This document shows positions 1-64,000 of a stretch of DNA of 64,000 bases, one piece after another. The notes under the pieces are model-generated. The model was not told the origin of the DNA. It saw only the letters and a list, made by a program, of their open reading frames with translations, and made no database searches. This DNA comes from Effrenium voratum (Eukaryota; Sar; Dinophyceae; Suessiales; Symbiodiniaceae), in the NCBI GenBank assembly GCA_963377175.1, contig CAUJNA010000576.1:62001-126000 (forward strand), given 5' to 3'. A program made the translations under genes and the position numbers. How positions within the stretch are numbered: the first letter of the stretch is position 1; each line of letters opens with the position of its first letter.

Positions 1-623
1 TGAGATGTGCTGTTATACTGTTTCAATGCTTGCGTTAGGGCATCGGTCCATTTCATGTTGTTAAACCTAACTCTATCGTGAATTTTGTTTTTCATCGTTC
101 TAATAAAACGCTCGGCCACATTTGCGTGGGTCTTCGTGACGATGTGGTTTACTCCTTCACTGTTGAAGAAATCCTGAACTTGATTTTTAGTTGCAAACGC
201 GCCATCGTCATCTGTATAGCAACTCATGCAATATCCCATTTTGTTGAAGCTTTGGTGTAACGCCTTAACAACACTCTCCCCATCTCTATTAAACATTGGC
301 ACTACATCCGCCAGTTTACTGAAAATGTCAATGGTCACCAACGCATACATTTGTGTGTCCTTATCCTTAACAAGTGGTGACATATACATTATGTCGCATT
401 GGTATTCATAACGGGCAAAAGGTGCTGTGAATGAATTAGTGCCTTTATAATTCTTGATTTGTTTATTTGGTTGTTTCTTCATAAAAGTCTTTACATCATC
501 TACGGTTATTGTTGGGTCTTGTTCCTTTGCCTTCTTGTGAGTTGCTTGAATACTACCATAACCAGTATCCAGATTGTAATAAACATTACTTATAACCTCG
601 TCTTTTGTTATTCTTCTTGCCAT
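1..623 (-). CDS. Retroviral-type (rve) integrase of a Polinton/virophage-like element, partial
   Basis: The minus-strand frame opens at an ATG (complement of 621-623) and stays open for 207 codons to the left edge, so the C-terminus is missing. The product would be a DDE integrase that inserts element DNA into the host genome. The catalytic core is visible: Asp77 in YQCDIMYM, the TDDDGAF block around residues 137-143 (second Asp, probably Asp139), and Glu171 in NVAERFIRTMK. The spacing of about 31 residues between the last two acids is close to the usual D-35-E. The first 70 residues resemble the N-terminal region of integrases in Polintons, Polinton-like viruses and virophages rather than LTR retrotransposons, and no RT or RNase H frame adjoins it. 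It is transcribed divergently from the GIY-YIG gene. The AT-rich codon use differs sharply from the host exons. No internal stop or frameshift is seen in the part present. Confidence 0.85.
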   Translation of the reverse strand, partial: MARRITKDEVISNVYYNLDTGYGSIQATHKKAKEQDPTITVDDVKTFMKKQPNKQIKNYKGTNSFTAPFARYEYQCDIMYMSPLVKDKDTQMYALVTIDIFSKLADVVPMFNRDGESVVKALHQSFNKMGYCMSCYTDDDGAFATKNQVQDFFNSEGVNHIVTKTHANVAERFIRTMKNKIHDRVRFNNMKWTDALTQALKQYNSTS

Positions 624-677
624 TATATTATTAATTAGAAAGAAATTATTTTAAAGAAATGATAAGAAAAGATAGTA
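624..677. promoter_or_regulatory. Divergent promoter region between integrase and GIY-YIG genes
   Basis: This 54-bp AT-rich spacer separates two divergent start codons. It contains TTAAAGAAAT at 651-660, 27 bases before the ATG at 678. The same ten bases lie exactly 34 bases before the ATGs at 1443 and 2271. A shared upstream word at similar distance suggests a virus-type promoter element used by the element's own or a viral polymerase. That use is inferred, not shown. Confidence 0.5.
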
Positions 678-1385
678 ATGGAAAACCGCTATAAAAATTG
701 TAAGATTTACAAAATAACAGATATCGGTTATAACAAATGTTATATAGGAAGCACTTGTGAATGTTTATGTATGAGAATGGCAAGGCATAGGGACAAATAC
801 AAGCAATACTTAAGAACTGGAAAGAAACATACAAATGTTGTTTTGTTGTTTGATGAGTTTGGTATTGAAAATTGTAAGATTGAGTTAATAGAACATTTTC
901 CAAGTGATAGTAAATCAATGCTTCAGAGACAAGAAGGCATTCATATCAAGAACAATGACTGTGTCAATAAAAAGATAGAAGGAAGAACACATAAAGAATA
1001 CCGTGAGGACAATAAGGAAAGATTAAGTCAAATAGGAAAAGAATGGTATGAAAATAATAAGGAATACTGTGCCGAAAGGGCAAGAACAAAACGAGAATTA
1101 TTTAATGACGAAGTAAATGAACAAGCACGGAAAAGTTATTACAAACATCAAGATGAAATTAATGAGAGAAGAAGAGACCATTACCAAGAAAAGAAAGAAG
1201 AAGTAAATGAAAGAAGAAGAGAACTTTATGAGACAGGAAAAGTTGCATTGAATGAAAAAAGAAAAGAAACAGTTGAATGTGAGTGTGGGTCAATTACAAG
1301 AAAAGCAGATATGAGCAAACATATTAAAACTAAAAAACAGCAGGAATGGTTAAAGCAAAATCAACCAGAACCCGAACCCTCCTAA
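678..1385 (+). CDS. GIY-YIG nuclease-domain protein with C-terminal charged repeats and Cys/His motif
   Basis: A 235-residue protein. Residues 9-13 (KIYKI) and 22-26 (YIGST) form the two strands of the GIY-YIG fold. Arg33/Arg36 lie in the following helix, and Glu86 in the RQEGIHI block is the expected metal-binding Glu, so the nuclease appears intact. Residues 100-190 are a charged helical region of repeated NKE/ER/RR units with Tyr or Trp at regular spacing, as in many giant-virus and Polinton-like GIY-YIG proteins. The tail has CECG followed by a His about 16 residues later, a one-finger-like motif whose last expected His seems replaced by Gln. Such enzymes nick or cut DNA and often act as homing or repair nucleases. 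Here it sits next to an integrase, as expected for a mobile DNA element or virus. The ATG at 678 is preceded by the shared promoter word. The frame is complete, ending in TAA. Confidence 0.85.
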   Translation: MENRYKNCKIYKITDIGYNKCYIGSTCECLCMRMARHRDKYKQYLRTGKKHTNVVLLFDEFGIENCKIELIEHFPSDSKSMLQRQEGIHIKNNDCVNKKIEGRTHKEYREDNKERLSQIGKEWYENNKEYCAERARTKRELFNDEVNEQARKSYYKHQDEINERRRDHYQEKKEEVNERRRELYETGKVALNEKRKETVECECGSITRKADMSKHIKTKKQQEWLKQNQPEPEPS

Positions 1386-1400
1386 CCCCAGCCCCCAGAA

Positions 1401-1442
1401 AAAACTACTTAAAGAAATATTAACTTATTATATTAAGAGAAA
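1401..1442 (+). promoter_or_regulatory. Conserved upstream block (promoter-like), copy 2
   Basis: The block reads AACTACTTAAAGAAATATTA, then CTTATTATATTAAGAGAAA directly before the ATG at 1443. It matches the block at 2231-2270 over about 40 bases, with TTAAAGAAAT at 1409-1418, 34 bases before the start. The flanking coding regions are unrelated, so the match suggests function. Confidence 0.55.
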
Positions 1443-2099
1443 ATGACACTGTTTAATTATGATAATTGCCCTTGTAAAAATAAAAAATGTAAGTCTGTCG
1501 TAGCACTAGCTAATATTTTACCTGTTGATGTTTGTAATCTTATAGGTGGTTATATTAGAGTAACATGTTTTGATTGCTGGTATTTGATGGATGAAGAAGA
1601 ACATTTCATGAGAAATAAAGACATTCCTGAAGAAGGACTGGAAAAAGCAGAACTTCAATTACAATTTATTAAAGTAACGCAAAATAATGTTTTTACACTA
1701 CTAGCGGAAAACCAATATAGTATAAAATTAAGACATTACAGAAAACACATTGACCGAGTATTTGATATACAAGAAGTTAAAGAACGGTTTAAAAATAGAA
1801 AAATGTATTATCAAGCATTAAAATCATACTGTAAGAATAATGAAAATGAAATTTGTATCATTTTAAGAAAATGTCTTAACATTGAAGATTTAAAAAATTT
1901 TAAACGTTGTGGGTTTACCTTTCCAAACCTAAACAGTTGGTGGTCATATAGAAATAACAATTATTATATGAGATATATTCTTAGCGAATTAATTGAAATT
2001 TACACAGACCAATTAATAAAAGGATACGAGCATTATTGTTGCGAGTATAGTATGAGTTGTTATAGTGGTTGTATCGCTGGTGAGATTGAATATGGGTAA
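1443..2099 (+). CDS. Hypothetical protein of the AT-rich viral-like island
   Basis: A complete 218-residue frame starting just after the shared promoter block and ending in TAA. I do not recognise the family. The first 15 residues are Cys/Lys rich (CPCKNKKC), and a Leu-Pro-x-Asp segment near residues 27-39 (LPVDVCNLIGGYI) looks like the first helix of an F-box, but nothing else supports that. The middle is a charged helical region with many Tyr, Arg and Asn. There is no signal peptide or membrane segment. AT-rich codon use matches the integrase and nuclease, so it belongs to the same element. The next gene has the same layout (a short N-terminal Leu-Pro segment, then a charged body), so the two may be distant relatives. 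This is weak. Confidence 0.7.
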   Translation: MTLFNYDNCPCKNKKCKSVVALANILPVDVCNLIGGYIRVTCFDCWYLMDEEEHFMRNKDIPEEGLEKAELQLQFIKVTQNNVFTLLAENQYSIKLRHYRKHIDRVFDIQEVKERFKNRKMYYQALKSYCKNNENEICIILRKCLNIEDLKNFKRCGFTFPNLNSWWSYRNNNYYMRYILSELIEIYTDQLIKGYEHYCCEYSMSCYSGCIAGEIEYG

Positions 2100-2125
2100 A
2101 ATTAACTTTTGTTTATTAATATTAT

Positions 2126-2150
2126 TATCTTATAATATGATTAAACATTG
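2126..2150. terminator. Possible 3' element of gene 1443-2099
   Basis: TATAATATGATTAAACA at 2131-2147 recurs as TATAATATGATTAAACA at 2826-2842, each time shortly after a stop codon. A common 3' word suggests a transcript-end signal. In this copy the left hairpin arm is poorly conserved, so the case is weaker than for the downstream copy. Confidence 0.3.
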
Positions 2151-2230
2151 TTTTATAATCTAACAAGAAGGTTAAGACATTTAAATTAAACCTGAAACCC
2201 AGACCAGCCGACCAGCAACCCCCTAGCCAA

Positions 2231-2270
2231 AACTACTTAAAGAAATATTACCTTATATATTAAGAGAAAA
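2231..2270 (+). promoter_or_regulatory. Conserved upstream block (promoter-like), copy 3
   Basis: AACTACTTAAAGAAATATTA is followed by CCTTATATATTAAGAGAAAA and then the ATG at 2271. The core TTAAAGAAAT (2237-2246) sits 34 bases before the ATG, the same distance as in front of the gene at 1443. Confidence 0.55.
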
Positions 2271-2786
2271 ATGAGTGAGGGTAAAATGTCAGCTAATAAT
2301 TTTATGGTTGGGAATTGTGCTAGCTTACCTATGGAAGCATTGTTAAACATCGCTTCTTATATGAATGGCAATGAAGGGTGGCAAAGACTAAAACAGTGTA
2401 AAGCATTAAGGGTCTTACAAAGGAAATGGAAACCGTCTATTTTTGAACGAGAAGGAGAAGGAGAAAGTAGATATTATGTGTTGATTAGCAATATATGTTT
2501 GAAAGGTGATAAAGCACTTTCATATGCGTTGAAACCACCAAAAGAATTATTAAGAATGATGACGTATGATGAAGAAATAAAGGTTGGAATAGAAATTAGT
2601 TCGAAAATTATGTGTAGGAATAATATTTGCAACTGTAGTTATTATGCATCAAGCAAACAGAACAAGATAACAAGTAGAGCGTCAGTACAATTTTATATTG
2701 AAAAAATAGTTGAAGAAATAAAACAGACTATGAAACGAAACGAAATCATTACTATAGAACATATTACATTTGAAATTTATACATAA
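2271..2786 (+). CDS. Hypothetical protein of the AT-rich viral-like island
   Basis: A complete 171-residue frame, TAA stop, directly behind the third promoter block. I do not recognise it. Residues 19-32 (LPMEALLNIASYMN) resemble an F-box first helix, similar in position to a segment of the previous gene. The rest is charged, with a small Cys cluster (CRNNICNCSYY) near residues 116-126. There are no membrane segments. It could be an F-box-like host-interaction protein, but that is a guess from one short segment. A second in-frame ATG (2286) lies five codons in. The first was chosen because of its fixed distance to the promoter block. Confidence 0.65.
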   Translation: MSEGKMSANNFMVGNCASLPMEALLNIASYMNGNEGWQRLKQCKALRVLQRKWKPSIFEREGEGESRYYVLISNICLKGDKALSYALKPPKELLRMMTYDEEIKVGIEISSKIMCRNNICNCSYYASSKQNKITSRASVQFYIEKIVEEIKQTMKRNEIITIEHITFEIYT

Positions 2787-2805
2787 CAGAAACAATGATT
2801 TCATG

Positions 2806-2841
2806 GTTTAATCATAATATTTAATTATAATATGATTAAAC
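2806..2841. terminator. Palindromic 3' hairpin
   Basis: Perfect 11-base arms, GTTTAATCATA (2806-2816) and TATGATTAAAC (2831-2841), enclose a 14-base AT-rich loop 20 bases after the TAA of the preceding gene. Mimivirus-type viruses end transcripts at hairpins, so this fits a giant-virus or virophage-style end signal. The match in function is inferred. Confidence 0.45.
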
Positions 2842-2978
2842 AGTGTAAACTTTTATAACCTTTCATTATACTATAATTTTAACCTGTAACAAAATTTCAA
2901 TGGCAAAACATATATCAAAACAAATACACCACCAACACCCCAGAACTTGATAACTACTAAAAGGGTTAACTCTTTCAA

Positions 2979-3062
2979 ATGAAAAAAATGTCGGCCCCCA
3001 GCCCAACAATGAACAAGGCGACGATTTACCCAAATGACTACCTTAACGAAAACGATAAATAA
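2979..3062 (+). CDS. Possible very short fifth gene or truncated gene at the island edge
   Basis: A 27-codon frame (ATG 2979, TAA 3060) at the right end of the AT-rich island. The sequence AACTACTAAAAGGGTTAACT begins 28 bases upstream and weakly resembles the promoter block of the two genes before it. Nothing in the short product is recognisable. It may be the start of a gene cut off when the element decayed, or chance. Confidence 0.15.
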   Translation: MKKMSAPSPTMNKATIYPNDYLNENDK

Positions 3063-3179
3063 GCTCCCCAACAACACCCTTTTAAAAACGAATAAGGTGG
3101 TTAATAGGTTTCAGATGAATGTAAAAAACATAACAGGGGACCATCAACAGGCTTCCCCTCAGCTTCACCCTTTCTTCCA

Positions 3180-3960
3180 TTTTTTCCCCCACCCCCCCCA
3201 ACCCCCCCCCCCCCCGCGCCTTTAATTGAATCATCACTTTTTTCAATCATCATGGAGGGAATTGCCCCCCCCCCCCCGCTACGTTTTAGGTGTTTTACAG
3301 GGATTAGTTTGCCCGTGTTTGAATCCTCACTTGTACCATGAGGCCTTGCCGCAGAGGAACTGATGACCCCCGGCTGCTTTTTTTTAATATTTGTTGGCCC
3401 TTTTTGAATCATCACTTCTTCAATCATCATGGGGGGGGGCTGCCGCCCCCCCCACCCCCCCGCTATTTGTTGGACTTTTTGCCCCTAATTGAATCATCAC
3501 TTTTTCGATCATCATGCGACCGCTACTTTTTAGATTCTTTGCCCTTAATTTTTCGATCATCATGGGGGGGGCTGCCGCCCCCCCCCCCAACCCCCCCGCT
3601 ATTTTTTAGACTTTTTGCCCCTGATTGAATCATCACTTTTTCGATCTACAGGGATTAGTTTGCCCGTATTTGAATCCTCACTTGTACCATGAGGCCTTGC
3701 CGCAGAGGAACTGATGACCCCCCCGCTGCTTTTTTAATATTTGTTTGGCCCTAACTACGTTTTACAGGGATTAGTTTGCCCGTATTTGAATCCTCACTTG
3801 TACCATGAGGCCTTGCCGGAGGAACTGACCCCCTCCCCCACTGTTTTTTTTAAATATAAATATGTATTTGTTTTGGCGCTTTTTGAATCATCACTTCTTC
3901 AATCATCATGCGGGGGGCTGCCGCCACGTTTTAGGTGTTTTACAGGGATTCGAGCCCACG
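3180..3960. repeat. C/G-tract satellite (first block)
   Basis: Degenerate tandem units of about 100-140 bp, each with a run of C or G, the words GAATCATCACTT and TTCGATCATCATG or TTCAATCATCATG, and GGCTGCCGCCCC. A second sub-unit, beginning TTTACAGGGATTAGTTTGCC and ending near CTGATGACCCCC, occurs three times (3294, 3649, 3763). It starts where the AT-rich island ends. The same satellite family returns at 19.33-20.24 kb. Open frames here are low-complexity artefacts. Confidence 0.75.
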
Positions 3961-5756
3961 CCGTCGATGGCGCAGAGCCGCCGTTGGGCGATCTGCTCGC
4001 CGACGCCAGGTGGGACAATGGGCCGGCCGAGCCGCCTGCCCGCTTGCCCTACTAGCTTCGAGCCCGATGCAGGCCAGCCATACAGGCAGTCACTGTTGCA
4101 CGCGTTAGCGCCAACGATCCAGATCTCAAACTGCGTCCCCTGCTTGCAAAAGGAGTTCCTACGGGCGCCCTCTCCGAATTGCCCAGAAGCATGCAGTGGC
4201 CGCCACAAGAATCGTCGGAGAAACCCGTCGAACTCCTTGAATGTATAGGCAATTGGAAAGCAGCAGAGGCAGAGCCAGACACAGTTTCCGCTCTACTCGA
4301 CAAAGAAATTGCTAGTGGCTGGATCGTTCGCACCGACATGTCGGTCGAAGAAGCACGACAACGAGGCATCGCAATTGGGAAGCTTATTGTTTATTCGCCA
4401 AGTGTGCCCGAATTTTGGGCACCAGCAGGTTTGATGCATCCAGCCACTGTGGGTGACGGGGTGGAGTGTATGCAGAAGGCAAAGAACCGCGCCTGGTTCT
4501 CGACAGTACAGTCTGCGGGGTAAACCCCACATGCAATATACCAGAGCCTCAGAGCACATCAGCCTGCCAATGGCCTCGGATGTGCGCCTGGTTTTCCTTC
4601 CTGAGGACGCGCATTCCTCGTTCATAGGAGCCAGCTTCGATTTCAAAGCCGCTCACAAGCAAGTGCAAGTCCACCCCAGCGAGCACGGCCTCCTACTGTT
4701 TCGCTTTGCAGATACTTTGTTCCATTGCCACTTTGGGGCACGTTTTTCGGCCTACTGGTGGCAACTCACCGGAGCTTTTCTGCTTCGTTTGCTGCACGGC
4801 ATCTTGGCCAACCACCCGCACAGAGCTTGGTTGTTCGTGGATGACTTGCTAGCGGCTCTGCATCGAACTAACGCACACGAGCAATTGGCACTCATTGTTG
4901 TGTTTTTTGCGCGATATCAGCACCGATTTCCTGGAAAAAGGTGCATCTCCAGGACTCCTTCACCCGGTGTGGGTGGAACATAAATTTCAATCTTGAGACA
5001 ATCGAGCTCCCACCTGTGAAGACCATGAAACTGATACAACAGCTTCGCATGCTGTTGAAATCAGGCAAAGTGAAACGCAAACTCCTGGAGCAATTCCTGA
5101 GTTTGCTCATTTGGGCCACTAGCCTAAGCCTAGAGCTCAGGGCTTGGCTCGCGCCATTGTACTCAGACCTGCACGCACCTCCGGGCTGCATGATTTCCGT
5201 GCATGCGCGACTGTGGCCCGCGTTTCGCTCAGCACTCACTTCAAAGGCCGTCCTTGCCTCGCCTGTTCAAGGCATTTTCATGCCCATAGGTTCTCGAATT
5301 CTGGAATTCCAAGGGACCCAGATACCCATCCGACCTGCCTGCCGTAATCCAAAGCCACCTCAGCAGAGCATGCCCGCCTGTCTAAGGCAAGCAAAGCCAG
5401 CTTGGAACGGCTCATGCAGTGCTTCCAAATAAACATGGCATGCCCGCTCACAGAAGTCCAGACACAGTGGCCTTGCTTAACCAAAGAATCACAGCGGTAC
5501 ATCGCATGCTTTGAGACCCTCGCCCAACTCGCGCTCATGCGCATCGCCTGGGCTGCCGAGGGGCAGACATGCCACAGCGTTTGCGGGGGTGAACAAACTG
5601 TTCACCACCGCGTGGCCCCTGCAACTTTTTGCGCAATTAGTTGCAGCCTGGGCTCACAAGCATAAATGGTCGGTGATTGCCTCCCACAGCCCAGGAGAGC
5701 ATAATATCTGGGCAGACCAGCTCCGCAGGGGCAATCTGGCTGCCTTTCAAAATTAG
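3960..5756 (+). mobile_element. Decayed DIRS/Ngaro-like retroelement: reverse transcriptase and RNase H remnants
   Basis: Successive + frames carry one protein broken by frameshifts or stops. The segment 4179-4523 is the upstream RT region. 4528-4980 contains FDFKAAHKQVQVHP, the RT motif A region, and LFVDDLLAALH, an RT catalytic box of F/Y-x-DD type. 4941-5432 has the thumb and connection region (KVKRKLLEQFLSLLIWATSL, then LHAPPGCM). 5511-5756 ends with SHSPGEHNIWADQLRRG, the terminal His-x-x-x-x-x-N-x-x-A-D RNase H block. This order and these blocks are typical of tyrosine-recombinase (DIRS/Ngaro-like) retroelements common in dinoflagellates; no tyrosine recombinase frame was seen here. At least three frame changes make it non-functional. 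Family assignment is from motif memory. Confidence 0.65.
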
Positions 5757-5971
5757 CCGCAGTCCAGAGTGCGCTTCGCACCGCGCGATTTCTGGCCGCG
5801 CAAGTCGGCTTTAACTTTGCATCCGCCGGATGCTCCTTGGCGCCGAGCGCATAGGGCAGCCTCGCAGCCGCACTAAAGAGGGGGCGAGGTTTGGACCGGC
5901 TGCTCAGAACGCTGAAGTGGGGGTATCTGTGCAGGCTCCGCAGAAGGATGCAGGACAGGGGATGGACACGC

Positions 5972-6122
5972 GTTGTCGTCCCTCCTGCATCCTCGAGCCT
6001 GGACTTCTGAGCAACGCCATGTAAAAAGGAGCAGGGCGATTCGGTCGACTCGAGTTGTGAGTTCCTCCCCCCTTTTTATTACTGGTCCCCTCTTGGCTTG
6101 AAGCAGTGAACAGGATTCTAAC
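5972..6122. repeat. 151-bp direct repeat, copy 1
   Basis: Nearly identical to 7130-7280. The only difference I see is GCCATGTAAAA here against GCCATATAAAA there. It lies about 215 bp after the RNase H remnant. It could be a terminal or split direct repeat of the retroelement, or a recent segmental copy. Confidence 0.85.
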
Positions 6123-6249
6123 GCTTGGGGTTTTGTGTTCCCCCGTGTTTTAATCCGGTTCGAATCTTCAGCCGCGTGGCCGCTTTTGCTTCAAGCCTTT
6201 GAGGGACCGGTTTAGAGGGTTCGATCCCTCTTCCGCTTTTTTTTAAAAA

Positions 6250-6665
6250 GCCAACCCACCCACCCTGTCAGTACTCAGGTGGTTCACCTTGGCAATTGGG
6301 ACTTGCCCTTGGTAAAGTAGCCATTAAGCTGCCGCTGATAAAGCGGCCATTCGGCCTTGATAAAATGGCCATTGGGGCTGGCCTTGATGAAAACGGTGGT
6401 CGGCCTGTTCGAGGCCCACTGCTGAAAATCCTTGTATAAAAACTATTGGGGGGCCTTGCCTGGCTGGACCAAGGCACTTGATACAGTTGCCAATGAGGTT
6501 GGCCTTGATAAAATTGCAACTGCAGTTATGGGGCTGGCCTTTCGGCTGCCCTTGGCAAAGTCCTTGCTAGAATTGCCATTTGGGGCTGACCTTGATGAAA
6601 ACGGTGGCCGGCCTGGTATGAAAACTAGGGGACCTGCTCTGGCTGGACCAGGGCGCTTCCCGGCA
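6250..6665. repeat. Degenerate internal repeats (GGCCTTGATAAAA type)
   Basis: Words such as GGGGCTGGCCTTGATGAAAA and CCTTGATAAAATGGCCATT recur every 30-60 bp with variation on one strand. The open frames across it are by-products. Function unknown. Confidence 0.5.
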
Positions 6666-6762
6666 GGACCCTTGATGAAGTCTCCTTCTGGGAGCAGCGA
6701 TTTGAGGGTTTCGGGCTCGACCCCGCTCCTGCTCGGTTGCGGCAAGTGCACCCCGCAACTCA

Positions 6763-6868
6763 CATGGCCGGGACGAAGTGCCGTCGCGTCACCCGGCCGC
6801 CGATGAGGTAGTCCTCGTCCCGCCGCACGCGGCTCATGGCCACGTAGCCCGCCGCCCGCATGACACTG
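6763..6868 (-). pseudogene. PIF1-like helicase C-terminal remnant
   Basis: On the minus strand the translation AAGYVAMSRVRRDEDYLIGG followed by RVTRRHFVPAM and a stop matches the last conserved motif of PIF1-type DNA helicases (a YVALSR block followed about 20 residues later by a hydrophobic-Pro end). The residues before it are not helicase-like, and I find no Walker A or B block between here and 9 kb on that strand. It is probably a lone terminal exon or a decayed fragment, perhaps from a Helitron or a retrocopy. Recognition is by motif only. Confidence 0.4.
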
Positions 6869-7129
6869 CGAGGACGCGTTCTTCCAGCCTGTCCTTTCGG
6901 ACTCCGCGAGACAGAGAGGACGCGGTCCAGCAGTTGGCACGAGAGCACGCGTTGCTTCGTGATCATTCTAACTCTATAGGATTTGCATTGCATCTGCACA
7001 TTGTGCCAGCATGTACGTTTTGGGCTAAGCCTGGTTTTTTGGCCACTGCATGCGGGGACACATTCCTCCAGCATGTGCCCCAGTCCAGAAAAGTGAGGCT
7101 CATTAGGCCCATTCCATCAGCGCACGGTG

Positions 7130-7280
7130 GTTGTCGTCCCTCCTGCATCCTCGAGCCTGGACTTCTGAGCAACGCCATATAAAAAGGAGCAGGGCGATTC
7201 GGTCGACTCGAGTTGTGAGTTCCTCCCCCCTTTTTATTACTGGTCCCCTCTTGGCTTGAAGCAGTGAACAGGATTCTAAC
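7130..7280. repeat. 151-bp direct repeat, copy 2
   Basis: Second copy of the 5972-6122 repeat, same orientation, 1.16 kb downstream. It contains CCATATAAAAAGG, a TATA-like string, and a long C/T stretch (GAGTTCCTCCCCCCTTTTTA). Both copies end at GGATTCTAAC, after which the sequences diverge abruptly. Confidence 0.85.
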
Positions 7281-8560
7281 AAACGACAATGAGGCAGACA
7301 TACGGCTGAGCCAAAAGTTGGCACTGAACCGCAAAACGTCACCTTCACAGAACGCCACAATACTGTCAAAATCGCCTCGAGCAGGCCACAAACGTCCCAG
7401 CGCTCCCAGCATTCCTCAACATTTGCGTGCGTCTGCGCGTGCGCTCGTGGGAGCTGAGCAACCGTGTGATGCAAATACAACTGCGTGGGCGATTCTTGGC
7501 GGCACTGGCGGGCTTTAGCTGACTGAGCTTGGATTTTCAACAAAACAAAAGAGGTTAAGAAAGCAAACATCGGAGGCCACGTAGCTTGTTCTGCTTTTCC
7601 AAATTGGCGAGCGGTGAGTGCCTGCTGGCGACAAAGGACTTTTTCTTTGGCTTAGTTATGTGGAATTCTCATGATGTCCATCCATTTCGCGTGTGGCTCA
7701 CAGGCTATTGGCATCTATGTTTACAAACATGTACGCATGTGAGCATCAGTGACTTGCAGACGCAACACAGCGGTTTGCCTTCAATGCAGGTGCAACCTCA
7801 CCGTTTGCAAGGAGTTGTTTTGCACATCTTTCCGGATGTGAGAGCCGCGCTGTGGTGAACTCAGGCCGGCAGATCTACTGTTGAAGTGTTGCATGTGGAT
7901 CGATTCGCCGATTGACCTCTCCGCAGGTGCGCCATGGGCGAGGCGGGCGTCAGGTTTTGGGGCAGGGCAGGCGCCATGCGCAAGTGGGTCGGATTTGAAG
8001 ATGCCAAGTCACCTCATGGTTTTGGGTCCGGAACTAGGCTCGGCCCAATTTGCTTGAAGATGAGGAAGGGTCAAGTCTCTCTCTTCCGGTTAGGATGGGG
8101 GCCCGCTGTCCTTCCTGGACCGGCTGCTGGATGAGGCTTGGGCTCGTGTGCGTAGCAAAGTGAATCAGTTGACTTGCTTGGAAGCCAACAAAAAGACAAA
8201 ACAAAGTAGCGCTCGAGTAGCCTGGCTGAATGGACGTCTAAATGTTTCTTGGGTACGGCCTGCGTGAAGGGCGCCCAGGGGAAGGAGTCGTCTCCGGGGG
8301 TCTCATATGGGTCTGTCCTTGTTCTCGAGGGTCCAGACTCCGGAATCCCTCTTTTTGCTGGTTTTAAAGGTGGCCAAACACAGAAAATTGGGGTCCCTAA
8401 AACAAGACACACCCATATTTCACATTTGCCAGGAGAGGCATAGCAACCTCCACCTGGGAGCCGCAGCCTGAGTGGCTCCGCTTTGCCGCCGTTCGGTTTT
8501 TTGAAAAGAACAATGTAGCCCTGGTCCCCCAGTAGTGCGCTTTTACACCCTTTTTGGGGT

Positions 8561-8640
8561 GAGGGTTCCCGTACTAAGATAGACTACAGAAAAAGTTGGT
8601 ACCCTTATTCAAAGCTCTGTACAGGACCTGGCAGTTGCAA
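8561..8640. repeat. Dispersed repeat, copy 1 (pair with 15346-15421)
   Basis: The segment GAGGGTTCCCGTACTAAGAT, then AGACTACAGA and GGTACCCTTATT, is shared in order and orientation with 15346-15421. Short inverted words (GGGTTCCC, GGTACCC) occur inside. Probably a small non-coding mobile element. Confidence 0.6.
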
Positions 8641-9148
8641 TTGTTCGTTTGTGGCCATAGGATGTCAGATTCTGGAAGCACCTGGAGCACATGGATAGCA
8701 GTGGGAAGCTCAGCAGCTTCGAATGCTGAGGGCTTCATGTCTGCGCTGCGGATTCGCGGGGCGCAGGTCACATCTACCGGACAAAGTCCTTGGAATACAA
8801 AACCATGAAGCTCATGTTCTGCGAGGCAAGTGCCGAAGCAACAGGAGATCATGTCGGTTTTGGAAGCCGCAGATGACCTGAACGCGTCCGATCTGTGAGC
8901 TTCATACATTTGGCCTTCGGTGGATTGCGCGCGCTTCAATCAAGCTTGTGTTTATAAGAGGCCCAGGACATTCACGGGATTTCTTCATGTGGCCCCCCGA
9001 AACAACTCTCACGAAATCTTAGACGTCCACCTGACCAGCTTTGATTTGCAGCCGGTTTCGGCACTTCTGCGCCGGTGGAAGCGAAGCCATGTTCAAGAAG
9101 GTGAAGCCCGGCGGTTCGATAGCAGGGCTTTTCCCTCCTTTTTGATGG

Positions 9149-9278
9149 CGAGACTCTGCAGGGTTCCCTTTTTTTTGGACCCCAAAGTCGACTTAAAGCC
9201 AGGGGTGGTTGATTTCCCCAAAAGGGAAACCCCTGGGTTGAAGTCTACCTCGGGGTAGTCAAACAGCGGAACCCTGCT
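9149..9278. repeat. Hairpin (inverted repeat) element
   Basis: CTGCAGGGTTCC with AAAGTCGACTTAAAGCCAGGGGT on the left pairs with ACCCCTGGGTTGAAGTCTACC and GGAACCCTG on the right, with a few mismatches. This is a roughly 125-bp fold-back of MITE size. No coding role is evident. Confidence 0.5.
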
Positions 9279-9672
9279 CCACCGGCCTTTGGCTCCCACT
9301 CGCTTTCTTCTTCAACGCCGACCGGACGTTGTTTGTCCGGTCGATGCTATTACCTCAGCCCCGGCGGGCTCTACCGCACCTTGGAACATAGGGACGTGTC
9401 TTAAAATGAGACACAGTCAAAAATACCACCCGAGAAAGAGTTCCAACTCAACAAAGATGTGCCTGGAACACATGGAGCATGCTGGAAGACCACGGGATAG
9501 GGAGCTACAATACTATCAATCTTTCGTAACCTAGGCGGGTGTCTCATTTTTCTGGCACCTTTCTTGGGTGTGGGTTTCAGCGGGAAGCCACAAAAGGACA
9601 ACCCCCCTGCCCTTTTTTGGAGACAAAGCCGGGTCTTCCCGTCCCTGACGACGAACTGTTTGTGTGCGTCAG

Positions 9673-12600
9673 GAAGGGCCCGGAGCACATCGTGGGGCAC
9701 CGGCTGAAGGGCGTGAACGCCAAGCGGGACCCCTTGCTGGACGAGCAGCCGGGCACCAACAAGCGGAGCCGCCAGGAGGATGGCTCCGCCTCGGTGGTGT
9801 ACAAGGACGCGAGACCCCAGAGACTCGGGGGGACCAGACCAGACCGGCGGACAGGGAGGGAGGGGGGGGGGGGTGGAAAGGTGTTGAACAATGGTGCGCA
9901 TGAACAAAAACCGGTGGCTGCCAGAATGGTTGTGATGAATCTTGGCCAAAGTTAGCCAATCGGTTTTTCTTTTTGTAGCATGTTGCCTATTTTGGGTTGA
10001 CTTCATATTTTTCCCTGCAACCAGGAACAGTTCATAGTCCGGCCATGCTACCGACCATCCGGATCCAAGAAGCAAACAGTTGTATAATTCTCAAAATGTT
10101 CAATTCAACTCTTGTAGAACCCTGTTTAGCAGCACCTTGCAAGCAAAGAAAGGCCGGTCGCCCAGATTGGTCCACCTTCACCTTTCGGGCCCGCTGAACA
10201 ATGGGGCACAATAAGAAACATGGACATTGAAGAGGCCGGTTTCCACAAATGGCTGGTTTCCCCTTGGGCCTGTGGTTCTCCCCAACAAAGGGGACCACGC
10301 ACCATGGACGCACCTGCGGTTTCTGGCGTGCTGGGGGATAGGAGACCCCGACGGAGAGGGCCGCGAGGCTTAAGGCGGAGAGGGAGGCCGAGAAGGAGCT
10401 GAAGAGGAGCAAGATGCTGGGGCGAAATGAGTGGAGCTGTTGGCCGTCCTTGTTTCTTTCTCTTTGTTTTCGGTGTGTGTGAAAATTATGGAGTGACCAT
10501 TTTTCTCCTTTTTGGCGGAAGATCATCAATTGGCCCACTTGAAAGACGGCTCGCTTCATCCCCTACTGCCTAAAATTCTGGACTCCTTTTGGACCCTTGC
10601 ATTGGTGGCACAAAAAGACACCAAACTGGTCCACAAAGCAGGCGTTGACAACCCGGCAGTGTGCTAATTAGCTTCATCACTCGCATAGCTCATAACCCCA
10701 ACCCGAACGACTCGACCATGTGCCCTTGGAGTACGTCTCCCTGACTTATTCCCTATACAAGCCGTCTTTAAAACACGCAGACAAAACAGAACAAACATCA
10801 AATAGAACTTGTCTCCATCTCATTTTCTCTTTTTGTCCACTTCTTTTCCCGTCGATCGCCGATCGCCGGTCGCCGGTCGCTGGTCGCTTTTCCGAGGAAG
10901 CCCTCCATGGGCCCCAGCAAGGCCAGCCTGCTGGGCCTGCCCGAGACCGAGGCGGAGGCGTCCGAGGCGCCGGAGGCGTTCGAGGCGCCGGAGATAGCGG
11001 CGGGCGCTCCGGAGAGGTCCAAGGCGGGGAAAAAGCCTGGAAAGCTTGAAAGGGAAGCTTGAAAGGGAAAGGGAAAGAGGCCGCCACCATGAAAAAGGCC
11101 CATACCATGTTTTTGGTGGGTGGAAGGAGAGCTTGAAAGCCGCACCATGGAAAAGTGAACGGATGGGTTCTCAAGGAAGACTGTCCAACAAAAAGGCGCA
11201 TGGAACCTTTTTGGGGGAACACATCATTTTGATTGAATCGGGTTTTTGAAGAGCTGGTGGGAAAAGAGGGAAAGGGTGGAATCCGCAAAAGCAACAGGTG
11301 CTTCCCGTCATGAATCGGCTGTTGAGTCAGAGCAAGCTCACATGAGGCATGGGAAGGGCCTGGCCCATCAATGGCGAGTCAGAACTGGCCAGTCGCTAGT
11401 CACCAATCGGTTGCAATTACTCCCTTGGCTCTGAGTCACGTGAGTTGGGCTGCCCACCACGATCGCTACATTTTCCTGTGCCGAACATTGCAGCTGATTT
11501 ACGTTTCCTTCCATTTTGGGCAGGTGTGGCCAAAAAATGACATCTCGTTTTGGTGTTCCTTTTCAGACTCCCAAGCCGTTGGGCTCTTCCGGCTTCCGCA
11601 AAGAACACCCGGGCGGCGTCCCACAAAGAGATGAAGAGCAGCTTGGCGGACTTCAAGGACCGGCTGAAGACCTCCCAGCTGCCGGAGCAGGCGGCTGCGG
11701 CCGAGCAGCGCCACAGGGAGGAGCTGGAGGCGGAGAGGTGGTGGGGGGGTGGGGGGTTGGGGTTGGCTGGGGCCATGTGTGGCTCCTTCTATTTGTTCCC
11801 CTTCGCTTTTCTGTGGAAACCTCCCCCGCCGCTAAGCTCTGCTCAGTTTATGCAAGCTGCCAGCGAAATGGAGCAAGCAATTTGTGTCCAGTTTTGTTTG
11901 GTTTCAAATATAAGTGACTTCAAAAGGCCTAGATGGGTGTTCTTTTGCTTTTCAGCCTGAGGATACACTAACATAAACAAAGCAATCTGTGGCCATTTTT
12001 GTTTATGACAGGTAGGAGTGGTGACATGTACTTAATGCCACATATGTTGACTTTGGCCATTGTCCATTCTAAGAGGTGGCAACAGATGCCTTCTGATGTG
12101 ATGTTCCAAATTGCGGCAAATCCCTGCCATCGAAATGGGGCAAACAATCTGTGGCTTGGTTCCAGTTGTGTTCATGGACTTCGATCCCCGTTTTCCGCGC
12201 CTCGCGCAAAAAGCCACAACCACACGCTCTGAGGCGGAGACGGCCAAGGCCTTGGCGGCGAAAGAGAAGCGCGAGGGCCCGGATGCGGATGAGCGGCTGA
12301 CCATGAACGAGATTTGGAAGGCCGGAGAGGGAGCCTCGGCGAGAGAAGGCGAAGCCAACGCCCGTTTTTTGGGGGCCGAAGTTTTTTTTTGTCTCCCTTA
12401 GGTATTTTTTCAGGACCTGCAGTCTATTGGTGATTGTTCTTGTCTCGTGTAAGAGCCTGCTTAGAGATGGGGATGTTCTTGTCTTTTAGCCCTCCCCCAA
12501 GAAAACCAATTGGGCTTTGCTTTTCGTGTCCCTTTGGACCACCCCGAAAAAGGAACATAGAAGCATCCGGCCAGCGGAGTAAGGAGGCGACGAGGAGGCC

Positions 12601-13402
12601 GGGGACTGGCTGGGGGGCGAGGGCTTGAAGTTCCACACCACCGCGGACAAGGCGTTTGCCATGGCGAACCAGCGCCACAAACAGTCCGAGGCGCGAGCGG
12701 CGGGCCGAGCGCGAAAGGCCTCGGGCGGTGCTGGTTGCTGGAATTTAACTCGAGTTGTGAGGTATGGGTCCACTCGATTTTGTGGGGAACAGGGAAGCCT
12801 TAACAAAGATCTGGGGAGAAAAGGACCCTAGAGGGCCAACGGAAAACAACCTCCAACTAAACCACCAGTCCAAGCCACCAATTCATGGGTCCAACGATTC
12901 TCCCTGGTCCGCTTTGGTCTTCCATTGGGTGTGTTTTGGGTTGTGGGTAGACTAGGCAGATGCTAGAAGCTGGCCTGTTGGATCTAAGATGGTCTGCCAC
13001 CCCAAACCACCCTGGGACACGTCACACATACCAAGTGGTTTCAAACCCCATCGCACCCTGGGTGGTATTTTGTGTAGAGTATATAGGAGAAACCATCTCT
13101 TATTGCAGTTGGGTGAAAGTAGATCTTCCCGATTTCATCTCCCTCTTTTGCAGTCCTTTACCCACGTTAAGTGAATGGTGGCATTTGTTTTCACCCTGTT
13201 GCACTTGGATGCTCAACCCATGTCAGGCGCATAGGGTAAGTTAAAGCCGTGGTTGTAAGGCAACTGACACGAGCTACCCCAGTTATACTCCTATCCCTCA
13301 CGCCCAGAGGAGGAGCAGATCGCGAACCGGGAGCAGGCGGCGGCGCTTGCCAAGAAACGCAGCGAGCAGCGCATAGCGGAGATGCGCCAGCAACAGAAGT
13401 AG
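9673..13402 (+). CDS. Gene A: charged coiled-coil protein, seven exons, 3' end complete
   Basis: Frames join across exons 9673-9808, 10342-10430, 10897-11023, 11604-11729, 12234-about 12324 (or 12342), 12584-12717 and 13310-13402, ending in TAG at 13400. Phases agree at every junction except the fifth donor, which has two possible sites. The product (N-terminus not found) has a basic region with KGPEHIVGHRL, a helix TERAARLKAEREAEKELKRS, a Glu/Ala/Pro-rich linker, a helix EMKSSLADFKDRLK, the block DWLGGEGLKFHTTADKAFAM, and a charged coiled-coil end. The pairing of an FKDRL helix with a following DWL...LKF block resembles the tail of spliceosomal cyclophilin CWC27, but no cyclophilin domain was seen upstream, so this is only a hint. 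It is likely an intracellular, nuclear-type protein. Four donors are GC and one is GT. Confidence 0.6.
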
Positions 13403-13800
13403 AGGGAGGAAAAGAGATTGCGCGTCGGAGTCGTGCGGAGTGGCAGGGGTTCTTAATGCTGTTTCCCTTTGAAGCAACCTGTAGAGGGTGCTTCTGGGGG
13501 ATGTCACTTTGACGGACCAGCTTTTGGTCAGTTGGCGCCTGCTGTTACCTGTTCTTCCTCTCCTCTTCTTTCATTTTTTGTTGCTTATGCTTGTTCATCT
13601 TGTTCCCTTTTCATGCTAACGTCACAAGAGTCGCGCCACGCACTGGGTCTCTCTTGAATCATGGATTCCCCCCCCCCCCCAAACGCACATGTCAAGAAAA
13701 TGGTTGAAGCCGCATGGGTTTTTCAGCATCAATTCTTTTCCATCTGGCCGCATGAATGGCAGGGCGTGTTTTTCTCCTTGTTCCTCTTCGTGCTAACCAC
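13403..13800. other. Spacer downstream of gene A
   Basis: C/T-rich sequence after the gene A stop, including a run of C at 13670. No gene, RNA or element is evident. Confidence 0.4.
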
Positions 13801-14080
13801 CTACCTGATCTCAGAGAAGGCAGGTGACTTGTACTCCAGCCGGAGGCCGGGCCGGCCGGGGGCGGGGGCTGGAGGCATGCCGGGGTGCAGGCCAGCTAAC
13901 TGGCCGAGTTTCCATTTGATGGTTTGGGTTCCAGGTTGGTTTGAAACTTAACTCAGCTTTCGCGCCAACCTAAGGTGAGTGCCCTTTTTACCGGGGAAAT
14001 ATTGGGGAGCAGCTAGGTCACCCAAATGCCTGGGGAGCGCAAGTGGACCGGCCAGCCGATTCGCTTTTTGCTTCTCGAGG

Positions 14081-17000
14081 CAGCAGCTGGACTACTGGGG
14101 AGGCTGCACCATGCAGGCGCTGGAGTTTGGTCTCAGGTGTCCGTGGGGACAAATTCTTTGGGTGGGAAGCCGCTTTTTCTTTTTTTGGCAAAGGCTGCAG
14201 GGGTTGCCTTTGAGAGAATGGAGCCAAGAAAGAAACAAAAGTTTAACCTGAATTGGTTGTCGCCCAGAGTGAGATGCGCAGCTTCCCCCAAAAAGCCAGC
14301 CGCGGGTGGAAGAACTCCAAACGCACGTCGCTTATCACAGAACCGAATCGCTGAACAGGCTGCCACGCGGCATTGCAAGGTGAACGTCCGCAGCCCAGTG
14401 GTGAAGTGGGGCCCCGCCCCGCCCATTGGGCCCACCCCTCAAGGGATATCAGCTGGCTGGTGCGATGCTAGGTATGGAATGGCAACGAGACCGGGTGTTG
14501 GAAATGTACCTGCAAACTCCCTTGCAGGAAACCATAGAGGATGAGCATAGGGGTGAAGGGATAGCTGGGGCCAGTGAAACAACAAAAGCTGGGGCGACAT
14601 GTAGAAATGGAATGGCTGAGAGGGATTCCCGAACAAAGGGAACCAAATCGGATGGATGGTTTTTCTTGGTGATTCCATTTCTCAGGGAATCTTCCTACCC
14701 AACCAGCAAGCCAAACTGGTCGGAAGCTCAGAGGATCCGTTGTGCCGAGGATATCAAAGATATCCCGTCCCTGATGATGTGGCTGACGGATGACTTTGTC
14801 CCCTTGGCCGCTTGGACTTTCACTTGCCCCCCTCCCCCTCCCGGGGATCCCGGTGTTCTTGGACGTGCAACCAACTCAAATTCGCTTGTAAGCATGGTTC
14901 CAATTTATCCAATGTTGTCGAGGGTTCCCCAGTAGGGGGCCCCAAAAGGGGCCCACAGCAACTAATAAGGCCTACTGTGGATGGACAAAATCCTGCACCA
15001 CCTAAGAAACCCTGGAATGATGATTCTTCTGTAAATACCAACAAATTGCGTTTTCCCATGGTTTTAAAGTGGTGCAGGATTTCGTCCATCCACAGTATTG
15101 CGGGCCATTAGTGTTCCTTTTTTCGGGCCCCTCTTTGGGAAGCCCCTGGCCCTGGGAAGAACATGTCGCGTCATGGCGTCGGCATGTTGAGCTCAGGCCT
15201 TTACAGATCGCACAGAGTACCCTTCGGTGGTCAAGCCGCGCTCCCAGGTCTTGGGCGCGTTTGACGGTTTTTAACGCCAGCCGTGGAGTACCCCTTGGTC
15301 CCCCAGCAATTGGTGCCAACTTTCTCACCGTTTCTTTTTGGTTGGGAGGGTTCCCCTACTAAAATAGACTACAGAAGAAAAGGGTACCCTTATTGTAACC
15401 TCTCAAATCTGGAGGACCTAGTTGCCCCATGGAACCTCGGCTTTGTGACAGTGACATCCTCAAAAACACACGTTACACTCAGGTGATTCATGGAACCATG
15501 CACATCCAACTGGCCTTGTTGGATGTTGTTAACAGAAAGCACTCCTCGGGTGCTTCTCCCGGGAGAACAACATATTGGTGTTTCCGAAGCAGGCCCCGAG
15601 CTTCAACACACAGGGAAGCTGGCGAGCCGGGAAGGCCACTTTCCTTTTAACCGACCTCCAAGTCCCCTTCCATGATCTCTAGGTAGTTGATCCTTCTTGT
15701 TTCCAGTTAATCCGAATCCCCGATTGAGAAACCCATCGGGAATTGATCAGTGGGGTCCCTAGTTGGGAAGTTGGGGTTCCGCACCAGGCAACTGGACCCG
15801 CTGATGCTGATGAATCTTTTGGGCCGGGGGGGCTTCATCTAGGGTCAGCACCAGACAACAACCAACATCTAGAAGCTTCCTGCCTCTGCTTATTCTTGCG
15901 GCTTCCATGTCTTCTTACCTTGGTAATCGCTGCTCCTGGAGCTTTGTCAATACCTTTCTGGGCGTGGGTCTACACTTGAGGGGGTGGCCCCTGGATTTCC
16001 ACTCACGAAAGCTGGCCTCGAAGAGGTTTTGCTTGGGGTTCGTCCTGGGGGGGAAAAATGCTAAAGGTGGGTGTGGCGTGGGGTGTGTGCAGGCACCGTT
16101 TTGACAAGCTTCCAGGGGGCCGACGGACGATACCTACGAACAAGACTTTTGCGCAGCGGGCTGTTAAACAAGGCACATCGGCCTTTTTCTGCCAAGCAGG
16201 GCCAGCTTTCGCTTCCCCCCCCCCCTTCCCCGGCCTTTTCTCTCAAGGTACAGTGGATGAACGCACTCCTGCACCACTTTGAGACCATCGAAACTATTTA
16301 CAGACTTGTCCTTGGGCTTCTGAACAGTGGGTGCCGAAAAGGATTTCGTTTAGAAGCAGAGGTACCGACGTTTTTCCAACGGTCCGCCGCTTGTCAGCCG
16401 CTTGGCGCTCAGGTCCCCTTCCGTGTACCGGCTGCAGGCCGGGGGCTTTGGAGCCACCGAATTTCCGGGAGTGGGCCCAAGATGTCCTCTGCCCAAAGCG
16501 AATCGACCGGATCGGATTTTTTTGGCTTCTCCTTTTTGGTTCTAGTCATGGAGTCATGGCCCCAAAAGGTGATCAGCTTTTATTTCTGGGTCCCTAAGGG
16601 GCAAGTGAGTTTCACTTTTGGATACACCACTTTGAGGGCATGTCGCAAGGGTTTCTCCATTGAAGCCCAGCCAATGATTTGGGGCCAGCGGCCCCCCATG
16701 CTGGCTCCTTTGTAATGCGTGATTGACTTCCGGGAAGTCGTTGCCGCTAATCTGATTACAGTGCTGGTTCTCAGGGGCGAGTATGGGCATAGCCCCGCCA
16801 ACCCTTTCCTACAGATGGGTCCATCGGTAAGTAAGGGAGGAAGCAGCAAGGCTGGGGTGGCCCTAGAAAGGGTAGAAGTCAAAGTGTTGCTTTCAGAAGT
16901 GTGGCTGACTTTTCCTCCCAGCTTTTCCTTCCGGAAAAGTCCGGGAAAGAGAGTGTTCGTTTTGGGTTTCACCCATGTGAGACGCGGGGCAAGTCACCAC

Positions 17001-18895
17001 CTCCGCTTTTGGACGCCCAAACAACCCATCTCAACCGCTGGGGTGGGGGGGGGGTGCCAGGACGGCACCATGCACTGGACGCCTCGCTACGCCGTTGCCT
17101 GAGAGCCTTAGACCGACCCGACCCGATTCCTCGAGGCCACCGGCTCTGGGCAGGTTTTTTTGTTTCAATTTTGATGGGGTCGGGCAGGCGGTTTTCTCTC
17201 CCGCACGGCGCTCCTCGCGGCGAGTTTCGCGAGGAGAGATGTGTTTCGATTTTCTATTTTTTGAGACTTGGCCATGTTGCCTCGACGCAATTCTGGGTTC
17301 TTGATTTGGACGAAGTTCGCCGCCTCATGGAGCTTACTCCGTGCCGAGGTCGGGGACACGAAGACCTCCATCCTGATCGGCACCGTGCGGATGCGCCAGC
17401 TCAGGGTCCAATACAGCCAGGCTCCGGCCAACAAAAACCGGGACGCCCTAAAAAACTGAAGCGACGATGTGCTCAGACGAAGCTTTAGGCTGTGGGTCAA
17501 CACCAATGGTACCATTTTGGGGGAGGTGCGCCACCAATTTTAGTCTATTTTAGTGGGGATTGGGATGTTCACTGGGGGGTTCGGGCTTTTGACCCATGGC
17601 CAAATAGACAAATGCATCGCCTCGTTCATGGGCAGGGTAGATTGAAAGCAAGAAGGGCCGGATTTCAGCTCTGACTTATTGCCCCTGTGGCCAACAATGC
17701 GGGCTGAGAGAGACGCAAACCCAAGCTCAGAGGAATCTCAGCTCAAATGAACTCTGCACAGATCCCTTCGCACCACTTTGAAACTACGGTTGGTTTCAAT
17801 TCTTCGGTGTTTACCTTGGGAACTCGCATCATTTGTGGGTTTCTGAACGGTGTCTAAGAGGATGTGGTTTCCATCAGTATAAGCAGGCATGTGATTCATG
17901 CCATGGAGCACCCTCGGGAGTTCGACTCGGATGGCAGGCCTGTAGCATCATCGACGACCTTCAAGGCATCGTCAGCGTTGCGGCCCCGGCTCAAGCCCGT
18001 CACATCTCGCCGCCGTGTTGCGGTTTCATTTTTGGTTTTGAGGGTAATTACCCCCCCCTTTGGTGGGTTTAAAGGGAAACCAAACGGAAGCTTCAACCGC
18101 CTTTTCGGGGGTCCCCCCCCAAAAAAAAGAAGGATAGATTAAGAACACATTTAGACCAACTGCTTTTTTGGCTATCCTTGAAAGGACGGCATGGCCGAAG
18201 CCTTTGCTTCAATCAGTTTCGCCGAAACCGCGAGTCCGTGATCCGTGCCTGGCGCCTTTCCACGTTCTGGTCATGTGGTTGGATCGCTGCAACTTTTTGG
18301 TTGAACCTGCTCAGATTTTCCGCATTGGACCCACACACAGGTGAACCTCACTTTTCGCAGAGGGTCGTTACAGGACCCAGGCTACCTCATGTCTCTTGCG
18401 GTCTTTTGAGCTAGTTTTTCACCCCCGAGGGTTTGGCTGTCTCGGGGGTGGCTTCCGATTTGATTTTTCCACCAGAACCGAGGGTTGAAATCCGCAACCA
18501 ATCCAAACCACTTGCGAAGCTGAACATCTTTTCAGCTTTGCCAACAACAATTAGTGTTTAGTGGGGATTTCCATTTAACCCACTGAAAGTTAATCACTTT
18601 TAGCGGCGGATCTGAAATCCGGCAGCCCAGATTTTTCAAGGCCTGCCAGGCTACCTCATGTCTCTTGCTCTTTTGAGCTGGTTTTCCTGTTTTCGGCTCG
18701 GCCCGGCGCTCCTTTCCGTCGTATCGCGTCGTCGAGGACTGTTTCGCGGACTACTCGGACGCGGTGCAGAGCACCTTGTCCTGGGCACCCGCCTGGACAC
18801 CAGAGCACCTCAAGGACCTGGGAATCGGGGCCGTTGATTGGGGCATGCGCCTCAATAAAATTTGGGATAAAAACAAAAAACATGGATCAATTTAA
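14081..18895 (+). CDS. Gene B: exon-like fragments of an unrecognised + strand gene
   Basis: Several short frames have coding character but could not all be joined. 14081-14139 reads RQQLDYWGGCTMQALEFGLR. 14727-14820 contains AEDIKDIPSLMMWLTDDF. 17283-17459 contains TSILIGTVRMRQLRVQY and ends in TGA after RDALKN. 18206-18341 has a hydrophobic stretch (FWSCGWIAATFWLNLLRF), possibly a membrane helix. 18719-18895 reads YRVVEDCFADYSDAVQSTLS and continues to TAA at 18893. The internal stop at 17459 means either a second gene begins after it or that frame is not an exon. I do not recognise the family. A membrane or membrane-associated protein is possible. Confidence is low for the gene as a unit and moderate that 17283-17459 and 18719-18860 are coding. 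Confidence 0.3.
14975..15095. mobile_element. TIR element (MITE), copy 1
   Basis: A 121-bp element starting CTGTGGATGGACAAAATCC and ending GGATTTCGTCCATCCACAG, with inverted ends of about 27 bases (CTGTGGATGGAC and CCTGCACCAC are the best conserved parts). It is flanked by TA on both sides (14973-14974 and 15096-15097), a target-site duplication of the Tc1/mariner type. No coding capacity. Confidence 0.85.
15346..15421. repeat. Dispersed repeat, copy 2 (pair with 8561-8640)
   Basis: Shares GGGTTCCC, TACTAA, ATAGACTACAGA and GGTACCCTTATT with the first copy in the same order, and is followed by GGAGGACCTAG where the first copy has ACAGGACCTGG. Confidence 0.6.
16250..16335. mobile_element. TIR element (MITE), decayed partial copy
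   Basis: CAGTGGATGAACGCACTCCT, then GCACCACTTTGAGACCATCG and later GGGCTTCTGAACAGTG match the left end and middle of the TIR family. The right inverted end is missing. Confidence 0.4.
17755..17875. mobile_element. TIR element (MITE), decayed copy
   Basis: TTCGCACCACTTTGAAACTA, GTTTACCTTGGGAACTC and GGGTTTCTGAACGGTGTCTA follow the internal order of the family. Both termini are eroded. Confidence 0.4.
18541..18630. repeat. Dispersed repeat R2, copy 1
   Basis: Contains TTCCATTTAACCCACTGAAAG, the near-palindrome around AAAGTTAATCACTTTTAGC, then GGATCTGAAATCCGGCAGCC and CAG. Other members end in AGGGCAGCCCAG and one is a spliced intron end (32497-32613). Confidence 0.65.
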
Positions 18896-18900
18896 AAACA

Positions 18901-19078
18901 AAAGGAGGGAAGGAAGGAAGGAAGGAAGGAAGGAAGGAAGGAAGGAAGGAAGGAAGGAAGGAAGGAAGGAAGGAAGGAAGGAAGGGAGGGAGGAAGGAAG
19001 GAAGGAAGGAAGGGAGGGAGGGAGGGAGGGAGGGAGGGAGGGGAGGGAGGGAAGGAAGGAATGGAGGGAGGAAGAAAG
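18901..19078. repeat. GGAA/GGGA microsatellite
   Basis: About 175 bp of GAAG and GGGA units on the + strand. The poly-Leu-Pro-Ser and Lys-Glu-Gly frames across it are artefacts. Confidence 0.95.
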
Positions 19079-19089
19079 GTAGGAATCAC

Positions 19090-19330
19090 CATGCAATCCA
19101 TTGCTGCTACTGGGACTACTACTGCTACTGCTGCTGTTGCTGCGACTGCTACATCTACTACTGCTGCTGCTGCGTCTGCTACTATTTATCATGGCTACCA
19201 CTCCTTTCCTCACACTACTTCTAGGACTGATTCTTTTGTTGCGCTGCCACTATGAACACCACTGCAATTACTACTTCTACTACGACTACCACGACTACCG
19301 CCTACTACTGGGTCTAGCAGCACCACCTGG
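19090..19330. repeat. CTG/CTA-type trinucleotide repeat tract
   Basis: Imperfect CTR/ACT triplets (GCTGCTACTGGGACTACTAC and similar). Frames give Ala/Thr or Leu runs and are not taken as genes. Confidence 0.8.
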
Positions 19331-20240
19331 CTGCCGCTCCCCCCCCCCCCCCCAATGCTTCTTCGAACATCATGGGGCGGGGGCTGCCGCCCCCCCCAAC
19401 CCCTCGGCTACTTTTTAGTTTTTTTGCAGAATTTAATTACACCCCTATTGGAATCATCACTTCTTCGAAAATCATGAGGAGGGCTGCCAACCCCCCCCCC
19501 CCCCAGCCCCCTCACGCCTGCCGCCCCCCGCTACTTTTTAGATTTTCTGCAGATATTTAATTGCACCCCTATTTGAATCATCGCCTCTTCGAACATCGTG
19601 GGGGGGGTGCCATATTTGAATCATCACTTCTTCGAGGGGGGCTGCCGCCCCCCCGCTCCTTTTTAGATTTTCTGCAGATATTTAATTGCACCCCTATTTG
19701 AATCATCGCCTCTTCGAACATCATGGGGGGGGGTGCCATATTTGAATCATCACTTCTTCGAGGGGGGCTGCCGCCCCCCCCCCCCCCCCCAGTCCCCCCG
19801 CTCCTTTTTAGATTTTCTGCAGATATTTAATTGCACCCTTATTTGAATCATCACTTCTTCGAACATCATGGGGGGACTGCCGTCCCCGCCAACCCCCAGC
19901 TTCTTTTTGAATTTTCTTCAGAGATTTAGTTGCACCCCTATTTGAATCATCACGCCTCTTCGAACATCATGCGGGGGGCTGCCGCCCCCCCCCCCAACCC
20001 CCCCACTACTTTTTAGATTTTCACAGAGATTTAGTTGCACCCCTATTTAAAGCTTCACTTTTTTTTTGGAACATCGCATTTTGCGAGAACGTGCTGTAAC
20101 ATGCGACATGTTTTTAATTTTTGTACTCTATGTATGTATGTAATGTATGTATGTATGTATGTCTGTCTGTATGTATGCACTTCTTCGAACATCATAGGAG
20201 AAGCCCCCCCCGCCAACCCCCCCCCCCTGCTTTTTTAAAT
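19331..20240. repeat. C/G-tract satellite (second block)
   Basis: About six units of 100-150 bp with TTTTTAGATTTTCTGCAGA, TTTAATTGCACCCCTATTTG, AATCATCACTTCTTCGAACA, TCATGGGGGG and GGCTGCCGCCCCCC. The same family as 3180-3960. A short (GTAT)n tract lies at 20127-20174. Confidence 0.85.
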
Positions 20241-20261
20241 TCTATCGCACTTGCTTGAATA

Positions 20262-20446
20262 CCCCCCCCCCAAACCCCCCCAAACCCCCCCCAAAACCCC
20301 CCCAAACCCCCCCAAACCCCCCCAAACCCCAAACCCCCCCAAACCCCCCCAAACCCCCCCCAAACCCCCGCCAAACACCCCTAAACCCCCCCAAACCCCC
20401 CCCAAACCCCCCCCCCCCCCCCCCCCCAAACCCCCCCCCAAACCTG
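20262..20446. repeat. (C6-8 A3)n minisatellite
   Basis: About 18 units of CCCCCCCAAA, strongly strand-asymmetric. The Pro-Lys frames are artefacts. It looks like a G-quadruplex-forming tract on the minus strand. Confidence 0.95.
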
Positions 20447-21180
20447 TGTCTATTTTTTTGATACCTGTTTTTTTTGATCCAATTTTTTTTGATCCTTGTT
20501 TGTTTTTGTTTGATCCGGTACCCCTGTTGATTCGAGGCATGCCAGGGTGCCAGTTTTTCTAGGGGTTGATTCCTTTTCCATTCTTTTCAACCATGATTCT
20601 TTCCTTAAAAACCGGATCCGTTCTCCCTGCGTTTCCGGAGGGTTTCTACGAAGGATTCCTGGAAAGAATGGGGAAGGTACCCCTACAGTTTTGGATGACC
20701 AGCCGGTTCACTTGAGCACAAACACTAAGACAAGCATAAGTACACAAGCACGCAAACACGCAACCACGCAAAGACGCAAACACGCAAAGACACAAATTGG
20801 ACAAACGCACAACATGGGATCCAGTTTTGGCTTAAAACCCCAAGGAAATGGGAAACAACCAAATGAATCAAGCTAGTTTTTTGGTAGGGGAAGTCTCTGG
20901 GTTTAGTGGGATTTCTCACTTTTGGAGCGGGTCCTTTTATTCGATGACCCTGCCAGGTTATGTTGACTTGGGAAATATATCTGGAGGACGCTCGTCAATG
21001 GACAATTTGCTTAGGCAACGACCCCTGATTCGAAAGGTTCTCCGTTTTCCCTTACCTTTGAACCAGCCCACACCAGGCCAGAGGGGACCAAGCCTCAAAT
21101 CACCACACACACACACAGCACACAAACACACACACACCCATTTGGGCCAAATTGAGCATCACTGTGTTTTACAGGGTTTC

Positions 21181-21560
21181 TATGCCAGGCAGGCGGCGCC
21201 TGTGGCCGAACAGGGGGGTTTAGAATTCCTTGCCCTGTTCCGATGGAGAACTGCAGAAGACGGTAAAGATTCCTTGGCTACGAGTAAAGGCTATGCCGCT
21301 ATGCCCTTTTTGGGCTGCAAACCTCACCCGGCCTCTTTGAAAGAGAGCTTGGGGCGTATTTTCCGCTTTGACAGATCTTTACACCGCAGGATCACTATAC
21401 CTGGATGAAGGCCAACATCACAGAGCAGCGGCCCATAGTCGGGAGGCGGGGGGTGGCCGTCAAGAAGCTTCGTAAATGCACTCGCAGCGTGTGCACTCGG
21501 GCGTCATGCCACCGCACAACTGCTCACTTGATGGCGCAGCAAACTCAGCGTCTCATGAAA
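21181..21560 (+). CDS. Exon-like fragments, unknown gene
   Basis: After a CAG at 21178-21180 one frame reads GFYARQAAPVAEQGGLEF and LALFRWRTAED. A second begins after GCAG at 21390 with DHYTWMKANITEQRPIVGR. Both have balanced composition, AG before and G after, as in true exons here. They do not match a family I recognise and could not be joined further. They may belong with the pieces at 22.28-22.98 kb. Confidence 0.25.
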
Positions 21561-22301
21561 CAAAAAGACAAAAAGGCACAACGACTAGAAAACTATGGCT
21601 GTCTTTTCGTTTTTGCTGTTCTGATGGTATGCCGGAGAAAAACCAGCGCATGTCGCTGGTGTATGCCATTGTCACCGCAAGAGGTACTTGCACCTTGCAT
21701 GCTGTTTGGCAGCTTGTGTTGCTGGAGCATCGGCGTTTGAGAGCAGGCATGGGCATGAGAGGTTCTTAGAGAATTCTGAGGGCTTCTCGGAAATGGGCTG
21801 GGTACACTTTCGGTTGGTTTTTGACTTGAAGGGACGCAAAAAGGACACAACAATTGCAATTTTTTGGGGTCCAAAAGCAGAACACGCCCAAGATGTTCGG
21901 AGAACTTTCCAAGTTGGGGTGCCGTATCGAAGCACGCCAGGTATGCGACGTACCCTGGCGATGGCTTCGTGATGGATTTGGGGTTGAATATGACCGGGGG
22001 GCAGACCAGGCCTCGACATCGTGCCGCGTTTCACGCGTTTCAACTGGACCTCGTTTTGGGGGTGGTTTGTCTAACCCACAAATCGAGGGTCATTTTGATG
22101 AGGGAGAGGGGAGGGAGCCCAAACAAGGCCATATTACGGGCTTATCATACCAGCTAATTGGGCTGCCTCCCCCCTCCTCTCCTCCCCCAGGCCCATGATT
22201 TGAGGCTACGAATTCCATGAGGGTGCCCGTTCATTTTTGTCCTGCTCTTTTCCAAGAATGCGTAAAATTCTATATACCGAGGTTTGTATTTCCCAACCCG
22301 T

Positions 22302-22411
22302 CTTCTTCGCTCATGCCGATTTGGTCTTTCCGCAACCGCGGCAGGTTGCGGGAGCTCCAGTACTGGCAGTGGGTGGACAGTCGGACCAGTGTCTTGGCAA
22401 AGAAGTTGTAG
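22302..22411 (+). CDS. Exon-like fragment, possible C-terminus, unknown gene
   Basis: The frame SSSLMPIWSFRNRGRLRE, then LQYWQWVDSRTSVLAKKL, ends in TAG at 22409. The composition is protein-like. No family recognised. Confidence 0.25.
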
Positions 22412-22795
22412 AGAGGAATGTGGAAGGCCCACTGCCCCATTTGGGCTGTGTCTTCTTTTCGGGGACACTTCCCCTAAAAACAACAAAACCACAAAATAAA
22501 TGGTGGTTTTTGTTTTTGGCTTCCTTTTTGAAAGTCACAAACAAGGGAGTACCCTCAAAAAAGACACACCCAGGTGTGTTTCGGAAGATATTCTATTTCC
22601 CCCCTTGCTCTGAAAGGGAATCTATTACTACTGGACTTGTTTTTTTGGACTTGAGCATGTGGAAGTCTTAGAGCCTGCTTCTTAGGGCTCTGAGAATCTT
22701 TCCTCCAGCAACGGGGTCCGATGTGTCTCTCCTGAGGTTGCCACCCTCCTTTGGGCAATTTGGTTTCTTGTGGGACGAACCCCCCAAAGGTCGAG

Positions 22796-22977
22796 ACAAC
22801 CCTTGATGTGCTGGAAGCACAACGGCTGTTGAGGGGCGAAAAACAGCTCCTGAGATCGCTCGGCATGTGCGGAAAGCAAGCATCGTGAGGAGCATTCATC
22901 ATAGAGCTGAACACGATCAACCCCAACGTCAACAGCTTTGTGCACAGCAGGCGCGTGGTAGACAAAGCTGCTGCCTA
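22796..22977 (+). pseudogene. Exon-like frame interrupted by one TGA
   Basis: TTLDVLEAQRLLRGEKQL to CGKQAS is followed by an in-frame TGA at 22885-22887 and then GAFIIELNTINPNVNSFVHS to a TAA near 22975. Both halves look like one helical coding segment, so this may be a decayed exon, or the TGA may lie in an intron I cannot see. No family recognised. Confidence 0.25.
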
Positions 22978-22990
22978 AGAAGCTAAGGCT

Positions 22991-23079
22991 GGTGGAAGTA
23001 CATACCCCTTGTTCATACCCCATCTTTTTGGTTCATTCATTTGTCTAAGGGGTATGTAAAAGGGGTATGTACAACCACC
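22991..23079. repeat. Hairpin (MITE-like) element
   Basis: GGTGG and GTACATACCCCTT (left) pair with AAGGGGTATGTAC and CCACC (right) around a 48-bp centre that holds further CATACCCC/GGGGTATG words. An 89-bp fold-back. Confidence 0.6.
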
Positions 23080-24098
23080 CCTGGATTTGAAGAAGCTGAA
23101 TGTGGGGGTCACTCGCTACTTGTACTTGCCCGCTTTAGACTCAGCTCATGTACGCTGAGCTTGCAGGATACTGTTCGAATTCCCTGCGGCGGGCGGCGTG
23201 CTGATTCGCCAAGAGGTGGGAACTGAGCGGATTGACATAGAACGTTAAGCCCAAGACGCCGTCATCTTTCGAGGAATCTCCTTTGCAACGACAGCGCTTT
23301 TGGGTTCCAAGAGTTGCATGAAACAGTGAGTGCAATTGCGTTTCTGCCGGCATGCGGATGAAACCAACATGAAGGACATGTTATATATATATACACATTT
23401 ATACATATATTTGTACTTATTGAGACGCACGGACCCCGGTAACGTGAAGCAACGCTTCAGCGACAGGCCTTCCCGTTCCGCGCAGTCCAGCTGTCATTGC
23501 GCGAGCCCGAGTTGGGGTTGACCGAGCGTCTTCAAAGGCTTCCCCAAGCTTCCCACCGATTAATGCGCAAAAAGAGACCGGCCGGGGCGGGGGGTGGGGG
23601 AAGGGGGGGAAGCCTCATAATCTCCGGACTACTCAAGGAGGTTCAAGTGGGGCAATGATGGGTTTGAGGGGATTGCTTGGAGAAGGTGTGTCGGGTGGGC
23701 GAAGGGAGGAAGTCACGAAGCCACACCGAGGGCTCTAATGGCGGCGGATGACTTTGGAGGCAGCTTTGTGTATTTGGCCTGTGCCTGAGAGGGTTATCCC
23801 CGGGCTGTGGATGGGGTGAAAGCAGGGTCAAATGTTCAGAGGGCCTTGGGTTTTTTTGGATGGATAGGGGCGCAGGAATGAACCCTTTCGTGATAGCAGG
23901 GAACCTCCTCCTCTTAAAAGTCCTCGCTGCGCTATTGCAGAAGTGGACACTGACAGGTCCTGACGTGCGGGCTGAGCATTCTTTTCGCTGTGTACGCTCG
24001 CTTCTCAGCCGATGCTCCTTCGATGACTGTCGGTTTTCTGGGTCGAGGCTTGGACTGTCTAAACAAGTGGCTGCTAGCATCAATAGCGGAGCCAGAGT
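23080..24098. other. Spacer without a supported gene
   Basis: Mixed sequence with a short TATA tract near 23380. I see no joined coding frame and no RNA gene. Confidence 0.4.
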
Positions 24099-24227
24099 AC
24101 TTAAAGGGGCAGGGTACTTTGTAAGTGGTTAGTAAGGCTGGCTATAACGCGCTTACCATGGTTACAAGTCCCCTAAGTGAGTTAGAACCAGGCTTATTAA
24201 CCAACTAGGTACCCTGCCCCTTCAAGT
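24099..24227. repeat. Long hairpin (MITE-like) element
   Basis: Arms of 19 bases (24099-24117 and 24209-24227, around GGGGCAGGGTAC and GTACCCTGCCCC) differ at one position. Inside them GTGGTTAGTAAGGCTGG pairs imperfectly with CCAGGCTTATTAACCAAC. The element is 129 bp and could fold almost completely. Confidence 0.65.
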
Positions 24228-24492
24228 AGTTCTTTGAGCGCCCGGGCGCGCTGAGAACGCGTGGCTGATCTACAAGAATGGCGCCCGCTTTTTCACCTAC
24301 TTCTGGTCAAACGTCTGTGCCTCGGAATCTGAGTCACCTCAGGGCTAGCCGTGGTCAGCTGACCGGTCTCGCCAGCGGAGACCATGCTAGAGATGCAGCC
24401 CTTTATCACCTTGAAAGGCAGATGTACTGTTGGTGTTCGTTTGGTCTCCTCCAAAGCCCATCCAAAAAGTGGCTGCTAAGAGCAGACCTATA

Positions 24493-24619
24493 CTGTGGAT
24501 GGACGAAATCCTGCACCACCCAAGAAACCATGGGAAACCATAAGTTCTTGGTATTTACAGGAGAATCATCCTTCCAGGGTTTCTGAGGTGGTGCCTAAGA
24601 GGATTTTGTCCATCCACAG
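24493..24619. mobile_element. TIR element (MITE), copy 2
   Basis: 127 bp, CTGTGGATGGACGAAATCC to TTTTGTCCATCCACAG, flanked by TA on both sides. The internal words AAACCATGGGAAACCAT and GGTATTTACAGGAGAATCAT are shared with other copies. Confidence 0.85.
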
Positions 24620-25117
24620 TATGGCTCGTTGTGTTTTGACCCGGGATCTTCTTCGGGCGTTCCACCCGGTTCCCAGGTGGACTTGCTCAGCCTCGTGGTG
24701 CGCTTCCCCCTCCCTTGGGGGCGTTTGGTTCGGCGGCGGGTTGGGCTGGGTCCCAGGCGGGGACCCCAACATTTCTCGCATTGCTTTTTGGGTTGCGCAT
24801 TTTTGTTGTTGCCTTCTAGTGTCCTTTGAATGCCAACCCGTCTATGGAGGTGTCCCTGAAAAACACCCCCTTTTGGGGGTTGAAGTTCACAGTGAGAAAG
24901 GGACATATCGGGAGCCCAGTCTAGCAAGGCACGCCCAAGATATCTTTGGGGTGGGGGAGAAAGGCCAAACCCCAGTTTATCTTTCCCTCGCTTGGTTGAA
25001 ACCAGACTTTTGTCGGGTTGGCTTCTTTTTTTTTGGGGCCAAACACCACGAAGCAGCCGAATCGCATTTGGCGAAGTGCCGCTGGCGTTTTTGGCCCGCA
25101 GCCTTGGGGCAAACGCC

Positions 25118-25276
25118 ATGGTGCTTTGCGCGGCAGCGGGCGCTTCGGCCGGAGAGATGGGGCTTGTAATTAAGCCACAGGTAAGGGAACTAAGAATGGT
25201 TACCCCAGGAACTATGGTTGCAACCTGCTATGACTAGGTGGGTTAAACCACACAAGCATGAAGAGAAGAAGAAGAA

Positions 25277-25308
<32 letters not shown>

Positions 25309-28300
25309 AGAAGAGGAGGATATGTGCAGGCCCTCAATTTCCGACAAGATGATTGGGGCTCATTTTTTTAATTTGAGCAAGGGCTGGGTCAGAATGGACC
25401 TGGGGTTTTCCTGGTGCTTGTGACCTGCGTTTATCTTGAACATGGGCAGGCGCATTTGGGCTCCGGAGCGAGCTGCGCAGGGCTGGGGATATGTACCCCC
25501 TACTTGGATGTTCAAGCCACTTAGGTTCCAACCATGGTAGTGTCTGGGGTTGGTTCCCTTAGACTGAGAAGCCTGGGTGTTACTAGAGTTATGTCCTACA
25601 GGTGGTTGAATATCCAACAGCCCCCCCCCCCTCCCAGTGGTTACACGGGAGAAGGGGTGGAGATGCCATAGTTGTGGTCCAAATCGCTCAGGAGCACCTG
25701 GCGGGGTGAGAGCTGATGTGCCTGTGATGCACATAGTGATTGATTTACCATGCGTGCATTTCTTTTTGGGACCAAAAGCATTCTTCATTGCTTCTGAACC
25801 TTTTGGTGAGTGGAACCCCTTTCTGGGTATCTTCCAAAAGTTTGCAGGAGGGCAAAATCAAGGAAGCGCTCAGACCAGTTCGGAGTAGCATGTGCATCGT
25901 GGCGAAAGTCGCGGTGTGTGAGGCGATCCGGCGTCAGAGTTGGCGAGAAGCTCTGAATTCGCTGGAGGCGCTGAAAGTGCGCAGGAGGCCTCTACCCTTC
26001 GATGTGTGCAGCGCCGCAATCGCAGCATGTGGGCGAGGCGCGCCGCTTGAGGGAGGGGCGTGTCCTGACACGCCCTCTCTTTGGCATAGTTGCTTGTGGC
26101 AATTTGTATAGGCACCTTTTCTTGGTGTGCTTTTGAGGTTGAGACCAGCCTATTTGTTTATCATATTTTTTCACCCTAAGCCTGTTAATATGTCATACAT
26201 CACCACGAATGCTTCTCCGGCGTTTGTCCCTAGTAGTTTCCAGCCATCTTAGACTTCGAGACGTCAGTGATTAGGGGGATTTGGGTTTGTCTGAAACAAA
26301 CTGAACCGGAAGATGACGAGTTTCCTTTTGGTTTCCTTTTTAACCAACTGCAAAGGTTCACACGAACAAAGACCCCCCTCCATTTACGACCCCCACCAAA
26401 AGTTTGGCTTTTCGCAAGGGATCAACGGACCACTGCCGTGACGTCAAGGGCCGTGATTTGGGGCCCCAGGCAAGTTCCACATGTTCTAGATCTGTCTTTT
26501 TCGAGGGTATATTTTTTCCCCGTTTTAGAAAGGATGCCAAAGGGAAAACCACCATTTGCAAAACGCCACTCCCTTCTTCTCGGCGATCAAGCTGGGGCGA
26601 CGTTTGTTCAGAGGAACAGCCTTTAGCCCAGCCTGGTTCTCATTGCACCTCCCGGCTTTTCAGTTAGCGGGGGAACGAATGATTCGACTCCCAACACTTT
26701 TTTTTGGGGGGATCTCCGGCCAGGCCAGCAGTGGCAGCGGGCCACGCTGCTGTTGGAGCAACACCTCGCCTCGGTGCCCGAGACCTCCGGCAACGTGGCC
26801 GTGATCGCGGCGGCCATCCACGCGTGCAGCGCGGGCTCGCAGTGGGCTCGGGGACTGCAGGCGGAGACTTTCTCGGTTTGAGGCATCCAAGACCTAGGGG
26901 TTTCTAGGGCCAGGCGTTTTTTGTTTTTCTTCTTTTTTCCTCTTCTTTTTTTTGGGGGGTTTTGGTGAGGCAACAAGGACCCTGAGCCCCTAGGGTCCCT
27001 AGGGGAACTCAAACGGAGTTTGGTTTCTGATGACGGATGGTGCTTCTTTCAGTGCTTCAAAAGGAGTTTGACTTCTAGACATGTCAAATCCAGGGGTTGA
27101 ACTGCCCCACCCAACTCACTTGCCCAAGCGGACCTTTTGACCTTTTAGCTTCCCCCTTGCGGGTCCATCTTTCGTCATGGCCCCAAAAGGTTAACCTTTG
27201 ATTCCTGGCTCCATTGGGCAAGTGTCTAGGGCTTGATTCCCCATTCTTTTCCGCCATCGTTCTTTCCAACCGGATCCGTTTTCCAGATCGGGTTTCCAGA
27301 GGTTTCGAAAGATTCGGATCAGAAATGGACTTGGGAGCTACCAGACAGTGGGCCAAGCAAAGCTGCCAGGTGTTGGCCGGACGGATGGGTTTGGTGCAGA
27401 ACGACTTCGTCTGCAGCGCGGCTGTGGGCGCCCTGCAGCGCGGCAGCCGCTGGCAGGAGGCGCTCCGGGTCTTCGCGGCTCGGCGGGTCGGAGAAAACGT
27501 GCGCCGGGCAAAGGTTGGGCCGCTTTTTTTTTTTTTTTTTTGGTTGTTTTGATGGGAAACCCAAACCTGCACAGGTTGTCAAAATGGGCGTGCGCGAAGA
27601 CGAAAGGACACGTTTTGGCACCTGAGCGCACATGTTTGGCTGGAGGCTCGGAACCAAAAGTTTTGGGGTTGGCTTGAAAGAAATGAGGTTGTTGTTTTTT
27701 TGTTGCCAGGGGGCATTTTGATGCACACCTCACTTGTTCCACGTGGTGTCCATTTGCCCTTTTGGAGTTTCGCCATGGCCCCACGCCAAACGCGAGTTGC
27801 GTATGAACAGCCCCGTTCGGTGACCCTCCCCAAAATCGAAGCTTCAAACTGGGAGCTCCCGAAAACCGGAAAACCCCCTCCAAAACACAGCTTTCCCAAA
27901 AGAATCCAACAACGACCACAACTCCAAAACAGCCCCCGCCCCCCCCGTACGGGATGTTTGTCAACAACTCAGGGCCTTTTCCAACGCCCAGCCAGCCGCG
28001 CGACTGAGGCGGCGTCCCCGTCCCCGCGGGGCCTCATCGCCTCCAACGTGGCGCTGCGCGCCTGCGAGGCGAGCTCGGCCTGGCATGTGGCGCTGCTTCT
28101 GCTGACGGGCCTGGGCTGCCGGGCAGACGTCGTCACCCTGCGGCAGAACCACAGGTAAATGTGTAAAACACATAATTATTAGGGGTTCGGGGTTTGGGGT
28201 TTGGGGTTTGGGTAACTTATCTCAACCCTTGCACAGGGGAACCTTACATCCACCTTACAGCCGTGCATCCTCACCATAAAACCCGCACGGAACCGTTCGG

Positions 28301-31300
28301 AAGGCCTCCTTCTTCATCCAAATCTATGGGTGAAACCGGGTCGTAATTTTGTATGGGGGTGTCTGTGGTGAGGGTACCACTTGTTTTGTGTGGCTTAAAG
28401 GAAAGGAGCCCAAGTGGAGTGTCTGTTTCGAGGGTACCGCTAGGTTGTGCCGTCTGAAAGGAAAAACAAGAGGACAACCACCATTTTATGGATCGATCCT
28501 CTACAAAGGAAAATGCCCGCCCCAGGGTTTGCAGGTTTTAAGCGTCGGGCCTTTTGAAGCGTCTTTTGTTTGGGTGAGCATTAGCCATGTTAGTACGTGG
28601 CTCTACTTTGGCACGACAAAATCATTCCGGCTGCCGCTCAAACACACAAGTTGTTGTAATGAACTTTCATGAGACTTGGTTGTTTCAACCAAGGGTTGCT
28701 CCATCCTTTGTTTTGCAAAGGGCCGGCCAATTCTGACTCCATGTTGTGTTACGAGGGCGGAGGGTTCCCGCAAATGTCCGCTCCTGTTTTGCTTTCAATC
28801 GGTAGGCACACCCGTTCAACTCAGCACTGCACACACGCCAGCCACCTGGTAAGCACATCTGCTCACGTGCGCCCGTGCAGCACTGCACACGCGGCATCCA
28901 CATCGTAAGCACATCCGTTCAACTGAGCCCGCCTAGCACTGCACACACGCCAGCCACATGGTTGGCACGCACAACCACGCGCACCCGTTCAGCACTGCAC
29001 ACACGCGAGCCACATGGCAAGCGCACCCGTTCAACTGAGCCCGCTCAGCACTTCGCACACACACACACACACGCACACCGGCCACATGGTAGGCACACCC
29101 GCTCATGCGCGCCCGCTCAGCGCTGCGCACACGTTTGTCAGATGGTAAGCACACCAGTTCAACTGAGCCCGCTCGGCACGACACACACGCCTGCGAGTTG
29201 GCAGGTGTCCATTGGTTTCTTATCTTGCTCTTGCGCGGGGGCGTATCAGCGTGGGCTGGAGTTTCGGGTTTTCCCGCCACTCGGTTTTGAAGCATGAGCA
29301 CTTAAAAGACACTGGAGTTTCAACAAACAAGTCTTGGAGTCATGTAGATACTATATGAAACTGGCAATGGTTGTTGGCTCGTGCTGCTGAAAGTGCTGCG
29401 TGCTATCAAGTCATGTGGGGTTTCTGTCGAAAAAACCAGAAAACGGGCGTGACCTTGTTTTTGGGGTATGCTTTTTTGGCATCCTCTCTTCCCCAAAATT
29501 TTGGGAAACCGACATTTGGAACACCGCCCTTTTTTGATGCCCCATTTTGGGGTATGCTTTTTTCGGGAAGACAACCCTTTTTTGACACCCTGTTTTTGAG
29601 GTATGCTTTTTGGGCGTCCTATCTCCCCCGAATTTTGGAAAATCCATGTTTGGAAGACAACCCTTTTTTGACACGTTATTTCTGGGGTGTGCTTTTTGGG
29701 CGCCCTCTCACTTCTCTCCCCGCATTGCGGGACAAGAGCGTTTGAAGCACCACCCCGTTTTGATACGTGTTTTTGGCGGGGGGGGGGGGGAGGTATGCAT
29801 ATTGGACATCCCCTCTCTTCCCCCAAAAGGACAAGATCTGAACCCAATCAAGTGTCGAGAGCCTAGGTCCGACCCCAGACTTGGTTCAGCAGAGAATCCG
29901 GCCTTGATTTCAGCGAGGAAAAGGCTGAACCCAAAACAGCTTCAGCAAGAGGGGCGGGATTGCAAAAAGGGGGGGCCGCCCCGGGAGGAACCCACAAGTT
30001 TTGCCGAGAAACAAGCCCAAACAAGTCTCGGCGCGGAACCCAGCATTGACCCCAAACAAGTTTCGGCGAAGAACCCGCCCGGCATTGACCCCCGAACAAG
30101 TTTCGGCGAGTGATCCAGCATTCACCCCAAACAAGTTTCGGCGGGGGATCCGGCGTTGACCCCCAAAACAAGTTTCGGCGAACAAGTTTCGGCGAGGGAT
30201 CCGGCGTTGACCCCCAAACAAGTTTCGGCGAGGGATCCGGCGTTGACCCCCAATCAAGTTTTGGCGAAGAATCCAGCGCTGACCCCCAAAGAAGTTTCGG
30301 CGAGCTCCTCAGCGAGTAGCTCTCCCAAATGTTGTCCAGCTTCTTGCGGGGCTATGGCTGTTTGCCGCTTCCGGGAGGCTTGGATTGGGATGGTGGAACG
30401 CTGATTCCTCTCCGAAACTGACCCTCCTTGCTAGCCCAAGTTTGGGAGAGCTACACCGAAAACCCCACCCAGATCTACCCCCAAGTTGATTTGGGCATAG
30501 AGGGAATTGGTTTCTCTAGAAATTTGGGGAGTTGGGGGGGGGGTTTGGGAGCTCACCGAAACTCTGGCGGTGCACCCCCTAACTTTCGGAGAGAAATCCA
30601 ATCTCTGGACCAATCTTGGACCAACAACATTTGGGAGAGCTACTCGCTGAGGAGCTCGCCGAAACTTCTTTGGGGGTCAGCGCTGGATTCCTCGCCGAAA
30701 CTTGTTTGGGGGTCAGCGCCGGGTCCCTCGCCGAAACTTGTTTGGGGTGACTGCCGGGTCACTCGCCGCAACTTCTTTGGGGGTCAACGCTGGGTTCCTT
30801 GGGGGTCAACGCCGGGTCACTCGCCGCAACTTCTTTGGGGGTCAACGCAGGATTCCTCGCCGAAACTTGTTTGGGGGTCAACGCCGGATCCCTCGCCGAA
30901 ACTTGTTTGGGGGTCAATGCTGGGCGGGTTCTTCGCCAAAACTTGTTTGGTTTCAACACTGGGTTCCTCGCCGAAACTTGTTTGGGTTCAATGCTGGATT
31001 CCTCGCCGAAACTTGTTTGGGGTCAGCTCTGGGTTCTCGCCGAAACTTGTTTGGTGTCAACGCTGGGTTCCTCGCCGAAACTTGCTTGGGGTCAAGGCTG
31101 GGTGTCTTGCCGAAACTTGTTTGGGCTTGTTTCTCAGCAAAACCTGTGGGTTCCTCCCGGGGCGGGCCCCCCTTTTTCAATCCCGCCCCTCTTGCTGAAG
31201 CTGTTTTGGTTTCAGGCTTTTCCTCGCTGAAATTGTTTGTGTCAAGGCCAGATTCCCAGCTGAACCAAGTCTGGGGTCGGACCTAGGCTGGCAGACACTT

Positions 31301-34300
31301 GATTTGGTTTAGATCTTGTCCTTTCGGGGGAAGAGAGGGGATGTCCAACATGCATACCCCCCCTCCCCCCCGCCAAAAAAACACACAATCAAAAAAACGT
31401 ATCAAAAAGGGGTGGTGCTCCAAATGCTCTTTTCCCACAATGCGGGGAGAGAAGTGAGAGGGCGCCCAAAAAAGCACACCCCAAAAACCAAACATTTAAC
31501 CAACCATGTGCCGATTTGCCAAAATTTCGGGGAAGAGAGGATGCCCAAAAAAGCATACCCCAAAAACAAGGTCATGCCCCCGTTAGCGGCCTCGCTGTTT
31601 TCAGGTTGTTTTCGACAGAAGCCCCACATGACTCGATGGCAGGCACAGCACTTTCATCGGCATGAGCCAACAACCATAGCCAGTGTCGGAAGGTAGTTCC
31701 ATGACTCCAAGACTTGTTTGCTAAACCTCCAATGTCTTTTTAGTGCTGCTCATGCTCAAAAACCGAGCGGCGAGAAAACACGAAACTCCAGCCAGCGCTA
31801 ACACGCCGCTGCGCAAGAGGAAGATCAGAAATCAATGGACACCTGCCAACTCGCAAGCGTGTGTGCAGTGGCGAGCGGGCTCAGTTGAACCGGTGTGCTT
31901 ACCATGTGGCTGGCGTGTGTGTTTGTGTGTGCAATGTTGAGCGGGTGCTTACCAGGCTGGCGTGCGTGCAGTGCTGAGCGGGTGCACGTGAGCGGGTGTG
32001 CTCACCATGTGGCTGTGCAGTTGAAGGGGTGTGCAAAACCATGTGGCCAACCGATTGAAAGCAAAAACGGGATGGACATTTCCGGGACCCCTCCACCCTC
32101 GTAGCACAACATGGAGTCAGAATTGGCCGGCCCTTTGAAAAACAAAGGGCGGAGCAACCCTTGGTTGAAACAACCAAGTCTCATGAAAGTTCATTTTGTG
32201 CTACCGGCTTTCCCGGGGGTCATAGTACCCCCCCCCCGCGATCCAAAATGACCTTTATGAACAAAGTCAATGGGTTTCGGCTGAGCTTCTTGCAGTGTTG
32301 CTTGCTGGGGTTTCCGGCTTACTTTTCCTTTTGACCATCGTGTCACTTTTTGCCGGGGTGGGATCCGTGCCCAGGTGAGCTACACCACCTGCGTCAACGC
32401 ATGCGCCTCCGCGGCCCAGTGGGCAGCGGGCCTGCGGCTCTTCTGGGACCTGCTGAAGCGCGCGCCCGTGGACAGCCTGGCGCCCAACGCGCTGACGTAC
32501 CTTTGGTGCATTTTGCCAAGGGATGTTAGGACTTCAGCTTTTTGCCAACTAGTGGGTTTTCCATTCAACCACTAAAAGTTCAACTTCTAGCAGGGGAGCA
32601 GAAAGCAACCGAGGTACGGCGCCGCGCTGAAGGCCTGCCAGAAGGCCGGCCGCTGGCGCGACGCGCTGAGCTTGCTGCGGGAGATGGCGGACGAGCGGAG
32701 GGTGAGCGCGGTGGCCTTGAATTCCGCCATGGACGCGTGCGTGAGGGGCAAGCGCTGGCAGCACGCGCTGGTCTTGTTCGAGGACTTCCGCCGGCTGAGT
32801 GTGGAGTCAGATGTCGTCTCATACTGCACGGCCGTGGGCGCCTGCGCGCAAGCGGCCTTGTGGCCGGCCTGCGTGGTCCTCTTGGCAGAGATGGTGGACG
32901 AAGACCTGGAGGTCCAGGTGGCGCGGAACACGGCGCTGGCTGCTTGTGAGCCTCACTTGAAGACCGACTAATTCAGACAGTCTGTCGTTCCCCTAAGTCC
33001 ATGTATCTCTAGGTCACTTTCCCAACTTGAAGTTCCAAGGCTGAACTTTCAGGCCACTTTCGGTCTTGGGTTCCCCTTGGTCCATTTTCAGTGATCACCT
33101 TGTTTCTTCCTGAGGAGAAGCAGAGCGCCTGGCAGCCGGCCCTCGGCATCTTGGGCTCGCGCCTCGAGGCCTCGGGCCCGGGCCGCGTGCTGGCGGCGCG
33201 CGCCTGCGCCGACGGCTCCGCCTGGCGCCACGCCTTGGCCCTGGCGGAGGACTCCGACTCGGACGCGGCGCGGGCGCGGGTGCTGGCGGCGTGCCTCAAG
33301 TCGGTGCCCTGGGCGCTGGCCCTGCGGATGATGGAGGCGGAGGAGGCGGCGGGGGCGGTGGATTTGATGAGCTGCAGCGCGGCGATGAAGGCGTGCCAGG
33401 TGGCCCGGCAGTGGCAGCGATGCCTGGGGGTGCTGGACATGGTGTCGCGGGGCCGGCTGCGGGTGGACACGGTGGCATACAACACGCTCTTGAGCAGCCA
33501 GGCTGCAGAGTACGTTTTTGGCCTGGTGCGGCTTGGTTCCCGTGATCCGCGCACAAGTTGCAAAGAGGGCCTTGGTTGTGGCCAATCATTCTTTGTGTGA
33601 TATCAAAATGGACTGCATGCGACATGAGTATCCAGTCACTTAGATAGGATTCGATCATCGCAAGAAACGGCTCCAAAGCCCAGCTTTTGATTTAGCCAGG
33701 CACCTCTCCAACACAGTTTGCCAGGGGAACCAACCTGAGGTTGCTTTTTTTGTTTGTTTGTTTTGGGTTCAGTGATTCACACTCAATTTTTAGGTGCCTT
33801 GCCATGGGCACCAGCAGGAGGATGCGGTTTTTCGTGTGGTTCAAACCCATTTCTTCGGAGGCTCGGGCCTTGACCGCGGATGTTGAGGCGCCATGGACGC
33901 CTGGCAGCAGATGCTGCAGGTTTTGCAGCAGATGCATGTTGCGGCGCTTCGGCCGGACGCGGCCAGCTGTGGGCTGGTGCTGGAGGCCGCCGGACGAGAC
34001 GCTGACACCGACGCTGGGCATGTCGTGTCTCTTGTTTGAGGCCAGCCCCAAACAAGAGCTTGAAGTTTTTTTGTTCTCCCTTCGCTTTGTTTCTCCTTTT
34101 TTGTTTTTTAAGAGAAATCAAAGGGAAACCATGAGTTGCCCCTGATTTTGAGACAAGTCCACGTGTGCCATGGTCGAAGTACCCTTTTACTTGGGGTCAT
34201 CAAACCTCTAACAGGGAATTTAGAAAACCACGGCCAGGATTGCCAATCATATTCCATGGTAGGTTTCGCTTGGCATGTTTGGGGAAGCATGATTCTTGTC

Positions 34301-35184
34301 TTTTGCAGCCCCGATCCAAGTCTTGATCAACCGATGGATCCCTTGAACGGGAATAGGGTTTGGTGGGGACTTGAAGGACCAACCAAACAAGAGTGTCACT
34401 CAGCAATCCTGAAATTTAGTCTCCTTTTTGCATGGAGGGTCTATTTTGCAATGCTTGTTTTAGTGTTGCGAAACCGTCAGAATCTCGCTTGCCCGCAAAT
34501 CCACCTTTTGACCTTCCGATGTCCGCCTCTTCGTTTATTTCGTCAGGTCGCCTCCCATTTTTTGCTTTTTGGCCAGTGATTCGTAAGACCCCAGGACTGG
34601 CGCCGAGCTCTGCATCTGCTGCGCTGCTTGGAGCAAACTGCGCTGTTCCCGGATCTGGTGGCCTACGACTCCCTGATCACGGCGCTGGCGAGAGCGGAGC
34701 AGCCGGAGCTGGGGCTCTTCTTCCTTGCAGAGTCGGAGCCAAGAAGGCGGCGGAGCTTAACAAAAAACAGAAGGTCAGGGGGGAAATATCGGGATCCGTT
34801 TTTTTTTTTTTTTTTTGCCTGGTTTTCTCGGGGTTGGTTTTTGGCATATATTCCTTTACTATATCCTGGGTTGATGTTCCATTCAAGAGGGGATCTTTCA
34901 TTTCGGGGGACATATTTACCAATCCGGGGTCAACATACGTAATTAGATTGTACTCATGGTGAGCCGGAGGTCCAGCATGGAGGGATGTGTGCTTTGGATG
35001 GGTATGCACCCCTGAACAAAAATCAGGCCCTTCCTTTGCGGTTTCCCTTAAAAACCCGGAGGATGTGTCCGGTTTCTTTGCCAGGTCGCCTTTGTCGCTG
35101 ATGTGGGCGCTGGCCGAGTTGTGCGTGGACGATGCGGAAGTGATCCACGGCGCATGCGTGGAGGCAGCCGAGGAGCTCACCTAA
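25118..35184 (+). CDS. PPR-array protein gene (5' part of a PPR-RluA locus)
   Basis: Exons: 25118-25180 (possible ATG exon), 25848-26037, 26724-about 26842, 27349-about 27514, about 27996-28131, 32375-32496, 32614-32947, 33115-about 33511, about 33888-33997, 34595-about 34740, and possibly 35085-35184. Together they encode about 10-12 degenerate pentatricopeptide units, each a helix pair with a [Asn/Tyr]-hydrophobic-Ala-x-x-Ala-Cys start and a Trp-x-x-Ala-Leu-x-Leu-Leu end. Examples are FDVCSAAIAACGRG, WQRATLLLEQ, NVAVIAAAIHACSAGSQW, VSYTTCVNACASAAQWAAGL, YGAALKACQKAGRWRDALSL and VAYNTLLSSQA. PPR proteins bind single-stranded RNA, usually in plastids or mitochondria. A leading peptide was not resolved. 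Many junctions join in phase (26037/26724, 28131/32375, 32496/32614, 32947/33115, 33997/34595). The 35085 exon ends in TAA at 35182, which may or may not be the true end. Confidence 0.8.
25261..25321. repeat. (GAA)n microsatellite
   Basis: About 20 GAA/GAG triplets inside a presumed intron of the PPR gene. Confidence 0.9.
27115..27232. repeat. Inverted-repeat element with CTTGCCCAA ends, copy 1
   Basis: CTTGCCCAAGCGGACCTTTT and GACCTTTT on the left pair with AAAAGGTTAACCTTTG and CCATTGGGCAAG on the right. It lies in an intron of the PPR gene. Related right halves occur at 16558-16613 and 39230-39285, and a full copy at 63845-63957. Confidence 0.6.
28658..32195. repeat. 3.5-kb fold-back (long inverted repeat) inside a PPR-gene intron
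   Basis: The left arm (28658 to about 30342) and right arm (about 30615 to 32195) are reverse complements with many small differences, around a centre of roughly 270 bp. The outermost matched word is AATGAACTTTCATGAGACTTGG in two parts (28658 onward, and 32174-32195 on the other strand). Each arm holds, from outside in, a segment with GGCCGGCCAATTCTGACTCC, (CA)-rich 60-bp repeats, words such as GGGGTATGCTTTTTTGG, a GACAAGATCTGAACC segment, and tandem 33-36-bp units (CCCAAACAAGTTTCGGCGAG type). Repeat copy numbers differ between arms. The whole lies in the 4243-bp intron 28132-32374. Long frames across it follow the tandem units and are not genes. Confidence 0.85.
32497..32613 (+). repeat. 117-bp introner-like intron carrying dispersed repeat R2
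   Basis: The PPR reading frame continues from CTGAC (32496) to GTACGGCGCC (32614). The removed 117 bp begins GTAC and ends GAG, and GTAC is repeated at the start of the next exon, like a target-site duplication. The body from 32543 has TTCCATTCAACCACTAAAAG and TTCTAGCAGGGGAGCAG, the R2 repeat also found at 18541, 53091, 59441 and 63391. Thus one repeat copy accounts for nearly the whole intron. Confidence 0.65.
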
Positions 35185-35694
35185 GCCGAAAGCGAGTCGA
35201 CGTTTTTTTTTTTTCTCTCTCCCCTCTCCCACCCAGCATGTTGTGGATGGACGATAGGTGGAATCAAAAGGACACTCGGGAAACTGGGGACGCTTCAACT
35301 GGAAATCCCCCAAAAATTGGTCTTTTGGCCGATTTTGAATCAAGGTGCCAAAGGTCAACCCTTGTATGCCCGGGTGCTTTGGGCAAGCGAGTTTCGCTTT
35401 TTCCCTTGCAATTGTTATGGTTTGCAGATGTGCCGGGAGGGTTCCACATCCATTGGAAGAGGCCCTTCTCGATGCTGTCGACGCTGGATGAATTCACCCT
35501 CATTGGTGGGCCGATTCAAGAGGAAAACGTGGCGAGCGTTGACGTAACGACTTTGGCTTCTTCCCTTGTCCCATCCAACGACGTCACAAAACTTTTGATT
35601 GACAATCGACCGGCTGGCGTTTTCTTACTGGCGTGCAGGCGTCCTTCGTGCTTTTTTTCTTCGCTTGGCGTTCCTTCGCTCCAGGATTTCCGGC

Positions 35695-38600
35695 GTGGGC
35701 TTTGGTCGCCCGGCGACTTGTCCCAGTTCCTGTGGTGCTGCACCGTGCTGGGCGCTCTTCCTGGCCCTCTCAGGGGCCAGGTGGCCCAGCCACCTGGACG
35801 GAGCTCATTTTTGTTCTTCAAAGTTTCCTTTGGAAGAACCAGCCTGAAGAGGGCGCCCACGAAAAGATCATGTCATGTCCATTTCCCCTGATGGCCGCCA
35901 CAGGGCATGAGCATTGGCAAGCTTCCAACAAGTCACAGCCCTATGAGGTTCGGGCAACACTTTCAGTTGCCTGTGGTCAGTTTCGGAGGGGCAATTTCAC
36001 AGGGCGACGCATGCTCGTTTTTGCCATGTGCCGTATGTTTTGAAACATGGCTCCGGTTGTCCTCGCCGCCGAAACCGTGGTTCCAACCTGCTGAGGAAGG
36101 TGCCAATTCCCCTTACGAAGGTGCCATGTCCGCTACCTGGGACTGAGATTGACTAGGATAACTTCCTTCAGTCATGATCCAGACTTAACCACTCAAAGCG
36201 AACACCCTCCTCCCCATTTGTCCACCAGGGCTTTCTGAAAATTCGGACTTAACATATGTCCGCACCTGTGGGCCAATTTTAGGTGAGTTTCGTTTTGTTT
36301 CTGCATTGAAAACCCCATAGCCTTGCTTAAGTGCGAGGGAACTGTGGATGGACGAAATCCTGCACCATTGAAGAAACCCTAGAATGATGATTCTCCCGTA
36401 AATACCAAGCAAACAATGGTTTCCCATGGTTTCTTAGGTGGATTTTGTTCATCCGCAGTAGGTCCCCCTGTTTCGAACCGCGGGGCCAAAAATCGGATCC
36501 CCGGCTCCAGGGCCCTGGTGCCACACCTGTCGACGCTCTCCGCGCGGCAGCTGGCGGAGACGGCCGTGGGCGCGGAGGCGGAGTTGCTGCAGGCCGTGCA
36601 GGCGGGCGCCGCTCGGCGTTTTTTTTTTTTTTTGCGCGGCAGAAAGCCCATGTGGCTATGGGTCAAAAAATGGTACCCAACATGGGTTGCCCTGGTAAAT
36701 GGAAACATGGACCAAAAACCCACGGTCTTTTGGTAGTTTAATTTTGACCCATACCCTGTGTTTCAATAGGGATTTGTACTTGTACCCCCGCAACATGGGG
36801 TTTTCCGTGGGCGGCAGGTTGAAAGCCAATGCTCCAAACACAGATCCACTTGGCATGTGCCGAGGTAGGCTCGTTTGGGGAGGGGTATTGGGTTCCAGGT
36901 GTGGACCGCCCGTGGACTGCACCCGAGTGGTTCATCCCACAAGGAAGTCTGGGAGTCAACAAATGGAACCCGGTGCCCACACCGCCAAAGCTTGTGCGAA
37001 TTTCTGTTTTGAGAGCTTCGGCTATGTTTTTGGGCCACTGGAGGTCTGGGGCACGTGTCCTTGTGTTTTTTCTCCATGTTTATTCATGCCACCGTTGTTT
37101 GAAGAAGCCTTGTTTCCTCCCTAGAGCCTACTTTTGATTTGAGCCCACTCGCTAGAGGCAAAGGGATGCCAAACAATGGCATTGACACTGACACGCAAAC
37201 ACGGTCTTTGTTTATTTGTTGTTTTTTGCTTCTTGCTTGCTGGCTTTCTGGCTTGCTTGCTTTGCTTGCTTTGCTTGCTTTGCTTGCTTTTCTGGCTTTG
37301 CTGGCTTTCTGGCTGGCTGGCTTGCTTGCTTGCTTGCTGGCTTTTCTGGCTTTGCTTGTTTGCTTGCTGCCTTTGCTTGCTGGTTTGTTTGTTTATTTTG
37401 TCTGACTGTTCTGTCCGTCATTCTGTTTGTTTGTGTTTGCCGGTGTGTTTTGATTAGACTTTTTTGGGTTCTTTTGTGTTAAATTTTTGTGTCATTCGTT
37501 GTTCGATTTGGTTTGGCTTCGGGGTAGGCCACATGTGTGCAGGCTGCAGCGCTCGCCCTTGACCCGCAGACCCTGGCGCTGGCGGCATCTGGCAAGTATG
37601 CCGCTCGCCCTCAGGGCAGGGGCGGGGTTGGGGGGGGGGGGAAATACTCACTTCCTGCGTTCCCGGACTTGACACTTTTTGGGAAGACCATGTTAGTGGT
37701 AAATCAAAAGTTTGCACTTTTTGGGGATGAGGAATGGAATAACCCCAAGAGAAACCATCCGACGAGTGGTTTCCTGAACGGGGACCCCTGGGTTCATCAC
37801 CAATCCATTAATTCCCTACTGAGCACCAAGGCTCAAACTAAACGTTTCTCAACTTTTTGCCTTCACGATTTTCCCTCGTCTTCACATTCAACCTGTTTGC
37901 AGACAGTCTAAGTATTGCCAAGTAATTATTGCCGCAAGCTTCTAAGAACCTCTTCCAAGAAGGCTCTGAGAACTCTTCTTGGGTTGTGGGGGCGAACCCT
38001 CGGTTTTCACCTTTCGTGTTTACAGTTTTGGTCACTCACTTTCTCATGTGTCTTAACAGGCAAAGAACAGCCCTAGAGAAATCCTACAAAACCAGCCCAA
38101 GCCTGGGGCTAAACAGATGGGCGTCGTTTTTCTGCCAAAAGGCACGTTCCGGCCTTTTTTTTTGTTTTTCTGTTGTTGTTGTGTCTATTCCTGAAAGAAC
38201 GCTCCACATAAAGGAAACCCCTTGAATCAGCCCAACAGTGGTGTGGAGAACCACAAAAAGGTGACAAACCAAACTATAGGGGCTGGCTGGGGAGAGCGCA
38301 AAAAACGAAGAAGAAAGAAACAATAGGACGCCCTTGTTCTTATTTTTTTGTGGGTGACCAGAATCGACGGGAGGTGCTGGGCATTCTCTTCGCGGCTTCC
38401 CTCCGCCGGGTGTTGCGTTCGGACTTTCTGGAGCTCACGCGGGCGCGGCTTTTGGCGGTCGGCCGCGGCTTGGATGCCGATGAGTTAACCTCTGACGTCC
38501 AGCTCGGAGCGGCGGAGGCGGGGCGGCACACTGAAGCCGGGGGGCGGAAAAGGGGGCAAGGCAAGTCGAGTTGGAAGGCATCAAACGGGCCCTCAGAAGA

Positions 38601-41600
38601 CCTTTTTGTTGAATGCGGTCCAGCACCTTTCAATGGAGGTCCTAATTTAACAACCAAAAAAACAAACAAACGGGTAATTGGAGGATAGTAAGGGACAATC
38701 CCAGCCATAAATGGGTGCGGCCGACTTGTCAATTCCTGGGTTCTGCATAGACCATTTTGATACCGGGTTTTGAGTATGACTCAAACTAACGGCCCAATGT
38801 GGGTGGCTTGAGCCATGGGTTTCAACCAGGGTTGCATGGGGTAGACCCAAGGTGCTGCGTACAGAAGTCCAGCGGGAGACGGGCGCAGATGCCTTCGTGC
38901 AGATGGATTTGTGCGACCGGGCGGTGGTCTACAAACCCCAGGAGCGGGTCCATGGGTAAAGGGAGGAAGTGGCAAGGCTGGGGCGGCCTTCAAAAGGGTC
39001 CAAGTCAAAGTGTTGTTTTCAGAAGTGTGGTTGACTTTTCCTTTCAAGGATTTATTTTTGGGAACCTCTTTGATTAATGTGGTTTTGCGACGGATGGAAG
39101 CAGTGCGGAGAACCCCGCAATGGCGAGTATACCCCCTAATCCTGGGTTCCCATACTTGCCCCCAAGGCGAATGGACCTGACATGACCCTGCAGTTTTCAC
39201 CTTTTTTTTGTTCCCATTTTCGGTCGTGGCCGTGGCCCCAAAGGTGATCAGCTTTCATTCCTGGGTCCCTTGGGCAACTGAGTCAATCAAACTGGGGCGC
39301 CAAAAAATCAGCCAGTCATTAATGTGGAATCCTTAGAGCAGGCGGAGGGACTGCTCAACATGCATCAGCCCCCCTGCCTGATTCCGCACAAAACCAACCC
39401 ACCAAGCCCCAAGCTAGCCCCAAACCTGTGCAATTGTCAGCGACGTGGCCAGCCCAACGCCACCTGGGATTGGCTCCTGCGGGCCCAGACTACCGTTTGT
39501 GAAGCCAAAGGGAATCCTGCATTTCAAGTGACATTGCAAGTAGTCAGAGGGATGGTTCAGGTTGGCATTGCAGAAAGTGTTACTTTCCCACAACCATGCG
39601 GGTCTGTCCTTTTTGGGCGGCCCCCCGAAGTGATGGTTCTCCTTTTTCGCGTCCCTTTAAAACCAGAACCAAAAAAAGGAGCAACAACACAAATGTCTCA
39701 CCACCTCCAAAAAGAAGACGAGCCACCCGTTTTTTTTCTTTCATTTTCTTTCTTTCTCTTTTTCGGCCCTCGTTCTCTTTCGCCAGGACTGGGAGGTCTA
39801 CGGAAACCACACCTCCCAGCAGCTCTCGGCCTTTGTCGCCTCCGCCTGGCCGGGGCAAGTTTCGGCGCCGATTCTGCGGGACCGAAACCACAACCGGGGG
39901 TTCCTGCACCGCCTGGACGTGCCCAGCTCCGGGCTGATCCTCTTCGCCAAGACCTTCGAGGCAAAGGAAGCGGGGGGACAAAACCGCTGATGACTTTCAG
40001 AGGAGGTAAACCGACCAGCTGATTGAATTGTCTTGTGGGGTGCTTCTCCCTGGGCTTGTGGGGGAATCAGACCACTTTTGGAGGGGAAGACCTTCGAGGC
40101 GGCCTTTGCCTTTTTGCTCGCGAAAAGGGCGGTGGATGAGCCGCTTTGCTCGTGGATCTCACAGGATGTTTTTGTTTCTCCCCGGTTGGTCCTTGTTTAG
40201 CAATGTTTTAGCACCCTTTGAATATATCCTATAGGGGTGGATCCACAGATTCGCCACCTCCAAACCTTTTTCCGAAGTGCCAGTGCCCGTTTTGGATGGT
40301 TCTGCCTGTGCAGCGGGGGAGCTACCAAACCAAGAAGGAGAATCAGGGACGATGCGGATGAGCCTGGCAATTTACCTTCGGAGGATTTCCTTGCGATTTT
40401 TGGAGGTATCTTTCGGGGTGCTCGCTCAGTGTTGCATCAAGCTGGGTTGGGGAGTTTCCAGTACGGAAACTATTTGGATTTACCGTCCAAGACGAAAAAT
40501 CCGATGTGAACATGAGGTTTGACATCCATCAGAGCAATAAGCGGGTTCCAGCTGGCACGAAATCATGTGTGTAGCATCCTGGAATCCATTGGTCACAGCC
40601 CATTCAAGTCACTTTCAAACCGGGCAAGTGAAGGTTATCCAGTGACAACTTTCATTTGTTCGGAATCGGAACCTCCAGAATTCATTTCGGTGTTTGTTTG
40701 ATTTCCCTTTAAAGCCTCTCAAAAAGGGGAATTTAAATGAGGAATCCGCAAAATGGTGGTTTCCCCCTTGGTTTTCCTGGAGACCAACCCGAAAATTGGT
40801 CCGAACTCCACAACAGACAAGGCCAGATTGTTTTTTCCACAACCTCCACTTGGCTGGTTTTCCTGGAGACCAACCCCAAATCGGTCCCAACTCCGAAACA
40901 GACGAGGCCATTTTGTTTTTCACAACCTCCAGTCGGCTTCCGTTCAATCCAAAGACCGGTGCCTGGTGATGGTTTGAATTGGTGGTTTGGATTTGGACCT
41001 GCCCCCCTCACTTGGGGCCCCCAAAAAACACCGCCGAGGCTCCAAGTTTCCCAAACCGGAGTTTTCGCGGGCCGCCGCCGCGTGCGAGGCCTTCTACGAC
41101 CTCCAAGTGCAGCTCTGCGCCGGCGAGGTGCTGCGGGAGTACGCGGCGCTGTGCCACGGCTGGGCGCCCTCCCGGGCGGTGACGGCACAGCAGGCGGGGA
41201 ATCGTTGGGGAGAGAGACGCGGTGCTCTTAACACACACGCAGACACACACACACACAAACATGTATATGTATATATATATATGTATAGAGGATAAATATG
41301 TCATCTATGCGCACATGCACCCAAAAAAAACATTTTGTTCTTTCAACAAAGGCATCTTCTGCTGGTCGCGACCCTGCTTTGACTGTAGTCAGGTGGAGGG
41401 CGTGGCGCGCCCAGCTCGGTCCGGGGGCCGGGGCAAGCCCAGCCGCACCCACCTGGCGCTCGCCGCCCGAGACCACGCCCTCGGGGCCAACCGAAACCGG
41501 GCGCTGAGCGAGGTGGTGCTGCGCCTGGGCACGGGGCGGAAGCACCAGATCAGGAGAGGAGCCGAACACTTACAGTTTTGCATCTATTGATGGAGCCCAA

Positions 41601-42855
41601 CAGATGCACAAGGAACCCAACAGATGTTTCCTTGACAGCCCAAACTTATTTCTGAATAGACGCAGTAGATTCCTTGTGGTTTCCCTTTAAGTTTTAAGTT
41701 TTGGGCCAACCCCAAACATCCCCAAAGATCCTCTTTTTGAGGGTTTCCTCCAAAATGTGGCTTGTGATTTGGTCTCCCTTTTAGTAAGCCATCTAGTTTT
41801 CCCTTGAAACCAGGCCCAAAATTGGTGGGTGTCGTTCTGGTTTCCCTTCTGTCAAGCCAACCCCAAAGAGGGTACACTTAACACTTTCTCAGGGAATCAC
41901 CGTTGTGATTTTGGGAATGGTGATTGATGTTTAGGGGTCATTCCCTTCCTTGCTGAGAAGCAACATCAAAAACTAGGTAACTAGGCCCTCGAACCTCCAA
42001 GAAATGACCAGAGAAGGCTGGATACTAGTGCTGTTTGGTGGAGGTCTTGGCAGTGCGTAGTACCGCAATTCTGACCCAAGACACTGGGAGTCGTGACATT
42101 TGAAGGACAGAAAGGTTTACGCACATGCACACGTGAATGCATGCCTGACACTCACACCTATGTATATATATATATATGTGTGTATATATATATATAGATA
42201 TGTATACATGCGTACATATGTACGTCTATCACCCCGGATTGCTGCATTTGCCAGTCAGAAACCGTGTGGCCCGTCCAAAGCTTTGGTTTTCTCTAGGAGT
42301 CATTTGGCCCACGTGGGCCATCCAGTGGTGCGGGACGGGCTCTACACCAGCCGGGCCACGTTTCAGGAAGATCTGGAGCTCTGCGCCAGGCGGGGGGTGC
42401 TGGCTGGATCCATGGAGTGTCCTTAACTTACTGGTGCTGGGAATGAGCCTAGGGATTCTTTTAAAGGAAGCCAGAGAAGATGGTTTGTAGGGGCCAGCAA
42501 GCGAAGCTGAGGGGATAGTCCCAACCAAAATAGGTGCACATATCGGCCCTTTTGATTCTTTGCATGGTTTTGGGTAGACGAATTGATTTTGACCCGATGT
42601 CGAGCCACCTGATCGGCTTCCGCATTTCGGGCGGCCAGGAACTGGTTGCACCGGCAGCGCCTGACCTTCCGAGACGTGGAGGGCAGGCGGAGGGACGTCT
42701 TTTGCCCATTGCCAGCGGATCTCAGCGCCTGGAGAGCCAAAAGAAGAGCGCCTCTTTTGACTGGGCCCCCTCAATCGGGCCATCTGTCCTTTGGGACCTG
42801 GGTGCAAAGCGGCCCCTCCCCGCATCCACGGAAGGAAGGAAACAATCGCTTTTGA
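35695..42855 (+). CDS. RluA-family pseudouridine synthase with N-terminal helical (OPR/FASTK-like) region; probably continuous with the PPR gene
   Basis: Helical exons: 35695-about 35815 (SPGDLSQFLWCCTVLGALPG), 36511-about 36618 (LVPHLSTLSARQLAETAVGA), 37543-about 37594 and 38362-about 38560. Their Leu/Trp pattern resembles OPR or FASTK/RAP-type repeats. The catalytic part joins exactly: 38852-38947 (AVVYKPQER), 39787-39960, 41089-41178, 41393-41553, 42297-42389, 42639-42855 (TGA 42853). It contains HRLDVPSSGLILFAK, with catalytic Asp encoded at 39916-39918, then LREYAALCHGW, LRLGTGRKHQIR, SHLAHVGHPVVRDGLY and LHRQRLTF. These are the conserved blocks of RluA-type enzymes, which isomerise uridine to pseudouridine in rRNA, tRNA or organelle RNA. 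No S4 domain is seen. The donor at 41554 is GA. The C-terminal 20-30 codons may be intronic read-through. Confidence 0.85.
36342..36458. mobile_element. TIR element (MITE), copy 3
   Basis: 117 bp, CTGTGGATGGACGAAATCC to TTTTGTTCATCCGCAG, followed by TA but preceded by AA, so the left duplication is altered. It lies just before an exon-like segment (36511). Confidence 0.8.
37205..37400. repeat. CTTGC/CTTTG-type simple repeat
   Basis: T-rich CTTGCTTTGCTTGCTGGCTT units. The hydrophobic Leu/Ala/Cys frames it produces are artefacts. Confidence 0.9.
40771..40940. repeat. 85-bp tandem duplication in an RluA intron
   Basis: GGTTTTCCTGGAGACCAACC recurs at 40771 and 40856, followed in each copy by TCGGTCC or TTGGTCC, AACTCC, AACAGACRAGGCCA and ACAACCTCCA. 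Two copies with roughly 10-15 percent difference. Confidence 0.75.
41226..41292. repeat. (AC)n-(TA)n microsatellite in an RluA intron
   Basis: ACACACGCAGACACACAC is followed by TATATGTATATATATATATG. A similar TATATA tract lies at 42160-42215 in the next intron. Confidence 0.85.
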
Positions 42856-43730
42856 AAAGGACGTTCAAAAGAATTGCGGCACCGAGAAATGGGTTCGCCC
42901 CGGGTTGCTTCCTCCAGAAGCGAAGGTTTGAAGGTTTGCCTTGCAAAGGGGGGACGCCTCCAATCAAAATCAACCAAGAGTTTATGAGTCCCATAGGGTA
43001 AAGAAAAGAATCTCAAAAAATGAAACACTGGTGGAGGGTCGAAACACAGGGCGCCTTCTTGGAACCGGGGAAAAATCTTCATCTGCCGCCTCAGGGGTCG
43101 GGAGAGAGAATCCGCGGCAAATCTTCGGAGTGGGAGGGGTCACCCGGGATCTGAGGAAAGCCCAGCGTCCAATCCCTCAACTCTGGTTTGGATTGGGGGT
43201 TTGGAGTTTGGGGGGCAGCTTCCCCATTTGGCAGCAAAGGGTTTGGGGTTCAGATCCCCACCCATTCAGACCCAGCCAGGCGGGGGGCCCGGCAGTCCGC
43301 GCACGCAAAAAACAGTTTTATATGCTTATCTAGGTGGGGTACATTCGTTTGGGGTACACATGCAGTAATGTGCTCGACCTGTATCGTACATTTGGCTCAA
43401 GCCAAGGGCTGCGCTTCATGCCATGAAAGCGCTGTATGCCCTGGGGGATGCTGTTAGACGCTCCGGCGGCACTGTGGCGTGGGGTGGGGTAGCAGGAATC
43501 ATGATTGGCTGGGGTACCTGGGGTTAGACCGCCCTTACCACACAAACTCACTTGGAAAGGTGTTGAACACCCCAAAGGTTCCCTATGAATCCCCCGACGT
43601 AGACCCCAAATGCACCAGCCCCTGTTTATTAAGAGGGGGGTGGGGCCCCTGGCAAACGTGGAGTTTTCTATGAATCCCCCCCCAAAAAAAATAAAAAACA
43701 CCAGCATAGACCCCAGATAGCACACCACGG
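42856..43730. other. Spacer downstream of the RluA gene
   Basis: Frames here are open but show no motif. Runs of G/C occur near 43290 and 43675. A composite of eroded repeats is likely. No gene called. Confidence 0.35.
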
Positions 43731-43869
43731 ATACGAACCATGACGCAGCATTATCATGAGGATGTAGACCATGATGACACCACAGCCACGAAACAAACGC
43801 GCAGACAACGTCCTAATGAGATCAGCAGCATAATGATGCAATCCGGCAGGAAAAAGCAAACCGAGGTCC

Positions 43870-44060
43870 TGATGAGTTCGACAGCATCATGATGATGCGG
43901 ACAGCATCATGATGATGCGGGCAGCATCATGGTGATGCGAACAGCATCATGCTGATGGTAAAGACAGCATCATGATGATACCACAGCCACGAACCATCTT
44001 GCGACAGCTTAATGAAATTCTGCATCATCCTGATGTTGACAGCATCACGGCGCCACTACA
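43870..44060. repeat. CAGCATCATGATGATGCG short tandem repeat
   Basis: About eight imperfect copies of an 18-20-bp unit with an internal CATCATGATG palindrome. It runs directly into the 61-bp array. Confidence 0.85.
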
Positions 44061-44121
44061 CCCACACACCATAACGTGGGAACATCATGACGATACACCA
44101 GCCACGAACCGTTACACGCGA

Positions 44122-45540
44122 ACAGCATCCACCAGCACCCCAAACATGCCCCCTAGCACCCGGTACAACCAAAGCAGCATCCACCCGCGCCTCAAACTGC
44201 ATGCCCCTTAGCGCCCGGCCGTCAAGCTCGCAAAGCAGCATGCGCCAGCACCCCAAACTGCATGCCCCCTAGCCGGCCGTCAAGCTCGCGAAACAGCATC
44301 CACCAGCACCCCAAACTGCATGCCCCCTAGCACCCGGCCAGCTCGCAAAACAGCATCCACCAGCAGCCCAAACTGCATGCCCCCCAGCACCCGGCCGTCA
44401 AGCTCGCAAAACAGCATCCACCAGCACCCCAAACTGCATGCCACTAGCACCCGGCCAGCTCGAAAAACAAAACAGCATCCACCAGCACCCCAAACTGCAT
44501 GCCCCCAGCACCCAGCCGTCAAGCTCGCAAAACAGCATCCACCAGCACCCGAAACTGCATGCCCCCGAGCACCCGGCCGTCAAGCTCGCCGGCCAGCTCG
44601 CAAACCAGCAGCCCCCCACCCGGCCGTCAAGCTCGCAAAGCAGCATCTACCAGCACCCCAAACTGCATGCCCCGTAGCACCCGCAAAGCAGCACCCACCA
44701 GCACCCCCAACTGCATAGCACCCGGCCGTCAAGCTTGCAAAACAGCATCCACCAGCACCCCAAACTGCATTCCCCCTAACACCCGGTCGTCAAGCTTGCA
44801 AAGCAGCACCTACCAGCACCCCAAACTGCATGCCCCCTTGCACCCGGCCGTCAAGCTCGCAAAGCAGCACCCACCCCCAAACTGCATGCCCCCTAGCACC
44901 CGGGCGTCAAGCTCGCAAAGCAGCATCCACCAGCACCCCAAACTGCATGCCCCCCATGCCCCCAGCACCCGGCCGTCAAGCTCGCAAAGCAGCATCCACC
45001 AGCACCCCACAATGCATGCCCCCTAGCACCCGGCCGTCAAGCTCGCAAAGCAGCACCCACCAGCACCCCAAACTGCATGCCCCCCAGCACCCGGCCGTCA
45101 AGCTCGCAAAGCAGCACCCACCAGCACCCCAAAGCCGCATGCCCCCTAGCACCCGGCCGTCAAGCTCGCAAAACAGCATCCACCAGCGCCCCAAACTGCA
45201 TGCCCCCTAGCACCCGGCCAGCTCGCAAAACAGCATCCACCAGCAGCCCAAACTGCATGCCCCCCAGCACCCGGCCGTCAAGCTCGCAAAGCAGCATCCA
45301 CGAGCACCTCAAACTGCATGCCCCCCAGCACCCGGCCGTCAAGCTCGCAAAGCAGCACCCACCAGCACCTCAAACTGCATGCCCCCTAGCACCCGGCCCT
45401 CAATCTCGCAAAGCAGCATCCACCAGCACCTCAAACTGCATGCCCCCTAGCACCCGGCCGTCAAGCTCGCAAAGCAGCATCCACCAGCACCTCAAACTGC
45501 ATGCCCCCTAGCACCCGGCCCTCAATCTCGCAAATCACTT
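44122..45540. repeat. 61-bp tandem array, about 23 copies
   Basis: The unit contains AGCATCCACCAGCACCCC, AAACTGCATGCCCCCTAGCA and CCCGGCCGTCAAGCTCGCAA. Some copies have deletions. 61 is not a multiple of three, so a frame cycles through three peptide registers (MPPSTRPSSSQSS, KLHAP and ACPLAPGRQARK type) and several long open frames appear on both strands. There is no start context or splice pattern to support translation. Confidence 0.9.
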
Positions 45541-46334
45541 TCCCCTCTTTATTAGAAGTTAGAACCCCTATAGCTTTCAGCTATCTGGGGAAAAAGAGAG
45601 AGGGGTTTGTTATAGTTATGGCTTATGTGCAAGACCAATTGGACCATGCCAGGCTCTTTGGTTTGTCAGTCCGATTTTTCCGCATCTTCCCGCTTTGCCG
45701 CTCGAGGTTGGTTGCTGGACTCGCTGCCGAAGACCGTGGGCCAGGCAGTGCCCTGGCAAGGGAATTCACGGCTTGGTTCGGCTGTGTAGGGTCCCCTGAA
45801 ATGGCTGGCTCGTCCTTTTGTAGGGGCTCAATATTTTTTCCGCCTTCCTAAAACAAGTCAAAAGCTGGTACTGAGCAAGAACGCATACCCACATTGCTCT
45901 TCTATTAAACCTACAAAGGGTCGATCATGGCCTCTTGCTCAACCTTGGAGCAACCCAGTTTGCTGTGCTTGCCATATTTCTCGTGGCTGGTAGGTGTTAC
46001 TTGAAATCAGCGTTTCAAGAGGAACCGCAAGGGCGATTTGACTTGTCGCATTTTTCAGGCTGAATCTATGTCGTTTTGCAGCAGGTTCGTTCTTTGGTTC
46101 CGACGTTCAAGCATGGTCGATGGGGTGTTCCTCGTCAACGGCACCCCACCTCCGACGGGAAATCACACTGGCCCCAACATGACTGAGCCATGACCCTCCC
46201 GGCCTTTTCGCACGGAACCTGACAGGTCCCTTTAAAAGGAAAATGGTCCAAACCAGGACCTCCGAACGTCAGGTTGAATGTTAATTTGAGGCAAAACTTT
46301 GACCTTTATAATTTGAACATATGTTTGTGGTTGC

Positions 46335-47090
46335 ATGCATGTTATATGCTACTCTTGCAGTTGTGTGTCCTTGTGTATATGGGAGGGTGAGTTGCTCCCT
46401 GTGGCTCATGTCGAAGCGCTGGACATGGGCTCTCTGTACAGCAAGGCCTGGGAAAGCCTGGTGGATGTTCGTGTGTTGGGGGAGGAAGCGGTGACCGCTC
46501 CCTTGAAGGATTCATTCCGCCAGTGTAAAGCGCGGATTGTTTTTCAATGCACCCTGGAACAAAAACACCGAGCTTCTGGCCAGAAGGACTGGGACGAAAA
46601 GATCAACGTTTGGAGTCTCGGTGACCGCCTGGTTCGTGGGCATGTAAAGCACCTGGTTTGGTGGATGTATGCCGGGTGCTCTCGACCTGAGGTGAGCAGC
46701 AACGACTCCTGCCACTACCACAGCGGAGGGCATGGCGCCATTCGGGCCGCCCGGAAGGGAAGTTCAGTGGTTCTCATGGGGGCGGGGCGCCAAAATTCGG
46801 GGCCCAAGGCAAGAATCGGCCTTTGCAATATGTATATAGACATACCCAAATTCATACACATTTATAGGCTTACATGCCGTATTTTTTTGAGGGTACCCAC
46901 CTTTTGTGTGGTTTTCGAGGGGTTCGAAAGGGAACACCACAATTTTAGAGGTTTAAATCCTGAAAAAAAGGTCAAGATGGGGGCCTCCGCCTTCGCCACC
47001 TCTGGCAAGGCGAATCGACCTTTTGACCTAAAACAGTTGCCCCTCTTTTGTCAACTTTTTTCTTCTTCCTGTCATGGCCCCAGAAGGTGA
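46335..47090 (+). CDS. Open frame of 251 codons, possible exon(s), unknown
   Basis: The longest low-repeat frame in this part of the window. The middle (MGSLYSKAWESLVDVRVL, then WDEKINVWSLGDRLVRGHVK and HLVWWMYAGC) has protein-like composition with several Trp. The end (after 46800) runs into repeat sequence with TATATA and CCCAGAAGGTGA words, so any real exon ends earlier. It could be an upstream exon of gene C. No domain recognised. Confidence 0.3.
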   Translation: MHVICYSCSCVSLCIWEGELLPVAHVEALDMGSLYSKAWESLVDVRVLGEEAVTAPLKDSFRQCKARIVFQCTLEQKHRASGQKDWDEKINVWSLGDRLVRGHVKHLVWWMYAGCSRPEVSSNDSCHYHSGGHGAIRAARKGSSVVLMGAGRQNSGPKARIGLCNMYIDIPKFIHIYRLTCRIFLRVPTFCVVFEGFEREHHNFRGLNPEKKVKMGASAFATSGKANRPFDLKQLPLFCQLFSSSCHGPRR

Positions 47091-47577
47091 ACTCCTGCGT
47101 CCTTTTGCTCAATATTGGGACACCTTTTTGGTGTGATACGTTTTCAAAAAATACTTTGGGGCTGCTGTTCAAAGGGCGGCGACAGGGGTCGCCTTGTAAT
47201 GGTTCTTCCCAAAGTGATTTTGAGTTAGGATTGGCCATCCCTCCATTTTGAACAGCCCAGAGGGTAAATTGGTGGACTTGACTCTTCACTATCTTTTTTT
47301 CTTTTTCCGGTTGGGTTTGTTTGCGGCGAGAGCTTGCCGCCCAAAGAAACAACAACCATGGAACAATTCTTCGCCATCCCATAATCGGTTTGCTTGCAAC
47401 CATTGAAAAGCCAACAGTGTTACATTTTGTGTTTCGGATTGCGCCTGGTTCAACATGCCATTGCCTAGTTAAACACTAAGTCACCTGAACGCGCCAAACA
47501 AAGATAAACACAACTACCAAAGAAAGCTTCGTAGCAACATGAGCTGACATCGGAACGATTCTGCCTTAGACCAGCGG

Positions 47578-47605
47578 TTGGTTGGTTGGTTGGTTGGTTG
47601 GTTGG

Positions 47606-47655
<50 letters not shown>
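47578..47655. repeat. (TTGG)n(TTGC)n microsatellite
   Basis: About 7 TTGG and 12 TTGC units. Confidence 0.95.
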
Positions 47656-47656
<1 letters not shown>

Positions 47657-47733
47657 GTGCTTGTGCCCTCTCACAGTTCATCCTGGACACTTTTGCCTGG
47701 GCACGGCATTCGTCTTTGTCAAGCCTTCCTTAG

Positions 47734-50700
47734 GTGGTCATCGGCAGTGACAATGTGCGGAGCCTCGTCTTCGACGACGACCCAGGAGAGGGCTGTCAGC
47801 AGCCAGGGTCAACCAGTCCTCACCATTTCAGGTATCCCAGGTTCTTGTGAAATGTGAGCCCCGCCTTTTTTCGCACCGGTTCGGCGCGAGAAATACCAAT
47901 TCGAGGGAGGCGACACACATTTGACCCACCCGGTTCATTTGACACGGGGCGCGCAAGAAAGGCCCCTAAGGGCCACGGGCAACGGGGCCAGGCTTTCGGG
48001 AAGCGACCATTGCTTGCCGCTCGGCTGAATCCCAGCCGGCTTTGAAGCGCCGGGATGGGCAATGCAGTTCAGGAAAGAAGTGTCAAATCCCCGCAAGTGC
48101 TCAACCAGGGACGCCGGGCAAGGTACGGGAGGCGATCTAAATCCACAAACTGGCTTTTTCTTTGTCCCTTCGAAGGATGCAGCTGCCAGTCAAGGCAGCG
48201 CCTCCAGCTGATTTGGATCCGAATCCTAAGGTGGGTTTGGATGTAGTGAGCCTCTTCAGCTTTCTTGGCTGCTTTAGCCCACGCTTTAGCCCACGCTTTA
48301 GCCGGGCGCACCCAAAAAGAACTGGGTTGAGTCACTTTGATGATTTCCGGGGTCATCGAAGGGAGCTCAGGATTTTGGCCCAGGAGAAGTTGCTGACATG
48401 GGTGTTTTTGTGTTTAAAGAACGTGGGCACCCCTTTGCGAAACCTGAAATGGGCTCCACTCTCGTTTCTCGGCGTTCCGAAGGGTTTTCGCTTTCCTTTG
48501 GGTCGGTGTCTGTGATGCCCACAGTCCTTCCTATGGCTACCACGTTGCAAATCCGTTTCGGACTTCGTGGTCTTCCCCGGTACTCGCCGCTGCCTGAACC
48601 AGGGGGTTTGTTAAGCAGGCATTGCACGGCGTGGCTTGTCTTTGCGACCTTTGCCCTTCAGACCTTTGGAAACAACAGAGAGCGAGAGAGAGAGAGAGAG
48701 AGAGAAACCTAGGGTGACCGACCTTCTCAGAGCAACTCAGAAACAACCCAGACTTTCAAGTGAGTTTCCCCAGATCTTTGATACCTATTGGAAACAAGTG
48801 ATGTTTAGAGGGGACATATGGAACACCCAAAGTTCAAAGTTTCCTTAGATCTTTTTATACATATGGGAAGGAAGTGATGTTTCGAGGGGAAAGATGGAAG
48901 CGCCAGAAGTAGGGCGCACCGGTTGCATTGCTCCGACCTTTTTTTTGCTGAGGCAAGGGCCGGAAGCCGCACCTGCTGCGGTGGCCTTTGTCCAAGGCCC
49001 CGGCCACTCTGAGCTGCGAGGACCCCGCGGTGAAGACGCGGTTCCGCTGCGAGGCCTTGGCCTTCTGCGGGGCGCCGCTTCGGGGCGGGGCTTCGGGGGG
49101 CGTTTCGGGGCGCTTGGCGCCTGGGGCGGCGGGGGGGCTTCGATGGGCTGACCCCAGAATCAAGCCCAGCTTGTTCATCGGGGGTCTCCCTGGGTTTAGT
49201 GGGGATTCAGACCACTTTTGGAGGGACCAAACGCCACAACCCTATTTATTCACGCGCGGGGCCTTGGGCTGCGGTGCCTTGGGCTGCGGGGCGCTTGCGG
49301 GAGCGAGGGCGCTTGGGGCGGTGAGGGCGGTGAGGGCGAGGGAGGAGGTCAACCTGGATGACTCCAGATGTGTTGGAAGAATTTCGCCATGGTTTGAAGG
49401 GGGCTGAAATGGTCAAAAGGGCGCCTGGTTTGGTTTTCACCGACGCCAGTTTTCACAGATACCGATACCTGGATTTCATCATGGTTTGAAGGGGGCTCCA
49501 CCAATTTCTTGCAGTGACCATCGGGGACGTCTTGCATCCTGGGTTTCGGGTTGAACCTTGACCAAGGCCGCCAGGTTCAGTTTTCACGAGTCGGAACCAA
49601 AGTGGGGTTGAACTTCCAAGTGGGGTGGTGGGGGTGGGTGTGGGTGGGGATGGGGTGGGGGAGCGGGGTCGATGCAAGGGCCCTGATTTCATGGGTTGAG
49701 GGGAGGAAGGGCTAGCGGGCGTGGAGGGGGGGGGCTCGGGGTGGATGGGTGCATGTTTTTTTTTCTTTCCGGAGGTGTTGTGGGCTTGCTTCGTGGTGTT
49801 TTTGGGCTTGCTTTTGTCAGCAACGCGGCAGTTTCCTCGCGACTTTCTTGTCATGATTCACAGCTTGCGGTTGCCTTGCGTTGAGGACAGAGGTGCAAAC
49901 CAAGCAGTGGGACGTCGTGCCGGGCCCCAATAAAGGGACTCCAACCGTAGACTTACTTGCTAGGGAGGTGACATATGGAAGGGGTTCGCACACATTTCCA
50001 AGGGGGCGGGGAGGGCAAATGCGGGCAACATTTGGATGGTTTTCAATTTTGCCCGCCCTTTTCCAACGGTCAGCATATGAGAGCTGAACCGCGTTCCAAA
50101 CAGAAGCGGCCCAAGCATTTCTGACCTCAATCACGCCAATTTGGCTCATGTTGGAACGGATCGGTGTGTTTAGGCGAAACATCACCCAGAATTGGGCCTT
50201 CTTTTCTTGTCGCAGATCCATTGGCTTCCAAAAAAAAGGTCGTTTTGGTGTTGCATGCCTTTTTGGAAGTCCCCAAGAATCAAAGATCAACCTGAAACGG
50301 GGGCTGAAGCCCGACCCCTTCTGTCAGGCCCCGGACATCGACAAGACGGACTGGCCGGGTCAGTGGGTGGCCTGGCTGGAGACCTGCCGCATGCGGCCGC
50401 AGAAGGTGCTCTTCCTGGGCCTTGGAGGCAGGCAGACCCCAGAGGCAGATAGGTCTCATTTGGATGCATGGATGGAGAAATGGGTGGATGGATGGTTGGG
50501 GGGGTGGAGGTGGGGGTGTGGTGGGGCGGGGTGGGGGTGATAGACTTTGTGCTTCTTATCCCCTTTGTGTTTCCTTTTGTGGGGGTGAATGCGATAGGTG
50601 CCCCAACCGAAGTGAGAGAACCCCATACATACCAGGTCAACCGAATGTGCTGGCTACTGCTCTCCCCTCCCAATTTTGTAAGAGGCACGTATTGAAAATC

Positions 50701-53700
50701 GAATTTGCCCTGTAAGACACGCCCAAAGTGAAGAACCTAGCTGCAAACCGCCAAACCACCCCATCCCCCACCCCACCACCCCACCCCCAGCCACCCACCC
50801 CACCCACCCACCAATCAACGATCGATCCAGCCACCCAATCATCCTCCCCCCCCCCCCAAAAAAAAAAAAACAAAAAACAAAAAACAAACTAACAAACAAG
50901 CAAAAACACAAGAAACGAGGCAAGTCACAAATAAAAAGCAAAAGGCAAAACACCACACACACAACGCCAAAGCCCCTGTTCCGAGCTTTGAGTTCCAGGG
51001 GGCTACTACCAGAGCTACCTGGCGGCCCAGTGCCCTGGGTCCCAGGTCCTGACGCTGGAGAACAACGCCACCGTCCTGGCGGCCGCCAGGGACTACTTCG
51101 GCTTCCAAGGACTGGCCAGCTGGGAGCGGGGGGGGGGGTTGCTGGGTGCTGCGTGCCGTCTGTGTGTGAAGCTCACGGGAGTTTTTGGACTTTCCATGGG
51201 GGTTGTTGGTTGAAACATATGTCCCATTTTTGATCTTGTTGTGGTTTAGTGGTTGGAATCCAACCACTTAACTGCTAAAGTTTGAGACTTTTTGCTCCCC
51301 TTTCAACGTCAGCCAAGGAAAGATGTTGCGCCAGACTTGTTGCGGTCACGGCAAAATAAACCGCCCCAACTTTGGTCCGGCCAGGTCTGAGAAACGGTTT
51401 CGGGTTTCGGGAGCCCCTTTTCCGAGCCCGGGACCTCAAAGAACGCAGGGAAACCTCTCCATGTTGATCGGAATCTCACGGTGGAAAGGATCCGCGTTTC
51501 AGGTTGGTTCCACATTCCTGCATTTTTTCCCGGTTATGCACTGAGGCTGGGAGTGCGCAAAGCCGTTTTTCAGAGGGGTCAGACGTGGCACCAAGCCCAT
51601 GGTGAAAGGGTGAAACCATGGCGGTTTGAGCATTTTCAAGGGTGTTTGTTTTTGTTCTTCTTCTCGGGTGAGTTTTATCTTGCCTTCTTTTTTTTGGGCT
51701 TGAGCTTGTTGTTGTTGATCATCCACTTTCCTCATGGTCAGCTTTGGGGCCGCCGGGCTTCGATACTGATAAGTTTATGTCCCTGTTTTCCAGCTGCACT
51801 TTTCAAGTTTGCATCGGCCAGCTGGGACGGGGGGGGGGGGGGGGTGCGGGGGTGCCGGGTGTCGTTTGTGCGAAGCTCACTGGAGTTCTTGGACTTTCTG
51901 AGCTTTGGGGAAGACTTTGTTTTTCAGGTAGCAGTTTGTGGCTTGGATTCGCGGGGTTTGAGCCCTTGGTGTGTGTAGAGAGTAAATGGACAACTATCCA
52001 CCAAACCACCAAACCACCAAACCACCAAACCACCAACCCACCAAACCACCAAACCACCAAACCACCAACCAAACCACCAAACCACCAAACCACCAAGCTA
52101 AACCACCAATTGAAGGGAAGCTGAAAACGTGAAGACCTTTGTCTGGCCACTCCACTCAGAAAGTGAGAAAGGCTTGTAACTTCTGATGGCCAGCACGACG
52201 CGCCGGTTTTGGTGCTTCCAATGTTTTAAGGTGAGCGGAAATCGAGTCCCCGCATTTCAAGCCTACGGCCCCCAAAAGGGCCCTGTAAATGGAACCAAGT
52301 CTTCGGTGGTCCAGGTAGCTTGCATGGATCGCTTGGGCCGTGATTCATCAGCACGTGCAGCGCACCCATGGCAGGAGATGTGATGCTGGCAGATGCCACC
52401 GATGGAATGAAGTACTTGCAGAGCAAGGGGGTGAAATTTGAAGCTTGGCTGGACTCGAGCAAGACGTCGGAGTTCTTTTGGGTTCTTTTGGTTCTTTTGG
52501 ATTGGTAGTTGAAGGAGTCTCTCGAAAATGTTTTTGGTTCTTTTGGATTGGTAGTTGAAGAGGGGCCCAACCAAACAAAAGCAAGCACCTGCAGGGGGCT
52601 TCCCCCGATTTTGAACCCACATGTTTGGACATGTTTGAAGGCTTGCAGTTGGAGCTTTAGTGCTCGGGGCGGTTGAAGAGTCCCACATGCTCTTGGCTCA
52701 GGGTCACCCAAAGGTAACCAAAAGCTCATCCTGTTGTCCTTCTTTTGTTGGCATTCGAGGAAGAAAAGGTGGATTTGGCACTTCTTGGGTGTCCAAAGCC
52801 TGGCGGCTTGTGGTTAAGTGGAAGCCAAAAGAGCAAACCAACTGGGGCTTCCTGTCAACCAGTCCCCCACCGAGCCACTTGTCCCTAGGATGCGGTCATC
52901 AGCGATATGGGCCAGCGCCCAATCGAGGATGACGACCTGCTGCTCGCGCAAAAGCTGCTGCGGCCAGGCGGGCGGAACTGAGGGCTTTGCGCTTGGCTTT
53001 CTTGAAGGGGGCTTTAGCCAACCAATTCATGGAGACCCCTTCTCTTGGTGGCTCCCAGCCATCCCCTTAGCTTTTTAGCCTTTGAGTGTCTAGTTGTAGT
53101 TTCCATTTAACTCATTAAAAGTTGAACTTTTAGCGGGGGATCTAAGGGCAGCCCAGTTTTTAGCTCCCTTTCTAAGTCCCTTTTCTGCATGGAATCAAAC
53201 AAGTCCAAGCCCGGAGTGCATTCAAAAGGCTGGTTTTCTAAAGCAAGTGGAAGGAGGGGGCCCCAAATCGGCGTGTCCCGGAGGTGTGGCAAAAGTCGGA
53301 ACGGGACCCCTTGAAATTGTCGGGTACCCGACTTTCAGTTTCTCCCATGTGGCATTTCTTGACAGCCTCAGTTGGGTGTGTCCATAAGGACGTTTGCGTA
53401 AAAGCAACCCATTTGTACGGGAGGTAAAGGAAGGGGATCCCCTAGAGAGGTGTATTCTATCATCGGCATTCAAGGGCCTCGTCTTAGTTTCCCTTGAAGC
53501 GCCGTTCAGCCGAGCTCTACTACTTAGGACCCTCCCTTCCAAGTCCGACGTGTCGCCTGTTGGGTGGTCATTTTCCTTGGTGGTGAATGATGTTCATATC
53601 AGGCAACCAAATATTACGCTTTTTAAGTCTTTACGTGGTTCTGGGATTTGTCATATCAGGCATCCAAAGCACAAATCAAACATTACCTGGTTTTGGGTAG

Positions 53701-54396
53701 GCAATTTTACTACCATGTTGTGATTTGTGCTTTGGATTGGTGGATTTAGATTTGAACCCCTGGCCTTGGCAGGCGGGACCTTCTTGTTCCAGTGGTGTTA
53801 CGGCGGCCTGCGGAAGCACGAGATGAAGCTGGACAAAATGATGGAGCCTTGGCATCGCAGGTGTGCTTCTTTCTTGGGGTTTTGGCCATTTGTTTTGGTT
53901 GTGTGGTGTAGAAAGAGATGGGCAAGCCACTGGTTTACATGGTTTTTATTCCATCTACCAGGGAAACCCATCTATTTTTGCAAGAGGCCACCTATGCTTG
54001 GCATTGCGTTTCGGAGGTCGCGGAGTGAACGCTTTCCCAACAATGGACCAGCTTCCCTCCAATTAGTGGTTTGGATTGGCGGTTTGGGGGGTTTGAACCA
54101 AATAGGGGAGACAAGGGTTCTTTTACAAGAGGACGTAGTTTTCCGGACCCCACGGTCCACTTCCATGAGTGTTGGAAGCGCGTCATTCCTTTTGGTAAGG
54201 ACTTCTTCGTGGATGTGAGTGCAGTGGCAGACAAAGATGGCTACTTGGCAAGCGAATACTTCACGCTTGGAGAAACCGGTGCTGCGATGGACCCAGTTTG
54301 GGGTCTTGGCTTTGCGAGCGAGGACGCTGCACCTTCTACGCGGCCGAGAAGGCTGCCAGCGACGAGCACGCCGCCTCCTTGCCCGAAACCGCGTGA
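47734..54396 (+). CDS. Gene C: spermidine-synthase-fold SAM-dependent (polyamine synthase/METTL13-like) protein
   Basis: The last six exons join in phase: 50286-50427, 50999-51109, 52375-52451, 52889-52967, 53773-53856, 54323-54396 (TGA 54394). The product reads VLFLGLGGGYYQSYLAAQ (glycine-rich SAM loop), VLTLENNATVLAAARDYFGF (acidic residue after strand 2), GDVMLADATDGMKYL, WLDAVISDMGQRP, LLLAQKLLRPGGTFLFQWCY, KMMEPWHRRCTFYAAEKAAS and ends SLPETA. This order is that of spermidine synthase and the related C-terminal domain of METTL13. The usual catalytic Asp of true aminopropyltransferases (D-x-x-D after strand 4) appears as SDMGQRP, so a methyltransferase or non-synthase role is possible. 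A likely upstream exon starts at 47734 (VVIGSDNVRSLVFDDDPGEG). Those between (near 48.18 and 48.98 kb) and the start codon are uncertain. Donors of the five joined introns are GC, GA, GA, GC and GC. Confidence 0.75.
48676..48706. repeat. (GA)n microsatellite
   Basis: About 15 GA units within a gene C intron. Confidence 0.9.
50748..50935. repeat. CCACCC and CAAAAAA simple-sequence tract
   Basis: CCACCCCA units pass into poly-C, poly-A and ACAAAC sequence, all within the intron 50428-50998. No coding content. Confidence 0.85.
51985..52112. repeat. (CCACCAAA)n tract
   Basis: About 13 units of ACCACCAA in intron 51110-52374. Confidence 0.9.
53091..53156. repeat. Dispersed repeat R2, copy 3
   Basis: TTCCATTTAACTCATTAAAA, GTTGAACTTTTAGCGGGGGA and TCTAAGGGCAGCCCAG. 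It lies within intron 52968-53772, not at its end. Confidence 0.7.
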
Positions 54397-55377
54397 GCTG
54401 TCGGGCGATCCGCGGGCGATCCGCGCAGCGCCTGGAGAAAAGTCAGCATTCAGCGCCGTGAGCGCGTTGTCTATTGGGGAGTTCCTTTTTTTTTTTTTTT
54501 GGGGGGGGGGGTTTCAAAGGGAGAACCGAAGGGGCACCAAAGCCTATTTAGGGGGTCCCGTCATAGCCAAACCCGACGGTTTTTCTTTGTTTTCTGCTTG
54601 CTCAGCAGAGGCACGCCAGGATTGTGTGAGGGGACCTTCTTTGCCTAAAACACGCGGGGCATGGGCACTGGTGCTTGACGTGCGCTCCGCGCAGGTCTGG
54701 GCGATTATGCTGCTGCTGAAGATCCAAATCTTTCAAGTGGCCGCGGCGGCCTCGTGACAGAGCTTTTTCCGTGCGCGGAGGTCTACAAAATTTGGGCGTG
54801 TCTAAGTTTTTTTTGGGGACCCCCACCCCAAAATGATGGGTTTCCGGTTGTTTTTCCTTTAAGACTTTAGAACCACAAAAGGGGGATACCGGGATACCCA
54901 TAAAAAGGATTAGAAAAGGACACTTCCCGTCTAAACGTTTTGGAGTACAGTTGGGTGAAAGTAGATGGCGTATTTTTTCCATTTTGGTCGAGTCATCCCC
55001 TTTACTTCCCCGCAGGTTTCAGCTTGATGTGCATGACCCACACCTCCATGTTGGGGCCGAATGATACTCCTGCAAATGAATTCACATGGAACTCAACAGT
55101 AATCTATTCCTCTAACGAAACCTCCTGCCATGCGGCTCTACCTAGGCTTTTTGGGTTGCTGTTGCGGGTGGGTTGTCGGGGCGGATGGGCTTGTCGCTTG
55201 AGAGCCTCGAAGCTTCATGCCCGCAGCTCGCGCCTCCAGCGAGTGGCTCCAAAACGTTCCGAGGATACGCTCCCCAACTTGACTCCGGATGTGATCAGCG
55301 ACTATGCCGCTGGCTCAGCCCGAATGCCCCGAATCTTTACGGCTGTAGGGTTGGCTGATTGGACTCTTTGGAACATA
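54397..55377. other. Spacer downstream of gene C
   Basis: A T/G tract lies at 54487-54512. Frames between 55140 and 55360 are open but unrecognised. No gene called. Confidence 0.35.
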
Positions 55378-55501
55378 GTGTGGATGGCCGAAATCCATTT
55401 CGCACTTTGAAACCATGGGAAACCATCATTTGTGGGTATGGACAGGAGAACCATCCTTCCAGGATTTCTCAGGTTTTGTGCAGGAGTTTGTCCATCCACA
55501 G
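55378..55501. mobile_element. TIR element (MITE), copy 4
   Basis: GTGTGGATGGCCGAAATCC to GTTTGTCCATCCACAG, 124 bp, with the family words AAACCATGGGAAACCATCA and GGAGAACCATCCTTCCAGGA. No clear TA duplication remains. Confidence 0.75.
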
Positions 55502-55724
55502 TGGTTCGCAAATTGTGGGGTTCCCCTCGGGAAGACCGCACATCGAATGCGAGCCGAGCCTTTCGCCGCTGCCAGGAGATGTTCTATCCCATCGGGACGC
55601 TGGCCCCGGGCTGAGGACATGAAGTTTATATCCGGGCACTGGGCATGTTACTAGGGAGTCTGAACTGCAAGTTTCAGGCTTCTTTAAAGGAGAACTATAA
55701 AACTATGAAACAAATATGTAGTAT

Positions 55725-55780
55725 CTATATAGGGATATATATATATATTTATATGTCTATATATTTTTATATATACAAGC
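55725..55780. repeat. (TA)n-rich microsatellite
   Basis: TATATATATATATTTATATG and flanking TA-rich sequence. Another TATATA tract lies at 56570-56655. Confidence 0.85.
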
Positions 55781-56111
55781 CTTGTAGAAAACCACTTAGT
55801 TATTTGTTGTTAAGTGGTTCAGTCTCCCGGCGCCAGGTCTCCGGTCGCATTTGAAAACAAGATCCTAATCTGGGCATGTCAGGTACGGCCGGGTTTCCTT
55901 TGCCGCGTCCAAGCGTTGGGGTCTTTTTGACTTCGGCGTTTGAGGGGAGCCTATGGGTGGTTTGTCGCTTTTGTTGGGGGATCGGACCCTCTAAAGTGGT
56001 GGGGGGGGGTGTCTTTGCTTTTTTGTGTGGAAACACAAAACAGGGGTCCAAATAGAAACGGAAGCCAACCACAAACAAAGGGTCCCTGATGTCAGTCTGT
56101 CCCCTCGTGCC

Positions 56112-58208
56112 CTGAGGTGCCAAACATGGAGTTGGTCATGGGGCTGCAAGCGCTGCTGGGCTTGGCAAGGGCCTAAGGAATGGGAGCTGTCTCCATCGGC
56201 TGTGTCTCGGGTCGGGTCAGTTGTCATGTGGGTGTATCTTTTTCCGAGGGTACATGTTTTTGTGGCTATAAAGGGAAACCAAGGGACAACCGCATTTCTT
56301 TGGGTCCAGAATCTGAGAAAAACTCATCCCCATGTACAAGCCGCTGGTTGAATCGCGACGCGTGGTAGAAAAGCAAGGCGGCCTGTTGTGCTTCTCGAGC
56401 CTCCGCGCGTGCAAGCCTTCCCCGCCCAGATCACTTGGCTTCGCGTGCTCAAGTACTTGACGCTCTCGCGAACGCCCGGTGGCATAGATGGCCTTGCCGG
56501 TGCAGCAGTCTGAAAGCAAGTGGGTTACATCACGCACACACACACAATGTATATACGTGTATGTATCTGGACTTATATATGTAGAAATAAATCAATAAGT
56601 ATATGTATATATATATATATATGTATGCAAACACGCACGTGTATATACAAATATGTAGGTGCGTCAGCGTTCCGAGGGCAGTGGTTGACTGGCGACATGC
56701 AATTGGAGCCAGCCGTCCTCGGTCAGACGACCCCGGGAAAAAGCGGCGGCCATTTTGGTTCCTCGACCTCTGACTCGGGGCTGAGATCTTGCCAATGTTG
56801 GGGCAAACTTGGAGACTTCCTGGCCCTTTCAAAGTGGTTGAAACATATTCCAGAGTAGATTCATTGCGGAGGGACAGCCAGGGGGACGCACTCAATTTCC
56901 AACCAGGACACTCACCAAGCTTTTTGCACCCTTGGAAGCACATGTCATCAGGTGCCCCTTATTTGGTGGTTTGGATTGGTGGTTTGGATTTGGATTTGAG
57001 CCCGTTCTCGTGGAGGGTACATGGGCGGAACCCCCCTCCTTCACCCCAAATTAACGTTGACCCAGGATTAATAAACCCGTCCCATTATGCGGGGGGTGTT
57101 CCCTCCAAAAGTGGTCTGAATCCAACCACTAAAGGGAATTGGACACCCCCCGATAAATTTTCAAGGGGTTTAAACTTCATCCGGGGTTAACATTCCCAGG
57201 CCTCCAAATTTTACGATTTGCTGCTTTTGATTGGTGGCTTGGATTTGGATTTGAACCCGTTCTCGTGGGAACCCCCCCTCAACCCCCAAACTCCCAAACC
57301 GCCACCCGGCTCCGAAGTTGTTGGCGTCGGACGGAAGCTTCGGCCTCAGGTTCTTGCCCTTCGTCCGGGTCTTTGAGCGCTGCTTCATCGCGGGGACCCC
57401 GGGAAGCGGCCCCCGGCTATTCGTGGCGCGGAGGCGGCACGAGCCCGCGAGAAAGGTGGTTTTGTACTGGGGGCGTCCGGTTTTTCAGATATTTTTGCCA
57501 GTTTCAGCTTGGAGCTTGAAGAAGTCAATAAACGAATAAATGCATATATAGATATAGAGCATTGTAAGTTTGCCGAGGTGCCATGGTAGCCAGTCTGCGA
57601 CTCTCTGGTGAGCCCAGCCACCGTCAACCGATCGCAGGGGAGAGATAATCTCGCGGAGCCTACAATAAGGCTCTGATTTTGTTGGCACCCTTTCATAAGA
57701 TTTGGTGGTTTCACAGGGAAATCAATAGGACAACCGAAATCCAAATGTAATCATTTGTTTCCGCAGGGTTTCCGAGGCGATCGTTTCAAATGAAGCTTTT
57801 TTAAAACCGATTTTTGGGAAATCCCCGAATCGCATTTTTTTCGGTTTGGGCGGGGGGGGGGGGGGGTTCGATACATTTTTTTTTTTAAAGACACACCCAT
57901 ACAGAACCACACCCTTGAAAGCAGTACGAGAGGGAGGCATGGGATGCCCGGCAGTCCTCATGCAAGCTCTGAGGCCCTGATCAAATACTCGGCCCTGCTG
58001 TCCGTGGCCCTGTTCGGTTTTGCGGTGCCTCCCGCATCGCTTGTCGCGGTTTGTTCTGGGCCTCGTGCGCACGGCTGTTTGTTTTTTGTTTTGTTGGTTT
58101 GGTTTGGTTCGGCTTTGGTTTGGTATGTTTGGTTTGTTTGTTTTGGTCGGTTTCTTTGATTGGGTTGATTTTTTGCTTTGTTCTTTGTTTTTTGTTTTGC
58201 TTGTTTGT

Positions 58209-58303
<95 letters not shown>

Positions 58304-61300
58304 AGAACCCCTTGCACGTTGTTGTGTGAAAGAGGGATGCAGCTTGCCGGTGGTACGAGAATGGGGGTTGCTTGTGCCAGGGTCGATGGAGTGAGCGAGT
58401 GTTGTGAAAGCCCCTGCCAGTGAAGAAGGTTGCCATTTGCAATGCCGATGTCGCAGCGGTATCACAGACGTGGTTGCGATTCCCACACCCCTGGCAGCAT
58501 TTGCTGTGCCAACTTGGGGGCATCATTTTTGCAAACATAAGCAGCCTCCACTTGACATCAGGAGCGGCTTGCCTCCCCCGCCGCCAGGTTGCCATCTACA
58601 TTGGCTTCGGCACCGAGGCCTGCAGAGGGGTTGGTCCAGCGGAGGCGTTTGGAAGCCAAGGGAAGAGGTTGACATGGATCCAGGGGTCCCGTCCCAAGAT
58701 GTCGCTGTTTTGGGTTGAAACCGCACCTTTTGGGACAGTGGCAGCCAGAAACTTTGAACTTGGGCATCCCTTGGTTCCACCCAGTCCCATGACATGCAAA
58801 GCTTCCCTTTGCCACATGGCGGAGATGGCTTTTCCGCAGGAAGGGATCTACAACAGCATTTGGAGCACCTTCGTGCGGATTCTCAGCTTGAGTCGTGCAT
58901 CGACTTGACGGCACCGTGAAAGATCCATGGCACAAAGAGGGCCGATGGGAGTTTCCCGTTTTGCGCTGCTACCCCACTGGGGAGACTTCTTCTTCCACAT
59001 TTGGGACTTTCTTGACCTTTTGTCGTTTTAAAGGGCGCAACCCCCAAGGCATGGTTGTTGTTGGGCAACTTCTTTTTTGCATTTTGCTTATTGTGGTTTA
59101 GTGGTTGACATGTTTTTACCACTGAGCTGCCAAGCTTTGTTTTTTTTTGCTCCCCCCCCAACCCCAGCGTCAGCCAGGAAGGAGTGCCACGCTCCGAGTG
59201 GAGCCGCCAGACTTGGCCCAGCGGCCCGGCCCAGGTGGCGGTGGCCGTGGCGCCCGCGGGCGGCGTGGACTTGAGCCCGGTGATTGCGCCGACCTCGGCG
59301 CGAGGAGGCCCGAGGTTCAGAAGTTGTGAAGTGCGGGCCGTTTCTTGGCCAGCCGTCCGGTTCCTTGGCCGTTGGGGGGCTTTTGGGGTTGAGATGTTGG
59401 GTTTCCAGGGCTTTTGGGGCTTTTGGGGGCTTTTGGGGGCTTTTGAGCCACTAAACGCTATTCACTTTTAGCAGGGGATCTGAGGGCAGCCCAGGTTTGT
59501 GCGAAATATCAGGGATGCCATGCGCGCGGGGTGTGTGCCAAGGACAAGACCAACAGCCTGGCCGCGGCCCCGGACGAGCAAGAGGGAATCTGTCTGCTTC
59601 ATCAATTTTAGCTCAAAAAGATTGGCCGAGGATTTCCCGCTGTTTCTAGTGCCCTCCGGACAGTTTCGGCTTGTTGCGGGCAACAGCCGAGGGGCCGTTT
59701 TTCTGAGCAGGTTGATTGGTCAGTTCACTGGCGATGCCGGAGCTGGCTCGCACCTTCTTGGGGCGAGGTTTGCTTGCCCGGTGGGCCCGAAGGTCACTTC
59801 GGGATTGCTTATTTGTGCCAGGATTTCCTCTTGGCTTCCCTTTTATGTCCCCCAAAAGCGGGCCGGTATATACAGTGACTTGCCCAGATACTTGGGGGAC
59901 ATGTGGGGGGAGTGCAATGTCGAAGCGACCTGCTTAAAGCGACCGTGGACACAAGAAGTCGCAGCGCAGGTGTACGGTTACCCTTTGTGGGGCGGTGTGT
60001 GTGTGTGTGTGTGCCCGTGTCAGGTCGCGCCGATCATCCTCTTCTCCTACATCATTGTCGTGCTTTGGCTGCAACCAATGTTCGGGTTGCAAGCTGATGC
60101 CAGGTTTTAGAGCAGTAGTCATGGGAATGATCCACATTGGCATCACAGAATTTTGATTCCCACATCTGCCAGTTTGCCCTCCTGAGCAGCCATGCTCTTC
60201 TGCTTTTTCCGCGCCACTCACAACTCGCGCATTTCGCGTGTAGCATAGGAGCCTCATCCACAAATCATCGGCAGCACCCTTTTTGGGGGCTGATTTCCCA
60301 CGAATAAGCCATAACTCAGGCTTTCTTTACCGCATGAACTAGGGTTTCAATGACCCCGATTAGGATTCCGATCCGGGTGCAGGGTTCATACCAGGGGTTC
60401 ATTTTCCGGTCGTATACATTCAGCCTTACATTTTTTTGGCGCGACAATTTCTCGCGACCAGGTGGTCCTGCTGGTGCTTACCACCTTCAACGCCATCCAG
60501 ATTGACTCCTACAGCGTGACCACGTGCCCTCAGAAACTGGTTCTAGGTGGGTTTCTTGGTGCGTTTCCCTTTGGGTGGCTTTTTGAACATGACTTCTGCA
60601 AATGATCTGACTGGGTACGGGTTTTTGTGGCCGAGGGGTTTTGAAGAAGCCCGGCGCTGACGAAGGCCTGTTGACGGCTTTTGTGCTTTCCGCAAACTTT
60701 TAGTGTTTTGGTTCCAAAGGTCAACCTACGGTGGATGGACAAAATCCTGCACCACTTGGGAACAATGGGAAGCCGTTCTTTATTGGTATTTACCACGGGA
60801 ACCCTCATGTCCAGGGTTTCTGAACGGTGCGATTTCTGGACTTCGCAACCATCCACAGGTGTTTTTCTGGGTCCCATCTGGGTCCTATCGCTGAGGTATG
60901 AGCTGCTGACCCTGAAGCGGCACAAGGCGGCAGGAGAGCCGAGCAATCGCCCCGAATTGCGCCGCGAGCAGAAAAGCCACAAGCGAGGCGCTGAAAAGGG
61001 CGGCAGGCCACACCAATCAACGCAAAGCAGACATCTCCCAAAGGAAAAGCTTTCACTTCTGCAAGCCAATCACAACTCAAAACCCTTCCCCCCGAACATG
61101 CTCAAAAGCAAGAAGCACTTGCTTTGCTTTGCTTGCTCGCTGGCTTGCCGGCTCGCTTGCTTGCCAGGAGCCGGCGGGGACCCCACCATCATCTTCATTT
61201 GGACCTACCTCAACGCCCTGAAGGGCGTGAAGCTTGTGGGCAAGGAGCTCTACCCCCAGCTTAGGGCCGTGGCTTGCGTTGGATGTAGCCCTGGGGTTCT

Positions 61301-63245
61301 TTGGAGGGATGTCCAACCGGCGAAGGCAGTGCTCATTTGTTTTTTCTTCTTCATTTTTTTTTGGGGGGGTGTCCTTTGTTTCCGGGGTGTGTTTTGAGAG
61401 AGCAAAAGGACAATCATATTTTTTTTTTGGGGTGGTCCCCTGGGAAAAGCCACGCCCAACTGGGGTTGGGGTTTGCCGTGGCTTGCGTGGATGGAAGATC
61501 CATACGTCGAATATCCGAGAACCTTGTTATTGACATCGGGACATATGGGGACCGAGGACCCTGAACTTCCTCTTCAAACCGAATGGATGCGACTTGCGAG
61601 CCGGCGTTGCCCCGGGAATTTTGTCAAAGCGGCCCTTTTGGTATCCCTTGTTCTCAGGCGGCAGAGATGGGCCCGTCCAAAAAGGAACCGCTGCAGGTTT
61701 TTGAGAACCCATATCCAATCACCCCGAAAACGGAACCATGGAACCATCGCGCGGCGCCCGCCTTTCGGCTCGGAGGGGCCGAGGGACCCAGTGATTCGCA
61801 TGAGGGAACACGTGCAGACCCACTCAGCGGAAGGGATGCCATGTGTTAGGGGCACCGAAGCACACGCACACACACACACACCAGAAAGAGCAGCGGGCCT
61901 TAAGCATGTGAGCTAGTCTGTGGGGAGAAAGAACTCACGAGGGTTGCTTTCTCGAAGTCAAGCTTATTTCAAGTCGGTGAATGGTTGTCTACAGTTTGAT
62001 CCCCTTTTCACCCGGCAGTCTTTCGAGAAGCCACCGAGAAACCACCAATCTCTTGAGCTTGAGCCACCAAGATTCTCTGAGCTTGGATTATTTTCTGAAT
62101 AGAAGAGTCTCTGAAAAGAATGGACTACAACACTAGGGGACCCAACAACTGGCAGAGCGCCCCCTTCAGGCCACCTGCAGCTGCAAACATGGGCACGGAA
62201 CCCAGGACCCGGCTTCCATCCATTTGCCCGCCATGTTCGACGCCCGCGCTTGGCGCTTTCTGGGCAGGGAAGGTTCATGGCGACGGATAATGTGAGGTAT
62301 CACATTCTCTACTGGGAGGCGCGGCGAATCCAATGAAAGGCAGAGGCTTGCAGCTTTTCGCGTCTTGTTTCCAGAGGCCCAGTGCAAGCATATGGCTTGT
62401 ACACGCTTGACGGCGCGTGCCAGGGATTAAGAGGACATCAGCAAAATGAACAAGAAGAAAGACTCAGACACAAACACTGAGAAACACTACAAAACTGCGG
62501 CATTGGATCGTGCAAGATTTGCCTGGAACCCCTGGCAATCTTTCAGCGAGGTCAGCTTCGTGGCCCGTTCTCTCTAGAAACCTTCCCTTGGGGTTTCCTT
62601 TAAGGGACTCCCTAGGTTCATTCCCACATTCCTTACCGAGCACCAGCAAGATATTTCTCGTGAAGAATGCAGTTTTCGCGTAGGTTGGGGCGAAGCGCAA
62701 GGAGCCCCTCTCGATGATTTTAACCCAATCGAAGCCAGGGTGGTCCAATTTGCAGGGGACACTTGGGCGGCCCTCCAAATCAATACGGCTCGCTCTAAAG
62801 TTGTTTGCTTGGTTTCCCGCTTTGGACCTTCGCAGAGGGTCACAGAGGGTTGCATCTTTCACACCCCTATGGAAGTAACAACGCAAATCACACTTTTGAG
62901 AGATGGCACAGTTCACGACTCTAGACTCCACGTGCTCTTTTTTTTGCTGCCAGCCTTTTTTTTTCTTCTCCGCACGCACCGAGTTTCCATGGACGACAGT
63001 TGGAGGGAAAAACACACACTGGACTTCACGTGCCTCGTTTTTTGGTTTCTCCATTTTTTGGTGCGCAGGCACCCAACTTGACAGTTGGAACGACACGCAT
63101 GTTGAGTCGCAGGGCGAGAACCAGCACGGCATCTACTTGGAGCAACGGGACATCATCAAGGAGACTACCGGCAAAGATGGCGCTGGCCGGTGCTTCGTGT
63201 GCGGCCATGCGGCAGACACCTGGAGGACGGAAAGCTCTTTGGGAG
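56112..63245 (+). CDS. Exon-like pieces of a multi-pass membrane protein, possibly an ion channel
   Basis: Short frames on the + strand, each after an AG. 56430-56478 reads ITWLRVLKYLTLSRTP, recalling the S4-S5 region of polycystin-type channels. 57318-about 57465 contains FGLRFLPFVRVFERCF. 57950-about 58066 has a membrane helix (YSALLSVALFGFAVPPASLV). 60028-60110 (APIILFSYIIVVLWLQPMF) and 60463-60546 (VVLLVLTTFNAIQI, then DSYSVTTCPQ) are two more. 61171-61260 contains TIIFIWTYLNALKGVKLVGK. 61660-61700 reads AAEMGPSKKEPLQ. 63069-63225 is soluble, with HGIYLEQRDIIKE and GAGRCFVCGHAADTW, a Cys-x-x-Cys pattern recalling the tail of IP3/ryanodine receptors. The joins are not proven, there may be two genes, and the pore segment was not identified. 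The channel assignment is an inference. Confidence 0.35.
58207..58302. repeat. (GT)n microsatellite
   Basis: About 46 uninterrupted GT units. The Val-Cys and Thr-His frames are artefacts. Confidence 0.98.
59441..59494. repeat. Dispersed repeat R2, copy 4, at a likely 3' splice site
   Basis: CCACTAAACGCTATTCACTT then TTAGCAGGGGATCTGAGGGC and AGCCCAG. A coding-like frame (VCAKYQGCHARG) begins at the next base, so this copy may end an intron as at 32613. Confidence 0.6.
60729..60858. mobile_element. TIR element (MITE), copy 5
   Basis: 130 bp, CGGTGGATGGACAAAATCC at the left and CAACCATCCACAG at the right, with inner words TATTTACCACGGGAACC and CCAGGGTTTCTGAACGGTGC. The right arm is shortened. 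Confidence 0.7.
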
Positions 63246-63390
63246 CTGATGCTTTAGGTTTTCAGACTTTTACCTCCAGCTGCTTAAGAATATGTTTCCC
63301 TTGTTGGTTTTAGAAGGAACTCATCGCTACTGGACATATTTTTATTTTTCCTGGGGCATTAGCCAAATGGACGTTTAGCTGGTTTGGATG

Positions 63391-63452
63391 TTGGGTTTCC
63401 ATTTGCCCCACCAAAAGTTAAACTTTTAGCAGGGGCTCTGAGGACAGCCCAG
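63391..63452. repeat. Dispersed repeat R2, copy 5
   Basis: TTTCCATTTGCCCCACCAAA, the perfect palindrome AAAGTTAAACTTT, then AGCAGGGGCTCTGAGGACAG and CCCAG. Confidence 0.75.
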
Positions 63453-63844
63453 CAGAGTCGATTTTTTTCCTTTTTCTGGGGGGTCCCCTTGTAATTTGAG
63501 ACAAGCAAGACATTGTCCTTCATTTGTTGGGGTATTTATATCTCACCCTTCGCTGGTGTAAAGCAAGCTTCATCAGGTGGGAGGATGTTTGAAAGGAAAA
63601 TCTACGGATGCCAAGGACGCAGTGAATGTTGATCATGCCGGGTCCCAAAATCTACTCAGTTCCTGAGCTTTCAACTTTTGCATTTGGATGTTGGTGGCAA
63701 ACAAACAGTTTGCAGGTTTTCTGCTGGCCAATCCGCTTCAGGTAGCCCTTAGTTGGTTTGGATTTGGATTTGGTTCCCTGGTTCTTCTGGCGGGTCACCG
63801 GGGCAGACCCCTCCTTAACCAATCCAAACCACACATTCGGCTCC

Positions 63845-63957
63845 AACTCAGTTGCCCAAAGCCAACCTTTTGACCTTTTGGTTTTCCCATTTTGGTCCAT
63901 TTTTAGTAGAGGTGCCAAAAGGTTAACCTTTTATTTCCAACTCCTTTGGGCAAGTGA
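63845..63957. repeat. Inverted-repeat element with TTGCCCAA ends, copy 2
   Basis: GTTGCCCAAAGCCAACCTTT and TGACCTTTTGG on the left pair with CCAAAAGGTTAACCTTTT and CCTTTGGGCAAG on the right. About 113 bp. Confidence 0.7.
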
Positions 63958-64000
63958 GCCAAACTTCACCCGCCAGAAATCGGCTGGACAACATGAGCGC

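Follow-up and report, generated by a model that had tools for sequence, protein, structure and literature searches.

Plant PPR-DYW editing factors join an RNA-reading repeat array to a C-terminal base-modifying enzyme and form a large paralog family. The protein described here, encoded in a 64-kb stretch of DNA (the window) from the symbiodiniacean dinoflagellate Effrenium voratum, resembles them in these respects, but its enzyme is an RluA pseudouridine synthase, whereas theirs is a cytidine deaminase. The window family shares its catalytic fold and motifs with RluC, RluD and human RPUSD1/RPUSD4, in which, however, an N-terminal S4 domain or a short N-terminus is usual in place of PPR and OPR-like arrays. 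PPR-SMR, PRORP and PPR-TGM proteins, as presented in the available sections of a 2026 review of dinoflagellate RNA-binding proteins (PMC12787238), also carry an enzyme domain C-terminal to P-class PPRs, but there it is an endonuclease, a metallonuclease or a methyltransferase. In the human FASTKD2-RPUSD3/RPUSD4-TRUB2 module, a FASTK-type protein works with RluA-type synthases (PMC5377769, in the passages available); these are separate proteins, whereas the window gene would supply a single polypeptide with PPRs added.

The same sections of PMC12787238 treat PPR-SMR, DYW and PKS-linked PPRs, mention putative methyltransferase ones, and regard the main pool of dinoflagellate PPRs as being without extra domains; in its main text, as far as available, the string 'pseudourid' has zero occurrences, and in the available part of a PPR review (PMC13326993) 'pseudouridine synthase' occurs once. 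A sequence-only reading of the window had called the architecture one not known to have been characterised and, in line with this, we found no description of a PPR-pseudouridine synthase fusion in the literature searched, some of it represented by excerpts and with preprints and most subscription journals outside its scope. Names found in databases, 'Pseudouridine synthase RsuA/RluA-like dom...' for example, show domain annotation, not discussion of the family.

Structure of the locus and domains of its product

The gene, as modelled from reading frames and homologs, spans window positions 25,848-42,855 (+) and consists of 19 exons forming a single open frame of 937 aa, which encodes 12 PPR repeats, then a short OPR/FASTK-like segment, then an RluA pseudouridine synthase that is complete and retains the catalytic motifs (Table 1). 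Dinoflagellate introns typically have AG/G acceptors and GC, GA or GT donors, and exon boundaries were placed first by eye on such signals; later tblastn of 81 homologs confirmed most exons and added exon J2. Phase is kept across all 18 introns of the joined model, with GC (11), GA (4) and GT (3) donors and AG/G acceptors; because the boundaries were picked expecting those signals, the splice signals alone are weak evidence. We are unsure of the modelled first exon, of exon L, which had no match in the tblastn of the 81 homologs, and of the last few dozen residues.

Table 1. Modelled exons of the PPR-OPR-like-RluA gene, in window coordinates
Exon	Content	Position	Strand	Evidence
B	first PPR exon modelled (gene may start elsewhere)	25848..26037	+	model; tblastn of homologs
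C	PPR	26724..26860	+	model; six-frame PPR-profile scan
D	PPR	27370..27507	+	model; tblastn of homologs
E	PPR	28009..28128	+	model; tblastn; six-frame PPR-profile scan
F	PPR	32375..32496	+	model; six-frame PPR-profile scan
G	PPR, strongest repeats	32614..32947	+	model; Pfam on raw frames; tblastn; PPR-profile scan
H	PPR	33115..33501	+	model; six-frame PPR-profile scan
I	last PPR; in phase into linker	34595..34731	+	model; tblastn; PPR-profile scan
J	OPR/FASTK-like linker	35085..35172	+	P0002 69% over 26 aa; model
J2	OPR/FASTK-like linker	35685..35788	+	P0002 45% over 29 aa; model
K	OPR/FASTK-like linker	36511..36601	+	P0002 weak tblastn, E 0.056; model
L	linker, doubtful/weakest	37543..37584	+	model; phase permits K to M directly
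M	linker end	38374..38475	+	P0006 1.9e-5; model
N	RluA domain start, VVYKP motif	38852..38941	+	P0062 weak tblastn, E 0.052; model
O	RluA, HRLD with catalytic aspartate	39787..39960	+	motif; tblastn; model
P	RluA, REY motif	41089..41175	+	motif; tblastn; model
Q	RluA, TGRKHQIR motif	41393..41553	+	motif; tblastn; model
R	RluA	42297..42389	+	tblastn; model
S	RluA end and stop codon	42639..42855	+	tblastn; model

The order proposed in the sequence-only reading, with PPR exons to 34.7 kb followed by OPR/FASTK-like exons, agrees with the PPR profile and Pfam for the first part (25.85-34.73 kb) and with a linker profile for the second (35.09-38.48 kb). The RluA exons (38.85-42.86 kb) do hold the complete core that it had described, but the fold stops near 42.75 kb and not at 42.86 kb, the stop codon lying at 42,853-42,855. 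All 19 exons lie on one strand and, as had been noted, the spacing between the parts is like that within them: at 353 nt the gap between the PPR and linker parts is exceeded by 13 of the other 17, and the longest gap, of 4,246 nt, falls within the PPR part. The RluA portion also lacks an evident start codon, there being none at the 5' edge of exon N. A start at 25,118 was rejected, since an exon there is without homolog support. Further upstream, at 23,738-23,791 and 24,256-24,321, tblastn matches to P0002 (Durusdinium trenchii) over two short stretches reach 83% and 91% identity, far above the 40% elsewhere, and we therefore interpret these stretches as belonging to a repeat element that both loci share.

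In the joined protein Pfam detects PPR_2 (3.4e-16, 59.5 bits against a cut-off of 30) and PseudoU_synth_2 (PF00849; 4e-16, 60.0 bits against 26.8, residues 689-840); on raw translated frames it detects PPRs and RluA, the latter in two pieces, and misses the linker. A PPR profile made for the family, with repeats from the window model among its seeds, finds 12 repeats in the protein and, in a six-frame scan, 10 matches, all in the 25.85-34.73 kb stretch, with none at domain E under 0.05 in the rest of the window. A linker profile built from 49 relatives, the window protein not among them, matches residues 547-670 with 51 bits. It also matches P0062 (1e-49) and L007 (3e-32), both outside its training, and more weakly L016 (5e-10); when L007 was shuffled 200 times, no shuffle did better than 0.005. 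P0048 and P0055, matched as well, belong to the training set. P0062, L007 and L016 lack PPRs and carry long OPR/FASTK-like arrays in front of an RluA of the same kind, so the OPR-like label of the sequence-only reading is probably right; P0062 has a Pfam FAST_1 match (1e-11), which the joined window model does not.

The RluA part, closest among solved sequences to RluD (1e-13), has its KP, HRLD, REY and TGRKHQIR motifs all present; these contribute the catalytic Asp (HRLD), a Tyr (REY) and a basic residue (GRKHQIR). A DYW cytidine deaminase domain is absent from the families that Pfam assigns to the joined model, whether hits are taken to E 1 or to 0.01. A structure model of a paralog, with pLDDT 90, resembles designer PPRs in their RNA-bound form as well as RluC/RluD by VIA-align 2; the comparison barely covered residues 418-564 of that model, and the structural claim concerns the PPR and RluA folds, the linker fold lying outside it.

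Relatives in dinoflagellates and their origins

The window gene is not alone. A homolog search with the linker-RluA query, based on an 889-aa model preceding the addition of exon J2, scored the best 8000 candidates and admitted lengths of 0.55-1.75 times the query, so that long proteins were favoured; among the 81 relatives listed, 60 have at least three PPRs. In alignment A2 (50 proteins chosen from the 81) PF00849 is found in all and PPR_2 in 47, and the catalytic residues of HR.D and GR.HQIR do not vary; most of the 81 have them. The matches listed include 12 proteins named Effrenium voratum, ten with at least three PPRs. The E. voratum genome has 66 RluA exon-level matches, ordinary RluA genes included, a raw count and a lower bound for this 1.156-Gb assembly; PPR matches lie upstream and on the same strand at L012, L013, L035/L053, L040 and L047. 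Three further upstream stretches beside RluA exons gave PPRs at L053 and none at L054 or L055.

A second kind of protein, found at L008, has PPRs followed directly by a different RluA (SRLD motif), the linker being absent. A search from its relative P0079 yielded 66 proteins, 34 with at least three PPRs, and none of these 34 matched the linker profile. Pooling both searches, which have P0079 in common, at least three PPRs occur in 93 of 146 distinct proteins, these being cluster representatives with isoforms and partial models included. PPR-RluA proteins form a large, apparently undescribed dinoflagellate family, probably of two origins, and the window gene is a member of it.

In a careful tree (78 chosen sequences, midpoint root; the near-copies or fragments P0241, P0242, P0249 and P0220 and most first-type sequences left out), the first kind is a single clade (100/100) and PPR-bearing proteins of the second kind lie within groups whose other members have no PPRs (98/93, 97/84, 100/99). 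Unless there were many losses of PPRs, their fusion to RluA therefore took place at least twice, and the second RluA lineage probably gained its PPRs separately. A first-type tree contained 76 of P0001-P0079, five first-type sequences of our own, four of five ordinary RluA sequences and L008, leaving out three sequences with a short RluA domain as well as P0080 and P0081. In it PPR presence is patchy, with 17 changes, at least nine forced by starred branches, a patchiness that may be inflated because partial gene models make PPR absences unreliable. PPR-less OPR-like-RluA sequences branch early in the first kind, several of these forks being weakly supported; this branching suggests that the OPR-RluA form is the older one and gained PPRs afterwards. 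The E. voratum proteins L007 and L016, which share the RluA clade and linker-like repeats of the window protein but in which no PPR repeats were found, are possibly of the ancestral form.

A possible mode of action and its rivals

The 5/35 residue pairs of the window array (SS AF SR NY TS GA ND CQ NR VR SD TD) are mostly non-canonical, and by the code of land plants few of them would select a particular base. Among close relatives, however, the two RNA-code positions take the top two places among the 35 of the repeat when conservation is corrected for chance; they are constrained. In the second type they rank 2 and 6, a weaker signal, and distant pairs give no code signal at position 5. The pairs compared were hand-picked, those of the first type from tree clades and the second-type and distant ones likewise; of the nine second-type pairs, P0207-P0209 has no PPRs and contributes nothing. 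The repeats resampled in the bootstrap are in part interdependent, and under the test's own rule a nearly invariant tryptophan column could fall out. For the window protein and P0002, an earlier version of the test passed three repeats, with position 5 equal in one. The description of the protein as programmable-looking is thus better supported for the family than for the window copy.

We consider it somewhat probable that the protein carries out PPR-addressed, guide-free pseudouridylation. The PPR array would bind a single-stranded RNA site at about one repeat per nucleotide, the OPR/FASTK-like segment would set the spacing and perhaps make further RNA contacts, and the C-terminal RluA domain would isomerise a uridine close to the site on its 3' side, much as DYW domains do, which work 3' of the PPR arrays they belong to. 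On single-stranded RNA a PPR array is oriented with its C-terminus toward the RNA 3' end (PMC12787238, available sections), and RluA is therefore expected 3' of the site, with the linker determining how far away. Paralogs with different arrays would then address different sites. The protein may work in an organelle, although a simple comparison of N-terminal composition in 16 relatives gave no common presequence, a strongly hydrophobic stretch being absent in 14 of the 16. The broader notion of a guide-free dinoflagellate system, in which each genome has at least a dozen PPR-RluA writers, each with its own RNA site, and in which this architecture arose two or more times, we regard as evenly balanced between true and false.

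Alternatively, RluA might be kept as an RNA-binding or folding module whose catalysis is dispensable, with a role in processing, splicing or ribosome assembly. RluA relatives can reportedly work without catalysis, Chlamydomonas Maa2, a pseudouridine synthase relative required in trans-splicing, being the precedent. The module of RPUSD3, RPUSD4 and TRUB2 with FASTKD2 controls the 16S rRNA level, according to the passages available (PMC5377769). Yet a purely structural role would not need the invariance of HR.D and GR.HQIR in the 50 aligned proteins, and we judge this unlikely. Slightly less likely still, the protein could be a conventional rRNA/tRNA pseudouridine synthase tethered by its PPRs to one ribosomal precursor, with no addressable writer family. 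rRNA and tRNA are the classical substrates of RluA enzymes (PMC5377769, passages available) and the window array has a poor code, which would fit; many paralogs per genome, as in the ten E. voratum proteins counted above, do not, nor do arrays that vary in length and code and yet keep their code positions between close relatives.

Integrity of the gene and its significance

The window architecture is read from genomic sequence, and dinoflagellate genes often stand in one-way arrays, so two adjacent genes, PPR and RluA, could have been mistakenly read together. Against this, in the same genome L010 (contig C3569) and L009 each encode PPR, linker and RluA in one uninterrupted frame, of 876 and 708 aa, and with two such paralogs the fusion is not a splicing artefact. 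L007 likewise has its OPR-like array and RluA in one frame. The RluA domain of the L010 frame is identical to that of P0006, named Effrenium voratum. No spliced-leader relics were found before the intronless ORFs on the ORF strand. P0002, the window protein's nearest relative by tree (SH-aLRT 97; 94/76 in the careful tree), is collinear with it across the junction, over residues 49-883 (40% identity, E 1.7e-159). The sequence-only reading had proposed a search for one transcript containing both PPR and RluA, and P0041 supplies it for the first lineage, as a 992-aa ORF of a TRINITY transcript assembly; P0206, P0210, P0211 and P0214 are TRINITY-assembly ORFs of the second, this origin being read from listed names beginning 'ORF type:comp...'. 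Exon N, moreover, is without a start codon. The two-gene explanation is therefore very improbable, and one nuclear gene for a PPR-OPR-like-RluA protein, the single fused product foreseen earlier, appears to be the best explanation of the locus. That it is a decaying copy, no longer made or used, is hardly credible given 19 open in-phase exons and intact catalytic motifs across 17 kb, despite degenerate code pairs and identities to the query of at most 59% in all homolog matches listed, for which reason none of these matches could be taken as the annotated product of the window locus itself.

To the known PPR fusions with a deaminase, nuclease or methyltransferase, the pairing of PPRs with a pseudouridine synthase adds a new member of the PPR plus C-terminal RNA enzyme kind; if active, it would offer a natural scaffold for directed pseudouridylation. 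Pseudouridine leaves ordinary cDNA sequence unchanged, and editing surveys would therefore miss such a layer. In one coral symbiont, pseudouridine-synthesis genes are enriched among heat-induced transcripts, according to the available part of the report (PMC12743301), and the PPR-RluA family might bear on that heat response, the membership of those genes in it being hypothetical. If active, these proteins would give algae of ecological importance a class of pseudouridine writers that are protein-only and sequence-addressed and, if the proposal is true, a pseudouridine counterpart of plant PPR-DYW editing.

Flanks and the large intron

Upstream of the fusion gene, two stretches resemble the annotated N-terminus of the Durusdinium trenchii homolog P0002, the nearest relative of the window protein by tree, and lie in the same order as there; they are probably a shared repeat that was absorbed into the P0002 gene model. 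A foldback-like element fills the 4.2-kb intron between PPR exons E and F; it contains inverted repeats nested in one another, up to 173 nt long, as well as 35-36-nt tandem repeats. Shortly 3' of the gene, 13 nt match the 3' end of the dinoflagellate spliced leader with two mismatches, a resemblance that could be due to chance. The tandem array farther downstream sits within a stretch of strong GC skew.

Features of the window and of a second locus
Feature	Coordinates	Detail
Low-GC end	1-4000	GC 0.32-0.39 vs 0.50-0.60 in remainder
P0002-like stretch	23738-23791	83% identity
P0002-like stretch	24256-24321	91% identity
Foldback-like element	28658-32195	intron E-F
Spliced-leader resemblance	43389-43401	
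Tandem array	44121-45534	61-nt unit
Second PPR-RluA kind (L008)	1-2112 of L008 (G000:C3445)	same genome

A second kind of PPR-RluA fusion

The L008 fusion carries an SRLD-type RluA without an OPR-like linker, and its kind is widespread among the proteins found by the search from its relative P0079.

Additional domains and an apicomplexan relative

Additional Pfam domains adjoin RluA in P0030, P0069 and P0074 of the first kind (ankyrin-type) and in P0222 and P0224 of the second (EF-hand-type). In P0080, an apicomplexan gene model from Eimeria stiedai whose RluA looks broken, the part N-terminal to RluA has helical repeats similar to the linker (13.5 bits). This hints that the OPR-RluA combination is older than dinoflagellates.
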